A DNA stretch of 60,319 nucleotides from Phycisphaerales bacterium (GTDB lineage: Bacteria; Planctomycetota; Phycisphaerae; Phycisphaerales; UBA1924). How positions within the stretch are numbered: position 1 is the stretch's first letter; every line of letters starts with the position of its first letter. Under the pieces are notes generated by a model. It was not told the origin of the DNA. It was given only the letters and a program-made list of their open reading frames with translations, and did no database searches. The position numbers and the translations under genes were made by a program. Where the stretch lies: the NCBI GenBank assembly GCA_035627955.1, contig DASPKU010000005.1, positions 1 through 60,319 of the forward strand. The letters are read 5' to 3'. Positions 1 to 60,319 of the stretch are shown piece after piece.

Positions 1-24
1 GAAAGGGCGGGTGCGCCCTTCTCG

Positions 25-225
25 ATGGGGATGATGCTCGCGCCGCAGAGGCGTCGAGATTGGAACTATGCGATCTGGCCGTGCGGCGTGGGGCTGGTGT
101 TGTGGAAGATGTGCATCGTGTCGTACCGGCTGGGGGCGCGGCGTGGGTACCTGTGCCTGAAGTGCGGGTATGACAGGCGGGGGTTGGCGCGGGGGGCGGC
201 GTGTCCGGAGTGTGGGGGGAAGTAG
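25..225 (+). CDS. Small zinc-ribbon protein (possibly 5'-truncated)
   Basis: Sixty-six residues with one likely hydrophobic segment (around residues 17-33) and a C-terminal zinc ribbon, CLKCGYD-RRGL...CPECG, whose four cysteines would bind one zinc ion. This CxxCGYDxRGL/CPECG pattern is frequent in small membrane-associated proteins of planctomycetes, and their function is not known to me. The frame stays open from base 1 to the ATG at 25, so the real start may lie outside the window and this may be the tail of a longer protein. The stop is TAG at 223-225. Confidence 0.6.
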   Translation: MGMMLAPQRRRDWNYAIWPCGVGLVLWKMCIVSYRLGARRGYLCLKCGYDRRGLARGAACPECGGK

Positions 226-260
226 GGTGACGCGCGGGTTGATGGGGTGATGGACAGCGA

Positions 261-449
261 AGGCACATAGCGACGAAGACGTCGCCATGGCACGCTTTGT
301 AGTTGACGCCGGGGTGTGGTTCACGCGCTCCGCAAATGGCAGAGCGCGGCTTTCACGGGGGCAACCGCGGCATCGGCGGCCAGAGCTCCGCCAGTGGCAC
401 AGGGAGCATGAAAGGCACATAGCGACGAAGGCGTCGCCATGGCACGCTT
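261..449. repeat. 37-nt direct repeat pair in an intergenic gap
   Basis: Positions 261-297 and 413-449 match at 36 of 37 bases (one A/G difference). Each unit contains the short inverted repeat GCGAC...GTCGC followed by the palindrome GCCATGGC. The 115 bases between the copies show no convincing gene. The inverted-repeat content suggests a REP-like interspersed element, but with two copies in view this is only a suggestion. Confidence 0.6.
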
Positions 450-465
450 GGCAAGTTGATTGTGG

Positions 466-687
466 TCAGACGCTCGCGACGGCGGGCTTGATGGTGCCGG
501 CGATTTCGGGGGCGGCGGCGGCGATCTGCTCGGCGATTTCGCGCCGGTTGATCTGGACGTCGCGGGGGAAGTCGAAGGCGATGCGGACGCGCTCGCCCTT
601 TACCGAGGCGATGCGGACGATGCCGATCGGGTTCTTGGGGTCACCGATGACGACTTCCTCACCCTCACGACGCGTGATCACCAACAT
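466..687 (-). CDS. csrA: Carbon storage regulator CsrA
   Basis: Seventy-three residues, a normal CsrA length. It starts MLVITRREGEEVVIGD and continues with the IxI...G..VRIAFD-PRDVQINRREIAE pattern of the family. CsrA is a small dimeric RNA-binding protein that binds GGA motifs in mRNA leaders and changes translation or stability of target transcripts. The ATG at 687 was chosen because homology begins exactly there and GGGAG lies about 8 bases upstream on the minus strand; the frame extends further upstream without family similarity. It is one of two minus-strand genes in the window. A TATAAA hexamer on the minus strand at 830-825 could be part of a promoter but has no clear -35 box. Confidence 0.93.
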   Translation of the reverse strand: MLVITRREGEEVVIGDPKNPIGIVRIASVKGERVRIAFDFPRDVQINRREIAEQIAAAAPEIAGTIKPAVASV

Positions 688-1014
688 GGCTGCGCTCCCA
701 TCCTGGGCGTCCACTCTTCGGGCGTCAACAACCGTCCACCAGACGCGCCACCCCACAAGGCCACTCGAACATTTCGACTGCTCAGGCGGGGCCACCCCCC
801 GCTTTGAACCACTCACCTGCCCGGTTTATACCACGCGGAATGGGGCGGGGAAAGGGAATCTTTGAACGCGTTTGTCGGATTCCGGGGGCGGCTCTTAACT
901 TCACCCGGGGCAGGGGCTTGGGAAGTGGGGGAGTGGAGGAGAAGAGGAGTGGAGGAGTGGGGGAGGGGGTGTCGGAAGGGGGCAAACCGGAGACCGGAAA
1001 GCGGAGACCGAAAA

Positions 1015-1070
1015 GCGGAAAGCGGAAGGCGGAAGGCGGAAGGCGGAAGGCGGAAGGCTGAAAGCGGAAG
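1015..1070. repeat. Heptamer tandem array (GCGGAAG)n
   Basis: Eight consecutive 7-base units, mostly GCGGAAG with GCGGAAA and GCTGAAA variants, run from 1015 to 1070. Looser copies of the same theme lie from about 985. The rest of the 688-1141 gap between csrA and the NifU-like gene is very purine-rich on the + strand and shows no credible gene; translations through it are low-complexity Arg/Lys/Gly or Pro/Ser. Confidence 0.85.
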
Positions 1071-1104
1071 CGGAGAGCGGGGGCGTTGTGCGATGAGTGA
1101 AGGG

Positions 1105-1139
1105 AACCCACCCCAACCCCTCCCTTGGGGAGGGGCTTC
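1105..1139. repeat. Interspersed palindromic element, copy 1
   Basis: This 35-base block matches positions 12651-12685 at 33 of 35 bases. Its core is a GC hairpin, CCCCTCC...GGAGGGG. It begins two bases after the stop codon of the minus-strand NifU-like gene, so it could form a hairpin at the 3' end of that transcript, but no T-run follows and it is not a standard terminator. The second copy lies inside a pseudopilin gene. Confidence 0.75.
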
Positions 1140-1141
1140 TA

Positions 1142-1405
1142 TCAGCCGACGCTTTGGACGCCGCGGACTTCGGGGATGTGGGCTTTGAGGTTGCGCTCGA
1201 TGCCGACCTTGAGGGTCATGGAGCTGGACGGGCAGCCGACGCAGGCGCCGTGGAGGCGGATGCGGACCAGGCCTTCGGGGGTGATGTCCACCAGCTCGAG
1301 ATCGCCGCCGTCGGACTGCACGGCGGGGCGGATGAGGTTGAGCACGCGGCTGACCCGCTCGTGGAGCGAGGGCTGAGTCGCGGGGGCTTCGGCGGGGGTG
1401 GGCAT
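1142..1405 (-). CDS. NifU C-terminal domain Fe-S scaffold protein
   Basis: Eighty-seven residues forming one NifU C-terminal (NifU/NfuA-type) domain. Visible features are the helical lead-in VLNLIRPAVQSDGGD, the strand pair LELVDITPEGLVRIRLHG, and the cluster-binding motif GACVGCPSSSMTLK with Cys55 and Cys58. Proteins of this kind bind a [4Fe-4S] cluster between two monomers and pass it to apo-enzymes. The length fits a stand-alone Nfu protein, with no N-terminal IscU-like domain. The ATG at 1405 is the only plausible start; no good ribosome-binding site is visible. A palindromic element lies immediately downstream. Confidence 0.88.
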   Translation of the reverse strand: MPTPAEAPATQPSLHERVSRVLNLIRPAVQSDGGDLELVDITPEGLVRIRLHGACVGCPSSSMTLKVGIERNLKAHIPEVRGVQSVG

Positions 1406-1539
1406 CGGGGGGATGGTAGGGGCGGGGATGGGGATGTGGGGAGGTGGGGAGGTGGAGAGGTGATGGTGACGCCGTGGGCCACCTCCTCACCTGTTCACCT
1501 CCTCACCTCGGCACGGCGCGTGCCGGTACACTCGCAGCT

Positions 1540-3099
1540 ATGAAGTCATGGATGACGTTGGCGGCGGGCGGGGTGGTGGCGTTGGCGGTGGTGGGGTGCT
1601 CGACGTACTCGCCCAGCGAGGAGCCGCTGGTGGATGTGTCGAATCGGGCGCTCGCGGGCAAGGCGCGGGTGCAGGCGATCGACGCGGCCCGCGAACGGGT
1701 GGCGGCCGATCCCGGGCGCACGGCGACGACGCAGCGGGTGCTGAAGGATGTGGCGTGGACGGCCAGCGAGCCGACGACGGTGCGGATGGCGGCGATCGGG
1801 GCGCTGCTGGATGACCCCAGCGAGGCGGTGAGAGCGGACGCGAAGGAGATGGTGAAGCTGCTGCTGCCGCGGGAGCGGTCGCTGGCGGTGGTGATTTACC
1901 TCAGCGAGGTGGCGAAGGCGCGGCGGTGGACGGACGCGATCCCGGCGCTGATCCGCAGCTATTCGCGGAGCGTGGAGAGTTTGGGTTGGACGGGGGGAAT
2001 CCGGGATGCGGACCGGCCCGAGCGCGATGCGATCATCGCGCTGTCGGAGGGGCGGGCGATCGAGGAGGTCGTGTTCGGCGTGTTCCTGAAGCCGCCAGCG
2101 GTGCAGGACACGCTGGGTGCGGACTGGGAGGCGCGGCTGCGGTCGGACGCGTGGGACCTGCTGGCGCGGCTGGACAGGGACGGCACACAGCGGCGGCGGA
2201 TGGTGGGGGCGGTGCCGCCGGGCGAGGCGGAGATCGTCGAGCAGATCCGGCGGTGCGTGCGCGACCTGCGGGCGATGCCGCTGACGGGCGATGAGCTGCG
2301 GTGGCTGTCGCGCCTGCTGGACGCGAAGAAGACGGGGAATGCGGAGTGGTGGTCGCAGGCGGCGGCGGCGATCGCGACGCTGCCGCCGGAGGTGCAGCTC
2401 TCGATGCGGCATGCGGAGCCGGTGCGGTGGGCGAGCGTGGCGCACAAGGAATGGCTGGGGGCCTCGAAGGAGGAACTGCTGGGCGTCCTGCGGGCGCGGC
2501 TGGAGAAGCGGCGGATCTGGGAGCGGAATGTCGAGCAGGCGCGGTACCGCGTGCGCGAGCGGCTGGACCATTGGGCGCCGACGATGGAGTGGGCGGATGT
2601 GCTGGCGCTGCTGATCGCGGATGAGGTGGTGCACGAGCCGGGGGTGTTGAAGGCGATCACGGCGCAGGCGGAGCTTGATCGCAACGACCAGACGACGGAG
2701 TATGGCGGGGCGATCCTGCGGAAGAACGTGGGGCTGGGGACGATCCCGCGGGAGGAGTGGGTGGCGATGCTGTTCCCGCCGCGGCCGGGGCAGCGGCAGG
2801 GGGACGAGCGGTTCGTGGCGTCGGATGACATGCTGAACGCGAGTGACGCGGCGCTGCTGCACTACCACATGCATGTGCAGAAGGAGCGGAACGAGCAGTA
2901 CGCGGGGCCGAGCCCGGGGGACCTGATTTATGCGGCGCGGTTCGGGCGGTCGTGCGTGGTGTTCACGAGCGTTGGTAAGGGTGGGCGGATGAACGTGGAC
3001 TACTACCAGCCGGATGGGGTGGTGGTGGACCTGGGGGAGGTGGAGCCGCCGGCGGTGGAGGTGGATTCGGGGATGCGGCGGGGGATTGGGCCGCGGTAA
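1540..3099 (+). CDS. Lipoprotein with helical-repeat body and JAMM-like C-terminal motif
   Basis: 519 residues. The ATG at 1540 is chosen because it starts a lipoprotein signal (hydrophobic run then VVGC-S, with the lipid-bearing Cys around residue 20). Residues 30-130 are helical and resemble HEAT-type repeats (for example the stretch DDPSEAVRADAKEMVKLLL). The C-terminal part has H441-Y-H443-M-H445, then S458-P-G-D461 after 12 residues, then a strand-rich tail with VDYYQPDGVVVDLGEV. HxH...SxxD is the metal-binding pattern of JAB/MPN (JAMM) peptidases, although the spacing is longer than usual and I cannot place the catalytic Glu. It is probably anchored in the outer or inner membrane. Function unknown. 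A gap of 124 bases precedes the paralogue cluster. Confidence 0.8.
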   Translation: MKSWMTLAAGGVVALAVVGCSTYSPSEEPLVDVSNRALAGKARVQAIDAARERVAADPGRTATTQRVLKDVAWTASEPTTVRMAAIGALLDDPSEAVRADAKEMVKLLLPRERSLAVVIYLSEVAKARRWTDAIPALIRSYSRSVESLGWTGGIRDADRPERDAIIALSEGRAIEEVVFGVFLKPPAVQDTLGADWEARLRSDAWDLLARLDRDGTQRRRMVGAVPPGEAEIVEQIRRCVRDLRAMPLTGDELRWLSRLLDAKKTGNAEWWSQAAAAIATLPPEVQLSMRHAEPVRWASVAHKEWLGASKEELLGVLRARLEKRRIWERNVEQARYRVRERLDHWAPTMEWADVLALLIADEVVHEPGVLKAITAQAELDRNDQTTEYGGAILRKNVGLGTIPREEWVAMLFPPRPGQRQGDERFVASDDMLNASDAALLHYHMHVQKERNEQYAGPSPGDLIYAARFGRSCVVFTSVGKGGRMNVDYYQPDGVVVDLGEVEPPAVEVDSGMRRGIGPR

Positions 3100-3223
3100 T
3101 CCGGGTGGGGCTGGGCAATAGCAATGGGGAGCGTACGTTGAACGGGCAGCGTCCCCGCTCGGGGACGATTGTGGCGTTGCATAAAAATGTGGCGGATCAG
3201 ACCCTCCCGTGGAGTCTAAGTCG

Positions 3224-4558
3224 ATGAACCTCAAGAGCTTGAAGTCGAAGGCGGCGGTCCTGGTGGCGGCGGCGGTGGTGACTGGCGGCCTGGGGGCGAA
3301 GGCGCTGGCGCAGGGTCAGCGGCGGCCGGAGGGGGAGCGGCGGGAGCGTCAGCCGGGGAATCAGGAGCAGCGGCGGAACCAGGATGGGGGTCGGGACGGG
3401 GGGCAGGGCGGTGGTCGCGAGGGCGGCGGGCGTGGGGGCTTTGGCCGCATGGGCGGCGGGTTCATGGAAGGGATGATGGGGTCGGCGGTGACGAGCCGGC
3501 AGCTCGAGAAGTACACGACGATCCTGGGGCTGACCAAGGACCAGCAGCAGACGGTGAAGATGCTGCACGAGGGGTACAGCGAGCAGGCCCGCGAGGTGGG
3601 CGAGAAGGCGCGGGAGGAGATGCGGAAGCTGGGCGAGGAGATGCGCGACTCAGAGGACCGCGAGGGCCTCATGGAGAAGATGCAGAAGAGCATGCGGGAG
3701 GTGCGGGAGACCCGCCGCAAGCAGGATGAGAGCTTCGCCAACGACGTGAAGGCGGTGCTGACGCCCGAGCAGGCGGAGAAGTGGCCGGCGGTGGAGCGGA
3801 TGCAGCGGCGGGAGGCCTCGATGCGGCGCGGGTTCATCAGCGGTGAGCGGGTGGACCTGTTCGCGCTGGTGAACGACAACAGCCTGTCGGCCGAGGCGCA
3901 GAAGAGCGCGGCGCCGATCCTGTCGGAGTATGAGGTGGAGCTGGACCGCGAGCTGATCAAGCGGAACCAGTGGCAGGAGAAGCAGTTCTCGAAGATGAAC
4001 GAGCTGCGGCGGGAGGGGGACTTTGAGGCCATCCAGAAGCTGGTGGAGGAGGGGCGGGAGCTGGACGTGAAGGTGCGGGACGTGAACCGCAAGTATGCCA
4101 AGCAGATCGAGGGGGCGCTGCCCGAGGGGGAGAAGGAGCGGTTCCAGACTGCGTTCAAGCGGGCGAGCTTCCCGGACGTCTACCTCCAGACGCAGAGCGA
4201 CGAGGCGATCGAGGTGGCGCTCAAGCTGAAGGACCTGACGCCCGAGCAGCGGGAGCAGGTGCAGGCGCTGCAAGCCTCGCACGTGAAGGCGCTGAACCCG
4301 CTGAACGAGAAGCTCGCGGCGGCCGTGGAAGAGGCGGAGATGAACTTCAATGTCGGGCAGATGGGGCGCGGCGGGTTCGGGCGGGATGAAGATTCGCCGG
4401 CGGGCAAGCTGCGGCGGGAGAAGCGGGACCTTGACCGCACGACGATGGAGTCGCTGCGGAAGGTGCTGACGGCGGAGCAGGCGGAGAAGCTGCCCCGGCG
4501 TGAGGAGCGCGGCGGGGGCGGGCAGCGGCGGCGCGAGAACGTGAACGAGGAGAACTGA
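3224..4558 (+). CDS. Exported helical protein, paralogue 1 of 4
   Basis: 444 residues with a signal peptide (about 1-30, ending LGAKALAQ) and then a Gly/Arg/Gln-rich low-complexity stretch absent from paralogues 2 and 3. The rest is charged and helical. It carries the landmarks shared by all four neighbours: a helix with LTKDQQ...HEGY, EKWPAVERMQRRE, a G-x-V-DL step, LSEYEVELD, ASFPDVY and LKDLTPEQREQ. The LTxxQ-like helices recall the CpxP/Spy class of periplasmic chaperones, but these proteins are about three times longer and I do not recognise the family. The ATG at 3224 has GGAG nine bases upstream; an in-frame GTG at 3209 is less likely. Confidence 0.85.
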   Translation: MNLKSLKSKAAVLVAAAVVTGGLGAKALAQGQRRPEGERRERQPGNQEQRRNQDGGRDGGQGGGREGGGRGGFGRMGGGFMEGMMGSAVTSRQLEKYTTILGLTKDQQQTVKMLHEGYSEQAREVGEKAREEMRKLGEEMRDSEDREGLMEKMQKSMREVRETRRKQDESFANDVKAVLTPEQAEKWPAVERMQRREASMRRGFISGERVDLFALVNDNSLSAEAQKSAAPILSEYEVELDRELIKRNQWQEKQFSKMNELRREGDFEAIQKLVEEGRELDVKVRDVNRKYAKQIEGALPEGEKERFQTAFKRASFPDVYLQTQSDEAIEVALKLKDLTPEQREQVQALQASHVKALNPLNEKLAAAVEEAEMNFNVGQMGRGGFGRDEDSPAGKLRREKRDLDRTTMESLRKVLTAEQAEKLPRREERGGGGQRRRENVNEEN

Positions 4559-4679
4559 CCGGCCCCGAGGTGTGGGTCGCAGGCAGCGGTGCTGGCCGTG
4601 GCTGGGAAGCGGAGCCGGTGCGCGTGGGACTGGAAGCGCGTGCGACGGAAAGTCCGGGCGGCGGCATCTTCGGTGGGGG

Positions 4680-4703
4680 CGGGCGCGCGGTTCTGCGCGC
4701 CCG
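4680..4703 (+). other. GC hairpin just upstream of the paralogue 2 ribosome-binding site
   Basis: A nine-base perfect stem, CGGGCGCGC (4680-4688) and GCGCGCCCG (4695-4703), encloses a six-base loop and ends six bases before the AGGAG at 4710. No T-run follows, so it is not a classical terminator. It could stabilise the 5' end of the downstream message or affect ribosome access. Confidence 0.5.
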
Positions 4704-4722
4704 CGACACAGGAGAATGCACG

Positions 4723-5967
4723 ATGGCGCGGACAACGCTCACCGGTCGGATGGTTCTGGGAGTCCTTCTCGCGGCGGGGACGCTGGCGGGGGTGGAGGCG
4801 CTTGCGCAGCAGCCCGCGCGGGTGGTGCTTAATGTGAGCGACGGGCCCTTCGGTGGGAACGGCCTGGTGAGCAAGCGGAGTGTCGAGCGTTACGCGGAGC
4901 TGCTGAGCTTCAGCCCTGAGCAGAAGGAGTCGGCGCTGACCATCCACGAGGGGTACCAGGCGTCGATGAAGGAAGTGCAGAAGGCGCGCAGCTCGGCGAC
5001 GGAGGACCTCAACCGCTCGGCGCAGGACAGCGGGGACTTCTCGGTGTTCGCGGAGAAGATGCCGGCGATCACCAAGGAGTACCGCGAGAAGGAGCAGAAG
5101 CTCGAGAGGACGCTGATGGAGGACCTCAAGAGCCTGTGCAGCGGGGCAGGGCAGGAGGACAAGTGGCCCAAGGTCGAGCGGATGCGGCGGCGCGAGGTTG
5201 AGCTCCGGCGCGGCAGCGTGGCGGGCGAGGCGCTGGACCTCATTGAGATCGTGCACAACATGAAGCTGGAGCCGTCGGTGCTCGCGCCCATCAGCGGGGC
5301 GCTGGACGAGTACGAGATTGAGGTCGATGCGGCCGTGAAGGAGCGGCAGTCGCAGCGCAGCGGCGCGCCGGAGTTCAAGCCGGGCGAGCCGCCGGATATC
5401 GAGGCGCTGCGGGCGCAGATGGACAAGATGCGGGAGGCGGGGCAGAAGATCAAGGGCGTGAACGACCGGTTCGCCAAGCGGATCGAGGCGGCGCTGCCGG
5501 AGGAAAAGCAGGCGGCGTTCAGGCAGGCGGTGCGGCAGGCGAGCTTCCCGCAGGTGTACCGCCGATCGCCGATCGTGCGCGACCTGGACAAGGCGCTGGC
5601 GCTCAAGGACCTTTCGAACGAGCAGCGGGAGAAGCTGACGGCGCTCAAGAAGAGCTACGAGCGGGACACTCGCCCGGTGAACGACGCGTGGGCCGCGGCG
5701 ATCGAGGCGTCGGACAAGGAAAAGGGCGAGGGCGCCGGGATGCTGACCGCGCCGGGCGGGGGACCGATGATGATCCGCATGGGCGAGGAGCCCGAGGCGA
5801 TCAAGGAGGCGAGGAAGGCGCGCCGGGAACTGGACGACAAGGCGCGCAAGGCGATGAAGGAGACGCTGAACGAGTCTCAGCAGGCGGCGATCAAGCCGCA
5901 GCCGGGCGAGGTTGAGGAAGGCATGGAGATGGTCACGGACTCGGTGATGATCCGCGCGACGAGGTGA
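4723..5967 (+). CDS. Exported helical protein, paralogue 2 of 4
   Basis: 414 residues with a signal peptide (about 1-29, ending GVEALAQQ). It shares the paralogue landmarks: SKRSVERYAELLSFSPEQ, IHEGY, KWPKVERMRRREVELRRGS, DEYEIEVD, ASFPQVYRR, LALKDLSNEQREK and a SYERDTRPVNDAW helix. It is closest to paralogue 3, which starts three bases after its stop codon. The start at ATG 4723 has AGGAG eight bases upstream and begins the signal peptide; the longer in-frame extension back to 4570 encodes only Gly/Arg-rich sequence. Predicted to be periplasmic and largely helical. Function unknown. Confidence 0.85.
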   Translation: MARTTLTGRMVLGVLLAAGTLAGVEALAQQPARVVLNVSDGPFGGNGLVSKRSVERYAELLSFSPEQKESALTIHEGYQASMKEVQKARSSATEDLNRSAQDSGDFSVFAEKMPAITKEYREKEQKLERTLMEDLKSLCSGAGQEDKWPKVERMRRREVELRRGSVAGEALDLIEIVHNMKLEPSVLAPISGALDEYEIEVDAAVKERQSQRSGAPEFKPGEPPDIEALRAQMDKMREAGQKIKGVNDRFAKRIEAALPEEKQAAFRQAVRQASFPQVYRRSPIVRDLDKALALKDLSNEQREKLTALKKSYERDTRPVNDAWAAAIEASDKEKGEGAGMLTAPGGGPMMIRMGEEPEAIKEARKARRELDDKARKAMKETLNESQQAAIKPQPGEVEEGMEMVTDSVMIRATR

Positions 5968-5970
5968 GCC

Positions 5971-7224
5971 ATGGCCGCAGCGGATAGGAGAGCTTGGTTC
6001 GCCGCGGTGGTGATGACTGCGGGCGCGCTGGGAGCGCTGGGGGCTCCCGGCGCCGCTCTTGCGCAGGATGCCGGCATCGTCGTGACCTCGATCCGGCATG
6101 GGCCGGGGACGGGGCAGGCGGGGCCGATTACCAGGCGCGGCGTTGAGCGGTACACCGAGCTGCTGGAGTTCACGCCCGAGCAGAGGGACGCGGCAATGGC
6201 TCTCTACGAGGGGTACCTCGTGGGGCGTCGGGCGGCGGACGGCGTCAAGCAGAGGGCCAACGAGGAAGCTATCAAGGCGTTCCGCGCCGGGAACCGGGAG
6301 GCCGGGGACCGGGCGGGGCTCTCGCGCGTCAACCAGGAACACGATGCGGAGATCAAGCGGCTGGAGAGGGCGTTCTTCGCCGACCTGCGGTCGCTGTGCA
6401 CCGGGGCTAGCCAGGAGTCGAGCTGGGCGCGGGTGGAGCGGGCGCGCCGGCGCGAGGTCGAACTGCGGCACGGTTCGGTGAACGGCGAGAGCGTGGACCT
6501 GTTCGAGCTTGTGCACCGCCTCAGGCTGACGCCGGAGCAGGCCCGCGGCGTGCGGCCGCTGCTGGATGATTACGAGGTCGAGGTTGACGGCCATCTGAAG
6601 GCCCGCCAGCGGATCGCGGCGGAGACGCCGGGGTTCAACGGCGGCAACGTCTCGCTCGAGGATGTGAAAAAGCGGCTGGCGGAGGCGCGGGAGGCCGGAG
6701 GCGTCATCCGCGATCTCAACGAGCGGCACGAGCGGAAGATCCGCGCGGCGTTGCCCGAGGAGAGGCGGGCGGAGTTCCGGCGGGCCTTCCTGCTGTCTTC
6801 GTACCCGCCGGTATACCGGGCGTCACCGGCGGAGCGGCACCTTGAAGCGGCCCTGAAGCTCAAGGACCTCTCGGCAGCGCAGCGGGAGCAGCTCGTCGCG
6901 GCCAAAGCGTCGTATGAACGGGAGGCACGCCCACTCAACGAGGCGTGGGTCAAAGAGGTGCAGGAGGCCGACGGCCTTGAGGTGGGGGATTGGCTCTACC
7001 CCAGCGAGGCGGGCGACCCGATCCTGCTGCACCTGGACAAGGGGCCCCAGCCGAGGTCGGAGGCCGCAAGGGCGCGCCGGAACCTGGACAAGGCGGTGGT
7101 GGACCGTGTGCTGGCGGTTCTGTCGGATGAACAGCGCGCGGCGGTGTCTGTGGGGGAGAAGGAACTGGCGGACGCGGCTCCCAAGAAGGGGGACGGTGGT
7201 GCTGGGGAGGGCGACCTCGAATGA
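5971..7224 (+). CDS. Exported helical protein, paralogue 3 of 4
   Basis: 417 residues, signal peptide about 1-31 (ending GAALAQ). Shared landmarks are RRGVERYTELLEFTPEQ, ALYEGY, SWARVERARRREVELRHGS, DDYEVEVD, SSYPPVY, LKLKDLSAAQREQ and SYEREARPLNEAW. The gap to paralogue 2 is three bases, so the two are probably cotranslated. The C-terminus ends in an Asp/Gly/Glu-rich tail. Conservation with paralogue 2 extends over almost the whole mature protein, consistent with a tandem duplication that has since diverged. Function unknown; probably a periplasmic helical protein. Confidence 0.85.
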   Translation: MAAADRRAWFAAVVMTAGALGALGAPGAALAQDAGIVVTSIRHGPGTGQAGPITRRGVERYTELLEFTPEQRDAAMALYEGYLVGRRAADGVKQRANEEAIKAFRAGNREAGDRAGLSRVNQEHDAEIKRLERAFFADLRSLCTGASQESSWARVERARRREVELRHGSVNGESVDLFELVHRLRLTPEQARGVRPLLDDYEVEVDGHLKARQRIAAETPGFNGGNVSLEDVKKRLAEAREAGGVIRDLNERHERKIRAALPEERRAEFRRAFLLSSYPPVYRASPAERHLEAALKLKDLSAAQREQLVAAKASYEREARPLNEAWVKEVQEADGLEVGDWLYPSEAGDPILLHLDKGPQPRSEAARARRNLDKAVVDRVLAVLSDEQRAAVSVGEKELADAAPKKGDGGAGEGDLE

Positions 7225-7296
7225 CCGGCGGTGCACGGCTGGGGGGATGGCGGGTCACCTGCTCGCACCGTGTAACGGGGCTGGTGGGGATTCGTT

Positions 7297-7302
7297 TATA
7301 CT
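7297..7302 (+). promoter_or_regulatory. Candidate -10 box for paralogue 4
   Basis: TATACT matches the bacterial -10 consensus at five of six bases and stands out in very GC-rich sequence. It lies 42 bases before the ATG at 7344 and in a similar context (followed by CCCGG) to TATATT upstream of the gene at 57681. No convincing -35 hexamer is visible. It suggests paralogue 4 has its own transcription start. Confidence 0.4.
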
Positions 7303-7343
7303 CCCGGACAGGCGTTCCGCCTCAGGTCCGCAGGAGCAACTCG

Positions 7344-8588
7344 ATGATTGGCCGCATGGTTTCCAAACTCGTTCGGGTCGTCGCCGTGGTTGTGGTGGCG
7401 GGGGCGGTCGCGTTCACGTCGTCGCCTGCACAGGCACAGTGGGGCGGGATGGGGATGGACGCGCGGGCAATGGACGTCTCCATTTCCCGCCGGACCGTGG
7501 ACGCGATGACGCGGATCCTGATGCTCGACAAGGACCAGAAAGAGACGGTCCTCAACCTGCACGACGGGTACAAGAAGGACTATGAGGCCGCGCAGAACAA
7601 GATGACGGACGGGATGAAGGGGATCCAGGAGAAGGTCGCGGACACGGGCGACTTCACGCTGTTCCAGAAGGAGATCCCGAAGCTCGCCAAGGAGTTCTCG
7701 GAGAAGTCGCGGACGCTGGAGACGACGTTCCTGAACGACGTGAAGCTGGCGCTGACGGAGCCGCAGCTGGCGAAGTGGCCCCAGCTCGAGCGCTACCGCC
7801 GGCGTGACAAGATGATGCGGGTGGGTGTGGTGAGCGGCGCGGCGGTTGACCTGATCCGCGTGGTGGACCGCCTCAAGCTGACCGCGACAGACAAGGCGGA
7901 GCTCGATTCGCTGCTGGAGCGCTACGAGCTGGACATCGACAAGAGCGTGAGCGACCTGGAGCGTATGCAGAAGGAGATGGAAGAGAAGTTCATGAACGGC
8001 GACGGCCGCAACATGATGGACATTGGCAAGATCCAGGAGCAGCTGAAGGCGCTGTACGAGCCGGGCAAGGCGATGCGGGAGACCAACAAGGAGTACACCC
8101 GCAAGATCGGGCTGGTGCTGGACGAGAAGTCGCGGGAGCGGTTCGAGGCGGAGGTCAAGGCGCGCGGCTTCCCGCGTGTGTACCGGCAGGCGCACGTCAT
8201 CAAGCAGATGGAGGCCGCGGAGAAGCTCGAGGGGCTGGACAAGGGCAAGAAGGACGAGATTGCGGCGTTGCGGGCGAGCTACCTGAAGGAGGCGGCGAGC
8301 ACGAACGAGCGTTGGGCCAAGGCCATCGAGGAGCGCGACGACAAGGCGGGCGGCACATTCGCGGCCATGATGTCGAACATGACCGGCGGCGGGGGTGAGC
8401 TCAACAAGGACGTGAATGAGGCGCGCCAGGCCCGCAAGGAGCTGGACGCCAAGACCAAGGAGAAGCTGGAGTCGCTGCTGACCGAGGAGCAGTGGAGCAA
8501 GCTGCCCGCGGCCCCGCCCGAGCCGCGCGGCGGCCCGTGGGCCGACATGATGCCCCAGCCCGATGACGAGGACGAGCCGGGTCAGTGA
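7344..8588 (+). CDS. Exported helical protein, paralogue 4 of 4
   Basis: 414 residues. Signal peptide about 1-33 (SSPAQAQ), then SRRTVDAMTRILMLDKDQ, LHDGYKKDY, AKWPQLERYRRRD, ERYELDID, RGFPRVYRQ, and a LEGLDKGKKDEIAALRASY helix. These match the landmarks of the three upstream genes. The ATG at 7344 has AGGAG seven bases upstream, and the signal peptide starts there. The stop codon is directly followed by the first possible start of gspE, so this paralogue may be transcribed together with the secretion operon. Function unknown. Its body is charged, helical and likely coiled coil. Confidence 0.85.
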   Translation: MIGRMVSKLVRVVAVVVVAGAVAFTSSPAQAQWGGMGMDARAMDVSISRRTVDAMTRILMLDKDQKETVLNLHDGYKKDYEAAQNKMTDGMKGIQEKVADTGDFTLFQKEIPKLAKEFSEKSRTLETTFLNDVKLALTEPQLAKWPQLERYRRRDKMMRVGVVSGAAVDLIRVVDRLKLTATDKAELDSLLERYELDIDKSVSDLERMQKEMEEKFMNGDGRNMMDIGKIQEQLKALYEPGKAMRETNKEYTRKIGLVLDEKSRERFEAEVKARGFPRVYRQAHVIKQMEAAEKLEGLDKGKKDEIAALRASYLKEAASTNERWAKAIEERDDKAGGTFAAMMSNMTGGGGELNKDVNEARQARKELDAKTKEKLESLLTEEQWSKLPAAPPEPRGGPWADMMPQPDDEDEPGQ

Positions 8589-10274
8589 GTGCGTGTGACC
8601 TCACGCGACCCGACAACGCCGATGGATGCCAAGGCGCAGGAAAGTTCAGGACGAATGACGGCGATCCAGTCCAGCCCGATCAAGCCCTCCAGTGCGGAGG
8701 AGAAGGCGCCCGTGCCCGGCACGGGCGGCCCTGTTGTCCTGCAGCAGAAGCCGGAGGTGGACGGGGCGGCGGCGGCGCTGCTGCCGGGCGATCAGGCGGT
8801 GCGGCTGCGGGCGATTCCGTACGCGTTCGAGAACGGGCGGCTGCTGGTGGCGATGCTCGACCCGGCGGACCTGATCGCGGCTGACGAGGTGTCAATCTGC
8901 GCCGGCAAGCCGGTGACGCGGGTGGGCATCGCGCAGGAAGCGTTCACCGAGCTGCTGCGGGACGTGCACGGCATCACGGCAGCGCAGATGGCGGCGCGCC
9001 TGGGCGGGGCGGAGGCGGACGAGGATGATCTCGTCACCAACCTCGAGGCGATTGAGGCTGACGACCTGCACCGGATGGCCGAGCAGCCGTCGCTGATCAA
9101 CCTGGTGAACCTGATCATCCTGGAGGCGATCCGCGAGCGGGCCAGCGACGTGCACGTGGAGCCCTTCGAGAAGAAACTGGCGGTCAAGTACCGCATCGAC
9201 GGCGTTCTCGTGGAGCGGGAGCCGCCGCCCAAGCAGCTGCAGCCGGCGATCACCAGCCGCATCAAGATCATGGCGGGGATGAACATCGCCGAGCGGTATG
9301 CGCCGCAGGACGGGCACATCTCGCTGCGGTTCGAGGGGCGGAAGATCGACATCCGCGTGAGCACGGTGCCGACCCTGTACGGCGAGAGCGTGGTGATGCG
9401 CATCCTGGACAAGGAGGCGATCAACCTCGACCTGATGGCGCTGGGCATGCGCGAGCCCGACCGCCAGGCGATGCAGAAGCTGATCGACCTGCCGCACGGC
9501 ATGGTGCTGGTGACGGGGCCGACGGGCAGCGGCAAGACGACGACGCTGTACGCGGCCCTGAGCAAGCTGTACGACCCGACGCTCAAGATCATCACGATCG
9601 AGGACCCGGTGGAGTACGAGCTGTCGGGGGTGAACCAGATCCCGGTGAACCCTAAGCGCGGCTTGGACTTTGCGAACGGGCTGCGGAGCATCCTGCGGCA
9701 GGACCCGGACGTGATCATGGTGGGCGAGATCCGCGACGGGGAGACGGCGGAGATCGCCGTGCGTGCGGCGTTGACGGGGCACCTGGTGTTCTCGACGCTG
9801 CACACCAACAACGCGGTGAGCGCCGCGGGGCGGCTGCTCGATATGGGCGTGGAGCCGTTCCTGCTCTCGAGCGTGCTGGAGGGGATTCTGGCGCAGCGGC
9901 TGGGGCGGCGCGTGTGCCAGGCGTGCAAGGTTCCGATGCCGCTGCCGGAGGAAGTGAAGCACCGCCTCGCGGACGTGGAGATGAAGTTCTTCGAGGGTGG
10001 GCAGTGCTGGCGGGGCGTGGGCTGCGAGAAGTGCAACGGCATGGGGATGCGCGGGCGGCTGGGGTTCTACGAGGTCATCCTCACGAATACGCGGATGCGG
10101 CAGGCGATCGCCAAGCGCGTGGGGGCCGTGGAAATGGGCCAGACGCTGCCGCCGGGGTTCGTCACCATGCGGCGCGACGGCATGCTCAAGGCCGGTTCGG
10201 GCATGACGACGGTGGAAGAGGTGCTCCGCGCCACGCAGGATGCCGACGAGAGCGTCGGCGGGGCGGGTGAGTGA
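8589..10274 (+). CDS. gspE: Type II secretion ATPase GspE
   Basis: 561 residues if GTG 8589 is used. ATG 8622 and ATG 8655 (with AGGA just upstream) are alternatives, because the first ~50 residues are not conserved. Domains in order: an MshEN/GspE N-terminal domain (about 60-150), then the secretion ATPase core. Walker A is GPTGSGKTT (310-318), Walker B region IMVGEIRD (376-383), and the His box is HTNN. A tetracysteine zinc finger (C443, C446, C479, C482) is typical of GspE. It hydrolyses ATP at the inner-membrane face to drive pseudopilus assembly. It is the first gene of a run with very short gaps and overlaps. Confidence 0.95.
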   Translation: MRVTSRDPTTPMDAKAQESSGRMTAIQSSPIKPSSAEEKAPVPGTGGPVVLQQKPEVDGAAAALLPGDQAVRLRAIPYAFENGRLLVAMLDPADLIAADEVSICAGKPVTRVGIAQEAFTELLRDVHGITAAQMAARLGGAEADEDDLVTNLEAIEADDLHRMAEQPSLINLVNLIILEAIRERASDVHVEPFEKKLAVKYRIDGVLVEREPPPKQLQPAITSRIKIMAGMNIAERYAPQDGHISLRFEGRKIDIRVSTVPTLYGESVVMRILDKEAINLDLMALGMREPDRQAMQKLIDLPHGMVLVTGPTGSGKTTTLYAALSKLYDPTLKIITIEDPVEYELSGVNQIPVNPKRGLDFANGLRSILRQDPDVIMVGEIRDGETAEIAVRAALTGHLVFSTLHTNNAVSAAGRLLDMGVEPFLLSSVLEGILAQRLGRRVCQACKVPMPLPEEVKHRLADVEMKFFEGGQCWRGVGCEKCNGMGMRGRLGFYEVILTNTRMRQAIAKRVGAVEMGQTLPPGFVTMRRDGMLKAGSGMTTVEEVLRATQDADESVGGAGE

Positions 10275-11536
10275 TGCCCACGTTCGCGTACCGCACTCTT
10301 TCACAGAATGGATCAGCCAACGGACGCGCGGGGGCGACCATCGAGGCGGTGGACCGCGCCGCGGCCGTGCGGGAGCTGATGCGGCGGGGCGTGACGCCCA
10401 CGTCGGTAGAGGTGGTCACCAACGGGCAGGCGAAGGCGCTGGCGAGGGCCGACGCGGGCGGGGGCGCGGTGATCGGGCCGGGGCAGGGCGCCGGAGTGAT
10501 GTCGCTGTCAGAGATGGCGAACTTCATCCGCGAACTGGCGACGGCGTTGCAGGCGGGGCTGCCGCTGGTGCAGTCGCTCAAGACGATCGCGAAGCAGGGG
10601 CGCTCGCCCAAGCAGAAGGCGATGCTCGACTACATCATCGGGCAGGTGGAGCACGGCAAGAGCCTGGCGGACGCGATGGCGTCGTGGGGGGCGCCGTTCG
10701 GCGAGCTGACGATCAACATGACGCGGGCGGGGGACATCTCGGGGCGGATGGCCGAGGTGCTCAAGCAGGCGGCGGACCTATTGGACAAGGACGTGAAGCT
10801 GCGGCGGAGCCTCTTGAGCGCGACGCTGTACCCGATGATCCTCTGCGTGCTGGTGGTGGGGGCGATCATCGTGGTGGTGACGGTGATCGTGCCCAAGCTG
10901 CTCAAGCAGTTCGCGGGCAACGCGTCGGCGCTGCCGTGGCCGACGAAGGTGGTGCAGAACACAGCAGACTTCTTCGCGGGGTACTGGTGGGCGATCATCC
11001 CGGCGCTGGCGCTGGTGGTGTGGTCTTTCCTGCGGTACTACCGCACGCCCGAGGGGCGGCTGAATGTTGATACCAAGCTGCTGAGCGTGCCGGTGCTGGG
11101 GCGGCTGCTGCGGGATGTCGCGGTGGCGCGGTTCACGCGCACGCTGGGGACGCTCACGGCGTCGGGCATCCCGGTGATCATGGCCCTGCGCGTGACCAAG
11201 GGGACGCTCGGCAACAAGGCGATGGAGCAGGTGATCGAGGCGGTGATCGAGAAGGTCGCGGCCGGCAAGACGATCGCCGAGGTGATGGAACGGAGCAGCT
11301 ACTTCCCGCCCATGCTGGTGCAGATCGTGAACCTGGGCGAGCGGTCGGGCAAGCTGGACGAACTGCTGAGCCAGGCGGCGACGGCGTTCGAGGACCGCAC
11401 GGAGATGAGCATCAAGCTGTTCACGACGGTGCTGCCGCCGGTGCTGGTGGTGATGCTGGCGGGGGTGGTGGGTTTTGTCGTGCTGGCGATCATGCTGGCG
11501 CTGCTGGAGTTCCAGAACGCGGTCTCGGTCGCGTGA
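10274..11536 (+). CDS. gspF: Type II secretion inner-membrane platform protein GspF
   Basis: 420 residues with two T2SSF domains (about 75-200 and 280-405) and hydrophobic segments around 195-220, 240-260 and 390-412. FIRELATALQAGLPL and FTRTLGTLTASGIPV are the repeated GspF signatures. The platform protein couples the GspE motor to the pseudopilus. The ATG at 10274 overlaps the gspE stop (TGATG), indicating translational coupling; an in-frame GTG lies directly before it. The length is close to the usual 400. Confidence 0.95.
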   Translation: MPTFAYRTLSQNGSANGRAGATIEAVDRAAAVRELMRRGVTPTSVEVVTNGQAKALARADAGGGAVIGPGQGAGVMSLSEMANFIRELATALQAGLPLVQSLKTIAKQGRSPKQKAMLDYIIGQVEHGKSLADAMASWGAPFGELTINMTRAGDISGRMAEVLKQAADLLDKDVKLRRSLLSATLYPMILCVLVVGAIIVVVTVIVPKLLKQFAGNASALPWPTKVVQNTADFFAGYWWAIIPALALVVWSFLRYYRTPEGRLNVDTKLLSVPVLGRLLRDVAVARFTRTLGTLTASGIPVIMALRVTKGTLGNKAMEQVIEAVIEKVAAGKTIAEVMERSSYFPPMLVQIVNLGERSGKLDELLSQAATAFEDRTEMSIKLFTTVLPPVLVVMLAGVVGFVVLAIMLALLEFQNAVSVA

Positions 11537-11605
11537 GGACGAGTTGTTTGCTTGGCGAAGTCGGCCGAACGCGGTGAGTGGTTGAGCTATCGAAAGGCAG
11601 GGATC

Positions 11606-12052
11606 ATGAATCGGAGCTTCAGGAGCTTGAGGAACACGCGGCGTGCATTCACGATCATCGAGGTGATCGTGATCGTCGTCATCATCGGCGTCATCGCGGC
11701 GGTGGTCACACCGCGGCTGTTCTCGAAGGTGACAGAGAGCAAGAAGTCGATGGCGCAGAGCAACGCCGCGACGCTGTTCCAGGCGATGCAGACCTACTCG
11801 CTTGATTGCGGGATGCCGGAGCCCGGATCGTCGATCCGCATTCTCCTCGAGCGGCCGTCGAACGTGGACGAGGGCGCCTGGAAGGGTCCGTATGTGCAGA
11901 ACGAGAACGACCTCAAGGACCCTTGGGGGAACTACTTCAACCTGGTGGTTCCCGGGCAGTTCAACGTGGACTTTGACATCGTGAGTTACGGCAAGGACGG
12001 CCAGCCCGATGGCGAGGGCGAGAACGAGGACATCATCTCAGGGAAGCGGTGA
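11606..12052 (+). CDS. gspG: Major type II pseudopilin GspG
   Basis: 148 residues. The prepilin signal is TRRA-FTIIEVIVIVVIIGVIAAVV: processing would occur after Ala rather than the usual Gly, with Glu at +5. The C-terminal half has the GspG features DPWGNYF and SYGKDGQPDGEGENEDI, the latter matching the Asp/Glu-rich calcium-binding end of GspG. It should polymerise into the pseudopilus after cleavage by a prepilin peptidase, which is not encoded in this window. The ATG at 11606 follows AGGG and starts the basic leader. Confidence 0.92.
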   Translation: MNRSFRSLRNTRRAFTIIEVIVIVVIIGVIAAVVTPRLFSKVTESKKSMAQSNAATLFQAMQTYSLDCGMPEPGSSIRILLERPSNVDEGAWKGPYVQNENDLKDPWGNYFNLVVPGQFNVDFDIVSYGKDGQPDGEGENEDIISGKR

Positions 12053-12058
12053 GCAGGA

Positions 12059-12637
12059 TTGCAGGGAAGCCGACGCACATCCCGCAGCACTGGGTTTAGC
12101 CTCGTTGAGGTGATCGTTGTCATTGTGATTATCAGCGTGCTGGCGGCGGCGACCATTCCCCGGATCACCGGCATGGCGGGGCGGCGGGTGCGGGCGTCCG
12201 CGGAGCAGGTGGCGGACCTGCTGTCGGCGGCGTCGCGCCGGACGTCGCTCACCAGCCAGCAGGCGATGGTGGGGTACAACGCCGACCTGAACGCGGTGAG
12301 TTTCAGCGTGCTGGTGGCCGATGCGGGCGACAGCGCGAGCGCTTCGTGGCAGGAGGACCGGCTCGCGCCTTCGGTCATGCTCGGCGACACGATCATCGTC
12401 GCGGTGGAGGCCGATGGTGGCGCGATGGACCCTGCGGCGTGGCGGTTTGAGTTTGTTCCCGGCGTGCGGCGGCCGAACCTGGCGATCATCCTGAGCGACG
12501 CGAACGACCGCGAGCGGTGGCGGGTCGAGCTGCCCGCGACCACGGACCAGGCGGTGGTGAGTCCGGGCGAGCACGGTGTGCTGGCGGACCTGTCGATTGA
12601 TCTGGACGCCGCGGGCGTGGGGAGCGCCGCGTGGTGA
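12059..12637 (+). CDS. gspH: Minor pseudopilin, GspH-like
   Basis: 192 residues starting at TTG 12059 (AGGA just upstream). The leader STG-FSLVEVIVVIVIISVLAA has Gly at -1 and Glu at +5. The body is variable, as expected for GspH, with a GspH-like helix (RASAEQVADLLSAASRRTSLTSQ) and strand-rich C-terminus. Position between gspG and the I-type gene supports the call. The TTG start is unusual, but there is no ATG or GTG before the prepilin signal in this frame. Confidence 0.8.
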   Translation: MQGSRRTSRSTGFSLVEVIVVIVIISVLAAATIPRITGMAGRRVRASAEQVADLLSAASRRTSLTSQQAMVGYNADLNAVSFSVLVADAGDSASASWQEDRLAPSVMLGDTIIVAVEADGGAMDPAAWRFEFVPGVRRPNLAIILSDANDRERWRVELPATTDQAVVSPGEHGVLADLSIDLDAAGVGSAAW

Positions 12638-13110
12638 AGAAGCCCTGCACAACCCACCCCAACCCCTCCCTCAGGGAGGGGCTTCGGAGAAGGCATGGCG
12701 TGGTGCTGGTGGACGTGCTCGTCGCCACCATCATGCTGGGAGTGTCGCTGGCGACCCTGATCAGCCTGACGGGGCGGGCGCTGAGCACGCAGCGGCAGGG
12801 GGAGCAGCTGCAGATCGCTGCGATGCTGCTGGACACGCAGTTGAATCTGGTGCTGGCGCGGGGGCCGGATGACTACGGGTCGCGGTACACGCTCGAGGGG
12901 CCGTGCGAGGAGCCGTACACAAACTACACGTACCGGTTGGACTTCGAGGAGGGCGAGGGTGGGAACGCGTACCGCGTGGTCGCGACGGTGTCGTGGATGG
13001 ACGGCGGCGCGGTGCGGTCGGAGACGGTTGAGACGATGATGTCGCCGCGGCTGGGCGATGATCCGGACCCGGACCGGCGTCCGGAGCAGCCGGCGGTGCG
13101 CGGGTACTAG
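12634..13110 (+). CDS. gspI: Minor pseudopilin, GspI-like, with repeat inserted in its leader
   Basis: 158 residues from GTG 12634, which overlaps the previous stop (GTGA). The prepilin helix is RRRHG-VVLVDVLVATIMLGVSLATLISL with Gly at -1 and Asp in place of Glu at +5. The gene order and the size of the mature protein (~130 residues) fit GspI. Residues ~6-18 of the leader are encoded by a copy of the interspersed palindrome at 12651-12685 and read as THPNPSLREGL. Because the leader is removed by prepilin peptidase, such an insertion could be harmless. Confidence 0.82.
   Translation: MKKPCTTHPNPSLREGLRRRHGVVLVDVLVATIMLGVSLATLISLTGRALSTQRQGEQLQIAAMLLDTQLNLVLARGPDDYGSRYTLEGPCEEPYTNYTYRLDFEEGEGGNAYRVVATVSWMDGGAVRSETVETMMSPRLGDDPDPDRRPEQPAVRGY
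12651..12685. repeat. Interspersed palindromic element, copy 2 (inside a pseudopilin gene)
   Basis: This block is 33/35 identical to 1105-1139. The core is CCCCTCCC-TCA-GGGAGGGG, a perfect eight-base stem with a three-base loop. It lies entirely within the coding sequence between the start codon and the prepilin helix and keeps the frame open. Confidence 0.85.
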
Positions 13111-13133
13111 GTTCGGTTTGCAGGGAGCGTGCG

Positions 13134-13877
13134 TTGCGGAAGGGCGGGCCAATCAGGCGAAGACGCGGCTTCACGATCGTGGAGCTGGTGGTCGCCTCGC
13201 TCGTGGGGGTGCTCGTGGCGACGGGCACGGCCGCGGCGATCTCGCAGATGTACAGGGCGCGGAACCACTCGCGGGCGCACCAGCAGGCGTTCCAGCGGGC
13301 GGACACAGCGGCGGCGCGGATCGCGCTGGACCTGACCACCGCGCTGCGGCGGAGCGACCCGCTGCAGCAGTGCGTGCGGATCATGAACGGCGGCGGCCCG
13401 GGGAGCGAGCGCGACGAGCTGCTGGTGCTGATGACGAGCATGCGGCCCCTGCGCGGGGCCGATGGCGAGGCGGAGGGGCAGGAATACGAGGTCCAGTACC
13501 GCGTCGAGCCGGGGATCGACGGGCGCGAGGCGCTGTGGCGGCGGATGGACATCGGGATGGATGATTACATCGACGGCGGCGGCATCGCCACGCCGATCGC
13601 GGGCGGTGTGACGGCCCTGAGCTTCCTGGCGACGGACCAGAGCGGCGAGTGGATCGAGCAGTGGGACTCGGACGCTGATGGGCTGCCGCACGCGGTGAAG
13701 ATCACGGTGACGGCGCTGGCGGATGATGGGCGGGCCAGCGCGACGGGCGTGCGGATCGTGGCCCTGGACCGCGTGCCGCTGCCGCCGGTGGTTGAGGGTG
13801 AGGGGGAGGAGTCGAGCGAGGGCGAGTCGGGGGCATCCACGGGCGGTTCAAGCGGCAGCAGCGGGGGTGGGCGTTGA
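13134..13877 (+). CDS. gspJ: Minor pseudopilin, GspJ-like
   Basis: 247 residues from TTG 13134, with AGGGAG eight bases upstream. The leader RRRRG-FTIVELVVASLVGVLVATG has Gly at -1 and Glu at +5. The length and position before gspK fit GspJ. The last ~30 residues are an unusual Glu, Ser and Gly-rich tail (GEGEESSEGES...GGSSGSSGGG), probably disordered. The gene ends in a 4-base overlap with the next start. Confidence 0.82.
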   Translation: MRKGGPIRRRRGFTIVELVVASLVGVLVATGTAAAISQMYRARNHSRAHQQAFQRADTAAARIALDLTTALRRSDPLQQCVRIMNGGGPGSERDELLVLMTSMRPLRGADGEAEGQEYEVQYRVEPGIDGREALWRRMDIGMDDYIDGGGIATPIAGGVTALSFLATDQSGEWIEQWDSDADGLPHAVKITVTALADDGRASATGVRIVALDRVPLPPVVEGEGEESSEGESGASTGGSSGSSGGGR

Positions 13878-15217
13878 GCCGGCATCGTGCACGCTTCGGT
13901 GGACAGCGACGGGCCCGGCGCGGGTTCGCGACCGTGATGGTGTTCGGCATCATCATCGTGGCGGCAGTGATCATCAGCATGATTCAGTCGTCGGCGTTCT
14001 CGCAGGCCGCGGCGGGACGGGAGAGCATGGCACGGGTGCGGGCAACGTGGGCGGCGCGGGCGGGGGTGGAGGCCACGCTGGCGCGCCTGGAGTACGCCAC
14101 CGAGAACCCCGAGCCGGGGGACGCCTTCAAGCTGATGGACGACATGGTCGAGATCGCCGACGGCGTGCTGATCGACGCCACGTACCGCATCGCGACGACC
14201 GAGGGCAACAAGGAGGTCCCCGGGCCCCTGGACGCGCACGCGAAGCTCAACATCAACCGCATGACCCGGGACCAGCTGCTCACCATCGAGCCGCTGATGA
14301 CGGAGGACATCGCGGACTCCATCCTCGATTGGATCGACACCGACGAGGAGCCCAACCCGATGGGCGCCGAGAGCCCTTACTACATGAGCCTGCCCTACAG
14401 CTACCTCGCCCGCAACGGCCCCATGCAGTCGATCATGGAGCTCGAGCTCGTGGCGGGGGTCGACCAGCGCGACCTGCGGGGCGAAGATTGGAACGGCAAC
14501 GGGCTGCTGGACCCCAACGAGAACGACGGCGAGGCGAGCTGGCCGCCGGACAACGCGGACGGCATCCTCGACATGGGGTGGTCGGGGATCCTGACGGCGG
14601 CGAGCGTGGATGGCGGGCTGGGCGCGTCAGGCGAGCCGCGTCTGAACCTCAAGACCGCGAGCGAGTCGGACATCGCCCAGCGCACGACGGTGACCGGCGC
14701 GCAGGCGAGCGTGATCGCCAACTACGCCGCGAACAACGAGAACGCCACGATGGCGGACTTCATCGGGCGTAGCCTGCGCAGCCTGGGGCAGCAGCCGGGG
14801 CAGCCGCCGCCGCAGGTGGAAGCACTGACCGACGAGCAGCTGGGGCTGCTGCTGGATGAGTGCGACATCCCCGCGGAGCAGGCGGCGGGGCCGATCCCCG
14901 GGAAGCTGAACATCAACACCTGCCCGGCGGAGGTGATGCGGTTCATCCCCGAGATCGGCGACGAGATGGCGGACGCGATCATCTCGGACCGGTCGGGGCG
15001 GGCGGACGGGTACACGTCGATCATCGACCTGCTGGAAGTGCCGGGGATGAACCGGCGGACGCTGGCGACGCTCTACAACTTGTTGACGGTGCGGTCGAAC
15101 GTGTACGTTGTGACCAGCCGTGGGCGGGATACGAAGACCGGGCTCGAAGTTGAAATGACGGTGACGCTGGACCGTTCGGCGGTCCCCGTGGTCATCAAAG
15201 AGGTGCGTGTGCGATGA
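13874..15217 (+). CDS. gspK: Minor pseudopilin GspK
   Basis: 447 residues from TTG 13874 (TTGA overlap with gspJ). The leader is RRG-FATVMVFGIIIVAAVIISM; the absence of Glu at +5 is normal for GspK, which caps the pseudopilus tip. The body has two helix-hairpin-helix-like SAM regions: KLNINRMTRDQLLTI...DSILDWIDTDEEPN and KLNINTCPAEVMRFIPEIGDEMADAI. These are diagnostic for GspK, including the DWIDxD(E) element. The C-terminus is strand-rich. Confidence 0.9.
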   Translation: MSRHRARFGGQRRARRGFATVMVFGIIIVAAVIISMIQSSAFSQAAAGRESMARVRATWAARAGVEATLARLEYATENPEPGDAFKLMDDMVEIADGVLIDATYRIATTEGNKEVPGPLDAHAKLNINRMTRDQLLTIEPLMTEDIADSILDWIDTDEEPNPMGAESPYYMSLPYSYLARNGPMQSIMELELVAGVDQRDLRGEDWNGNGLLDPNENDGEASWPPDNADGILDMGWSGILTAASVDGGLGASGEPRLNLKTASESDIAQRTTVTGAQASVIANYAANNENATMADFIGRSLRSLGQQPGQPPPQVEALTDEQLGLLLDECDIPAEQAAGPIPGKLNINTCPAEVMRFIPEIGDEMADAIISDRSGRADGYTSIIDLLEVPGMNRRTLATLYNLLTVRSNVYVVTSRGRDTKTGLEVEMTVTLDRSAVPVVIKEVRVR

Positions 15218-17097
15218 AGGCAGGGCTGACATCCCGGACCGATGGCCGGAGCAATGGCCGCAGCAACGGTCGCAACGGCCGCAACGGCAGGCCCGGCGCG
15301 CTCGCGGTGCTGCACACGCAGGAGGGGCGGCACCGGCTGCTCATCGCGCGCCACCGCGAGCGGTGGGAGGTGGTGGAGGCGCGGACGCTCCAAAGCTTGG
15401 ACAGCGCGGTGCTGACGCCGCTGTTCGAGGAGCACCTGGTGGCGCAGGTGGTGCGGGTCGCGCCGGGGCGCGAGTCGATCGCCCGGTGCGTACAGGTGCC
15501 GGGCGGGGATGACGCGTCGCTCGCGGGCGCGGTGTCGCTGCTGGCAGAGGCCGAGCTGCCGTCGACGCTGCCGGCCTACCGGCGCGCCGGCGGCGTGCTG
15601 CCGGGCGGGAACGCGGACCTCCGGACCGGCCTGCTGACGGGCTGGGTGCCTTCGGCGCGGACGCCCGAGCCGATCGGCGAGACCCCGGAGGTGTGGGTGT
15701 CGCCGGTGGCATGCCTGGCGATGCTGCGGGGGGACTCGGGACGCGCGGCCGTGTACTGCGAGGCTTCTGAGGGGCTGATCTGCCTTCTGGTGCCGGGTCC
15801 GGAGCGGACGGTGGCACGCGTGACGGTGGAGGAGCCGGCGGACGGCGAGGAGTGGGGGGCGCGGGTGGCGCGGGCGGTGGAAGAGACGGCGCAGATCGCC
15901 GGCGTCACCGCTGCATCGGTGGGCATCTTCAACACCGGCTCGCGGGCGAGCACGACCAGGCGTCTGCTGTTGGAGAGCGCGTCGGTCTCGAACGTGAAGG
16001 TGCGGGTGTCGGGCGTGCGAGAGGACTCGGGCTGGCTGGACGACTTTGGCCTCGCGTTGGGCGCCGTGCTGATCGCGGGGTCGGAGCATGCGGCGGTGCG
16101 GTCGCTGGCGGGGCTGCACGCGGACACGCCGCGTCAGCAGCTGTCGCCCATCGAGTCGGCAACAGCGTGGATCGCACGCCCGCGGAACGCGTGGGCCGTC
16201 ATTGCGGCGTCGCTGGTGCTGATGCTGCTGGTGCCCTGGGGCCTGGCCCACGCCCGCGCGGCCATCCTGGCTCCCCGGGCCGAGTCGCTCAAGGAGTTGA
16301 AGGTCGGTCGCGAGGGCGCGGAGAAGAAGGCGGCGATGTACGAGCAGCTCCAGAAGAGCCGCTGGCCGATGACCAAGCTGCTGGCGGACATCTCGACGGC
16401 GGCGCCGCAGGGGGTGGTGATCTCGCAGCTGAGCCTGAACGTGGGGCAGGGCGTGACGATCAAGGGCACGGCGTCAAGCGAGGAGGAGATCACGAGGTTC
16501 CAGGAGAAGCTCGCGGGCACGCGGGTGTTCGGCAACGTGAGCATCGGGCGGCAGGCGGCCAAGGGCTCGGGGTACGAGTTCGACATGACCGCCAAGGTGA
16601 CGGACAACGTGCACGCCCAGGTGAAGATCACGGAGGAGAACGACTACGCGGCCAAGCCGCTGGGCGTGCGGCTGCACGGCGAGGGTGCTTCGAACACGGC
16701 GGTGGCCCCGGCGAGCGAGCCGGAGCGGCGGGGCGGGCGGCGTCCAGATCGCGACCGCGGCGAGCGGAGCGGAGATGCCCCGGCGCGGACCGAGGGTGAG
16801 TCCCGGCGTCCGGCGAGCACGACGCCAACGGCGGTACCGCCGCCGCTGACGGATGCGGACATCGCCAAGATGGACCGCAACACGGCCATGAAGGAGTGGT
16901 CGTCGCGTCAGTCCTACGCGCAGAAGAACCCGAGCCTTGACTCGGCCACCAAGCAGCGGCTGAAGGACGAGGCGGAGAAGTGCAAGGCGCAGATGCAGAA
17001 GGCCGCGACAGCAGCCCCCGCGGGCGGCGCGCCCGCAGCACCGGCCGGCGCTGCACCGGCGACACCCGCCACGCAGCCCGTAGGAGGGACCAAGTAA
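15214..17097 (+). CDS. Type II secretion L component, PilM/PilN-like fusion
   Basis: 627 residues, start ATG 15214 (ATGA overlap with gspK). After an Asn/Gly/Arg-rich N-terminus, residues ~28-300 are a soluble, PilM/GspL-like cytoplasmic region. One transmembrane helix follows at ~326-346 and then a PilN-like periplasmic part (~350-480), with the pattern LLADISTAAPQGVVISQLSLN...VTIKGTASSEEEITRFQEKL characteristic of PilN. The remaining ~150 residues are Pro/Ala/Arg-rich. GspL proteins are natural PilM-PilN fusions that link GspE to the inner-membrane assembly. The low-complexity N- and C-terminal extensions make it longer than most. Confidence 0.8.
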   Translation: MKAGLTSRTDGRSNGRSNGRNGRNGRPGALAVLHTQEGRHRLLIARHRERWEVVEARTLQSLDSAVLTPLFEEHLVAQVVRVAPGRESIARCVQVPGGDDASLAGAVSLLAEAELPSTLPAYRRAGGVLPGGNADLRTGLLTGWVPSARTPEPIGETPEVWVSPVACLAMLRGDSGRAAVYCEASEGLICLLVPGPERTVARVTVEEPADGEEWGARVARAVEETAQIAGVTAASVGIFNTGSRASTTRRLLLESASVSNVKVRVSGVREDSGWLDDFGLALGAVLIAGSEHAAVRSLAGLHADTPRQQLSPIESATAWIARPRNAWAVIAASLVLMLLVPWGLAHARAAILAPRAESLKELKVGREGAEKKAAMYEQLQKSRWPMTKLLADISTAAPQGVVISQLSLNVGQGVTIKGTASSEEEITRFQEKLAGTRVFGNVSIGRQAAKGSGYEFDMTAKVTDNVHAQVKITEENDYAAKPLGVRLHGEGASNTAVAPASEPERRGGRRPDRDRGERSGDAPARTEGESRRPASTTPTAVPPPLTDADIAKMDRNTAMKEWSSRQSYAQKNPSLDSATKQRLKDEAEKCKAQMQKAATAAPAGGAPAAPAGAAPATPATQPVGGTK

Positions 17098-17690
17098 TGG
17101 GCAAGTACGCCGCCGCATTCCAGGCGCTGCCCCGCGCCGCCAAGTGGGCGATCTTCGGCCTCGGGCTGGTGCTCGTGTACTTCGGCGTGGTGGAGCCCAT
17201 GCTGGTGCAGATCAACCAGGCATCCATGAAGGCTGATCAGCACGAGACGCTGGTGCGGTCGTTCACCGAAGAGGGTGGCACGCAGAAAAAGGCGATGCAG
17301 ACGCTGCAGGCCGGCATCCGCAACTACGGTGACGTCGAGTACCTGGGCGACGAGGCCGGGCGCACGCTCAAGTTCAACAGCGACGTGGACCGCATCCTCC
17401 GCGAGAACAAGGTGACCGGCGCCAAGAGCAGCACCAAGAGCGTGTCCCTTGGCCAGGGCGTGCTCACCGCGAAGGTGGGCAGCGATTACCGCGTGCTCCG
17501 CATCGTGCGCGACATCGACTTTGAGGCGACGCCCGAGGAAGTCGCGGCGGTGGTCGCGGGGCTGGAGCGCAGCCCCGTGGTGGCCACCGTCTCGCGGGTG
17601 CAGATCAGGACGATTGAGGGCAAGCAGTCGGAGCGGACGGTGCACGCCACCCTCACGGCCGAGGCGTGGATCAGCGTGAAGAAGGGGTGA
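17097..17690 (+). CDS. Type II secretion GspM/PilO-like protein
   Basis: 197 residues from ATG 17097, which overlaps the previous stop (TAATG). One N-terminal transmembrane helix (~13-31, AIFGLGLVLVYFGVV) is followed by a helical segment and a ferredoxin-like C-terminal region (DYRVLRIVRDIDFEATPEEVAAVVAGLERSP is typical of PilO/GspM). It would pair with the L component in the inner-membrane platform. Assignment rests on topology, size and gene position, because sequence conservation in this family is low. Confidence 0.75.
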   Translation: MGKYAAAFQALPRAAKWAIFGLGLVLVYFGVVEPMLVQINQASMKADQHETLVRSFTEEGGTQKKAMQTLQAGIRNYGDVEYLGDEAGRTLKFNSDVDRILRENKVTGAKSSTKSVSLGQGVLTAKVGSDYRVLRIVRDIDFEATPEEVAAVVAGLERSPVVATVSRVQIRTIEGKQSERTVHATLTAEAWISVKKG

Positions 17691-17692
17691 CG

Positions 17693-18481
17693 ATGAGCGG
17701 CTTCCAGGGAATCAGGGCTGTGTACGCGACCCTCGGGCCGGTGGGGGCGCTCGCGACCATCGCGGGCTGCGCAGCGGCCGTGGTGGTGGGGGCGTCGCTC
17801 GTGACCTTCACGCGCGGGGCGCTGACGACGGCGCCGGATGTGGACCCCAACGCGCAGGTAGCGGCAAAGGGCGACGACAAGACAGAGAAGTACCTGGCGC
17901 AGATCAACGGTCGCACGCTGTTCTACCAGCCGGTGCGCGTAGTCAAGGAAGAGCCCAAGGTCATCGAAGAAGACAAGGGTCCGCCCCCGCCCCCGCCGCC
18001 GACGACGGAGTACGGCGGGTCCCGCATCATCGCGATGGTGCTGGACACGGTGTGGTTCGAGGACGGCCGCAAGATGAAGGTGGGGGACGAGGAGAAGGAC
18101 GACACCGTGGTGGTGTCGGTGAACTCGCCTTGGGACGCGAAGCTTCGGTGGAAGAAAGTGGAGTTCACGGTGCCGCTGTTCGGGCGGGACACGGTGGTGA
18201 TCAAGAAGGAGCGGGGGTCGGAAACCGCGGCGGCCACGCCCGAACCGCCGAAGCCGCCGGAGGCCGCGCCCGCGGAGAAGGCTCCGGAAACCAAGACCGC
18301 GGGCACGCCGGGCGACAAGCCCGCCGAGCCCACGCCGGAGAAGCCCGCCGACCCACCCAAGCCCGGCGGCGAGAAGATCGCGGCGAACGAGGCCGCGCCA
18401 GCGAGCGCCGATAAGGCGACAGAAGCAAAGAAGGACGAGCCCGCCAAGGACGCGCAGCCCAGCGACGGCCAGCCCAAGTGA
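17693..18481 (+). CDS. Type II secretion GspC/PilP-like inner-membrane protein
   Basis: 262 residues. One transmembrane helix at ~15-40. A periplasmic region (about residues 65-165) follows, with YLAQINGRTLFYQP and a homology-region-like segment separated by a seven-proline run. The C-terminal third is Pro/Ala/Lys/Glu-rich. GspC bridges the inner platform to the secretin through a similar HR domain, and its position just before gspD supports that role. Start ATG 17693 follows AAGGGGTGA. Call by context and topology. Confidence 0.68.
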   Translation: MSGFQGIRAVYATLGPVGALATIAGCAAAVVVGASLVTFTRGALTTAPDVDPNAQVAAKGDDKTEKYLAQINGRTLFYQPVRVVKEEPKVIEEDKGPPPPPPPTTEYGGSRIIAMVLDTVWFEDGRKMKVGDEEKDDTVVVSVNSPWDAKLRWKKVEFTVPLFGRDTVVIKKERGSETAAATPEPPKPPEAAPAEKAPETKTAGTPGDKPAEPTPEKPADPPKPGGEKIAANEAAPASADKATEAKKDEPAKDAQPSDGQPK

Positions 18482-18524
18482 TTGCAGGAAGTCAGCGAGG
18501 ACAGCGAGAGAGAACAGGAGCAGC

Positions 18525-21284
18525 ATGAAGACTCGCGCCGAGACCAACAGGATGTTCATCGCGTCGGCGGCGGTTCTGTCGGTGCTCGCCGGCACCGCGC
18601 TGGCGTGGCAGCCCACGACCAGTGCAACGGAACCGCAGCAGGGCAAGGACACGCCGGGCGAGCAGCGGCCGGTCGAGGTCGCCAAGGCCGACGCGCACAC
18701 GGCCGCGCGACCAGCGGTGCGCGAGAGCGCGGACGCCGCGCCGAAGCTCTCCATGCCCACCGGCCCCGCCGGGCGGCGGGCGATCGCCGGTGAGCCCACG
18801 GCCCTGGGGTTCCGCAACGTCACGGTCGACCAGATCGTGCCGTTCATCGTGGAGTCCACGGGCAAGGTGGTCATGCCGCAGCAGGACGTGCTCAACCGCA
18901 AGGTCACGATCCTCAACGACCGCCCCATCCCGCGTGAGGACGCGCTCGACCTGGTGTTCCAGGCGCTGCAGCAGATCGGCGTGGCGGTGGTGGAGAGTTC
19001 GAGCGTGATCTCGCTGCGGGACATCGCGGAGATCACGCGTCAGGACGTCCCGGTGATCGGCCCCGACGAGTCGACGCTCGCCCGCAAGGACCTGGGCAAC
19101 TTCGCCGAGAAGATCTACCGGCTGCGCTCCTCGACGGCCAAGTCGATGGGCGACACGCTGAAGGCGGGCCTGCCGGACTTCGCCAAGATGACGGTGGACG
19201 AGGAGTCCAACCAGATCGCAATCATGGGCAACATCGCGCTGCTGCAGCGGATCGAGTCCAAGATCAATGGGCTGGACCGGCCCCCGGCCGCGGCATTGCA
19301 GACCGAGACGTTCCGCCTGCGCTTCCAGGAGGCGGCGACGATCAAGGAGAACATCGAGGAGCTGTTCGGCGCGGGCAGCACGAGGAACAGGGGCGGCCAG
19401 AACCAGAACCAGGGCGGCAACCGCGGGGGGCCCAACTTCCAGTTCCAGGGGCGCGGCGGTCCCGAGCAGGCGCCCACGGCGGCGGCGAGCGAGGTTCGCG
19501 TCACCGCGAACACGCAGCAGAACTCGGTGACCGTGGCGGCGGACCCGGCGATCCTGGCGCAGATCGCCGAGCAGATCAACGAGCACTGGGACAAGGAGAT
19601 GCCCCTCGACGTGCTCACGCCCAAGATCTACGACCTCAAGTACAGCGATCCGGTGAAGGTGGCGGCGCAGCTGGAGGGGATCTTCGGTCGCGGCACGCAG
19701 TCGCGCACGGGCGGGCAGCAGCAGCAGCAGAACCAGGGCGGGGGACCGTTCGGGTTCAATCAGGGCGGCAACGTCTCGCCCGCGACCGGCACGGGCGCGG
19801 GGCGGCTGGCCAATCAGTTCTCGTTCACGCCGATGCCCGACGCCGGGCGGCTGATGGTGGTGGCCAAGACGCCGGACAACATCAAGGTGCTGGATGATCT
19901 CATCGAGCAGATCGATCAGCCGCAGAACGCGGGGCTGCCGTCGGTGATCGAGCTCAAGCACGCGTCGGCGGAGGACCTGGCCGAGCAGCTCAACGCGCTG
20001 CTGGCGCAGGACGGCACGCTGGCGTCGATCCGCAGGGCGGCGAGCGGGCTGACCGAGAGCTCGGCCAACAGCAGTCCCTTTGCGACGTCGACCACAACCA
20101 CCACTTCGAACCAGGAGGGCTTCTCGCAGGAGCAGCAGACCACCGGCAGCCAGGTGATCTCCTTCTGGTGGCAGCGCTCGCGGACGCCGACGGACCGGCG
20201 GGCGTCTTCGAACCTGATCGGGCAGCTGCGCATCGTGCCCATCTGGCGGCAGAACGCCTTGATGATCGTGTCGCCGCCGGAGTACAAGCAGTCGATCATC
20301 GACCTGGTGGCGCAGCTGGACAAGCCCGGGCGGCAGGTGCTGATCGCGGCGATCGTCGCGGAGATCTCGCGTGACGACGCCACGGCCTTGGGGCTGCGGT
20401 GGTCCAGCCAGCAGATCACGCCGACCAACCCGGACAACAGCTTCAGCATCGGCAACAACGCCACGGGGACGAAGAACGACTTCATCAACTCGCTGTTCGA
20501 CACCTCGGTGCTGAACACCGAGGCGAACCTCAACCTTGTGCTGCAGGCCTTGGCGCAGAAGACCGACGTCAGCATCCTGAGCGAGCCCAAGATCTTCACC
20601 AGCGACAACCAGGAGGCGGAGTTCTTCGACGGCCAGGACATCCCCTTCGTGACCGACTCGCAGACGAACGCGCAGGGCAACCTGGTGCAGTCGTTTGACT
20701 ACCGAGCGGTGGGCATCCAGCTGCGGGCGAGGCCCCGCATCACGGTGCAGGGCGACGTTGACCTCAAGGTGAACCTGGAGCTGTCGTCGATCGTGCCGGG
20801 GCAGACGCTGTTCGGCGGCTTCGTGGTCGATCGTCGCGAGACGACGACGCAGCTGATCGTCAAGAACAAGCAGACGATCGTGATCTCGGGCATTCTGCGG
20901 GCCGAATCCAGCGACATCGTGCGGAAGGTGCCCCTGCTGGGGGACATCCCGCTGCTGGGCGCGATCTTCCGCAGCAAGGAAAAGACCATCAAGAACACCG
21001 AGCTGCTGGTGTTCATCACGCCCATCGTGGTCGTCAACACCGACGGCACCGAGAGCGAGGCCCTCAACGCTCCCTACCGCGAGCGGCTGGAGCAGATCAA
21101 GAACCAGCTCCGCAAGGAGGAGCCTCTCAAGGGCAAGACCACCCTTCCCGAGCTGCACGACGGCCCGCGCCCAGCGGGCGACAGCGGCACCACGGGACCG
21201 ACCCCCGGCGCCGATACACCCAACCCCAACCCGCGCCCGGGCCTCGACCAGCAGACCGTACCCGAGCGGGCCAAGGAGCTCTGA
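18525..21284 (+). CDS. gspD: Type II secretion outer-membrane secretin GspD
   Basis: 919 residues with a signal peptide (~1-27) and AGGAG before ATG 18525. The N0 domain (~85-165) has GFRNVTVDQIVPFIVESTGK, and then come several N1-type ring domains (for example KIYRLRSSTAKSMGDTLKAGL and IYDLKYSDPVKVAAQLEGIF). They are separated by Gln/Asn/Gly-rich linkers. The secretin barrel domain is at ~600-840, including VPLLGDIPLLGAIFRSK near residue 802. The C-terminus is Pro/Gly-rich. It forms the multimeric outer-membrane pore. The size is larger than the ~650-700 residues of proteobacterial GspD because of the linkers. Confidence 0.94.
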   Translation: MKTRAETNRMFIASAAVLSVLAGTALAWQPTTSATEPQQGKDTPGEQRPVEVAKADAHTAARPAVRESADAAPKLSMPTGPAGRRAIAGEPTALGFRNVTVDQIVPFIVESTGKVVMPQQDVLNRKVTILNDRPIPREDALDLVFQALQQIGVAVVESSSVISLRDIAEITRQDVPVIGPDESTLARKDLGNFAEKIYRLRSSTAKSMGDTLKAGLPDFAKMTVDEESNQIAIMGNIALLQRIESKINGLDRPPAAALQTETFRLRFQEAATIKENIEELFGAGSTRNRGGQNQNQGGNRGGPNFQFQGRGGPEQAPTAAASEVRVTANTQQNSVTVAADPAILAQIAEQINEHWDKEMPLDVLTPKIYDLKYSDPVKVAAQLEGIFGRGTQSRTGGQQQQQNQGGGPFGFNQGGNVSPATGTGAGRLANQFSFTPMPDAGRLMVVAKTPDNIKVLDDLIEQIDQPQNAGLPSVIELKHASAEDLAEQLNALLAQDGTLASIRRAASGLTESSANSSPFATSTTTTTSNQEGFSQEQQTTGSQVISFWWQRSRTPTDRRASSNLIGQLRIVPIWRQNALMIVSPPEYKQSIIDLVAQLDKPGRQVLIAAIVAEISRDDATALGLRWSSQQITPTNPDNSFSIGNNATGTKNDFINSLFDTSVLNTEANLNLVLQALAQKTDVSILSEPKIFTSDNQEAEFFDGQDIPFVTDSQTNAQGNLVQSFDYRAVGIQLRARPRITVQGDVDLKVNLELSSIVPGQTLFGGFVVDRRETTTQLIVKNKQTIVISGILRAESSDIVRKVPLLGDIPLLGAIFRSKEKTIKNTELLVFITPIVVVNTDGTESEALNAPYRERLEQIKNQLRKEEPLKGKTTLPELHDGPRPAGDSGTTGPTPGADTPNPNPRPGLDQQTVPERAKEL

Positions 21285-21293
21285 GAGCCGCCG

Positions 21294-22643
21294 ATGCGAG
21301 CAGTACGCGCCATCCTCTGCAGCACCGTCACGAGCGTTGCGGCGGGTCTGCTGCTCGCCGGTTGTGTCACCGAGTCTGCGGGTCCTTCGCGGGGCGTGCG
21401 GGTCAGTCCCAGCGCGCCTCCGACGAATCAGCCCTCGCGCGCACCCGCGGGTCCGCAGCGGCCACAGCCCAGCGCTCCTGTTACGCTGCCGGCTGGGCCG
21501 ATCGCCAGCCCAGCGCTCACCAGCCGAACCACGCTGTCGCGCATCGAGGTGGGCGTGGTGCCCTACGGCGTGGTGCGCAACGATGGCCAGTCGCTGCCGC
21601 TGGTGTCGCCCGACGGGCGGTTCATCGCGGTGCAGGAGGGCGAGGCGCCGACGTGGGAGGTGATCCTCGCCGAGCCCGGCGCGGCTCCGCCGATGCGGAC
21701 CGTGATCAGCGTCTACCAGGTCGGCGAGCGCGAGCTGACGTGCGTGAGCCCGGCGCAGCCGCTGGCGACTGGGCTTGTGCTCGGGCGGGCGAGCGACCAC
21801 GAAGGGTTCCTCGTCGAGGCGCCGCAGGCGGACGGCTCGCGCTGGATCGGGCGTGTGGAGTGGACGGGCGGGCTCGAATGGCTGGTGCAGGGGAACATGG
21901 TGAACTCCAGCGCGGTGCTGACGCCGCGGGGGGACCTGGTGTACGTGCGCCGGCCGATCGAGGGCGACTTCAACGAGCTGGTGGTGCTCTCGCGGGGCGG
22001 GCAGCCGTCCGTGCGGTCGGGCGACGGCGGGTCGTACGAGTTCCCGATGTGCACCAGCGACGTGAGCCTGGTGTACGCGCTGCGATTGACAGAGAAGAGC
22101 GGGATCGAACTCGAGGCGATCCGCCTTGACCGCGGCGGCGCCCTCGACGGCCCCGCGCGACTGACCTCAACGGTGTCCACGAAGGTGCTCCAGCCCAAGG
22201 CCGACCGCTTGCAGGCGTACCAGATCACCGCGGGCGTGACGCCGCCGATCGCCAGCCGCGGCGGTTTCAGCGGGGGCGAGTCGGCGCTCGCGCTCTTTCA
22301 CCCGCGGATGGGTCGCGTTGCGGCTTTTCGGCTGGAGACGGGGCAGTTCGAGCCGCTCGCGGGCGGCTCGATGTCGGCGATCCCATCACAGGACGCGGCC
22401 CGGCCCGGGTTCTACTGCACGACGCCGGAAGGCCTGGTGTTCCAGCCGACGCTCGACAAACCCGCGCAGGGCGAGACGCCGACCATCCGCGTGCTGCCCT
22501 CTCCCTACGTCGGACGGCGGCTCGCGGGCACGCCCGAGTCGATGATGCTCTTTGGGCCCGTGAAGGGGAAGGCCGACGAGTTGGAGGTGGTCAAACTGGT
22601 GATCGGGCCGCCGACCGCGCCTGAGCCGGCCGCGCCGCAGTGA
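21294..22643 (+). CDS. Lipoprotein downstream of gspD, beta-propeller-like
   Basis: 449 residues. Signal with lipobox LLAG-C at residue ~24, then a Pro/Ser-rich spacer to ~75. The rest is strand-rich with repeated motifs such as LVSPDGRFIAV, VLTPRGDLVYVRRP and ALFHPRMGRVAAF, which suggest a WD40/TolB-like propeller. It begins nine bases after the gspD stop and is probably the last gene of the secretion operon. Role unknown; a secretin-associated or cargo-related lipoprotein is possible, but nothing in the sequence proves this. Confidence 0.75.
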   Translation: MRAVRAILCSTVTSVAAGLLLAGCVTESAGPSRGVRVSPSAPPTNQPSRAPAGPQRPQPSAPVTLPAGPIASPALTSRTTLSRIEVGVVPYGVVRNDGQSLPLVSPDGRFIAVQEGEAPTWEVILAEPGAAPPMRTVISVYQVGERELTCVSPAQPLATGLVLGRASDHEGFLVEAPQADGSRWIGRVEWTGGLEWLVQGNMVNSSAVLTPRGDLVYVRRPIEGDFNELVVLSRGGQPSVRSGDGGSYEFPMCTSDVSLVYALRLTEKSGIELEAIRLDRGGALDGPARLTSTVSTKVLQPKADRLQAYQITAGVTPPIASRGGFSGGESALALFHPRMGRVAAFRLETGQFEPLAGGSMSAIPSQDAARPGFYCTTPEGLVFQPTLDKPAQGETPTIRVLPSPYVGRRLAGTPESMMLFGPVKGKADELEVVKLVIGPPTAPEPAAPQ

Positions 22644-22715
22644 CCGGTGCAGTTCTCGGGCGGGCGGTCCGCCGGCTCGAATCCACCGGCACCGCGGCGA
22701 CTAATCTTCTTTCTC

Positions 22716-25700
22716 GTGCACCCTCTGCTACGTGAACTCGGCGCCCGCGTCGACGCCTGCATGCCCGCCGACCGGCGGCGGCTGACGGGGCGTCTGCACG
22801 GGCTGGGCCGGGTCCTCGCGGCGGCTAATGGTCAATCAGGCGGCGAGCTGCCGCCCCAGGTGGCGGCTTTCACGACTGACCTGGAGCAGGCGGAGGCGCG
22901 CCTGGCGCAGCGGCGAGCCCGCGTGCCGGTGATCCACTACCCCGAGGACCTGCCCGTCTCGCAGAGGCGGGAGGAGATCAAGCGGGCCATCGCCGAGCAC
23001 CAGGTGGTGGTGATTTGTGGCGAGACCGGCTCGGGCAAGACAACGCAGATCCCCAAGATCTGCCTGGAGCTGGGGCGGGGTGTGACCGGGATGATCGGCC
23101 ACACGCAGCCGCGGCGCATCGCGGCCCGCAGCGTGGGGCAGCGCATCGCCGAAGAGCTGGAGACGCGCTTGGGCGACCTCGTCGGCTACAAGGTTCGGTT
23201 CGGGGACAAGACGAGCCCCGGCACGTTTATCAAGCTGATGACGGACGGCATCCTGCTGGCGGAGACGCAGGGCGACCGCAACCTCGAGCAGTACGACACG
23301 ATCATCATCGACGAGGCGCACGAGCGCAGCCTGAACATCGACTTCCTGCTGGGGTATCTGCGGACGCTGCTGCCGCGCCGCCCGGACCTCAAGGTGATCG
23401 TGACGTCGGCGACCATCGACCCGCAGCGGTTTGCGGACCACTTCGCGGGGCCGCGGGGGCCGGCGCCGATCATCATGGTCTCGGGCCGCACGTACCCGGT
23501 CGAGGTGCTGTACCGCCCTCCCGTCGCGGAAGAGAAGCTCGACGAGCTCGACGAGGACATGCAGCGGGCGATCCTGCACGCCGTGGACGAGGCCGCGAGC
23601 TATGGGGATGGCGACATCCTGGTGTTCCTGAGCGGCGAGCGGGAGATCCGTGAGACGGCGGAGCTGCTGAGCAAGCACCACGTGCCGGGGTCGCCTTCCA
23701 CGGCCATTCTGCCGCTGTACGCCAAGCTCTCGGCCGAGGAGCAGATGAAGGTCTTCCAGCCGCACACGGGGCGGCGGGTGGTGCTGTCGACCAACGTCGC
23801 GGAGACGTCGCTGACGGTGCCGGGCATCCGCTACGTGGTGGACGTGGGCTTCGCGCGGATCAACCGCTACTCGCCGCGGACGAAGGTGCAGCGGCTGGAG
23901 ATCGAGCCGATCTCGCGGGCGAGCGCCGACCAGCGGATGGGCCGGTGCGGGCGCATCGGGCCGGGCGTGTGCGTTCGGCTGTACGCGGAGGAGGACTACA
24001 CGACGCGCGGGCAGTACACCGACCCCGAGATCGTGCGGGCGAACCTGGCGAGCGTGATCCTGCAGATGGCCGCGCTGCGGCTGGGGGACGTCGAGCGGTT
24101 CCCGTTCATCGATCCTCCGGACCCACGGGCGATCCGCGACGGGTACGAGACGCTGCACGAGCTGGGCGCGGTGAACGAGAAGCACGAGCTGACGCCGCTG
24201 GGGCGGGACCTCGCGCGCCTGCCCATCGACCCGCGGATCGGCCGCATGATCCTCGCAGCTAAGCGCGAGGGCTGCCTCGAGGACGTGCTGGTGATCGCCT
24301 CGGCCCTCTCCGTGCAGGACCCGCGTGAGCGGCCGATGGAGAAGGCGGACCGCGCCGACGAGGTGCACGCGGAGTTCAAGGACCCCTCGTCGGACTTCGG
24401 CGGGTACCTCAAGCTGTGGGCGGCGTACCACGACCGCAAGCGGCACCTCTCGGGCAGCAAGCTGCGGAAGTGGTGCAAGGAGAGTTTTCTATCGTTCGTG
24501 CGGCTGCGCGAGTGGGAGGACATCCACCGGCAGCTGAGCGAGCTGATCCAGGGGATGCAGGACCAGGACGGGCAGCGCACGGGTGGGCGAAGTGAGGGCG
24601 GTGCTGGGCGACGCGGCGAGCGCGGCGGTGGGGGGCGTGACGGGCGGGGCGGGCGCGGCGAGCGCGGGGAACGTGGCGGCCCGCGTCACCAGCGGCAGCC
24701 GGCGATGGCCGTGGAGTCGCGCGGGTCTGCGGCGCCGCCGGCGCGCGGGCGCGAGCGGCATAACGGCGGCCCTGAGCAGCAGGCACGGTCGAGTGCACCC
24801 GCGTCGAGCGCCGTCGCGCAGCTCGACCAGACGCAGCAGACGCGGTACAACCGCCTGCACCGGGCGCTTCTCACTGGCCTGCTGGGCAACATCGGATTCA
24901 AGACCGAGACCGGCGAGTACGCGGCGGGCCGCGGCGTGAAGTTCAACATCTTCCCGGGCTCGGCGCTGTTCAAGCAGGGGCCAAAGTGGGTGATGAGCGC
25001 GGAGCTGGTGCGCACGACCAAGCTGTACGCGCGCACCGTCGCGGGCATCCTGCCGGAGTGGGTGGAGGAGCTCGGAGCGCACCTGGTGAAGCGCACGTAC
25101 TCCGAGCCGCACTGGTCGCGCCAGGCGGGGCGGGTGCTGGCGTATGAGCGGGTAACCATCAACGGGCTGGAGCTCGTCGCGCGCCGGCGCGTGCACTATG
25201 GGCCCATCGACCCGGTCGCCAGCCGCGAGATCTTCGTGCACCACGCGCTCGTCGAGGGTGACCTCGACACGCGGGCCCCCTTCTACTCGCACAACCAGGG
25301 GCTGGTGGAGCAGGTCAGGGAGCTGGAGATCAGGAGCCGCCGCAGCACGCTGCTGGCGGATGTCGAGCAGCGCTTCCGGTTCTATGACTCGCACATCCCC
25401 AGGGACATCCTGACCGCCGGCGCGTTTGAGCGCTGGCGTTTCGAGGAGACCAAGAAGAACCCGCGCCTGCTGTTCATGAACCTCGAGGACCTGATCGCGC
25501 CAGACGCGTCGCTGCCCACGCGCGACCAGTTCCCCGACGAGATCGACGCCGGGCCCGTCGTGCTGCCGGTCGTGTACCGCCTGGAGCCGGGGCACGAGGC
25601 CGACGGCGTCACCGTGCGCATCCCGATGGAGGCCCTCGGCCAGCTCGGCCCCGAGCGCTTCGTGTGGCTGGTGCCCGGGCACCTGCAGGAGAAGATCGAC

Positions 25701-26900
25701 ACCATCATCCGCGGCCTGCCCAAGGAGTTCCGGCGCGTGCTGCCGCCGGCCGCGGCCCTCGCGCAGCGGTGCATGACGGACCTCACCTTCGGCGAGGGCT
25801 CGCTCATCGACCGTCTGCGCGAGTGCATCCTGAGGGCGACCACCGTCGAGGTCCCGCGCGAGGTGCTCGCGGCGGTGCCGCTGCCGCCCTACCTGCGCAT
25901 GCGTTTCGAGGTGATCGGGTCGGACGGCAAGGTGGTGGCCGCGGGGCGTGACCTGTCGGAGATCAAGGCCCAGCTGCGGACCGAGCTCAAGACGGGCCTG
26001 CTCGCAAGCGAAAAGACGTACACGCGCGAGGGTATCAGGGAGTGGAGCTTCGGCGACCTGCCCGAGCGGGTCGAAATCGACCGCTTCGGCGTTGCGTTCG
26101 CGGCGTTCCCAGGGATCGTCGACCAGGGCAAGGCGGTGGCCCTCAAGCTCTTTGACACCTTTGACGCCGCCCAGCTTGCAAGCCGCGCCGGCACGCGCCG
26201 CCTGTTCATGTTCGAGGCGAGCGAAGAGCTCAAGCGGCACACGATGTACATCCCGGGCGTGGAGAAGATGTCCCTCCAGTACGCCACCCTGGGAACGCCG
26301 CAGCAGTTCAAGGAGCTGCTGAAGGAGCTCATCGCCGACCGCGCCTTCATCGGCGACCAGCTGCCCGTGCGCACGGAGAAGGAGTTCGCCTTCCGCGTGG
26401 GCGTTGGCATCGATCGCCTGGGGGCCGCACGTGAGGAGGTGACTGCCCTCATGGGCACGGTGATGACGGCGTACCAGGCCGCGAAGTACGCGGTGGACCA
26501 CGCGAGCAAGGCCCCCGCGTTCCAGGCCAACCTTGATGATGTGCGCGATCAGCTCGGCGCCCTCACGCCCCCCAGCTTCCTCGTGAGCACCCCCTACGAG
26601 TGGCTGCGGCACTACCCGCGGTACCTCCAGGCGATCCAGCTGCGCGTGCAGAAGATGACCGGCCCCGGCCTGCAGCGCGATGCCCGGAATATGGCGGAGA
26701 TCGTCCCCCTGTGGAAGGGGTACTTTGAGCTCGAGAAGCGCCGCAAGGAGCTGGGCCTGAGCGAGAGCAAGATTATCGAGTACCGCTGGATGGTGGAGGA
26801 GCTGCGCGTGTCGCTCTTCGCGCAGGAGCTCCGCACCGCCGTCCCCGTTTCGGTGAAGCGCCTGCAGGAGCTGTGGCAGGCGATCGTCAAGGGCGCGTGA
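22716..26900 (+). CDS. hrpA: ATP-dependent RNA helicase HrpA
   Basis: About 1394 residues. Start chosen at GTG 22716 by comparison with the usual HrpA N-terminus; GTG 22647 and ATG 22761 are possible. Domains: DEAH-box helicase core with GETGSGKTTQ (Walker A), DEAH-ERS (motif II), SAT (motif III) and QRMGRCGRIGPG (motif VI), then the HA2 region and a long HrpA-type C-terminal region (DUF3418). Between them, around 24570-24830, an Arg/Gly-rich low-complexity insert (many GRG/RGG units) breaks the family alignment. Large bacterial HrpA proteins act in mRNA processing and rescue of collided ribosomes. Confidence 0.93.
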   Translation: MHPLLRELGARVDACMPADRRRLTGRLHGLGRVLAAANGQSGGELPPQVAAFTTDLEQAEARLAQRRARVPVIHYPEDLPVSQRREEIKRAIAEHQVVVICGETGSGKTTQIPKICLELGRGVTGMIGHTQPRRIAARSVGQRIAEELETRLGDLVGYKVRFGDKTSPGTFIKLMTDGILLAETQGDRNLEQYDTIIIDEAHERSLNIDFLLGYLRTLLPRRPDLKVIVTSATIDPQRFADHFAGPRGPAPIIMVSGRTYPVEVLYRPPVAEEKLDELDEDMQRAILHAVDEAASYGDGDILVFLSGEREIRETAELLSKHHVPGSPSTAILPLYAKLSAEEQMKVFQPHTGRRVVLSTNVAETSLTVPGIRYVVDVGFARINRYSPRTKVQRLEIEPISRASADQRMGRCGRIGPGVCVRLYAEEDYTTRGQYTDPEIVRANLASVILQMAALRLGDVERFPFIDPPDPRAIRDGYETLHELGAVNEKHELTPLGRDLARLPIDPRIGRMILAAKREGCLEDVLVIASALSVQDPRERPMEKADRADEVHAEFKDPSSDFGGYLKLWAAYHDRKRHLSGSKLRKWCKESFLSFVRLREWEDIHRQLSELIQGMQDQDGQRTGGRSEGGAGRRGERGGGGRDGRGGRGERGERGGPRHQRQPAMAVESRGSAAPPARGRERHNGGPEQQARSSAPASSAVAQLDQTQQTRYNRLHRALLTGLLGNIGFKTETGEYAAGRGVKFNIFPGSALFKQGPKWVMSAELVRTTKLYARTVAGILPEWVEELGAHLVKRTYSEPHWSRQAGRVLAYERVTINGLELVARRRVHYGPIDPVASREIFVHHALVEGDLDTRAPFYSHNQGLVEQVRELEIRSRRSTLLADVEQRFRFYDSHIPRDILTAGAFERWRFEETKKNPRLLFMNLEDLIAPDASLPTRDQFPDEIDAGPVVLPVVYRLEPGHEADGVTVRIPMEALGQLGPERFVWLVPGHLQEKIDTIIRGLPKEFRRVLPPAAALAQRCMTDLTFGEGSLIDRLRECILRATTVEVPREVLAAVPLPPYLRMRFEVIGSDGKVVAAGRDLSEIKAQLRTELKTGLLASEKTYTREGIREWSFGDLPERVEIDRFGVAFAAFPGIVDQGKAVALKLFDTFDAAQLASRAGTRRLFMFEASEELKRHTMYIPGVEKMSLQYATLGTPQQFKELLKELIADRAFIGDQLPVRTEKEFAFRVGVGIDRLGAAREEVTALMGTVMTAYQAAKYAVDHASKAPAFQANLDDVRDQLGALTPPSFLVSTPYEWLRHYPRYLQAIQLRVQKMTGPGLQRDARNMAEIVPLWKGYFELEKRRKELGLSESKIIEYRWMVEELRVSLFAQELRTAVPVSVKRLQELWQAIVKGA

Positions 26901-26924
26901 CGCCGGCGGCCACCCGATGCGGCG

Positions 26925-28400
26925 GTGGATGCCGTTCACCGCAGGGGCGAGCTCCTACCGTTTCGCCGCCGCATGATCCAGGTCCTGCTCATCCTGCTGT
27001 TCGGCTCGATCTACCTGTTCGACTGGCAGGGCAGCGAGGGCGTGCTGGACCTGCCGCCGGGCGAGGTGCTTGCATGGCTGCTCGCGCCGCTCGCGGCCAT
27101 GTGGGGCGTGTTCCAGGCGCTGTGCGTGCGGTGGGGGCGGCTGATTGACCGCAAGGGCAGCTACTCCGCCGTGCGGATGGCGGACACCACGATGCTGGCG
27201 CTGCGGCTGCTGGCGGGGGCGTGGTGGGGGTTCTGTCTGTTCGCGTTCGGATCGCTCGCGACCGTGCGCGGCCTTGTGGGCGACTTCATCATCGTCGACG
27301 AGCTGGCGACGATGCTCCCGGTGCTGCTGTTCTTCGCGGCGACCTGGTGGTCGCTGTACCCGCTGGAGCTTCGAATTCGCGAGGCCCTGCTGCTGCGCGA
27401 GCTCAACAACGCCGAGGGCACGCCCGTGCACCCGCCGCTCACCCGGGGGCAGTACGTGTCCTCGTGCCTGCGGCACCAGGCGATGCTGTTCCTGGCGCCG
27501 CTCACGATGATGATGGCCTGGCATGAGACGCTCGCGATGCACGTGGGGGAGTGGATCGTGCGCGAGTGGCGGGGTCAGGCCGAGTGGCTGCTGCCGGTTG
27601 TGACCTACGCGGGCATCATCGCCATCCTGATTACGTCCCCGGCCGTGATCCGGCGCGTGTGGGACACCGTGCCCATCGGCGACGGCCCCCTCCGCGAGCA
27701 GATGCGGGCGATGTGCAGGCAGTACCGAATCCGGGTGCGCGGCCCGCTGCTGTGGCGCACGCACGGAGCGATGGTGAACGGGGCAATCCTGGGCATCTTC
27801 TGGCCGCTGCGGTACATGCTGCTGAGCGACGCTCTGCTCGAGCGGCTCAACGCCGATCAAGTGGAGGCGGTGATGGCCCACGAGGTGGCGCACGTGCGGC
27901 GTCGGCACCTCATCTGGCTGGCGGTGTGCGTCATCTCGGCGGTGCTGGTGCTGGCGCTGGTGCTGGGAACGATAGTGGAGGGGTTCCATATCCGCGTGCT
28001 CAGCCCCACGACGCTGTCGGTGATCATGGGGCTGATGGGCATCGCCGGGGCGGGCACGGTGTTCGGCCTGGTAAGCCGCCGCTTCGAGTGGCAGGCGGAC
28101 GCGTTCGCCGTGCAACACTTGACGCGTACGCGCGAGCATGAGGCCGCAGCGGTGACGGCGGGTGCGGTGGGGGTGATGTCCAGCGCCCTGCAATCCGTCG
28201 CCGACCTCAACGGCATCGACCCCGAGCGGTTCACGTGGCGGCACGGCTCGGTGCGCGAGCGGCAGCGGCGGCTGGCAACGCTGATCGACCGGCCGGTGGA
28301 CGCCCTGCCCATCGACCGGCAGGTGAAATGGATCAAGATCGCGGCCGTGGTGGGCATCATCGCCTCCTTCGTGCCGTTCCTGCTCGGGGGGGCGTCATGA
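26925..28400 (+). CDS. M48-family membrane metallopeptidase
   Basis: 491 residues from GTG 26925; ATG 26973 is a good alternative because a 19-codon frame ends on it (ATGA). Several transmembrane helices lie in the first ~230 residues. The catalytic zinc motif H319-EVA-H323 lies within VMAHEVAHVRRRH, with a downstream glutamate in RRFEWQADAFA (~388), as in M48/HtpX/Ste24-type enzymes. Further helices surround it. It would degrade or process membrane proteins. The next gene overlaps its stop by four bases. Confidence 0.85.
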   Translation: MDAVHRRGELLPFRRRMIQVLLILLFGSIYLFDWQGSEGVLDLPPGEVLAWLLAPLAAMWGVFQALCVRWGRLIDRKGSYSAVRMADTTMLALRLLAGAWWGFCLFAFGSLATVRGLVGDFIIVDELATMLPVLLFFAATWWSLYPLELRIREALLLRELNNAEGTPVHPPLTRGQYVSSCLRHQAMLFLAPLTMMMAWHETLAMHVGEWIVREWRGQAEWLLPVVTYAGIIAILITSPAVIRRVWDTVPIGDGPLREQMRAMCRQYRIRVRGPLLWRTHGAMVNGAILGIFWPLRYMLLSDALLERLNADQVEAVMAHEVAHVRRRHLIWLAVCVISAVLVLALVLGTIVEGFHIRVLSPTTLSVIMGLMGIAGAGTVFGLVSRRFEWQADAFAVQHLTRTREHEAAAVTAGAVGVMSSALQSVADLNGIDPERFTWRHGSVRERQRRLATLIDRPVDALPIDRQVKWIKIAAVVGIIASFVPFLLGGAS

Positions 28401-29611
28401 GCCTGACGGCGGCGGAGCAGCGGGTGTGCGGCATCATCTCGGGGCGGCACGCGGCAATGGTGGAGCAGCTGCGGCAACTGGTGAACATCCCCACGGGGCC
28501 GGGATCGGCAGGCGGGCTCGATGAGACGCGGGGGCTGTTGACGGAGCGGTTGGCGAAGCTTGGCGCCGCTGTGGAACTCGTCCCCGGTGACCCCAAGCCC
28601 ACGTGGCTGGATCCTGAGGACCGCGGCAGTGTTCCGCCCACGGCGGTGTGCCGCCGGCCTCGCACGACGCCGCACCTGCCGAAGGAGCACCGCGCCGGTG
28701 TGTTGTTGTGTGGGCATCTCGACACCGTGCACCACGCCTCTTCCTCGTTCCGCGAGCTGTCAATCTCCCCTGATGGTCGCACCGCCACCGGTCCAGGCTG
28801 CGTCGACATGAAGGGCGGGCTGCTCGTGGGCGCGACAGCGCTGGAAGCGCTCGAGGAGGCGGGCGTGGCCGCGGGGTGGGGGTTCATCATGAACTCCGAC
28901 GAAGAGACGGGGAGTTATCACTCAGACACGGCACTCCAAGCCGAGGCCAAGCGCGGGTACCGGGAGGGATTGGTGCTGGAGCCCGCGATGGCCGACGGCG
29001 GGCTCGTCACCGAGCGCCCCGGCAGCGGCCAGTTCATGATCGAGACACGCGGCAGGGCGTCGCACGTGGGGCGCGACTTCGGCGCGGGCGTGTCGGCGGT
29101 GAACGCGCTGGCCGCGTGCATCCTGCGGGTGTCGCAGCTGGTGGACACCTCGCGGGGGCGGATCGTCAACATCGGACCGCTCCAGGGCGGCGTCGCGGCC
29201 AACGTCGTCCCCGACCTCGCCCGCGCGTGGGGCAACGTTCGCTTTCCCACCTACGAGGCCGGCGAGGAACTCGGCCGAGCGCTCGAGGCGATGGAGACCG
29301 CGCCTAGCGAACTGCCGGGGGTGAAGGTCTACCGCAGCTTCAACAGGCCCGCCAAGCCGCGCACACCGCAGGTCGATGCACTTGCGATCCACGCACGCTG
29401 GGCCGCCGAGGCGCTCGGCCAGCAGCTGCCCTTCGGCAAAACCGGCGGCGTGTGCGATGGGAACAACCTGCAGGCCGCGGGGCTGCCGACGATTGACACG
29501 CTGGGCGTGAGGGGTGGGGGGCTGCACACGCCGCAGGAGTGGATCGAGCTGGCGAGCCTGGTGGAGCGGGCGCAGCTGCTCGCGGTACTGATTATGCGTC
29601 TATCGCAGTGA
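28397..29611 (+). CDS. M20-family metallopeptidase (carboxypeptidase G2-like)
   Basis: 404 residues, start ATG 28397 (ATGA overlap). The zinc-site motifs of M20 enzymes are visible: GHLDTVH (~105), GCVDMKGG (~134), NSDEETGS (~167), and HTPQEW near the C-terminus. The central dimerisation domain includes GRASHVGRDFGAG. It probably removes a C-terminal or N-acyl amino-acid group by hydrolysis; the substrate cannot be read from sequence. Insertions around residues 65-95 (Pro/Arg-rich) are unusual. It is probably cotranslated with the M48 peptidase. Confidence 0.88.
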   Translation: MSLTAAEQRVCGIISGRHAAMVEQLRQLVNIPTGPGSAGGLDETRGLLTERLAKLGAAVELVPGDPKPTWLDPEDRGSVPPTAVCRRPRTTPHLPKEHRAGVLLCGHLDTVHHASSSFRELSISPDGRTATGPGCVDMKGGLLVGATALEALEEAGVAAGWGFIMNSDEETGSYHSDTALQAEAKRGYREGLVLEPAMADGGLVTERPGSGQFMIETRGRASHVGRDFGAGVSAVNALAACILRVSQLVDTSRGRIVNIGPLQGGVAANVVPDLARAWGNVRFPTYEAGEELGRALEAMETAPSELPGVKVYRSFNRPAKPRTPQVDALAIHARWAAEALGQQLPFGKTGGVCDGNNLQAAGLPTIDTLGVRGGGLHTPQEWIELASLVERAQLLAVLIMRLSQ

Positions 29612-29732
29612 ATAGCAGCGTGCGGGCACGGCCCGAAGACGGATCGTGCCACCCCGACCTCTCACAGATGAACTCCCCTCACCCGGTAAGCCGATGGACG
29701 CTGCATAAACTCGCGTCAGCACAGGAGCAGCA

Positions 29733-31220
29733 ATGACCCAGGCCCCCGCCCAGCAGCCCGCCCGCCCCAGCACTCCCAATAGCTCCAGCTCGTCGGCCAC
29801 GGCGCAGACCTTGGGCGACCAGCTGCACCACAGCCCGGCGGTGAAGGCCGCGGCGGCGGCGATGGTGGCGGAGCTGCGGGCCAAGTCGGCGCAGATCACC
29901 GACGTGCGGCCGCCCCGTCCCGAGCTCAAGCAGACCTACGACGCGCTGATGGCGCGGGCCGCGGCGGTGCGCGGGCGGGCGCTGCTGTACCCCTACCTCG
30001 GCTCTGGCCTGGGCAACGGCGCCCTGGTGGAGCTCGCCGACGGGTCGGTGAAGTGGGACATGATCTGCGGCATCGGCGTGCACTTCTTCGGCCACAGCGA
30101 CCCGGAGCTGGCGGAGCTGGGCGTGCTCAGCGGCATGGACGATGTGCTCAAGCACGGCAACCTCTCCAGCAACTTCGAGCCCTACGCGTTCATGGAGACG
30201 CTGCTGAAGGAGGCCGGGAAGAACAGCAGGCTTAAGCATTGCTACCTCAGCACCAGCGGCGCCATGGCCAACGAGAACGCCCTGAAGGTGTGCTTCCAAA
30301 AGAACGCGCCGGCGCCGCGGGTGATCGCGTTCAAGGACTGCTTCATGGGGCGGAGCACGACCATGGCCCAGATCGGGGACACCCCGGACTACCGCCAGGG
30401 GCTGCCGCTGAACGTGCTCGTCGATTACATGCCGTTCTACAACGAGCACGAGGCGAAGCGCGTGGGCGAGGCCAGGCACATCGACGGGGCCGTCAAGCAG
30501 CTCACCGAGTACCTCGACCGCTACCCCGGCCAGCACGCGTGCTTCATCTTCGAGCTCGTGCAGGGCGAGGGCGGGTTCAACCCCGGCACGCGTGACTACT
30601 TCAAGGCCCTGATGGAGGTGTGCAAGGCGCGCAAGGTGATCGTGTGGGACGACGAGATCCAGACCTTCGGCCGCCTGCCCACCATGTTCGCCTATGAGTA
30701 CTTCAACCTCGGCGAGTACGTGGACGTCTTCTGCGTGGGCAAGATGACGCAGGCGTGCGCCACAATGTGGACCGAGGAGATGAACCCCAAGGGCGGGCTG
30801 CTCAGCGGCACCTTCACGGGTGAGGGTGTCTCGTTCCGCATGGGCCAGCGCGTGATGGAGCGTCTGCGCGACGGGGGTTACTACGGGCCGCAGGGCTCCA
30901 TCGCCCGCCACCACGCGCTTTTCCGTGAGCAGGTGCAGCAGCTGATCGCCAGGCACCCCGCGTGGTTCCCCGCGGTGGAAGGTCAGTCCGAGCTCGTGGG
31001 CGGCCTGGGCGGCATGATGAAGTTCACGCCCTTCGGCGGGCGCAAGGACAAGATCAACGCCGTGTGCAAGGCGTGCTTCGAAGAGGGCGTGATCCTCTTC
31101 TACTGCGGGCATGGGCCGTACCACGTGCGCATGCTGCCCCCGCTGGGGGTGATGAAGGATGCCGACTGGGCGCGCGTGTTCGCGTGCATCGAGAAGGGCC
31201 TGGCCAAGGTCGCGGGCTGA
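29733..31220 (+). CDS. Class III PLP-dependent aminotransferase
   Basis: 495 residues. After a Ser/Pro/Ala-rich N-terminus of ~35 residues comes a full fold-type I aminotransferase. It shows TSGAMANENALKV (phosphate loop), FELVQGEGGF, VWDDEIQTFGR (Asp that binds the pyridine nitrogen) and VGKMTQ with Lys337 as the Schiff-base lysine. The family includes ornithine, acetylornithine, 4-aminobutyrate and lysine 6-aminotransferases. I cannot fix the substrate. Start ATG 29733 has AGGAG six bases upstream; TGCATAAAC around 29702-29710 is a possible -10 region. Confidence 0.88.
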   Translation: MTQAPAQQPARPSTPNSSSSSATAQTLGDQLHHSPAVKAAAAAMVAELRAKSAQITDVRPPRPELKQTYDALMARAAAVRGRALLYPYLGSGLGNGALVELADGSVKWDMICGIGVHFFGHSDPELAELGVLSGMDDVLKHGNLSSNFEPYAFMETLLKEAGKNSRLKHCYLSTSGAMANENALKVCFQKNAPAPRVIAFKDCFMGRSTTMAQIGDTPDYRQGLPLNVLVDYMPFYNEHEAKRVGEARHIDGAVKQLTEYLDRYPGQHACFIFELVQGEGGFNPGTRDYFKALMEVCKARKVIVWDDEIQTFGRLPTMFAYEYFNLGEYVDVFCVGKMTQACATMWTEEMNPKGGLLSGTFTGEGVSFRMGQRVMERLRDGGYYGPQGSIARHHALFREQVQQLIARHPAWFPAVEGQSELVGGLGGMMKFTPFGGRKDKINAVCKACFEEGVILFYCGHGPYHVRMLPPLGVMKDADWARVFACIEKGLAKVAG

Positions 31221-31280
31221 TCCGGGGGGCGGCTCACCGCTCGGAATGAGCGCCGTTCCCCTGCGGGGGCCGCACGTGCG

Positions 31281-31308
31281 GGTGTGTGGATTCTGTGTTA
31301 TGTCACAT
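31281..31308 (+). other. Candidate XerCD recombination (dif-like) site
   Basis: Arms GGTGTGTGGAT (31281-31291) and TTATGTCACAT (31298-31308) flank a six-base spacer. The right arm matches the Escherichia coli XerD arm TTATGTTAAAT at 9 of 11 bases. The left arm matches the XerC arm at only 6 of 11. The site falls where strand composition changes from G-rich to C-rich, which is where a dif site is expected. Confidence 0.3.
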
Positions 31309-31324
31309 CACCCGCGCGGGTGAT
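31307..31324. promoter_or_regulatory. 18-bp perfect palindrome
   Basis: ATCACCCGCGCGGGTGAT is its own reverse complement. It overlaps the last two bases of the dif-like sequence and lies 87 bases after the aminotransferase stop. It could be an operator for a dimeric regulator, or a hairpin at the end of the upstream transcript. No T-run follows. Confidence 0.45.
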
Positions 31325-31873
31325 CGCGCGGTCGACAGTCATCCCACGCGTTGGGCATCGCTGCGCGGATCGATCAAATTTCTGTGTCGCGGCACTCGCT
31401 TGCACTCATGAATGCGCAACTCTTCTCCACATCAGTGCTAGAGGCCACGCGCTGGGGTGCGGCGCTCATCCCGGCGCGCGGCGCCCGCGCCGTCTCTCAT
31501 CCCCGCGATCTGGTGCATAGAACCCACGAACCCGGGGACTTACCGCCCCTCGATCGGCGGGTATCGACCAGCTGGGTTAAACGCCCCCATGTCCCGCATG
31601 AGTGGGAAGTTAGGGACCACGTAGCCGCCCGGTTCCCGTATGGTGCCTCCGCACGACTGAGGCGGCGTTTATCGGAACTTGAGCTCGCCAAGAGCTTGGA
31701 CCGAGAGCCCCCAAAGACCCGAGAGGCGGGTAGTGAACCTGTGCCGGTAAGGATGCTGGTGCGGTTGCTGCGGCCTCCAGAAGACAGTGAGAGTTGGCCG
31801 GGCGTACCGGTGAGGGGTCTTAGGGGCCGATGTTTCGCAGACTCGTCTTGGTTGTGCTGATGAGGAGTCTGTG

Positions 31874-34582
31874 ATGATGAATCTCAAGTCCAAGGGCCAG
31901 GCCGCGGTCGTGGCGATGGTGCTCAGTGCCGGGACGGCGCTGGTCGCCCCCCTCAACCTGGCATCGCCCGCGGCGGCGCAGCTCAGCGGCACTCGTGTGC
32001 CCGCGGCGCCCAGCAGCATCGCGGCGACCGTTGATTCCACCGGTCTGGTCCGTGTGACCTGGCAGGACAACTCGAACAACGAGCTCGGCTTCCGCCTGGT
32101 GCGCGAGACCCGCCGCACCAACGGCAGCTGGACGACGTCCGCCAGCTACACCCTGGGCGCCAATGTGGCGCTCTACACCGAACGCCCGGGCACGGGCACC
32201 TTCCGCTACAAGGTCCGCTCGTACAACTCGCGCGGCAACTCCTCGTACACCTCCGCCGCGACTGTCACGGTGAACGGCACGGCAGGCACCACCACGCCCC
32301 CGCCGCCGCCCCCGCCCCCGACCTCTCCGCCCCCGCCCCCGCCCCCGGATGACACCACTGCGGTCCCCGCGGCCCCGACGAACTTCGCGGGCACGCCGGA
32401 CGGGACGGGTCGCATCAACCTGACCTGGACCGACAACTCGAACAACGAGACCGCGTTCTGGATCGAGCGCACGCCCGCCTTCGGCGGCAACGGCATCATC
32501 GAGATCCCCGCGGACTGGACCGCCTGGGGCGACACGCCCGGGGCCGGCACTTTCCAGTACCGGATGCGTTCGCGCAATGCGAACGGCACCTCCGCGTACA
32601 CGCCGTGGATCACCGTGAACTCGAGCATCCAGGCGCCCGCGGTCCCCGCGGCCCCCACGAACTTCACGGGGACGCCCGACGGCCAGGGCGGCGTGACGCT
32701 CGCGTGGACCGACAACTCCGACAACGAGACCGCCTTCTGGATCGAGCGCACGCCCGCCTTCGGCGGCAACGGCATCGTCGAGATCCCGGCGGGCTGGACC
32801 TCCTGGCGCGACACCCCCGGCGCCGGCACGTTCCAGTACAAGATGCGCTCGCACAACGGCAACGGCGAGTCGGCGTACACGTCGACGATCACCGTGAACT
32901 CCACGGTGGGCAGCACCCAGCCGCCTCCTCCGCCCCCCCCGCCCCCGCCGCCCAGCGGCACCTTCCCCGTGCTCCCTGCGGGCACGGGCTTCACCAGCGC
33001 CTCGCCGGAGCCGGGCGTGCAGGGGAGCGCCGGCCAGCTCGGCTACACCGCCAAGGCGATCGCCCGCTGGGACGTGGTCCCCTACCAGACCATCACGGGG
33101 AACTACAACATCGGCGTGGTGGCCTTCCACCTCTCGGGCATCAACCGCGTTGAGTTCTCGCTGAACGGCGGCGCGTGGACCTCCGTTTCGAGCATGGCCC
33201 TCAACCCCACCAGCAATGTGTGGGAGTACACGGCCACCATCAACGCCTCATCGCTGCCCGACGGCCCCTTCGAGGTCCGGGCCCGCGTGATCCCCAACGT
33301 GGGCGTCCCGCGCGTGCTCCAGGACAGCACGGGCACTGACCTTGGCGACAAGGCCCTGCGCCTGTACGCCAACGCTGGCGGCACGCTGCCCAATACCAAC
33401 CGCACCGTGTACGTCTCGCCCAACGGCAGCGACACGGTGGGCAACGGCACGTCCTCGCTGCCCTTCTGGAGCATCCGGCGCGCCATCACCCACCTAGCGG
33501 CGCAGAACAGCACGGGCGCGGTCGAAGGCGCAACCGTGTACCTCATGCCCGGCATGTACACCATTCCCAACACCGGCTCTGACGGTGCGGCGAACCGCTG
33601 GTTCACCATCGAGGGCGCCCCGGGCACCAGCCGCAGCCAGGTGGTGATCACCACCGGCGGGGAGACCGTGTCCCAGCGCAAGCTCCGCGTGCGGAACCTG
33701 ACGCTGCGGCAGCTGGCGAACACCACGCTGCTCACCCAGCCCAGCGACCCGTACGGCAACCACTTCTGGATCGACAACGTCGACATCGAGGGCCTGGGCT
33801 ACATCGGCTCCACTACGTCCTGGATCCAGGCGGTGGCGAGCGGGCCGACCATCCCGGTCTGGTACACCGACGTCAACATCCGCAACACCATGCACACGGG
33901 CCTGAACCAGTACGTGATCATGGCGCGCAACATCAGCGCTCAGGACATCGGCGCCGACTTCAGCAACATGCGTCGCCTGATGGTCAACTGCTCGGTCAAC
34001 CACATGCGGTACAACTCGGGCGTCCACCCCGACGTCGTGCAGGTGCCGGTGGAGGCCATCGAGAACATGATCATCTTCGGGCTCAAGGCCACCGACGTCG
34101 CCTGCCAGGGCATCACCCTCGGCAGCGGCACGCAGCCTGTGAAGAACGTGGCGATCGTCAACGTCCTGCTGGACAAGATCGCGACCGATCCCCAGGCGCA
34201 GTGGATGGGCGGCGGCAGCGTCACCGACCACTACCTCTGGTGGAACGTGACCTGGAACAACTACGCCGTCATGTTCAACGGCAACAACATCACCAACTTC
34301 AGCGTCCGCAACTGCGTCATGCCGCAGAAGAGCGACACCAGCACCATGAACTACCCGGGCTTCAACGCCGAGAACAACCACGTGACCAACGGGCAGTACC
34401 TGTTCGGCACGAACTGCACCTCGGGCAACCCGATGTTCACCAGCAGCACCGACTTCCACCCGATGAACGGGTCGCCGCTGACCAACCGCGTCACGACCCC
34501 GCTGGTCCCCGTCGACCTTGACTGGCGACCGATCAGCACCTCTTCGGGCGCTGCCGCCATCGGCGCCTTCCAGAAGCGGTAA
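31874..34582 (+). CDS. Secreted Fn3-repeat protein with C-terminal beta-helix
   Basis: 902 residues from ATG 31874 (GAGGAG six bases upstream; GTG 31871 and ATG 31877 are adjacent alternatives). Signal peptide ~1-36, then three fibronectin type III domains (~42-135, 165-252, 258-344), separated by poly-proline linkers, an Ig-like/unknown strand domain (~410-500), and a right-handed parallel beta-helix of the pectate-lyase/polysaccharide-binding type (~510-900). The second and third Fn3 domains are 68/86 identical. The protein opens the polysaccharide locus, so surface-glycan binding or cleavage is plausible, but no catalytic residues can be named. A strong terminator follows. Confidence 0.85.
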   Translation: MMNLKSKGQAAVVAMVLSAGTALVAPLNLASPAAAQLSGTRVPAAPSSIAATVDSTGLVRVTWQDNSNNELGFRLVRETRRTNGSWTTSASYTLGANVALYTERPGTGTFRYKVRSYNSRGNSSYTSAATVTVNGTAGTTTPPPPPPPPTSPPPPPPPDDTTAVPAAPTNFAGTPDGTGRINLTWTDNSNNETAFWIERTPAFGGNGIIEIPADWTAWGDTPGAGTFQYRMRSRNANGTSAYTPWITVNSSIQAPAVPAAPTNFTGTPDGQGGVTLAWTDNSDNETAFWIERTPAFGGNGIVEIPAGWTSWRDTPGAGTFQYKMRSHNGNGESAYTSTITVNSTVGSTQPPPPPPPPPPPSGTFPVLPAGTGFTSASPEPGVQGSAGQLGYTAKAIARWDVVPYQTITGNYNIGVVAFHLSGINRVEFSLNGGAWTSVSSMALNPTSNVWEYTATINASSLPDGPFEVRARVIPNVGVPRVLQDSTGTDLGDKALRLYANAGGTLPNTNRTVYVSPNGSDTVGNGTSSLPFWSIRRAITHLAAQNSTGAVEGATVYLMPGMYTIPNTGSDGAANRWFTIEGAPGTSRSQVVITTGGETVSQRKLRVRNLTLRQLANTTLLTQPSDPYGNHFWIDNVDIEGLGYIGSTTSWIQAVASGPTIPVWYTDVNIRNTMHTGLNQYVIMARNISAQDIGADFSNMRRLMVNCSVNHMRYNSGVHPDVVQVPVEAIENMIIFGLKATDVACQGITLGSGTQPVKNVAIVNVLLDKIATDPQAQWMGGGSVTDHYLWWNVTWNNYAVMFNGNNITNFSVRNCVMPQKSDTSTMNYPGFNAENNHVTNGQYLFGTNCTSGNPMFTSSTDFHPMNGSPLTNRVTTPLVPVDLDWRPISTSSGAAAIGAFQKR
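32369..32905 (+). repeat. Tandem near-duplicate Fn3 domains
   Basis: Nucleotides 32369-32626 and 32648-32905 encode 86-residue units that align without gaps at 68 of 86 residues, including an identical 18-residue core around ETAFWIERTPAFGGNGI. This indicates a fairly recent internal duplication. The first Fn3 domain is clearly older and much less similar. Confidence 0.85.
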
Positions 34583-34637
34583 TATTCGGGGGCCCCGGAC
34601 GGCCCGCGACTATGACCACCCTTCAGCATGAACCCAA

Positions 34638-34674
34638 CCGCCAGGCCGGAACACTCCGGCCTGGCGGCTTTTTT
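34638..34674 (+). terminator. Rho-independent terminator
   Basis: A perfect 12-bp stem, CCGCCAGGCCGG and CCGGCCTGGCGG, with a six-base loop, followed by CTTTTTT. It sits 55 bases after the beta-helix gene and ends that transcript. It also lies inside the longest possible reading frame of the flippase gene, which argues for a later flippase start. Confidence 0.92.
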
Positions 34675-34695
34675 GGCTGGACCCCCGGCGAGCGC

Positions 34696-35991
34696 ATGCG
34701 CCTGGCCATGAAGGCCAGCGCCGTCTCGGCCGGCGGGTTCGCTCTGATGCAGGTCCTGCGTTTCGTGCAGAACCTGTACGTTGCCGACCAGATCAGCGTC
34801 AGCGCCTACGGGCAGGTGGGCCTGGTGATGCTGGTCATCTCGGGCCTGATGCTGCTGTCGGATATCGGCATCGCTACGAACGTGGTGCAGAGCCGGCGCG
34901 GTGACGACCCGGTCTTTCTCAACACCGCTTACTCCATGAACGTCGTGCGTGGGGGCGCGCTGTGGCTCATCGCCGCGATCATCGCCTTCCCCTTCGCTGC
35001 GTCGAACCACAACCCTGATCTGGTTGGCATGCTGGTCATCGCCGCGAGCACGACGTGCATCCGTGGTCTCTCGAGCTCGGCCCTATGGACCGCCACCCGC
35101 CACGTCCAGATGCACAAGATCACCGCGCTGAATGTGGGCAGCGAGGTCATCGGGTTCATCGTCGCGCTCGTGTGGGTCTGGCAGTCCCCCACCGCGTGGG
35201 CACTGATCGGCGGCAGTGTCGCGGCGGCCTCGGCTTTCGCGATCGGAAGCTTCTTCATGGGCCAGCGCCCGAAGCTGGAGTGGGAGAGCGCGGCCGCGCG
35301 GGAACTGATCTCCTTCGGCGTCTGGCTCTTCCTGTCCACGGCCACCTACTTTGCCGCGAGCCAGGCCGAGCGACTGCTGCTGGGTTGGACCGTGACAAAG
35401 GATGAGCTGGGCTGGTTCACCATGGCCTTCATGCTCGCCTCCGCCCCCACGCGGGCGATCCAGCAGCTCTTCGAGCAGGTGTTCTTCCCGCTCGTCTCGC
35501 GCCTATGCCGCGACGACCCGGCGCGGGCCATGCTCCAGTTCCGGCGCGTCAAGCTCATCGCCTTCGGCCTCGCCTGCGGCGCGGCCATTGTGTGCATCCT
35601 CGGCGGTCCATTTGCCGTGGAGAAGCTGCTGGACGACAAGTACAAGCCGTCCGGCTGGATGCTGCAGCTCCTGGGCTTCAGGGCGGCGCTGGACATCCTC
35701 ATGGGCCCGACCGTGAACATGCTGTTTGCTTCCGGTCAGTCCAAGTTCGCGGCCACCGGCAACGTCATGCGGCTGGCGGTCCTGGCGCCCGGTCTCTGGA
35801 TCACCCTGCGTTACTTCTCCCTCCGCGAAGCGGTGTGGGTTCTCACACTGGCACCGTTGGCCGGCTATGCCGCGACGCTGCACGCAGTCCGCCGCCACCT
35901 TCGCGCCGCGTTCACGCTCGAATGGGTCACCATGATCGCGCTCATTTTCCTTGGCGGGGCGCTTGGCCTCATGTACAAGTGGATGACCTGA
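34696..35991 (+). CDS. Polysaccharide flippase (Wzx-like, MATE/MVF-type)
   Basis: 431 residues from ATG 34696; ATG 34708 is also possible. The longer start at 34612 is rejected because a strong terminator lies between it and 34696. The protein has ~12 hydrophobic segments starting with SAVSAGGFALMQVLRFVQNLYVADQIS and matches lipopolysaccharide/O-antigen flippases. These move undecaprenyl-linked oligosaccharides across the inner membrane. It is the first of a string of polysaccharide genes; the next gene is 12 bases away. Confidence 0.87.
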   Translation: MRLAMKASAVSAGGFALMQVLRFVQNLYVADQISVSAYGQVGLVMLVISGLMLLSDIGIATNVVQSRRGDDPVFLNTAYSMNVVRGGALWLIAAIIAFPFAASNHNPDLVGMLVIAASTTCIRGLSSSALWTATRHVQMHKITALNVGSEVIGFIVALVWVWQSPTAWALIGGSVAAASAFAIGSFFMGQRPKLEWESAAARELISFGVWLFLSTATYFAASQAERLLLGWTVTKDELGWFTMAFMLASAPTRAIQQLFEQVFFPLVSRLCRDDPARAMLQFRRVKLIAFGLACGAAIVCILGGPFAVEKLLDDKYKPSGWMLQLLGFRAALDILMGPTVNMLFASGQSKFAATGNVMRLAVLAPGLWITLRYFSLREAVWVLTLAPLAGYAATLHAVRRHLRAAFTLEWVTMIALIFLGGALGLMYKWMT

Positions 35992-36003
35992 AGGGGGGAC
36001 GCG

Positions 36004-36933
36004 ATGCACACCAGGCTGCTGCCGCGCCTGATCATGCCCTATACCCGGCGCGAACTGCCGGGGTGGGGGCGGCTTCTCGGGCTGGCCGGCGCGTACCGCC
36101 ATGAGGACTGGAAGGGCGCGGGGACGGTGCAGGTCCGTGACAAGTGGCACGGGTACCTCATGACCCTTGACCTCGCCGACGCCTGGGACCGCACGGCCTA
36201 CTTCCTCGCCCGCTACCACGAGCTGCCCTCGCAGCTGCTGATGCGCGAAGCCCTGCGGCCGGGCGACACCTTCGTGGACGTGGGCGCCAACACCGGCAAG
36301 CTGACGCTGCTGGGCGCGGGCTGCGTCGGGCCGCGCGGTCGCGTGTACGCGTTCGAGCCCAACCCACACCTGTTCGCACGCCTGACTGCCGACGTTCATG
36401 CCAACCACCTGAATCACGTGCACCTGCACCCCGCCGGCCTGGGCGATGCGCAGGCCGAGCTCGTTCTCAAGGTTCTGGGCGGCGAGGGGCTGCTGGGCAC
36501 CTTCGCCGAGCACGCCGGTTCAGAGGATCAACCCGTCACGTCCGAGCACCGCGTGCAGGTCCTGCCCGGGGACGAGGTCCTGGCAGACGCACCCGACGCG
36601 CCCATGGCCATCAAGATCGACGTCGAGGGGTTTGAGTGCCGCGTGCTCAAAGGGCTCACCCGCACCCTCTCCCGCCGCCCGCTCGTTCTGACGGAAGCCG
36701 TACCGCAGTGGCTCGAGCGTGCGGGCTCCAGCATCGCGGAGCTGTTCGAGCTCATGACCTCCCGCGGCTATTCCGCCTCTGCCATTGGCGCGGCACGCAG
36801 GCCACTTCAGCACCGCCTGACCTTGAGGCCTGTCGCGGCCGCCGGCGACCTGAGGGACACCGACCTTCTGTGGATTCACCCGGAATCGCCGTTCGCGAAG
36901 CGCATCCGGGGCGAGTGTTTCCTGCCTGCGTGA
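36004..36933 (+). CDS. FkbM-family methyltransferase
   Basis: 309 residues. The SAM-binding motif FVDVGANTG lies at ~90, with YAFEPNPHLF and IKIDVEGFECRVLKGL further on. These three are the hallmark of FkbM enzymes, which often O-methylate sugars in polysaccharide clusters. The start ATG 36004 follows AAGGGGGG. The acceptor is unknown. Confidence 0.9.
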   Translation: MHTRLLPRLIMPYTRRELPGWGRLLGLAGAYRHEDWKGAGTVQVRDKWHGYLMTLDLADAWDRTAYFLARYHELPSQLLMREALRPGDTFVDVGANTGKLTLLGAGCVGPRGRVYAFEPNPHLFARLTADVHANHLNHVHLHPAGLGDAQAELVLKVLGGEGLLGTFAEHAGSEDQPVTSEHRVQVLPGDEVLADAPDAPMAIKIDVEGFECRVLKGLTRTLSRRPLVLTEAVPQWLERAGSSIAELFELMTSRGYSASAIGAARRPLQHRLTLRPVAAAGDLRDTDLLWIHPESPFAKRIRGECFLPA

Positions 36934-37168
36934 GGCGATGCAGCCGGCCGGCTGCGGCCAAGTGCAGCACGTGCAACGGGTTATCGCCACGCCCTCCGCC
37001 GCTATTCAGCCTTCGTACGGCGGATATCCTGACGATCGCCGCACCATGCCCCGGGGAGCCCCGAACCGCTGCCGCTTCCGCCACGTCGTACCCGATACTC
37101 GAAGACGAACGCCGGCTCATGAAGATTCTGAGCCGGGATGGGCGAACGTAGGGCATGATGAGGGTCCA

Positions 37169-38185
37169 ATGAGCAGCCGCGACGTTCAGCCACTCGTTGC
37201 CGTGATCCTGCCGCTCTTCAATGCGCGGCCCTACTTCCGCGCCGCTGTCGAGAGCGTGCTCAACCAGACGTACCGCGAGCTCGACGTCATCGTCGTCGAC
37301 GATGGCAGCACCGACGGGTCTCTGGAAGTGATCTCCGATATCCGCGACTCCCGCCTGCGGACTGTTCGGCAGCCCAACTCTGGCAAGCCAGTGGCCATGA
37401 ACCTCGCGCTCTCGATGACCGATGCCGAGTTCTACGCCATCAACGACGCCGACGACCTCAGCCACCCCGAGCGCATCCAGCGGCAGGTGGACTGCTTGCG
37501 TCGGAACTCCGATGTGGCCGCGGTGTTCAGCGGGCACGACATCATTGTGAGCAATCAGCGGCACGCCCCCCAGTTCCGCCCGCGTACGCGGGAGGAGTGC
37601 CGCGAGGAGATCGAGTGCCTGCGCATGCCAGCGCACGACCCCACGGCGCTCTGGCGGCTCAGCATGGTCCGGCACTTCAGTTACGAGCCCAGCCTGCCGG
37701 GGGTTGAGGGGTACGACTACATCCTCCGCGTGGGGGAGCAGTTCCCAATGCTGGTGCTTGGTGAGTGCCTGTATTCCTACCGTGTGCACCCCGACTCGAT
37801 CACCAAGCGGGCGCCGGTGGAGCGTGAGCGGCGTGTCCGGGAAGTCCTCAGGCGGGCGTGCGAGCGCAGGGGGGCCAACCCCGAGGAGGTTCTGGGCCCC
37901 GCACCCGGTCCGGGAACGTATTCCAGGCTGCGCAACCGCGATCTGGACAACAACCTGGCGGCACACTTCATCGAGAGCGTGCTGGACCTGCGTTCTCATG
38001 GCAGAGTGATGGAGGCGATCCGGACGGGAATCGCCTGCGGGAAGTTCCACCCCACCGACCCTCACTACCTCAAGGCCCTCGCCTATGCCCTCCTCCCGTC
38101 GGGGTTCATCGCGAAGGTCCGATCACGGAAGAAGCCCAAGAGCGTGAGCTGGCCCACAACCCCCGCCATGGCTCACGCCGGTTGA
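37169..38185 (+). CDS. Family 2 glycosyltransferase
   Basis: 338 residues. GT-A fold with VAVILPLFNARPYFRAAVESVL at the N-terminus, VVDDGSTDGS at ~43 and INDADD at ~91 (metal-binding DxD-like). ATG 37169 has GAGGG upstream and starts just before the first strand; a longer frame from 36938 adds only Arg/Pro-rich sequence. It adds a sugar to a growing glycan; donor and acceptor unknown. The gap at 36934-37168 shows no gene. Confidence 0.9.
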   Translation: MSSRDVQPLVAVILPLFNARPYFRAAVESVLNQTYRELDVIVVDDGSTDGSLEVISDIRDSRLRTVRQPNSGKPVAMNLALSMTDAEFYAINDADDLSHPERIQRQVDCLRRNSDVAAVFSGHDIIVSNQRHAPQFRPRTREECREEIECLRMPAHDPTALWRLSMVRHFSYEPSLPGVEGYDYILRVGEQFPMLVLGECLYSYRVHPDSITKRAPVERERRVREVLRRACERRGANPEEVLGPAPGPGTYSRLRNRDLDNNLAAHFIESVLDLRSHGRVMEAIRTGIACGKFHPTDPHYLKALAYALLPSGFIAKVRSRKKPKSVSWPTTPAMAHAG

Positions 38186-38192
38186 GAGAGAA

Positions 38193-39560
38193 ATGGACCC
38201 CCTGCCGATCACCATCATCCTCACGCTCGCGGCTTGCGCCGGGGCGCTGATGCTCCGCCCCGGCGCGGCGCTGGGCATGATCATCGCCTCGATGTTCCTG
38301 TGGCCGGAGTACCTCCGCGTGCCGGTCGGGATCGCCCAGATGTCGGTCCCCCGCATGGCCGCGCTCGTGCTCTACCTCCGGCTGGTGCTCAGCCCGGGGG
38401 ACAACCCCCCGCGCTTCCGCTGGGCCGACGCGATGGTCATCCTCTTCTACCTGTGGATGGTCGCGGCCAATCTGATCGCCGGCACGCCGGTGGACAAGTT
38501 CAAGACGGTGGTGGGTTCGGGCTTTGACACCGTGCTGATGTACCTGATGGCCCGCAAGGTCTTCGCCGAGCCCGGCGCGGTCAAGGGCATCGTCAAGGGC
38601 TTGGCGGTATGCGTGCTGATCATGGCCCCGCTTGGGGTGCTGGAGAACGTGCTGCGGTTCTCGCCCTACATCCCGTTCCTATACCGCGAGGGCATCCGGA
38701 TGGACGGCGGCGGCAGCGAGATCCGCCTTGGCATGCGCCGCGCCTTCGCCAGCACGGAGCAGCCGATCTTCTTCGGCATGGGCATGCTGCTGGTGACGGG
38801 TCTGCTGTTCAGCTTCCGGCGCGTGTTCGAGGCCCGGTGGACCTACCTCGCCGTGCTGGGCGCCGGCGTGCTTGCGATCCTCACCAGCCTTTCGAGCGGG
38901 CCGTGGTCGGGGCTGTTCGTGCTGGTGTGCCTCAACGCGCTGTTCTGGATGCCGCAACTGATCAAGCCCGGCCTGATCGCGACCACGCTGCTGCTCGTCG
39001 CGGTGGAGGTGCTCTCCAACCGCCACTTCTACCACCTCATCGACTACCTCGCCCTGGACAAGGGCAACGCCGGCGCGTACTACCGCAGCCGCCTGATGGA
39101 AGTCGCGGTCAAGTACCTGCCCAACTACTGGGCGGTGGGCTACGGCGGCAAAACCCTCGACAACTGGGGCCCCGACATTGACGGTCGCACCATCGTGGAC
39201 ATGGTCAACAACTACGTGCTGCTGGCGGCCTCCGGCGGGGTGCTCGCGGCCCTGCTCTACATCGGCGTCAAGATCGCCGCGCTGGTCACACTGATCAAGT
39301 GCTACCGCCAGGGCGAGCCCGCGGTCAAGGCTGTCGCGTTCGGCCTTGCGAGCGTGCTGATCGCGCTCTCCTTCAGCGAGCTTTCCGTGGGCCTCTTCGG
39401 CCCGCCCCTTCTGCTGAGCTTCATTACCCTTGGCATGTCCATCAGCTGCGCCGAATGGCTGGAGCTGCGGGCCCGCACCCGCCAGATGCGAGCGCCGGCC
39501 CGGCGCCTCGCAGTGGAGCCGCTCGAGGGCGTGCCCGCCACGGCGGAGGCGGCACCATGA
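38193..39560 (+). CDS. O-antigen ligase/polymerase-like membrane protein
   Basis: 455 residues, about ten to twelve transmembrane helices, and a periplasmic loop region with RRAFASTEQPIFFGMGM and LTSLSSGPWSGL. The latter resembles the GRxxxW-type conserved segment of WaaL/Wzy proteins. Such proteins polymerise or transfer lipid-linked glycans in the periplasm. It starts seven bases after the GT2 stop. Confidence 0.8.
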   Translation: MDPLPITIILTLAACAGALMLRPGAALGMIIASMFLWPEYLRVPVGIAQMSVPRMAALVLYLRLVLSPGDNPPRFRWADAMVILFYLWMVAANLIAGTPVDKFKTVVGSGFDTVLMYLMARKVFAEPGAVKGIVKGLAVCVLIMAPLGVLENVLRFSPYIPFLYREGIRMDGGGSEIRLGMRRAFASTEQPIFFGMGMLLVTGLLFSFRRVFEARWTYLAVLGAGVLAILTSLSSGPWSGLFVLVCLNALFWMPQLIKPGLIATTLLLVAVEVLSNRHFYHLIDYLALDKGNAGAYYRSRLMEVAVKYLPNYWAVGYGGKTLDNWGPDIDGRTIVDMVNNYVLLAASGGVLAALLYIGVKIAALVTLIKCYRQGEPAVKAVAFGLASVLIALSFSELSVGLFGPPLLLSFITLGMSISCAEWLELRARTRQMRAPARRLAVEPLEGVPATAEAAP

Positions 39561-40789
39561 GCCGACCCATCCGCGCCCTGTACAGCTTCGCCGGCCGCCT
39601 GGGACGCACCGGAATCGGCGTCACCGCGTGGAACCAGCTGCGCGGCCTCGTCGACGAGGGCATCGAGGTCCACCTTTTCTGCGGCACATGCGAGCGCGAC
39701 GTGCCCGGCGTCAGCAGCATCACCCAGACGATGAAGCCCGCCGGCTTGCGTATCCCATATCGCGTGCTGGGGACTCAGCGCGCCTGGGGCTGGCACGACT
39801 GGTTTACGGCTCGGGCCGTGCGGCGTGGGCTCAACATCGACCTGGTGCACGCCTGGCCTCTGGGGGCGCGCCGAACCTTCGAGGCGGCGAAGGCGCGCCG
39901 AATCCCAACGCTGCTGGAGCGGCCGAACACGCACACTGGGTTCGCTTTCGAAGTAGTGGGGGAGGAGCTGCGGAAGTTGGGCCTGGAGCTCCCGCACGAC
40001 CACTCGCACCGCGCCGACCCGCGCCGGCTCGCGGTCGAGGAGGAGGAGTACCGGATGGCGGAGCACTTCCTCTGCCCCTCGGAGTTTGTCGCTTCGACGT
40101 TCATCCAGCGAGGATTCCCGGCCGCCCGCATCTCGCGGACGCAGTATGGGTACGACCCGCGGGAGTTCTGGAGCCAGCCGCAGCGCCCGGCAGGGCCGCT
40201 CACCTTCGGGTTCGTCGGCAGCTGCGAGCCCCGCAAGGGCCTGCACCTCGCCCTGGAAGCCTGGAGCCGCTCACGCGCCCGCGAGGCAGGCCGCTTTGTC
40301 ATCTGCGGCCGCTTCGTCCCCGGTTACCGCGAAAAGCTCGAGCCCTACCTCAAGGACCCCAGCGTGCAGGTGATCGGCTACCGCAGCGACGTCGGCGCCA
40401 CGATGCGCGAGTGCGACGTGCTGGTCCTGCCATCGATCGAGGAGGGCAGCGCGCTGGTCACCTACGAGGCCCGCGCCTGCGGCTGCGTGCTCATGGTCTC
40501 TGACGCCGCGGGCGCCCGCTGCGAGCACATGGTCAACGGCCTCGTGCACACCGCCCGCAACGTGCAGCAGCTCCGCGAGCACTTCGACCTGCTCGCCGAC
40601 AGCCCCGACCTGCTCGAGCAGCTCCGCCAGGCCAGCCTCGCCGGGGTCGGCAACCTCACCTGGAGCGCCGCGGCCAGGCGCCTCGTGTCCGTCTACCGGA
40701 CCATCCTCGGGCGCGAGCCCCAGGAGCATCGGGACCACTACGTGCCGCGCGAGCGGGAGCCGGTGGTGCAACGGGAGACGGTGGCGTGA
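39557..40789 (+). CDS. Family 4 glycosyltransferase
   Basis: 410 residues, start ATG 39557 (ATGA overlap). GT-B fold: FVGSCEPRKGL marks the start of the C-terminal domain, and PSIEEGSALVTYEARACG contains the E-x7-E motif that binds the nucleotide-sugar in GT4 retaining enzymes. Donor and acceptor unknown. Confidence 0.9.
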   Translation: MSRPIRALYSFAGRLGRTGIGVTAWNQLRGLVDEGIEVHLFCGTCERDVPGVSSITQTMKPAGLRIPYRVLGTQRAWGWHDWFTARAVRRGLNIDLVHAWPLGARRTFEAAKARRIPTLLERPNTHTGFAFEVVGEELRKLGLELPHDHSHRADPRRLAVEEEEYRMAEHFLCPSEFVASTFIQRGFPAARISRTQYGYDPREFWSQPQRPAGPLTFGFVGSCEPRKGLHLALEAWSRSRAREAGRFVICGRFVPGYREKLEPYLKDPSVQVIGYRSDVGATMRECDVLVLPSIEEGSALVTYEARACGCVLMVSDAAGARCEHMVNGLVHTARNVQQLREHFDLLADSPDLLEQLRQASLAGVGNLTWSAAARRLVSVYRTILGREPQEHRDHYVPREREPVVQRETVA

Positions 40790-41760
40790 CGAGCATGACG
40801 GCAGTGCGCGCGCATGATGTGCAGACGCCCGGCTGGACGTGGGCGGCATGCCCGCTCTGCGGCGGGCGCGAGCACCAGCTGCTGTTCGAGTCGCGCAACC
40901 GCCTCTTTGGGACCGACGACGTCGCGTGCCTGCGCCGCTGCCGCTGCGGGATGTGCCTGACAAACCCACAGCCCACCGACGAGACCCTCGCCCGCCTCTA
41001 CGACACGCAGGAGTACTACACCCACGCCGGCGGTGGCACCTTCAAGGAGCGCCTCCGCGAGCGCACCCGCCGCTGGCAACTCCGCGGCCCGCTCGCCGCC
41101 CTCCGCCTCCGCGCCGAGCGCACCCGAGACGTCAGCCGCTTCACCAGCCGCTTCGCCCCCGAGCACTTCCCGCTCTCGCGCGGGCTCTCGCTGCTGGACT
41201 TTGGGTGCGGCGCCGGCGACATCGCTGTGCTGGGTATCGGCCTTGGCATGCGGGTGCTGGGCATCGAGCCCGACCGACAGGCACAGAAGGCCGCGGCGTC
41301 CCGCGGCGTGCGCGTGGTGCCCTCGCTCGACGCGGCGCCCGCCGAGCGGTTCGACCGAATCATCATGCGGCACGTCCTTGAACATGTCCCCGACCCCGTC
41401 GGCATGCTGCGGACCCTCGGCGGCCGTCTCGCCACCGATGGCCGCATGCTGGTCGCGGTGCCCAACGTGGACGCCCACCAGGCGCAGGTCTACGGCGAGC
41501 ACTGGATCGGGTACGACATGCCGCGGCACCTGTGGCACTTCTCGGTGGCGACGCTCCGGCGGACGGCGGAGCAGGCCGGTCTGAGGGTGGTATGGATGGG
41601 CACGGTGGAGCTCGCCGGCTTCGCGCAGAAGTCGCTGGAGAACACGCCGGCCGATCGCCGCGCCGCAGCAGCGGCCCAAACCTGGTCCGCCCGGGAAGTC
41701 GAGCAGCAGGGCAGGGGCACCGAGATCGTTTGCGTGCTGGAGGGCGCGCTGGGCCGATGA
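40786..41760 (+). CDS. Class I SAM methyltransferase with N-terminal zinc ribbon
   Basis: 324 residues from GTG 40786 (GTGA overlap; ATG 40795 is an alternative). N-terminal CPLCGG and CRCGMC form a probable zinc site, followed by the SAM-binding motif LLDFGCGAGD (~136). RHVLEHVPDP and a GYDMPRHLWHFS segment are typical of sugar-modifying methyltransferases of this class (Methyltransf_11/23 and C-methyltransferase-like). It probably methylates a nucleotide- or lipid-linked sugar. Confidence 0.85.
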   Translation: MTSMTAVRAHDVQTPGWTWAACPLCGGREHQLLFESRNRLFGTDDVACLRRCRCGMCLTNPQPTDETLARLYDTQEYYTHAGGGTFKERLRERTRRWQLRGPLAALRLRAERTRDVSRFTSRFAPEHFPLSRGLSLLDFGCGAGDIAVLGIGLGMRVLGIEPDRQAQKAAASRGVRVVPSLDAAPAERFDRIIMRHVLEHVPDPVGMLRTLGGRLATDGRMLVAVPNVDAHQAQVYGEHWIGYDMPRHLWHFSVATLRRTAEQAGLRVVWMGTVELAGFAQKSLENTPADRRAAAAAQTWSAREVEQQGRGTEIVCVLEGALGR

Positions 41761-41773
41761 TCGAAGCAACGCG

Positions 41774-42769
41774 ATGAACCCCGAACTGTCCATCCTGATC
41801 GTCAGCTACAACACGCGGGACATCACCCTCGCGTGCCTCGAGTCGGTGTACGCGCAGACCCGCGACACCAGCTTCGAGCTGATCATCCTCGACAACGCCT
41901 CGACGGATGGCTCCGCAGACGCGATCGCCGCCCGCTTCCCACAGGCCACGCTCATCCGCAGCACCGACAACCTCGGCTTCGCCGGCGGCAACAACGCTGC
42001 GGCGCAACACGCCACCGGCACCTACCTGCTGCTCCTCAACCCCGACACTGTCGTGCTCGACGGCGCCATTGACCGGCTCATGGCCTTTGCCAGGGCCAAC
42101 CCCGCGGCCGGCATCTGGGGCGGCAGAACCCTCTTCCCCGACGGCACCGTCAACACAACCTACTGCTGGAAGCGCCAGACGCCCTGGAGCGCTTTCTGCT
42201 GCGGCACGGGCCTGCAGTCGGTGTTCCGCGGCAGTCGCCTGTTCGATCCCGAAGCCATGGGCGCGTGGAACCGCGAGCAGACGCCGGAGGTGGACATCGT
42301 GTCCGGCTGCTTCCTGCTCATCACCCGCGCGCTGTGGGACGACCTCGGCGGCTTCGACCCCGCGTTCTTCATGTACGGCGAGGAGGCCGACCTCTGCCTT
42401 CGCGCCCGCGCCCACCGCGCCCGCCCGCGTATCACCACCGACGCAACCATCATCCACCTGGGCGGCGCCAGCGAGAAGGTGCGTTCTGACAAGCTCGTTC
42501 GGCTGCTGAAGGCCAAGACGCTGCTGATCCGCCGCCATTGGTCGCCCGGCGCCGCCCGCTTCGGCGTCGCCATGCTCACCCTCTGGCCCTGGTCGCGGGC
42601 CGTGGCGTGGAAGCTGCTCGCGCCCATGCGAGGCCAGTCCGGGCGCGACTCCGCCGCCAGCTGGTCCAGCGTGTGGTCGCGCCGTCGCGAATGGCTCGAT
42701 CAGCCCGACGCTCCCATCCAGCCGCGTGCGAAAACCTCCGCGCGCCTCCCGGAGCCCACCCATGCCTGA
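41774..42769 (+). CDS. Family 2 glycosyltransferase (rhamnosyltransferase-like)
   Basis: 331 residues. LSILIVSYNTRDI at the N-terminus, ILDNASTDGS at ~38, LLLNPDTVV at ~92 and DIVSGCFLLITRALWDDLGGFDPAFFMYGEEADLC in the C-terminal part. This pattern is typical of WbbL/RfbF-like rhamnosyltransferases. An rmlA/rmlB start at the end of the window could supply dTDP-rhamnose, consistent with this guess. Its end overlaps the next start by eight bases. Confidence 0.88.
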   Translation: MNPELSILIVSYNTRDITLACLESVYAQTRDTSFELIILDNASTDGSADAIAARFPQATLIRSTDNLGFAGGNNAAAQHATGTYLLLLNPDTVVLDGAIDRLMAFARANPAAGIWGGRTLFPDGTVNTTYCWKRQTPWSAFCCGTGLQSVFRGSRLFDPEAMGAWNREQTPEVDIVSGCFLLITRALWDDLGGFDPAFFMYGEEADLCLRARAHRARPRITTDATIIHLGGASEKVRSDKLVRLLKAKTLLIRRHWSPGAARFGVAMLTLWPWSRAVAWKLLAPMRGQSGRDSAASWSSVWSRRREWLDQPDAPIQPRAKTSARLPEPTHA

Positions 42770-43217
42770 GCGCCGCAAGCGCATCCTGGCCGTGGCCTCC
42801 AGCGGTGGGCACTGGGTGCAGCTCCGCCGCCTCCGCCCCGCGTTCGAGGGCTGCGACGTCGCGTACCTGACGACCGACGCGGGCCACAAGGACCAAGTCG
42901 GCCCCGCCCGCTTTTACGTCACGAAGGACGCCAACCGCTGGAACAAGGTGGCCCTCGCCCTCAGCGCCCTCAAGGTGCTCTGGGTCGTGCTCCGCGAGCG
43001 ACCCGACGTCGTCATCTCCACCGGCGCCGCCCCCGGCTACTTCGCCCTCCGCTTCGGCAAGCTCCTTGGCGCCCGCACGCTGTGGGTGGACAGCATCGCC
43101 AACGTCGAGGAGCTCTCGATGTCCGGCCGCATGGCCAGCGAGAAGGCCGACCTCTGCTTCACCCAGTGGTCGCACCTCGCCTCCACGAAGGTCCGCTACG
43201 AGGGGGCCGTGCTGTGA
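42762..43217 (+). CDS. Alg14-like glycosyltransferase subunit (PssD-type)
   Basis: 151 residues. RILAVASSGGHWVQL at the N-terminus, PDVVISTGAAPGYFALRFGKLLG and a WVDSIANVEELSMSGRM stretch match Alg14/PssD. These proteins recruit an Alg13/PssE partner to the membrane, where the pair transfers a sugar to a lipid-linked acceptor. The following gene is that partner. ATG 42762 has GGAG about eight bases upstream. Confidence 0.87.
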   Translation: MPERRKRILAVASSGGHWVQLRRLRPAFEGCDVAYLTTDAGHKDQVGPARFYVTKDANRWNKVALALSALKVLWVVLRERPDVVISTGAAPGYFALRFGKLLGARTLWVDSIANVEELSMSGRMASEKADLCFTQWSHLASTKVRYEGAVL

Positions 43218-43753
43218 TCTTCGTCACCGTCGGCACCCAGCTCACCTTTGACCGCCTCATCAAGGCCGTGGACGACTGGGCCGCCGCCCGCGCCCGCACC
43301 GACGTCTTCGCCCAGATCGGCCCCAGCGAGTTCAAGCCGCGCCACATCACCGCGCAGCAGTTCATCACGCCGCAGGAGTGCGACCGCCACATGCGCTCCG
43401 CCGACGTGATCATCGCGCACGCCGGCATGGGCTCGATCCTCACGGCCCTGGAGCTCGGCAAGCCCATCGTCATCATGCCCCGCAAGGCGTTGCTGGGCGA
43501 GCACCGCAACGACCACCAGCTCGCCACCGCCCGCCGCTTCGCCGAGATGGGCACCGTCACCGTCGCGATGGACGAGCGCGAGCTTGTCGAGAAGCTCGAT
43601 GCGTTAGGGCAGCTCGGGGCCGCCCCCCGCATCAGCCCCTTCGCCTCCGACCGCCTCATCGGCGCGGTCAGCGCCTTCATTCATGGCGAACCAATCCCCG
43701 TCGTGAAGCCTACTCCTGCAGCGGCTTCTGTCATGGAGAGCGTCAACGCGTGA
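43214..43753 (+). CDS. Alg13-like glycosyltransferase subunit (PssE-type)
   Basis: 179 residues from GTG 43214 (GTGA overlap with the Alg14-like gene). IFVTVGTQLTFDRLI at the N-terminus and IIAHAGMGSILTALELGKPIVIMPRK, the UDP-sugar-binding segment of the Alg13/MurG C-terminal domain. Together with the upstream gene it forms a two-subunit glycosyltransferase. Confidence 0.88.
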   Translation: MIFVTVGTQLTFDRLIKAVDDWAAARARTDVFAQIGPSEFKPRHITAQQFITPQECDRHMRSADVIIAHAGMGSILTALELGKPIVIMPRKALLGEHRNDHQLATARRFAEMGTVTVAMDERELVEKLDALGQLGAAPRISPFASDRLIGAVSAFIHGEPIPVVKPTPAAASVMESVNA

Positions 43754-45018
43754 GCCAGGCCCCCGCCATCCCGGTCCAGCCCTCCCCCGTCTCCGCCCCG
43801 CCCCCCGCCACCATCGCGGCCACGGCCGACGGCGTCGTCTGCTTCGCCGCCGTGGACTGGTGGTACCACAACCGCGGCCACAGCGAGTGCCAGATCATGT
43901 CTCGCCTCGCAAGGCGCGTCCCCGTGCTCTGGGTCAACAGCATCGGCATGCGCGCCCCCACACCGGGCAAAACCGAGCTCGTGCTCCACCGCTACGTCCG
44001 CAAGCTCAAGAGCACGGTCAAGGGCCTCCGCCGCGACGAGGCTACGGGCATGTGGGTCTACAGCCCGCTGTTCATCCCGCGCTACAACCCGCGCATGGTC
44101 GAGCTCAACGGCCGCCTCGTCGGCCTCCAGGTCTCAACCCTGCTCCGCAAGCTCAAGATCAAGCGCCCCGCCGTCTGGGCCACCGTCCCCACCTGCGCCC
44201 CGATGGTCGAGCGTCGCCGCTGGGCCGCGTCAGTGTGGAACCGCTCCGACGAGTTCTCCGCCTTTCCCGAGGCGGACGCCAACCTGATCGCCCCCCTCGA
44301 GCAGCGCCTGCTCAAAGCCTGCGACAGCGCCGTCTACGTCAACCGCATCCTTTTTGAGCGTGAGCGCCGCAGCGTCAAGGCCGCGGAGTTCATCGGGCAC
44401 GGCGTCGACTTCAATCACTTCGCCTCCGCCCGCCCGGATACCAAGCCGCCCGCGACGATCCCCGACGAGCTCAAGGACCTCCCCCGCCCCCTCGTCGGCT
44501 TCTACGGCGCCCTCGACGACTACACCGTGGACCTCGAGCTGCTCATCAAGGTCGCCCGCCACATCCGCCCCGCCACGCTCCTCATCATCGGCCCCAAGGC
44601 GATGGACATCTCGCGCCTCGTCGCCGAGCCCAACGTCAAGTACCTCGGCCCCGTGCCTTACGCCAAGCTCCCGCACTACGCGGCCCAGTTCGACTGCGCC
44701 CTCATGCCCTGGCTTCAGAACGACTGGATCAAGGGCTGCAACCCCATCAAGCTGAAGGAGTACCTCTCCCTCGGCTTCCCGGTCGTCTCCATCCGCTTCG
44801 CCGAGCTCGAGCGCTACGAGCACCTCGTCTACGGCGCCGACTCGCACGATGAGTTCCTCACGCAGATTGGCCGCGCCCTCAAAGAGAACAACCCGCAACT
44901 CGTCGAACAGCGCCGCGAGTCCGTCCGCAACGACAGCTGGGACGCCCTCGCAGACAAGGCCGCGTCGCTGCTGGGCCTCAACCCGCACCAACCCCACCAC
45001 ACCGGAGGGCCCCGCTGA
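43750..45018 (+). CDS. Glycosyltransferase, GT-B type
   Basis: 422 residues from GTG 43750 (GTGA overlap). A Pro/Ala-rich N-terminus (~25) precedes VVCFAAVDWWYHNRGHSECQIMSRLARR, typical of the TuaH/GT1-GT4-like glycosyltransferases. FIGHGVDFNHF, VGFYGALDDYTVDLELL and GCNPIKLKEYLSLGFPVVS are the expected C-terminal-domain elements. Substrate unknown. Confidence 0.85.
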   Translation: MSQAPAIPVQPSPVSAPPPATIAATADGVVCFAAVDWWYHNRGHSECQIMSRLARRVPVLWVNSIGMRAPTPGKTELVLHRYVRKLKSTVKGLRRDEATGMWVYSPLFIPRYNPRMVELNGRLVGLQVSTLLRKLKIKRPAVWATVPTCAPMVERRRWAASVWNRSDEFSAFPEADANLIAPLEQRLLKACDSAVYVNRILFERERRSVKAAEFIGHGVDFNHFASARPDTKPPATIPDELKDLPRPLVGFYGALDDYTVDLELLIKVARHIRPATLLIIGPKAMDISRLVAEPNVKYLGPVPYAKLPHYAAQFDCALMPWLQNDWIKGCNPIKLKEYLSLGFPVVSIRFAELERYEHLVYGADSHDEFLTQIGRALKENNPQLVEQRRESVRNDSWDALADKAASLLGLNPHQPHHTGGPR

Positions 45019-46976
45019 TGTGCGGCATCGCCGGCTACATCGACTTCAACGCCCCGCCCAGTGACGACGTCCTCCGCGCGATGGCCCAGACCATCCACCG
45101 GCGCGGCCCCGACGCTCAGGGCACGCTCATCGACGGCCCGTGCGGCCTCGCCCACCGCCGCCTCTCCATCATCGACCTCGCGGGCAGCCCCCAGCCCATG
45201 CAGGTCCCCGCCAGCGACGTGAGCCTCACGTTCAACGGCGAAATCTACAACTACCAGGACCTCCAGAAAGAACTCCGCGCCGCGAACGTCCCCCTCAAGT
45301 GGAGCGGCGACACCGAGGTCCTCCTCCGCTTCGTTGAGCGCGAGTGGGAGAAAGCCCTTCCGCGCTGCGACGGCATGTTCGCCTTCGGCGCCTGGCAACG
45401 GCGCCAGCAGAAACTCCTCCTCGCCCGCGACCCGCTCGGCAAGAAGCCGCTCTTCTACTGCACGCCCGAGCCCGGCCTCATTGTCTTCGGGTCCGAAATC
45501 AAGGCCCTGCTCGAGCACCCCGCCGTCACCGCAAAGCTCGACCTCGACGCCCTCCGCCAGGTCGTCCGCTTCCGCGCCGTCTACGGCGACCGCTCCCTCT
45601 ACGAGGGCATCCGCCAGATCGAGCCCGGCTCCTGGCTCGAGTTCTCCCGCGACGGCGTCCGCACCGGCTGCTTCTACCACCTCGGGCGCGAGGTCGAGCG
45701 CGCCGCCGAATCCATCCGCGGCCTCGGCGATGTCCAGCTTCAGACCCGCTTCGGCGAGATGATCGAATCCGCTGTGCGCAAGCGCCTCATCGCCGACGTC
45801 CCCGTCGGCGCCTTCCTCTCTGGCGGCCTCGACTCCAGCGTCATCGTCGCCCTCATCCGCTCGCTCCGCGCCCGCGACGCCGAGGTCCGCACGTTCTCCG
45901 TCGGCTTCGCCGGGGATCAGCACAGCGAGCTGCCCTACGCCAGGCAGGTGGCCGACGCGATCGGCACCACCCACACCGAGGTCGCGCTCCACGAGAAGGA
46001 CTACGCCGACCTCTTCGCGCAGATGACCGCCTGCCGTGACGCGCCCCTCAGCGAGCCCGCCGACCCCGCTATTGCCCGCATGAGCGAGGTGGCCAAACAG
46101 TCCGTCAAGGTCGTGCTCTCCGGCGAAGGCTCCGACGAGGCCTTCTGCGGCTACCCCAAGTACACCCTCGCCAAGGCGCCCAGCCTCCTCCGCGCCGGCG
46201 TGCGAACCATCGGCCCCGAGCGTGCCGCCGCCCTCGCGGGCGCCCTCGGCCTTGACCGCCGGCGGGCCCTCGTCGCCGCCCGCGCGTTGGGCCTGCCCAG
46301 CGAGATCGACCGACTTTCGCAGTGGTTCAGCTACCTTGACCGCGCCGCGCTCCAGTCCCTCCTCCCCGGTATGGGCTGGAGCGCCGACACGTGGTCGCGC
46401 ACCACCCAGCCCCACACCGCCGCGCTCGCGATGAGCGACTGGCAGGGCAACCTCCGCCGCATGCAGGCCGTCGATTGCCTCACATGGCTCCCCGGCAACC
46501 TGCTCGAGCGCGGCGACCGCATGACCATGGCCGTGGGGCTCGAGATGCGAGTCCCCTTCCTCGACAAGGCCCTCGTGCCCTTCGGCATCGCCCTGCCCGA
46601 CCATCTCAAGATCCGCGGCCGCAAGGGCAAGTGGATCGTGCGCCAATGGGCACAGGAAAAGCTCCCGCCCGCCATCCTCGCCCGCCGCAAGTGGGGTTTC
46701 CGAGTCCCCCTTGCCCATTGGTTCCGCGGCCACCTCCGCCCCATGCTCTTCGACTACCTCCGCAACCCCCGCGGCCTCTGCGGCACCTACGCCGACCGCC
46801 AGCAGGTCGAGTCACTGCTCACCTCCCACGACTCGGGGCAAACGGACGCCAACCTCGCACTCTGGACGCTCCTGGGGGCAGAGGTCTGGTACCAGGACGT
46901 GTTCCTGCCGCGCCTCGGCGTGCATTCAAACGGCACGCCCGAGATCCACCGCGCAGCGACACCGGCAATCGTTTAA
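45018..46976 (+). CDS. asnB: Glutamine-dependent asparagine synthetase-like amidotransferase AsnB
   Basis: 652 residues, start ATG 45018 overlapping the previous stop (TGATG). MCGIAGY provides the N-terminal Cys2 nucleophile, with RRGPDAQG and FNGEIYN following. The synthetase domain has the PP-loop SGGLDSSV at ~269 and GEGSDEAFCGY further on. AsnB-type enzymes inside polysaccharide clusters often amidate a sugar acid (as WbpS-like or exosortase-locus amidotransferases do) rather than make free asparagine. That role is inferred from context. Confidence 0.92.
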   Translation: MCGIAGYIDFNAPPSDDVLRAMAQTIHRRGPDAQGTLIDGPCGLAHRRLSIIDLAGSPQPMQVPASDVSLTFNGEIYNYQDLQKELRAANVPLKWSGDTEVLLRFVEREWEKALPRCDGMFAFGAWQRRQQKLLLARDPLGKKPLFYCTPEPGLIVFGSEIKALLEHPAVTAKLDLDALRQVVRFRAVYGDRSLYEGIRQIEPGSWLEFSRDGVRTGCFYHLGREVERAAESIRGLGDVQLQTRFGEMIESAVRKRLIADVPVGAFLSGGLDSSVIVALIRSLRARDAEVRTFSVGFAGDQHSELPYARQVADAIGTTHTEVALHEKDYADLFAQMTACRDAPLSEPADPAIARMSEVAKQSVKVVLSGEGSDEAFCGYPKYTLAKAPSLLRAGVRTIGPERAAALAGALGLDRRRALVAARALGLPSEIDRLSQWFSYLDRAALQSLLPGMGWSADTWSRTTQPHTAALAMSDWQGNLRRMQAVDCLTWLPGNLLERGDRMTMAVGLEMRVPFLDKALVPFGIALPDHLKIRGRKGKWIVRQWAQEKLPPAILARRKWGFRVPLAHWFRGHLRPMLFDYLRNPRGLCGTYADRQQVESLLTSHDSGQTDANLALWTLLGAEVWYQDVFLPRLGVHSNGTPEIHRAATPAIV

Positions 46977-47087
46977 CATCCGTCTGTGCCGTTGTTGCCG
47001 TCTGCGCAACGGCTTACGGATCCGCGGGCCCCGCACATCTCCCTTCTCTCCCACCAAGTCGCCATCCAGGTGGCATGATTAAGCCGC

Positions 47088-48035
47088 ATGACCCAGGTGG
47101 CACCACCGCCGCAGATCGAGACCACGCCCAGCCTCAGGCTGACGGCGTGCGTTCTGCTGGCCGGCAGCCTCCGCGCCTCGCCGCTCGCCGCCGCCGCGCG
47201 GTGCTCGGTGCTCGACCTATACCTGACGCCCTCCGAAACCGTGCTCGATGTCTGGATGCGTCACTTCGAGGCGATTGCCGCGGCCCTGGACCAGAAGCCC
47301 GTCGTCCACGTGATCTACGGCGCCGCTACGCCCGCGCCCCGCGTTCCCAAGCATTCCAACCGCCTCGAGTTCAAGCTCCAGGAGGACGCGCAGCAGTTCC
47401 GCGGCCCCGCCGGTGCCGTCCGCGACGCGTGCAGCTGCTACCCGCCTGATGCGACCGTCCTCGTTGTCGAGGCAGCCCGCTACGTGAGCGGCGACCTCAC
47501 CCGCATGGTCGCCGAGCACCAGTCGAAGAACGCCGACATAACCGTCGCCTGCAACGAGGACAGCACGCCCGCCGGGCTCTTCCTCATCCGCTGCGCCACC
47601 CTCGAGCTTGTCCCCACGAAGGGCTTCACCGACCTCAAGGAGCAGTGGCTCAAGAAGGCCCTCGACAAGAGCCACAGCGTGCGCGTGCACCGACTGCGCG
47701 ACGGCTACTCTTACGAACTCCGAACCCGCGAAGGGTTCCTTCACGCGGCGGCCGCGGCTGGCGGCCTGACCTCCACTTCAGTCCGTTCCTCAACAGATTC
47801 GGCGGTTGTTCCGGCTGACTCGCCGGACGTGGTGCATGCTGTAAGGGATGACGTGAGCATCGGAAACCGTGCCGTCATCGTTGATTCGGTAGTGATGCCG
47901 GGCGCGTCGATCGGAGAGGACGCCGTGGTTGCCCGCTCCATCCTGTGCCCCGGCGCACGGGTGAACGCGGGCGGGACGGTGGTTGAGGGTGTCGTGCCCG
48001 CAGGACAGACGCCAGGACGGGAGAGTGTCGGATGA
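47088..48035 (+). CDS. Degenerate nucleotidyltransferase-like protein with left-handed beta-helix
   Basis: 315 residues. N-terminal ACVLLAGSLRASPLAAAARCSVLDLYL resembles a sugar-nucleotidyltransferase N-terminus, but the GGxGTRL loop is not intact. The C-terminus has hexapeptide-type repeats (VSIGNRAVIVDSVVMPGASIGEDAVVARSIL), indicating a short left-handed beta-helix like GlmU or GlgC. It may be a catalytically dead regulator or an acyltransferase-like scaffold. The stop overlaps the exosortase start by four bases, tying it to that system. Upstream (46979-47023) is a nested inverted repeat (ATCCGT...ACGGAT around GCCGTTG...CAACGGC). Confidence 0.65.
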   Translation: MTQVAPPPQIETTPSLRLTACVLLAGSLRASPLAAAARCSVLDLYLTPSETVLDVWMRHFEAIAAALDQKPVVHVIYGAATPAPRVPKHSNRLEFKLQEDAQQFRGPAGAVRDACSCYPPDATVLVVEAARYVSGDLTRMVAEHQSKNADITVACNEDSTPAGLFLIRCATLELVPTKGFTDLKEQWLKKALDKSHSVRVHRLRDGYSYELRTREGFLHAAAAAGGLTSTSVRSSTDSAVVPADSPDVVHAVRDDVSIGNRAVIVDSVVMPGASIGEDAVVARSILCPGARVNAGGTVVEGVVPAGQTPGRESVG

Positions 48036-48898
48036 ACGCGGCGACGGCGTGGAAGTTCACTGACGGGGTCCTGCTATCGGCGCTACTCGCCCTGGCGGTC
48101 GCCGTTGGGTGGGCGCCTTGGAATGACGTGGCGTTCCTCGCCTGGAACGTCGAAGAGCAGTCGCACATCCTCCTGGGCCTGCCCGTGGCCCTGTGGCTGG
48201 GCTGGACGCGGCGCGACCGCCTCCGCTACGCACCGCCGCGGCGCACGCTCGTCGGCCCGCTCGTGTGCCTCGCCGGCTGGGGCATCTCGCGCTGGGGCTA
48301 CCTCAACGGCACTGAGCTCGCCTGGCACGGCGGAGCGCTGCTCATCGTCTTCGGCGCGGTGCTCACGGTGGTCGGCTTCGCCTTCGTCCGCCAGTTTCTG
48401 CCCGCGTTCTGCGGCCTGATCTTCCTACTGCCGGTGCCCGGTCGCATCCGCCACATGATCGCCCTGCCGCTGCAGGAGATCTCCGCCCGCATCTCCGAGT
48501 TCTTCCTCATGCTCTTCAACGTGCCCGTCGAGCGGGCCGGCAACGTGCTCACGATCGCGGGCCATGAGGTTGCGATCGCCGAGGCGTGCAACGGCATGCG
48601 CATGGTCGCCGCCCTGGGCCTGGTCGCCTTCGCCTTCATCTACACCGTCCCGATGCGCTCCAGCGTGCGGATCCTGATCCTCTGCCTCAGCCCCCTGATC
48701 GCCCTGCTGGTGAACGTCATCCGCCTGGTGCCCACGGCCCTGCTCTACGGCTACGCCGACAAGTCCACCGCGGACATCTTCCACGACCTCAGCGGCTGGG
48801 GCGTGCTCGTCATCGCTCTCGGCATGCTCTGGGGCTTCCTGGGCCTGCTCCGCTGGATCGAGGTCCCGATCGCGCCTTACGCGGTGGCGGAGGAATAA
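48032..48898 (+). CDS. Exosortase
   Basis: 288 residues, about seven to eight transmembrane helices. The catalytic triad of exosortase/archaeosortases is visible: Cys186 in AEACNGMR, Arg231 in NVIRLVPTAL, and His251 in FHDLSGW. Exosortases are thought to cut C-terminally tagged (PEP-CTERM) proteins and attach them to a surface carrier. Two tagged proteins are encoded 9 kb downstream. It belongs to the planctomycete side of the family (XrtU-like is my guess). The start ATGA overlaps the previous gene. Confidence 0.92.
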   Translation: MNAATAWKFTDGVLLSALLALAVAVGWAPWNDVAFLAWNVEEQSHILLGLPVALWLGWTRRDRLRYAPPRRTLVGPLVCLAGWGISRWGYLNGTELAWHGGALLIVFGAVLTVVGFAFVRQFLPAFCGLIFLLPVPGRIRHMIALPLQEISARISEFFLMLFNVPVERAGNVLTIAGHEVAIAEACNGMRMVAALGLVAFAFIYTVPMRSSVRILILCLSPLIALLVNVIRLVPTALLYGYADKSTADIFHDLSGWGVLVIALGMLWGFLGLLRWIEVPIAPYAVAEE

Positions 48899-48901
48899 CC
48901 C

Positions 48902-49600
48902 ATGGCCCTCAAGCGCAACGCATCCGGGCTCGGCCGCTTCGCACCCTACGCGTGCGCCGCCCTCCTTGCCGGTCTCTTCTTCGCCGGCGGCCTCAACGCC
49001 AGCACCCCGCACGGCGCCGAGGACTACATGGGGCGCGTCCGCAAGGTGATCGACACGATCCCCTACAAGGTCGGCCCCACCGTCGGCAACGACGTCGAGC
49101 CCACCAAGGCCGCGATCCTGCTGCTCTCACCCAACAAGCTCTTCCAGCGCCGCTACATCGACCCCGCCACCGGCTGGGGCATGTCGCTGCTCATCGTCCA
49201 CTGCAAGGACGTGCGCGATATGACCGGCCACTACCCGCCCGTGTGCTACCCCGCCCACGGCTGGAAGCAGGTCTCCACCGAGCAATCACCGATCACCGTC
49301 AACGGCGAAGATTGGCAGGCGATGGTCTATCGCTTTTCCCGCTCGGCGGATATGTCCGAGCACCGCATGATTGTGCTGGACTTTTTCATCATTCCTGAGG
49401 GTGGGGGCACCATATTCGCAGACATGGCCGCGATGGACCGTGCCGCGCGGGCCAGCAAAGTGGGGGGCCTGGGCGTCGCTCAAGTGCAGATCGTGCTCGA
49501 CGAGGACGCATCACCCCAATGGCGCGACGCGATGGTGAAGGAAACCCTCCACGCCATCGCTCCCGCCCTCAAGACAATCGGACAAGGGGTCCAAAGGTGA
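48902..49600 (+). CDS. Exosortase-associated EpsI family protein
   Basis: 232 residues with one N-terminal hydrophobic segment (~14-32), then a periplasmic domain. HYPPVCYPAHGW at 110-121 is the conserved H-x-P-x-x-C-x-P-x-x-G-W motif of EpsI proteins. EpsI genes sit next to exosortase in nearly all such loci, and here the spacing is three bases. Function is unknown beyond that association. Confidence 0.88.
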   Translation: MALKRNASGLGRFAPYACAALLAGLFFAGGLNASTPHGAEDYMGRVRKVIDTIPYKVGPTVGNDVEPTKAAILLLSPNKLFQRRYIDPATGWGMSLLIVHCKDVRDMTGHYPPVCYPAHGWKQVSTEQSPITVNGEDWQAMVYRFSRSADMSEHRMIVLDFFIIPEGGGTIFADMAAMDRAARASKVGGLGVAQVQIVLDEDASPQWRDAMVKETLHAIAPALKTIGQGVQR

Positions 49601-51798
49601 AAGACATTATTCCCAACGACTACGACAACTACTCCGGCGAGCCCCGCCGCCAGCACGAGAACCCCGTCATGATGCTGCACCGCCACCTGCGCGGTCGCTA
49701 CGGGTGGGCCGCGCTCGTGGGCTTCCTCCTTGCCATCCCCCTCGCCATCACCGGCTACGTCGCCGTCAAGCCCACCTACACCAGCACCGGCATCATCCGC
49801 GTGGCCCCCACGATGGAGATGGTCCTGTACAACAACCTCGACGACGCCAAGGTCCCGGCGATGTTCGAGTCCATGGTGTCCACGCAGGCCGCCCTCCTCC
49901 AGAGCCGGCGCGTGCTCGACATGGCCATGCAGGACGAGAAGCTCCGCACCGCGGGCTGGCCCGAGGCCCCCGAGGGCCTTGCCCTGCTCCAGAAGAACCT
50001 GGAGGTCTCCAACCGGCGCGCGCTGGAGCTCATCACCGCAACGGTGAAGCACCCCAACCCAGAGCTCGCCCAGAAGGCCGTCAACGCGATCCTCGAGTCC
50101 TACCTCACCGTCTACGAGGAGAACCAGTCGGTCACCACCAGCGACAAGGAGCGCAAGATCCAGGAGCGGCGCGACAACCTCTCCCGTGAGATCGACCTCT
50201 ACGCCGGCGAGATCAGCGAGTGGTCCAAGAAGTACGCCACCGACGACGTTGAGGGCCTGCACGCCGAGAAGATCATCGAGATCGACAGGCTCAGCCAGGA
50301 CATCAAGTCCATGGAGATCGCTCTCGCAAACCGCGCCAAGGGTGAGAACGGCGAAGCCCCCGCCGTCACCGAGGACCTCAAGGACAGCATCGAAGTCCTC
50401 GCCCAGGAGGACCCCATCCTCACCCGCTGGCTCGAGGATGAGCGCGGCCTCCAGGCCAGCATGGCCGCCCTGCTCCGCAAGGTGACCAAGGACCACCGCG
50501 ACTACAAGGCGCTCGAGGACCGGCTCGAGGGCGTCCGCGCCCAGATCCAGGCCCGCGCCGAGGAGCTCCGCCGCGTCCCCCGCGTGAACGAGGCGCCCAA
50601 GGCCTCACTGATCGCCACCATGACGACCGAGCAGCTCCAGACCCGCATCGACCAGTACAAGAGCCTCATCAGGCAGAAGACCGCCGAGGCCAACGACCTC
50701 CAGACCACCAAGCTCGCGATCGCCGAGCGCAAGGAGCGCATCGCCGACCGCAAGAAGGAGCGTGACCAGGTCAGCCAGACGCTCGAGCAGATCCGCTTCG
50801 AGAGCCGCGCCTACCAGATGGGCCGCGTCTCCGTCCTCCAGCGCGGCGACCGCCCCGTCGAGCCCTACACCGACCGTCGCGCCGCCCTCGCGGGCATCGG
50901 CGCCTTCGCCGGCCTGGGCCTGGGTGGCTTCATCGTCCTCCTCGTTGGCCTGGCCAAGGGCGGCTACCGCTACATCGACGACATCGAGCGCACCGAGGGC
51001 GGCGCCGTGCCCCTCCTGGGGACCGTCCCCGACCTCAGCGACGGCGGCATCGAGCAGGAGCAGATGGCCGCGCTCAGCGTCCACCACCTCCGCAACATGC
51101 TCCAGCTCCAGTTCGAGGGAACACCCGGCGGCAAGGTCTACACCATCACCAGCTCCTCCTCGGGCGACGGCAAGACCAGCCTCGCCATCGCGCTCGCCAT
51201 GTCCTTCGCCGCTACCGGCCGCAAGACCATCATCGTGGACACCGACCTCGTCGGCCGCGGCCTCACGCGCCAGCTCGAGCTCCAGGGCCAGACGGGCCTC
51301 TGCGAGGCCCTCAACCACGACAAGCTCAACGGCGAGGTCAAGGAGACCAAGGTCCACGGCATGTGGGCCCTCCCCAGCGGCGTGCTCGGCAACTTCGTGC
51401 CCGAGCACCTCTCCAGCAACATGATGAAGGGGCTCATCAAGAAGCTCCGCGACCAGTACGACGCCGTCATCCTCGACACCGGCCCCATCCTGGGCAGCCT
51501 CGAGGCCAACGTCGTCGCCCCCGCGTCCGACGGCTGCGTGCTGGTCGTCTCCCGCGGCCAGAACGCCAAGACCGTCCGCGCTTCCATCGCGCGTCTCCGC
51601 CGTCTCGGCGCCACCTGCTCGGGCCTCATCTTCAACCGCGCCGGCGCCCGCGACTTCAGCCGTAGCGTCAGCACCGCGTCGGTGTCCGCACGCTCCATCC
51701 AGGCCAATTCCGCCGCGGCCCGCACCACCGGCACCGCCGGTCGCGCCGCCCTCCTCCGCGCCCTCGAGGCACCCAGCAACGAGCCCAGCCACTCATAA
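49597..51798 (+). CDS. Wzz/BY-kinase-like polysaccharide chain-length protein
   Basis: 733 residues from GTG 49597 (GTGA overlap). An N-terminal transmembrane helix (~34-56), a Wzz domain with long coiled coils (~100-400), a second helix (~430-453), then a cytoplasmic ATPase. Walker A is SSSSGDGKTS (519-528), Walker A' IIVDTDLVGRG (~545) and Walker B VILDTGP (~624). This is the Wzc/CapAB layout. The C-terminus, however, has no tyrosine cluster: the last ~70 residues are Ala/Ser/Arg-rich. Chain-length control is likely; autophosphorylation in the usual way is doubtful. Confidence 0.88.
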   Translation: MKDIIPNDYDNYSGEPRRQHENPVMMLHRHLRGRYGWAALVGFLLAIPLAITGYVAVKPTYTSTGIIRVAPTMEMVLYNNLDDAKVPAMFESMVSTQAALLQSRRVLDMAMQDEKLRTAGWPEAPEGLALLQKNLEVSNRRALELITATVKHPNPELAQKAVNAILESYLTVYEENQSVTTSDKERKIQERRDNLSREIDLYAGEISEWSKKYATDDVEGLHAEKIIEIDRLSQDIKSMEIALANRAKGENGEAPAVTEDLKDSIEVLAQEDPILTRWLEDERGLQASMAALLRKVTKDHRDYKALEDRLEGVRAQIQARAEELRRVPRVNEAPKASLIATMTTEQLQTRIDQYKSLIRQKTAEANDLQTTKLAIAERKERIADRKKERDQVSQTLEQIRFESRAYQMGRVSVLQRGDRPVEPYTDRRAALAGIGAFAGLGLGGFIVLLVGLAKGGYRYIDDIERTEGGAVPLLGTVPDLSDGGIEQEQMAALSVHHLRNMLQLQFEGTPGGKVYTITSSSSGDGKTSLAIALAMSFAATGRKTIIVDTDLVGRGLTRQLELQGQTGLCEALNHDKLNGEVKETKVHGMWALPSGVLGNFVPEHLSSNMMKGLIKKLRDQYDAVILDTGPILGSLEANVVAPASDGCVLVVSRGQNAKTVRASIARLRRLGATCSGLIFNRAGARDFSRSVSTASVSARSIQANSAAARTTGTAGRAALLRALEAPSNEPSHS

Positions 51799-51801
51799 GC
51801 C

Positions 51802-53241
51802 GTGATCACCGTCGCTCCCAAACCCGTGTCAGCCACCGCCGGCAAGCCAGGCCAGCGCGCCGACACCGCCCCGCTGGGGCGCGTGTGGGGCCTCACGCCC
51901 GCCGAGCTCCACGACCGCTACTGGGCGTCCAAGCGCATCCAGGTCGTGCGCCTGGGGGGCGGCTCCTACGCCCCCAAGGGCCCGGGCATGTACCTGCTCA
52001 TCGAGCCCAGCCAGCTCGTGATCTTTGACCTCAAGCAGGTGATGAAGCCCTTCAACGCCGTGCACCCACGGGCCGCCCGCGTCCGCATCCGCGACGAGGC
52101 CGACCAGTCCTACACCGAGACCGTCCTGGCCGACAAGGACGATCGCTTCATCGCCATCCGCCGCAACTACCGCGCCCGCACCCACTCCACCGCCCGCGTG
52201 TGGATGACCCCCGACCCCACGCTTGCCAGCATCTGGGCGAGCGCCGTCACCCTGCAGCAGGCCCGCAAAGACATCAAGAAAGCGTGCGGCCCCCGCCGCA
52301 TGATTTCCGTCACCGGCTCCGGGCGTGTCTTCGGCGTCAGCAAGGAAGCGGTCGCCTGCACCCACGTCCTCATGCAGCGCTGGAAGGCCCCCAGCGGCCT
52401 CATCGACGACATCTACGAGTACCAGCCCGGCGTCTGGCTGCACGAGGACACCGACGTCCCCGCCGGCGTGCGCTTTGTCGCCCCCGTCTGGGGCGGCGCC
52501 GGCCTGAAGCTCACCCCCGGCCAGGTCTACATCGGCCCCCATGCGGTCGGCGACGCCCCCGGCGCCCACAAGCCTGTCGGCGACATCAAGTGGGAAGACC
52601 TTGAGATCCCCGCCTACCGCCTGCTCCCACAGGTGCCGCGCCGCCGCATCGGACGCGTCTTCAAGCGCGCCTTCGACATCGTGTTCAGCCTGCTCGTGCT
52701 CATCGCCACCGCCCCGCTCTACCCCCTCATCATCTTCGCCATCTGGCTCGAGGACGGTTGGCCCCCCTTCTTCGCCCACACCCGCCAGACCATCCACGGC
52801 CGCTCGTTCCCCTGCTTCAAGTTCCGCACGATGTTCCGCAATGCCGAGCACCTCAAGGCCCGGCTGGTCGGCGCCAACGTGTGCGACGGCCCGCAGTTCT
52901 ACATCGCCGACGACCCGCGCGTCCTCAAGGTCGGCAAGTTCCTCCGCAAGTACCAGCTCGACGAAATCCCCCAGTTCTGGAACGTCCTCCTCGGCCACAT
53001 GAGCGTGGTGGGCCCGCGCCCCTCCCCCGACAAGGAGAACCAGTTCTGCCCCGCGTGGCGCGAGGCCCGCCTCAGCGTGCGCCCGGGCATCACCGGGCTC
53101 TGGCAGGTCCGCCGCACGCGCGAGCCGCAGACCGACTTCCAGGAGTGGATCCGTTACGATCTCGAATACGTCCAGCACGCGAGCTGGAAGCTCGATCTCT
53201 GGATCATCATGCTCACGATCAGAAAAGTGCTCGGAGGGTGA
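51802..53241 (+). CDS. Initiating polyprenyl glycosylphosphotransferase with unusual N-terminal domain
   Basis: 479 residues from GTG 51802. The C-terminal ~190 residues are a bacterial sugar transferase: KRAFDIVFSLLVLIATAP (membrane segment ~290-312), FKFRTM (~340), LDEIPQFWNVLLGHMSVVGPRP (~387) and GITGLWQV (~430). This enzyme class moves sugar-1-phosphate onto undecaprenyl phosphate to start a repeat unit. WbaP-like enzymes usually have four N-terminal membrane helices, but here the first ~285 residues look soluble and strand-rich (for example VRLGGGSYAPKGPGMYLLIEP), which I do not recognise. Confidence 0.88.
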   Translation: MITVAPKPVSATAGKPGQRADTAPLGRVWGLTPAELHDRYWASKRIQVVRLGGGSYAPKGPGMYLLIEPSQLVIFDLKQVMKPFNAVHPRAARVRIRDEADQSYTETVLADKDDRFIAIRRNYRARTHSTARVWMTPDPTLASIWASAVTLQQARKDIKKACGPRRMISVTGSGRVFGVSKEAVACTHVLMQRWKAPSGLIDDIYEYQPGVWLHEDTDVPAGVRFVAPVWGGAGLKLTPGQVYIGPHAVGDAPGAHKPVGDIKWEDLEIPAYRLLPQVPRRRIGRVFKRAFDIVFSLLVLIATAPLYPLIIFAIWLEDGWPPFFAHTRQTIHGRSFPCFKFRTMFRNAEHLKARLVGANVCDGPQFYIADDPRVLKVGKFLRKYQLDEIPQFWNVLLGHMSVVGPRPSPDKENQFCPAWREARLSVRPGITGLWQVRRTREPQTDFQEWIRYDLEYVQHASWKLDLWIIMLTIRKVLGG

Positions 53242-53246
53242 GGAAT

Positions 53247-56200
53247 ATGTCTCGAAGGAAGCAGAAGCGCATCACGCTGCTGGTGGGCGTGCCGGTCGTG
53301 CTCGCCGTCGCCGTAGGAAGCGCCTACGCGTTCAAGGAAGTCCACCGCAACCGCAAGATGGACGTCTCCCTGCGCGAGGGCACCGCCGCCTATGAGGCCG
53401 GCGACTACCCCGGCACGATGGACAAGCTGGGCTACTACATCAGCCAGAACCGCAAGGACCCCAAGGCCCTGCTGATGATCGCCAACGCCCGCAAGAGCGT
53501 GCCGCTGGAGAACCGCCGTCATATCGCCGAGGCGATCCCCTACGCCAAGCTCGCCAGCGAGGCGGCGCCTGACGACGTCGCCGCCCTCGAACTCCTGCTC
53601 GACCTCTACTCCCAGGCCAACTACCGCACCGAGGCGCTCCAGACCGCCGACCGACTCCTCAAGATCACGCCTGCGCACAACGAGGCCCTCCGTGTCAAGG
53701 CGTTCCTCCTGGCCAGCACCGGCAAGTGGCCCGAGGCCATCGAGGTCGCCAAGAAGCGCGCCGCCGCCTACCCCGACGACGTCGACGCCAACAAGGACCT
53801 CGTCGGCATGATGGCCTCGGGCAACGTCAGCAAGGACGAGATCGCCGCCTTCGCCGACTCTCTCGCGGCTGGCAAGCCCGACGAGCCCCGCTACGTCGTC
53901 ATGCAGGCAGCCGTCTACGCCCACAAGAATGAGAACGCCAAGGCCGTCATCCTCGCCAAGAAGGCGGCGGCGATGCCCATGACTTCCCCCCGCGCGGCGG
54001 AAGAGGTCCTCGCCCTCCTCGACCTCTTCAGCAACATCGACTCGACCCTCCACCCGCTCGGAGACGAGCTCCTCCAGCGCGAGCTCCAGTGCAAGTTCTC
54101 GCAGGACATCGCCGTCGTCGCCGCCCAGCGCTCCTGGAAGCACGGCAACACCACGGCCGCCCTCCAGTCCATTGCCAAGGCCTGCGACCCCACCAACCTC
54201 AAGGCCGCCAAGGACAACGCCCTCGGCTGGGCCGCGTACTTCCAGCTCGTCAGCGGCAAGAAGCTCGACAGCGCCGAAGTCGCCCCGCTCACGGCCGAGC
54301 TCAAGGCCCGCAGCACCAAGGAAGCCCTCTACTGGGGCGAGATCCTCGAGGCTCAGTCTCTCGTCACCGCCGGCAAGCCCCAGGACGCGCGCCCGCACCT
54401 GGTCGCCGCCCGCGGCTACGCACCCCAGAGCGACCTCGCCGAGTTCATCGAGGGCGACGTTGACCAACGCGTCGGCGAGTGGCGCCAGGCCGCGGCCCGC
54501 CTCAAGCTCCTCGTCCGGGATCAGCCGACGTGGCGCGTCGCCCGCGTCACGCTCGTCAACATCCTGCTGATGAACGGCGACGTCAACCAGGCGGTTGCCG
54601 AGGCCGAGGGAGCAATCAAGGCCCGCCAGGGTCCCGCCGAGTACACCATGCTCGCCCGCGCTTACACCCGTCTGGTCGAAGGAGACCAGGGCAGCACCGA
54701 CAAGATCGAGCGCATCACCCGTTTCGCCGACCAGATCGTCGCCAGCGATTCCAAGGACCTCGAGCTCAAGGCCCTCGCCGCCCGCATTTACCTCGCCGTC
54801 AACCGCCAGGGCGAGGCCGAGACCATTGTGCGCTCGCTGCTCGAAGCCAGCCCACCGCCCGAATCCTCCGTCCTCTCCGCACTCTCCGCCGCGCTCCGTC
54901 GGCGCAATCCAGCGCTGAGCGAGCAGGTGCTCGCCCGCGCCGCCGCCGACGCCGAGACCCCCGAGCTCGCCCTCCAATCGGCCCTCCAACTCGCCGACAA
55001 CGGCCAGCGCGAACAGGGCCGCGCCCTCCTCGAGCGCTCCATCCAGCGCAACAAGGGCTCGCGCGAGGTCGAGTACACCGTCCGCCTGGCGATGTACCTG
55101 GACTACCTCAACGACCCCGGCGCCCTCGCCCTCTACACCCGCCTCGCCGACGAAAACCCCAGCACCGCGTGGGTGCAGGCGGCGCTGCTCGATTCCCAGT
55201 GCGCCTGGAAGGATGAGCAGACCGTCACCACCGCCATCGAGCGCCTCCGCAACGTCACCGGCAAGGGCGGCAGCGGCTGGAAGCTCCAGGAGGCCCGCCG
55301 CCTCCTCACCTTCAACCCCAGCCAGCAGCGCGCGTCGCAGGTGGTGCAGCTCGTTGCCGAGGTCCTCAAGACCGACCCGCGCAACCTCATGGGCCTCGCC
55401 CTCTACGCAGAAGCCCAGATCCTGCTCGGCGACCGCAACAGCGCCATCGAGCTGCTCGCCCAGGCCGTCGACGCCGACGCCGACCGCCCCATGTTCTACC
55501 CGCGCCTGGTCGAGCTGCTCCAGCAGTCCGGCCGCACCGAGGAGGCCGCCCGCCGGCTGCTCGCCTTCACCAAGGTCCCGCGCCTCACGCCCGAGATGAT
55601 CCGCCGCCGCGCCCGCCTGCTCTCGGCACAGGGCATGTGGGACCACGCCCTGGCCGACTACTCGCAGCTCATCAAGAGCGGCAGCGTTGAGGACAGGTAC
55701 TCCTACGCCGCCGTGCTCTACCGCAAGGGCGACGTGAACGCCGCCCGCGCCGTGCTCGATGAGCTCGCCGCCGCCAAGGACCTCTCCGAGCTCGTGGTCA
55801 TCCAGATCGCCGACTTCTACGCCAGCCAGGGCGACTTCGACAAGGGCCGCCAGGTCCTCGAGCAGAAGCTCCCCGCCACTTCCAACGCCAACCGCTCCCT
55901 TATCCTCGCCACCTTCTTCGACCGCCACAAGCACCCCGAGCTTGCGGAGCAGCAGTACATCGAGCAGGCCAAGGACAACAAGGCCGAGTCCGTCGCCGAG
56001 CTCGCCGCCTTCTACTTCAAGCAGCGCCGCCTTGCCGACGCCCAGAAGGCCCTCGACCGCGGCCTTGCCATCGACGCCAACAACCCCCGCCTCCGCCAGA
56101 TCAAGGGCTTCATGGCGCTGGGCCAGGGCGAAGGCGCCAACAACGCCCAGGTCATGGCCGAGATCGTCGACGCGATGAACAACGCCAACGCCGACCCCGC

Positions 56201-57428
56201 GCTCCGCCGCCTCGCGCAGGCTATCCAGGAGTTCGAGCAGGACCCACGCCAGGTCGCCGAGTGGGTTGCGAAGCTTGAAGCCCTCACGCGCGACCACCCC
56301 GCCTTCTTTCCCGGCTGGCGCTTCCTGGTGCAGGCCCGCATGCAGCGAGGCCAGGTCCGCGAAGCCGTCGACGCCTCCCGCGCCGCCCTCAAAGCCATGC
56401 CCATCGACCCGCGCCCGGCGCAACTCGCGACCGAAGTCCTCGTTGAGGCACGAATGCTCGACGAGGCCCTCGTCACCGCCGACGCCTGGGGCCAGCGCCT
56501 CGGAGCCGAGTCCTACGAGCCCGACATGGTCCGCGGCGCCATCCTCGCCATGCTCGGCCGCTACCCCGAAGCGCTCCAGAAGATGGACCGCTGGCGCAAC
56601 CGCATCATCAGCGAAGCGGACAAAAACCCCGGCCCGCTCGGCCAGTACGCCGAGGTGCTCGCCGCCGTTGGGCGCGAGGCGGACGCCAAGTCCCTCATCT
56701 GGCCCCGTATCGACACCGGCGAGGCGTGGGCGCTCACCGCTCTCCGAGTGGCCGAGAAGCTCGAGGGCAAGCAGCAGACCGAGTGGCTCGGACGCATCGA
56801 GCCCATCCTCCTTACGCAGAACACGACCCGCGTCGAGCTCGGGCGCGTCCTCTACTCCGCCGGCAGCAAGCGCTCGGACAAAGCCGCGTTCGCCAAGGCC
56901 GTCGAGGTCATGCGTCCCGCCCTCGACGACACCCGCACCCGGACGCCCGCGGCCCTCTACTCAGCCGGCTGCGAGGAGGGCCGGGGCAACCGCGCCGAGG
57001 CCATCCGCCTCTACCGCGTCGCCATGGAGCAGCTGCCCAACGACCCGCCCCTGCTCAACAACCTCGCCTACCTGCTGTGCGACAGCCCGGACACAGTCGG
57101 CGAGGCCGTGAAACTCTCTGCCCGCGCCGTCGAGCTCTCTGAACGCTCGGTCGCCGGCCCGCAGCTCCGAAAGGCCTTCCTCGAAACGCACGGCGTCTGC
57201 CTCCTCCGCGCCAACCAGGCGAAGGACGCCGAGTCCGCCTTCCGTAAGGCCATCGACCTCGACCCCAGCGGTATCGAAGCCGGCGTCGGCCTTGCCGAAG
57301 CGCTCGTGGCCCAGGAGCGCGGGACCGAGGCCCGCCCGATCCTCGACCGCATCGAGTCCTCGCCCAACAAGCCGACTGACGCCAAGGTTCTAGAGCGCAT
57401 CAAGGCGCTCCGTGCCAAGCTCGGCTGA
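53247..57428 (+). CDS. Very large TPR-repeat protein of the exosortase/EPS locus
   Basis: 1393 residues from ATG 53247 (GGAGG upstream). One N-terminal transmembrane helix (~9-27) is followed by TPR-like helical pairs along the whole length, e.g. GTAAYEAGDYPGTMDKLGYYIS, AEAIPYAKLASEAAPDDVAAL and AIRLYRVAMEQLPNDPPLLNNLAYLL. This layout and position match the PrsT-like TPR proteins of PEP-CTERM systems, but PrsT is usually ~900 residues. It probably acts as a periplasmic scaffold in glycan assembly or export. A terminator follows directly. Confidence 0.85.
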   Translation: MSRRKQKRITLLVGVPVVLAVAVGSAYAFKEVHRNRKMDVSLREGTAAYEAGDYPGTMDKLGYYISQNRKDPKALLMIANARKSVPLENRRHIAEAIPYAKLASEAAPDDVAALELLLDLYSQANYRTEALQTADRLLKITPAHNEALRVKAFLLASTGKWPEAIEVAKKRAAAYPDDVDANKDLVGMMASGNVSKDEIAAFADSLAAGKPDEPRYVVMQAAVYAHKNENAKAVILAKKAAAMPMTSPRAAEEVLALLDLFSNIDSTLHPLGDELLQRELQCKFSQDIAVVAAQRSWKHGNTTAALQSIAKACDPTNLKAAKDNALGWAAYFQLVSGKKLDSAEVAPLTAELKARSTKEALYWGEILEAQSLVTAGKPQDARPHLVAARGYAPQSDLAEFIEGDVDQRVGEWRQAAARLKLLVRDQPTWRVARVTLVNILLMNGDVNQAVAEAEGAIKARQGPAEYTMLARAYTRLVEGDQGSTDKIERITRFADQIVASDSKDLELKALAARIYLAVNRQGEAETIVRSLLEASPPPESSVLSALSAALRRRNPALSEQVLARAAADAETPELALQSALQLADNGQREQGRALLERSIQRNKGSREVEYTVRLAMYLDYLNDPGALALYTRLADENPSTAWVQAALLDSQCAWKDEQTVTTAIERLRNVTGKGGSGWKLQEARRLLTFNPSQQRASQVVQLVAEVLKTDPRNLMGLALYAEAQILLGDRNSAIELLAQAVDADADRPMFYPRLVELLQQSGRTEEAARRLLAFTKVPRLTPEMIRRRARLLSAQGMWDHALADYSQLIKSGSVEDRYSYAAVLYRKGDVNAARAVLDELAAAKDLSELVVIQIADFYASQGDFDKGRQVLEQKLPATSNANRSLILATFFDRHKHPELAEQQYIEQAKDNKAESVAELAAFYFKQRRLADAQKALDRGLAIDANNPRLRQIKGFMALGQGEGANNAQVMAEIVDAMNNANADPALRRLAQAIQEFEQDPRQVAEWVAKLEALTRDHPAFFPGWRFLVQARMQRGQVREAVDASRAALKAMPIDPRPAQLATEVLVEARMLDEALVTADAWGQRLGAESYEPDMVRGAILAMLGRYPEALQKMDRWRNRIISEADKNPGPLGQYAEVLAAVGREADAKSLIWPRIDTGEAWALTALRVAEKLEGKQQTEWLGRIEPILLTQNTTRVELGRVLYSAGSKRSDKAAFAKAVEVMRPALDDTRTRTPAALYSAGCEEGRGNRAEAIRLYRVAMEQLPNDPPLLNNLAYLLCDSPDTVGEAVKLSARAVELSERSVAGPQLRKAFLETHGVCLLRANQAKDAESAFRKAIDLDPSGIEAGVGLAEALVAQERGTEARPILDRIESSPNKPTDAKVLERIKALRAKLG

Positions 57429-57458
57429 GTTCCAGGGAACCCTGCCCCGCCCGCCACA

Positions 57459-57483
57459 AGCCCGGCCCGCGCCGGGCTTTTTC
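57459..57483 (+). terminator. Rho-independent terminator
   Basis: AAGCCCGGC (57459-57467), loop CCGC, GCCGGGCTT (57472-57480) then further Ts (five in total). It lies 30 bases after the TPR gene and closes the polysaccharide operon. Confidence 0.9.
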
Positions 57484-57587
57484 GTACGCACACCGCGCCC
57501 CGTGGTTATCAGACTCGCCCGCACGCCCGGAAGCGTCTGAATAACGGACATCTTGTCGCCGCAATCCACTTCCGAACACGTTGCCGC

Positions 57588-57615
57588 TTCCATACTTGCG
57601 CCCGCGGCGTATATT
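57588..57615 (+). promoter_or_regulatory. Candidate promoter of the tagged-protein genes
   Basis: TATATT at 57610-57615, preceded by TTCCAT 16 bases upstream, stands out in GC-rich sequence 65 bases before ATG 57681. The -35 match is weak. The gene follows a terminator, so it needs its own promoter. Confidence 0.4.
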
Positions 57616-57680
57616 CCCGGCAGCGGGTTTCCACCCGCTTTCGGTCTGTTTGACGAGAGCTTGGAAGAGAGGCCGCAGAT

Positions 57681-58421
57681 ATGAAGACGTCGTTCCTGGT
57701 CGGGCTCGCCGCCCTTTCGGCGAGTGTCGCGCTGTCCCCCGCGTTCGCGGGCACCGTGGTCATCGAGCAGCTCGGCGGCGGCATCACGCTCCGCTCAGGC
57801 GACCTCAGCGCCACCGTCTTCGGCGCCGGGCAGCCAGGCTGGTCCAACACCTCCCTCGCCAGCGTGCACGCCGCCCTCAACGCCGACGGCATCATCACTG
57901 ACAACAAGGTCACGACGCTCCTGGCTGACACCGACCACGGCCTTGCCCTCCTGATCCTTATCGATCACGAGACGAACCCCACCCAGCAGTCCCCAGACGC
58001 CGCCATCCACATGGCCAGCTTCGGCCACGGCCAGAACATGGCCTACATCAACAACATCGCCTCCTCCGTGATGATCACCCCCAACTCGATCTCCTCGCGC
58101 CTGGCCGTCGCCGACTTTAACTGGGACAGCCACGCCGCCGGCGACGGTTTCGGCTGGGCCAACCTTGTGGAGGGAAACGCCCTCAGTTTCCACTTTGACA
58201 AGATCGCCGGCACCACGCTCGGCCTCGATGATCCCAACACCTTCCAGTTCGTCACCTATAACGGCAACTCCTGGGAACTCGTCCCCATCACGCCCCAGCA
58301 GGGCTCCTTCACAGACGCCGGCCAGTTCGGCTACGGCGCCCGCGTGATCCCGCTGCCCGGCGCTGCCGCGATGGCCGGCGTTTCCCTCGCCGGCGTCGGC
58401 CTGATTCGCCGCCGCCGCTGA
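57681..58421 (+). CDS. PEP-CTERM-like sorted protein 1
   Basis: 246 residues. Signal peptide ~1-23 (SPAFA-G), a strand-rich body, and a C-terminal tripartite tag: IPLPG, a hydrophobic helix (AAAMAGVSLAGVGLI) and RRRR. PLPG-type motifs replace VPEP in many planctomycete candidates for exosortase processing. The body shows the paired pattern VHAALNADGI and FNWDSHAAGDGFGWANL shared with the next gene. Substrate of the exosortase at 48032 is inferred. Function of the mature protein unknown. Confidence 0.82.
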   Translation: MKTSFLVGLAALSASVALSPAFAGTVVIEQLGGGITLRSGDLSATVFGAGQPGWSNTSLASVHAALNADGIITDNKVTTLLADTDHGLALLILIDHETNPTQQSPDAAIHMASFGHGQNMAYINNIASSVMITPNSISSRLAVADFNWDSHAAGDGFGWANLVEGNALSFHFDKIAGTTLGLDDPNTFQFVTYNGNSWELVPITPQQGSFTDAGQFGYGARVIPLPGAAAMAGVSLAGVGLIRRRR

Positions 58422-58475
58422 TCTCGTCTGCCCACAACCCGTTTCGTGCCTCCGTCTGTTCAAGGAGAGAGTGAG

Positions 58476-59183
58476 ATGTTCCGTTCGGCCCTTTGCCTCG
58501 CCGCCGCGACCTGCCTGGCTTCCGCCGCCAGCGCGGGCGTGATCCACGTGTCCGGGATCGGCGGCGGTTTCGACATGGTCTCCGGCTCCGCGCCCGCCTT
58601 CGGCGCCGGTCCGTCCCTGGCCCCCGGTGCCCTCGCCGCGCTCCACGCGCAGCTCAACGCCGACGGCATCACCACCGACGGCCGGATCACGTTCGCCGCC
58701 GTGGACACCGACTCCGGCCTCGCAATGGTCGCACTGATCGACAGCCTCATCGCCCCAGTCGGCGGCCCCTCGGCCTCGGGCATCCACTTCAACGGCGTGA
58801 GCGATGCCCTCTCCCTGGGCCTCTCCACCGACCCCATCATGGTGTTCCCCAGCGGCCCTACCCGCATCGCCTTCGGCGACTTTGCGTGGGACGCCTCCGG
58901 CGGCGGCGACGGCTTCGCCTGGTCCAACCTCCGCCAGGGCACTGCCCTCACGTGGCGTTTCCAGAAGACCGGCCCCATGGGCCTGGTCGAGCCTTCCACG
59001 TTCCAGTACGTCACCCGTTCCGGTGACCAGTGGCAGCTCGTCAGCGTCGCCGGCGACCAGTCCGCCTTCAGTCAGAGCGGCGAGTTCGCCTTCGGGGCGA
59101 CCGTCACCGTGGTCCCCTCCCCCGCCGGCCCTGCCGTGCTCGCCCTGGCCGGCCTGTTGGCGATCCGCCGCAAGCGCCGCTAA
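58476..59183 (+). CDS. PEP-CTERM-like sorted protein 2, paralogue of the previous gene
   Basis: 235 residues from ATG 58476 (AAGGAG eight bases upstream). Signal peptide ~1-20, body with LHAQLNADGITTD, FAWDASGGGDGFAWSNL and FQYVTRSGDQWQLV matching the upstream paralogue, and a C-terminal tag VPSPA, hydrophobic helix, RRKRR. The tag motif differs (PSPA rather than PLPG). The two genes arose by tandem duplication. Likely exported and processed at the cell envelope. Confidence 0.8.
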   Translation: MFRSALCLAAATCLASAASAGVIHVSGIGGGFDMVSGSAPAFGAGPSLAPGALAALHAQLNADGITTDGRITFAAVDTDSGLAMVALIDSLIAPVGGPSASGIHFNGVSDALSLGLSTDPIMVFPSGPTRIAFGDFAWDASGGGDGFAWSNLRQGTALTWRFQKTGPMGLVEPSTFQYVTRSGDQWQLVSVAGDQSAFSQSGEFAFGATVTVVPSPAGPAVLALAGLLAIRRKRR

Positions 59184-59209
59184 GCCCTTCCCCAGAACCC
59201 GTTTCCGAG

Positions 59210-59239
59210 GGGCTCGCCGCAGGGCGGGCCCTTTTTTTT
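59210..59239 (+). terminator. Rho-independent terminator
   Basis: A nine-bp stem with one G-T pair, 59210-59218 with 59223-59231, four-base loop, then eight Ts (59232-59239). It ends the tagged-protein transcript 27 bases after the stop. Confidence 0.92.
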
Positions 59240-59423
59240 CATCCCAGCCCGGCGGGGGCCCGGTTTGTATGTGAAACTAGGACGTACTTCCGGCCAGTTG
59301 GGGCCGGGAACTGTTCCACCCGCCTGATCCGCCGCCCCGGCGCGGCATCGGCGGACACCATTGGCCGATATTCAGACTGGGCCGCCGCTCAACCCGCGGC
59401 GTACGTCGGAGGGAGTTCACTTC

Positions 59424-60179
59424 ATGAAGGGCATCATCCTCGCCGGTGGTCTGGGCTCGCGTCTGCGCCCCCTCACCTTCGTCACCAACAAGCACCTCCT
59501 CCCGGTCTACGACCGGCCCATGATCTACTACCCCATCCAGTGCCTGCTCAACGCGGGCATCCGTGACATCCTCATCGTCACCGGCGGCGAGCACGCGGGC
59601 GACTTCCTCAAGCTCCTCAAGAACGGCAAGCACCTGGGCTGCCGCCACCTCGAGTACACCTACCAGGAGGGCGAGGGCGGCATCGCCGACGCCCTCAAGC
59701 TCGCCGAGGACTTCGCCGACGGCGACAAGGTCTGCGTCGTGCTGGGCGACAACATCATCGAGGGCAACATCAAGCGCGCCGCCGGCGACTTCTTCACCCA
59801 GCCCTCCGGCGCCAAGATCCTCCTCAAGGAAGTCCCCGACCCCGAGCGCTTCGGCGTCTGCCGCTTCGAGGGCGAGCCCGGCGTCGGCCGCATCGCCGAG
59901 ATTATCGAGAAGCCCAAGAAGGCTCCCAGCAACTTCGCCGTCACCGGCATCTACTTCTACGACAACACCGTCTTCGACATCTGCAAGACCCTCAAGCCCT
60001 CCGGCCGCGGCGAGCTCGAGATCACCGACGTGAACAACGAATACATCGACCGCGGGCTGATGGAGCACGACGTCATCTCGGGGTGGTGGGGCGACGCCGG
60101 CGAGTCGATCGATTCCTACCATCAGGCCTTCGACTTCGTGGCCGAGCACGGCGCCAATCGCGTCCGGGACCGGGTCTGA
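59424..60179 (+). CDS. rmlA: Glucose-1-phosphate thymidylyltransferase-like nucleotidyltransferase (RmlA)
   Basis: 251 residues. GGLGSRLRPLT (~9) is the nucleotide-binding loop, with LLPVYDRPMIYYPI, GGIADAL and VLGDNII as expected for RmlA-type enzymes making dTDP-glucose. The protein is shorter than the ~290 residues of most RmlA, like the short (RmlA2-like) forms. ATG 59424 has GGAGGGAG eight bases upstream. The next gene starts three bases after its stop. Confidence 0.88.
   Translation: MKGIILAGGLGSRLRPLTFVTNKHLLPVYDRPMIYYPIQCLLNAGIRDILIVTGGEHAGDFLKLLKNGKHLGCRHLEYTYQEGEGGIADALKLAEDFADGDKVCVVLGDNIIEGNIKRAAGDFFTQPSGAKILLKEVPDPERFGVCRFEGEPGVGRIAEIIEKPKKAPSNFAVTGIYFYDNTVFDICKTLKPSGRGELEITDVNNEYIDRGLMEHDVISGWWGDAGESIDSYHQAFDFVAEHGANRVRDRV

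Positions 60180-60319
<140 letters not shown>

Follow-up and report, generated by a model that had tools for sequence, protein, structure and literature searches.

It is a long-standing open question how folded clients are recognised and held in the periplasm by the type II secretion machine. Helper proteins of the Lif, LipH and CpaB type are required ahead of type II secretion (PMC4713064; PMC13381987), and some clients depend on chaperones whose genes lie next to their own (PMC4713064). In the accounts given there, these helpers are membrane-anchored and, in PMC4713064, encoded beside the client and not beside gspE. The chaperone Spy is portrayed in PMC8144458 as an ATP-independent cradle of 16 kDa with four helices that dimerises. 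Type II secretion of planctomycetes seems little described in the literature; for Planctopirus limnophila, PMC10632474 mentions six proteins of unknown function, restricted to planctomycetes, that come after four genes annotated as type II secretion. Here we describe a family of exported proteins encoded directly upstream of a planctomycete type II secretion operon, which probably are helper proteins of this machine.

The analysed window is a stretch of 60,319 nt, in which four genes (g1 to g4) precede gspE (Table 1). They are spaced by 164, 3 and 119 nt, and the gspE frame follows g4 with no nucleotide in between. A simple GC3-based gene finder called no additional gene in the region 3224-8588, and a scan for promoters and terminators gave nothing above chance. 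All six pairs of the encoded proteins are homologous with 27-38% identity over 389-407 aligned positions and BLASTP E-values of 1e-37 to 1e-77, which excludes chance likeness. A signal peptide with an A-x-A|Q-like site, as judged by eye and by a crude rule, is present in all four. These data confirm the first-pass annotation, which had described an uninterrupted array of four exported paralogues of 414-444 residues, the last of them abutting gspE. The common sequence landmarks it had listed are found in the four genes except that g3 has SWA where KWP was expected.

Table 1. Features of the array and the adjoining type II secretion operon (positions in the window)
Feature	Position	Strand	Remarks
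Lipoprotein-like gene adjoining g1	1540..3099	+	No family match
g1	3224..4558	+	Position-1 paralogue, 444 aa, ATG start, signal peptide, Gly/Arg-rich linker, three-hairpin region
g2	4723..5967	+	Position-2 paralogue, 414 aa, ATG start
g3	5971..7224	+	g2 duplicate, 417 aa, ATG start; 38% identity to g2
g4	7344..8588	+	gspE-proximal paralogue, 414 aa, ATG start; protein used for AlphaFold2 model
g4 repeat 1 (residues 49-157)	7488..7814	+	Predicted CpxP/Spy/CnrX-like hairpin; model; STV Z 10.0, CnrX Z 9.6
g4 repeat 2 (residues 170-275)	7851..8168	+	Predicted CnrX-like hairpin; model; CnrX Z 10.7; profile against repeat 1 E 5e-9
g4 repeat 3 (residues 284-384)	8193..8495	+	Predicted CnrX/ZraP/CpxP-like hairpin; folded alone; profile against repeat 1 E 4e-13
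gspE, type II secretion ATPase	8589..10274	+	TIGR02533 E 3.6e-176, 586.6 bits, under equivalog cut-off 630.25
gspF	10271..11536	+	TIGR02120 E 2.5e-103, under its equivalog cut-off; T2SSF above cut-off
gspG, major pseudopilin	11606..12052	+	TIGR01710 above cut-off; T2SSG
gspH, I, J, K-like genes	12059..15217	+	Prepilin N-terminus alone in H and J; T2SSK domains in K; I without family match
gspL, M, C-like genes	15214..18481	+	PilN domain in L; M and C without Pfam match
gspD, secretin	18525..21284	+	Secretin, four Secretin_N stretches, weak N0 domain

Within the operon, the names gspI, gspM and gspC were assigned from gene position and from BLAST comparison with other loci; the order gspH-I-J-K recurs in other loci. 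Relatives of the lipoprotein-like gene adjoin members of the position-1 clade in two further loci, L046 of genome G002 and L085 of genome G011 (BLAST, 40% and 36%, respectively).

No curated family claims g1 to g4. Profile family searches revealed no match of the four proteins to an enzyme family, whereas a clear match of this kind had been named beforehand as one that would speak against the first reading, and no match to a chaperone family of the Lif/LipH/CpaB type was obtained in Pfam at E<=1. The Pfam family LTXXQ (PF07813) matched g1 (E 2.2e-4, 22.3 bits) and g3 (E 0.0029, 18.7 bits) below its gathering cut-off of 24.3, while g2 and g4 were not among the matches listed. A dispersed relative (L120) scored 30.8 bits. 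LTXXQ matched 12 of 38 family members at E<=0.01 with a best value of 3.9e-10, and Metal_resist matched three of the 38. When the family profile was compared with all PDB sequences, the Salmonella VirG-like protein STV (5ihf, 5io8) ranked first of all with E 0.011, and Spy followed with E 0.39-0.69, a range into which unrelated PDB sequences fall as well; both matches lie on repeat 1. STV differs from the family in being a single domain in a chain of 116 aa. Our literature search found nothing joining LTXXQ with Planctomycetes and, judged by title, no LTXXQ paper about secretion.

The AlphaFold2 model of g4 consists of three consecutive units, each with a short-long-long-short order of helices. 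Profile comparison of the three repeats with one another gave E-values of 5e-9, 4e-13 and 4e-7. The corresponding scores of 41-70 compare with at most 21 for column-shuffled (50 per pair) and 19 for reversed profiles; a circular-shift control does not disrupt the local match and therefore reached scores as high as those of the unshifted profiles; it was counted neither way. The top structural matches of the whole model were CnrX (Z 10.7) and STV (Z 10.0). Repeat 3 folded alone matched CnrX with Z 10.7, NccX with 8.4, ZraP with 7.7 and CpxP with 7.2; the first eight of the best 50 matches were CnrX entries, and NccX, ZraP, STV and CpxP were also among the 50. Helical bundles match easily in structure comparison: the plant factor TGA3 reached Z 9.3 with the whole model, and a designed protein (Z 9.3) and TGA3 (Z 9.2) ranked above NccX, ZraP and CpxP with repeat 3. 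Foldseek gave no match with E below 0.5. The prediction thus contains the four-helix hairpin of the LTXXQ family in three copies, at Z-scores similar to those of unrelated helical proteins.

Since the units match each other and resemble CnrX, STV, ZraP and CpxP, and since LTXXQ is matched by almost a third of the compared members, the family seems to have arisen as a fusion of three hairpins with the CpxP/Spy/CnrX fold, of which the known members are single-domain proteins. The structure prediction, which the first-pass annotation had proposed as a check, is in line with its suggestion of Spy/CpxP-like but larger proteins as far as prediction reaches. Like Spy and CpxP, the proteins are exported, are predicted to form helical hairpins and carry L-T-x-x-Q-like motifs at both unit ends, with weak-to-moderate profile matches. 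In contrast to the homodimeric single-domain cradle, three units are fused in one chain, g1 to g4 score below the Pfam cut-off and their genes are linked to type II secretion. A common fold in itself shows no function.

Paired L-T-x-x-Q motifs are typical of CpxP and Spy. In 91-99% of 69 aligned members the glutamines of L-x-x-x-Q motifs at g4 positions 65, 141, 302 and 383 are conserved, so that repeats 1 (Q65/Q141) and 3 (Q302/Q383) contain the pair; repeat 2 has no glutamine column at 70% or more. CnrX metal sensors possess conserved His/Met metal ligands. In structure comparison repeats 2 and 3 match CnrX best, with NccX and ZraP lower for repeat 3. The CnrX match, and the position of two dispersed copies of family f2 beside sigma-factor-like genes (L131 by Pfam, L129 by eye), would agree with g1 to g4 being sensors of the CnrX/CpxP type that control the secretion operon's expression via a membrane partner. 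Residue conservation makes this very unlikely: among columns filled in 60% or more of the 69 members, none exceeds 16% His or, with the signal region left out, 7% Cys, meaning that the ligands of the CnrX type are missing, and Met reaches 54% and 46% solely at 342-343, outside the long helices. Moreover, no sigma or anti-sigma gene was seen by eye among the genes called around the array. A metal sensor of the CnrX type was therefore rejected as the main explanation. GspS-type pilotins carry a lipoprotein signal. A simple lipobox-like pattern occurred in two of 77 family frames, neither of them in the window, and this candidate was rejected as well for the window proteins.

The link between the family and type II secretion is strongly supported by comparison across genomes. 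Of 201 genomes of the order, 101 have an orthologous gspE (E<=2.2e-193; the line was drawn after seeing the gap to twelve others at E>=7e-166), and all 101 also contain the family; one genome (G499) has the family without an orthologous gspE. In 99 of the 101 genomes (88 and 11 from two counts; positions in G051 were taken from a separate search) a member lies directly upstream of gspE on the same strand, and in a sample of relatives a member adjoins gspE in 33 of 34 cases. Widely scattered homologues unlinked to type II secretion, named at the outset as a result that would refute the first reading, were not what the comparison showed: copies of the family are scattered, yet one almost always adjoins gspE, which is the constant neighbourhood expected of an operon part. 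The gspE-proximal copy is split in two frames in G051, G027 and G567. Beyond the array, the neighbouring gene varies and falls into 16 groups without mutual BLASTP match in 29 loci; in 3 of 32 loci the simple gene finder called no gspE, L048 and L053 are undercounted, and the upstream gene of L053 is likely a miscall. Among 392 genomes of the phylum, 28 had family matches: 17 genomes, all in the same order, had full-length matches, and 11, two of them in the same order, had only partial matches to a single unit. The absence of full-length members outside the order is soft, given a shallow search with four candidates scored per genome.

Such a constant position would also be expected if g1 to g4 were structural or assembly parts of the machine, e.g. 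periplasmic contacts of the secretin or the pseudopilus, with the paralogues as subunits of one complex. No genome with the gspE orthologue lacks the family, and the array order g1-g2-g4 recurs in four genera. However, the number of copies at the gspE locus ranges from 1 to 5, dispersed copies exist, and the gspE-proximal copies do not form one clade, as their label changes 10 times on the tree, with at least three changes forced by strongly supported branches. They also diverge fast, with 19-36% identity to g4 (a comparison covering 38 sequences) versus 58-79% for gspE of the same genomes. In addition, 12 genomes have type II-like ATPases of 51-56% identity and no family match at E<=1e-20 (nine candidates scored per genome). 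A structural role is unlikely on these grounds. Adjacency to gspE as such fits a structural part, a regulatory part or cargo no less well than a chaperone.

The tree was calculated from 69 of the 77 family frames, whose start codons were set by a crude rule; left out were one double frame in L049, the fragments in L074 and L080 (two in each) and three frames of L054 that are copies of L014. In this tree g1 belongs to the position-1 clade (SH-aLRT 97), g2 groups with the second array genes of G002, G003 and G028 (92), and g4 with the gspE-proximal genes of G002, G003, G004, G011 and G028 (90). The sister position of g3 to g2 (94) indicates that g3 is a duplicate of g2. The dispersed extra copies share no common gene context; a scan of genome contigs gave 2 loci only. 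Neighbours of dispersed copies in this genome include several enzymes, some with signal peptide, namely S10 and S41 peptidases, CotH and a glucose/sorbosone dehydrogenase. Across 30 loci, signal peptides were found in 25 of 60 neighbours versus 77 of 234 (p 0.13; crude signal-peptide rule and gene finder). As this is no clear enrichment, the idea that dispersed copies are chaperones of neighbouring secreted enzymes was rejected.

Genes for cargo beside secretion operons usually change between species. That g1 to g4 are themselves cargo, i.e. helical proteins of the cell surface or the exterior that have multiplied by duplication, would agree with their signal peptides, with the tandem and dispersed copies, and with the greater length of some dispersed copies, one of which (L131) contains EF-hands. 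Unlike usual cargo genes, though, the gene beside this operon is nearly invariant, and the fold predicted for the family is one known from periplasmic chaperones and sensors, which renders a cargo role quite unlikely.

We give about an even chance to the reading that g1 to g4 are dedicated three-hairpin helpers that act in the periplasm for the type II secretion system whose genes follow directly, and most likely are ATP-independent holding chaperones. Each exported protein would present three consecutive hairpins of the CpxP/Spy/CnrX type in one chain, which may form a surface comparable to the cradle of the Spy dimer. This surface would hold secretion clients, or else pseudopilins or secretin subunits, in a soluble and competent state until they are taken up by the machine, and the tandem and dispersed paralogues might serve different clients. 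More tentatively, the family may be an obligatory, clade-specific component of the type II machine: a protein with three Spy/CpxP-type units in a single chain that accompanies the machine in every sampled genome having it, within one planctomycete order, and whose ordered paralogues g1, g2 and g4 could act as periplasmic docking chaperones loading different clients.

With the family, a fold so far familiar from small chaperones and sensors gains a form of several units. Tracking one branch of the secretion machine, adjoining the gene of its ATPase and having a predicted chaperone-type fold, it offers a concrete handle on client recognition.

The four tandem genes g1 to g4, which precede gspE of the type II secretion operon, are homologous in every pair (27–38% identity; BLASTP E 1e-37 to 1e-77). 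They are separated by gaps of 164 (g1-g2), 3 (g2-g3) and 119 nt (g3-g4), and the gspE frame starts immediately behind the g4 stop codon. The first-pass annotation, which described a four-gene array before a type II secretion operon, was accurate in coordinates, homology, signal peptides and contact with gspE. The sequence landmarks it listed as common to the array are generally present, with the exception of the KWP motif, which reads SWA in g3. The region 3′ of gspE comprises gspF, gspG, four genes at the H/I/J/K places, three at the L/M/C places and the secretin gene gspD. T2SSF, T2SSG, T2SSK and Secretin domains were detected with Pfam in the operon, together with a prepilin N-terminus alone in the genes at the H and J places and a PilN domain at the L place, while the genes at the I, M and C places gave no Pfam match. 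A lipoprotein-like gene without family match occupies 1540-3099; a relative is also found beside position-1 members of the g1-g4 family at two other loci, L046 and L085, and at L085 this place is about 30 kb from gspE.

Array genes preceding gspE in the window
Gene	Position	Strand	Product
g1	3224-4558	+	444 residues, signal peptide
g2	4723-5967	+	414 residues, signal peptide
g3	5971-7224	+	417 residues, signal peptide
g4	7344-8588	+	414 residues, signal peptide

No NCBIfam model reached its cut-off with g1-g4. Their top Pfam match was LTXXQ (PF07813), the family of Spy and CpxP, under its cut-off in g1 (E 2e-4, residues 94-185) and g3 (E 0.003, residues 290-391); the location of these matches in different thirds of the protein pointed to repeats. 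Among 38 family members, LTXXQ was matched by 12 at E≤0.01 (lowest E 3.9e-10) and Metal_resist by three. Comparison of a 38-member profile with all PDB sequences placed the Salmonella VirG-like protein STV first (E 0.011), with Spy at E 0.39–0.69, a range that also contains chance-like matches; both aligned to the first repeat.

Modelling of g4 with AlphaFold2 from eight sequences (mean pLDDT 82) yielded three consecutive units of short-long-long-short helices (residues 49-157, 170-275 and 284-384). Profiles of the units from 69 members matched one another with E-values of 5e-9, 4e-13 and 4e-7 and scores of 41–70, compared with at most 21 for column-shuffled and at most 19 for reversed profiles. 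In structure comparison with the PDB, units 2 and 1 found the metal sensor CnrX (Z up to 10.7) and STV (Z 10.0) as best matches, by a small margin over the unrelated plant factor TGA3 (Z 9.3), so that the usual caveat for helical bundles holds. Unit 3 folded by itself (pLDDT 81.5) gave CnrX in the first eight rows (Z 10.7), followed by a designed protein (9.3), TGA3 (9.2) and, amid unrelated helical proteins, NccX (8.4), ZraP (7.7), STV (7.5) and CpxP (7.2). Foldseek searches returned only E-values above 0.5. Units 1 and 3 have an L-x-x-x-Q motif at either end, with its glutamine conserved in 91–99% of the 69 members. At the end of unit 1, W145, E149, R150 and R154 are kept in 91–100%. Taken together, the model, the unit-profile, PDB, LTXXQ and Metal_resist matches and the conserved residues indicate that the proteins are very likely of a three-unit CpxP/Spy/CnrX type, on the basis of a predicted structure. 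Histidine and cysteine are not conserved, which argues against a CnrX-type sensor, a role that we consider very unlikely. The fold itself is already known. A fusion of three such units tied to a secretion operon appears new: it has no named family in Pfam, nor in NCBIfam as searched with the window proteins, and no paper title in the literature searched describes it.

Among 61 related genomes, 35 contain the family and 34 a gspE orthologue (identity 58% or more). A family member lies directly upstream of 33 of the 34 orthologues (the window and 17 + 15 loci); in the exception, G034, gspE starts at the contig edge and no family match turned up. Two genomes, 82% (G019) and 81% (G025) complete, carry the family without orthologous gspE. 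A second sample covered 201 genomes from the order and shares 25 family-positive genomes with the first. Here all 101 genomes with a gspE orthologue carry the family, which occurs without it in one further genome (102 in total). A same-strand family match was located 19–456 nt upstream of the gspE match in 88 of the 101. Single inspection of the remaining 13 revealed a member directly upstream in 11, three members starting 1.4 kb upstream of gspE in G520, and a contig ending within gspE in G453. In twelve genomes gspE is less similar (51–56% identity); these gave no family match at E≤1e-20 with nine candidates scored per genome, and in the single one inspected the genes upstream of gspE look unrelated. 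The gene beyond the array fell, at 29 loci, into 16 groups without mutual BLASTP match, the largest of five; the simple gene finder used here gave no call at three further loci and probably miscalled the gene at one. Neighbourship with gspE is thus kept while the surroundings differ. The co-occurrence reflects shared ancestry among non-independent genomes, and its tiny Fisher p-value is not to be taken literally. The near-invariant position before gspE argues against the proteins being cargo of the system, which we consider quite unlikely. In G051 (L074:6806-8195), G027 (L080:1539-2824) and G567 (L138:2132-3677) the gspE-proximal member is split into two overlapping frames, representing broken genes or assembly errors.

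In a quick tree of the 69 members with many weak branches, g1, g2 and g4 each clustered with same-position array genes of three genomes (SH-aLRT 97, 92 and 90, the first alone passing the 95 mark), and g3 was sister of g2 (SH-aLRT 94). These groupings suggest that the window array goes back to an old triple of fixed order, to which a local duplication was added. The gspE-proximal copies did not form one clade (10 label changes, at least three forced by strongly supported branches, versus 23 in shuffles), so the paralogue adjoining gspE has changed over time. Copy number varies as well: 13 loci of other taxonomic families have one member before gspE (the split G051 member counted as one), and the window's family up to five, in G007. 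Furthermore, gspE-proximal copies are only 19–36% identical to g4, compared with 58–79% for gspE of these genomes. Variable copy number, paralogue exchange and fast divergence all speak against a rigid structural part of the secretion machine; a structural role is unlikely.

Five dispersed copies, away from the gspE locus, exist in the window's genome; no common context was found for dispersed copies. A 7.3-kb contig of a planctomycete MAG carries a tandem triple and no type II secretion gene, and a copy without gspE on a 6.8-kb contig clusters with gspE-proximal copies of family f2. Shallow scoring of 392 genomes of the phylum detected full-length members in the same order only and single-unit matches in 11 other genomes. 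Some dispersed copies are longer than array members. A 637-aa member (L131:5688-8301) with EF-hands near its C-terminus adjoins a divergent sigma-70-type (ECF-like) gene, and L129 is similar by eye. Frames of 818 (L126:5591-8044) and 1084 aa (L120:4498-7749) contain the family; the former holds two separate matches and may be a fused pair.

Elsewhere in the window, GC skew changes sign at about 32 kb (31500-32500), where positive values give way to negative ones that persist until the end, as expected of a replication terminus. An exosortase gene (48032-48895; 8TM_EpsH above cut-off) is followed by a weak EpsI-like gene (48902-49597). Two small secreted-looking proteins encoded at 57681-59180, without NCBIfam match at E≤0.001, could be sorting substrates. 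For Planctopirus limnophila, PMC10632474 describes a row of genes of which four belong to type II secretion and six encode proteins of unknown function restricted to planctomycetes.

Spy, a well-studied protein of the same fold, dimerises into a cradle in which unfolded clients are held independently of ATP (PMC8144458), and type II secretion clients of other bacteria can require chaperones encoded beside them (PMC4713064). Three hairpins per chain would provide an extended single-chain surface, with which g1-g4 might hold clients or machine parts of type II secretion in the periplasm. By analogy with Spy and these client chaperones, and given the three hairpins, we see about an even chance that g1-g4 are dedicated periplasmic helpers of type II secretion, most likely holding chaperones for its clients or machine parts.
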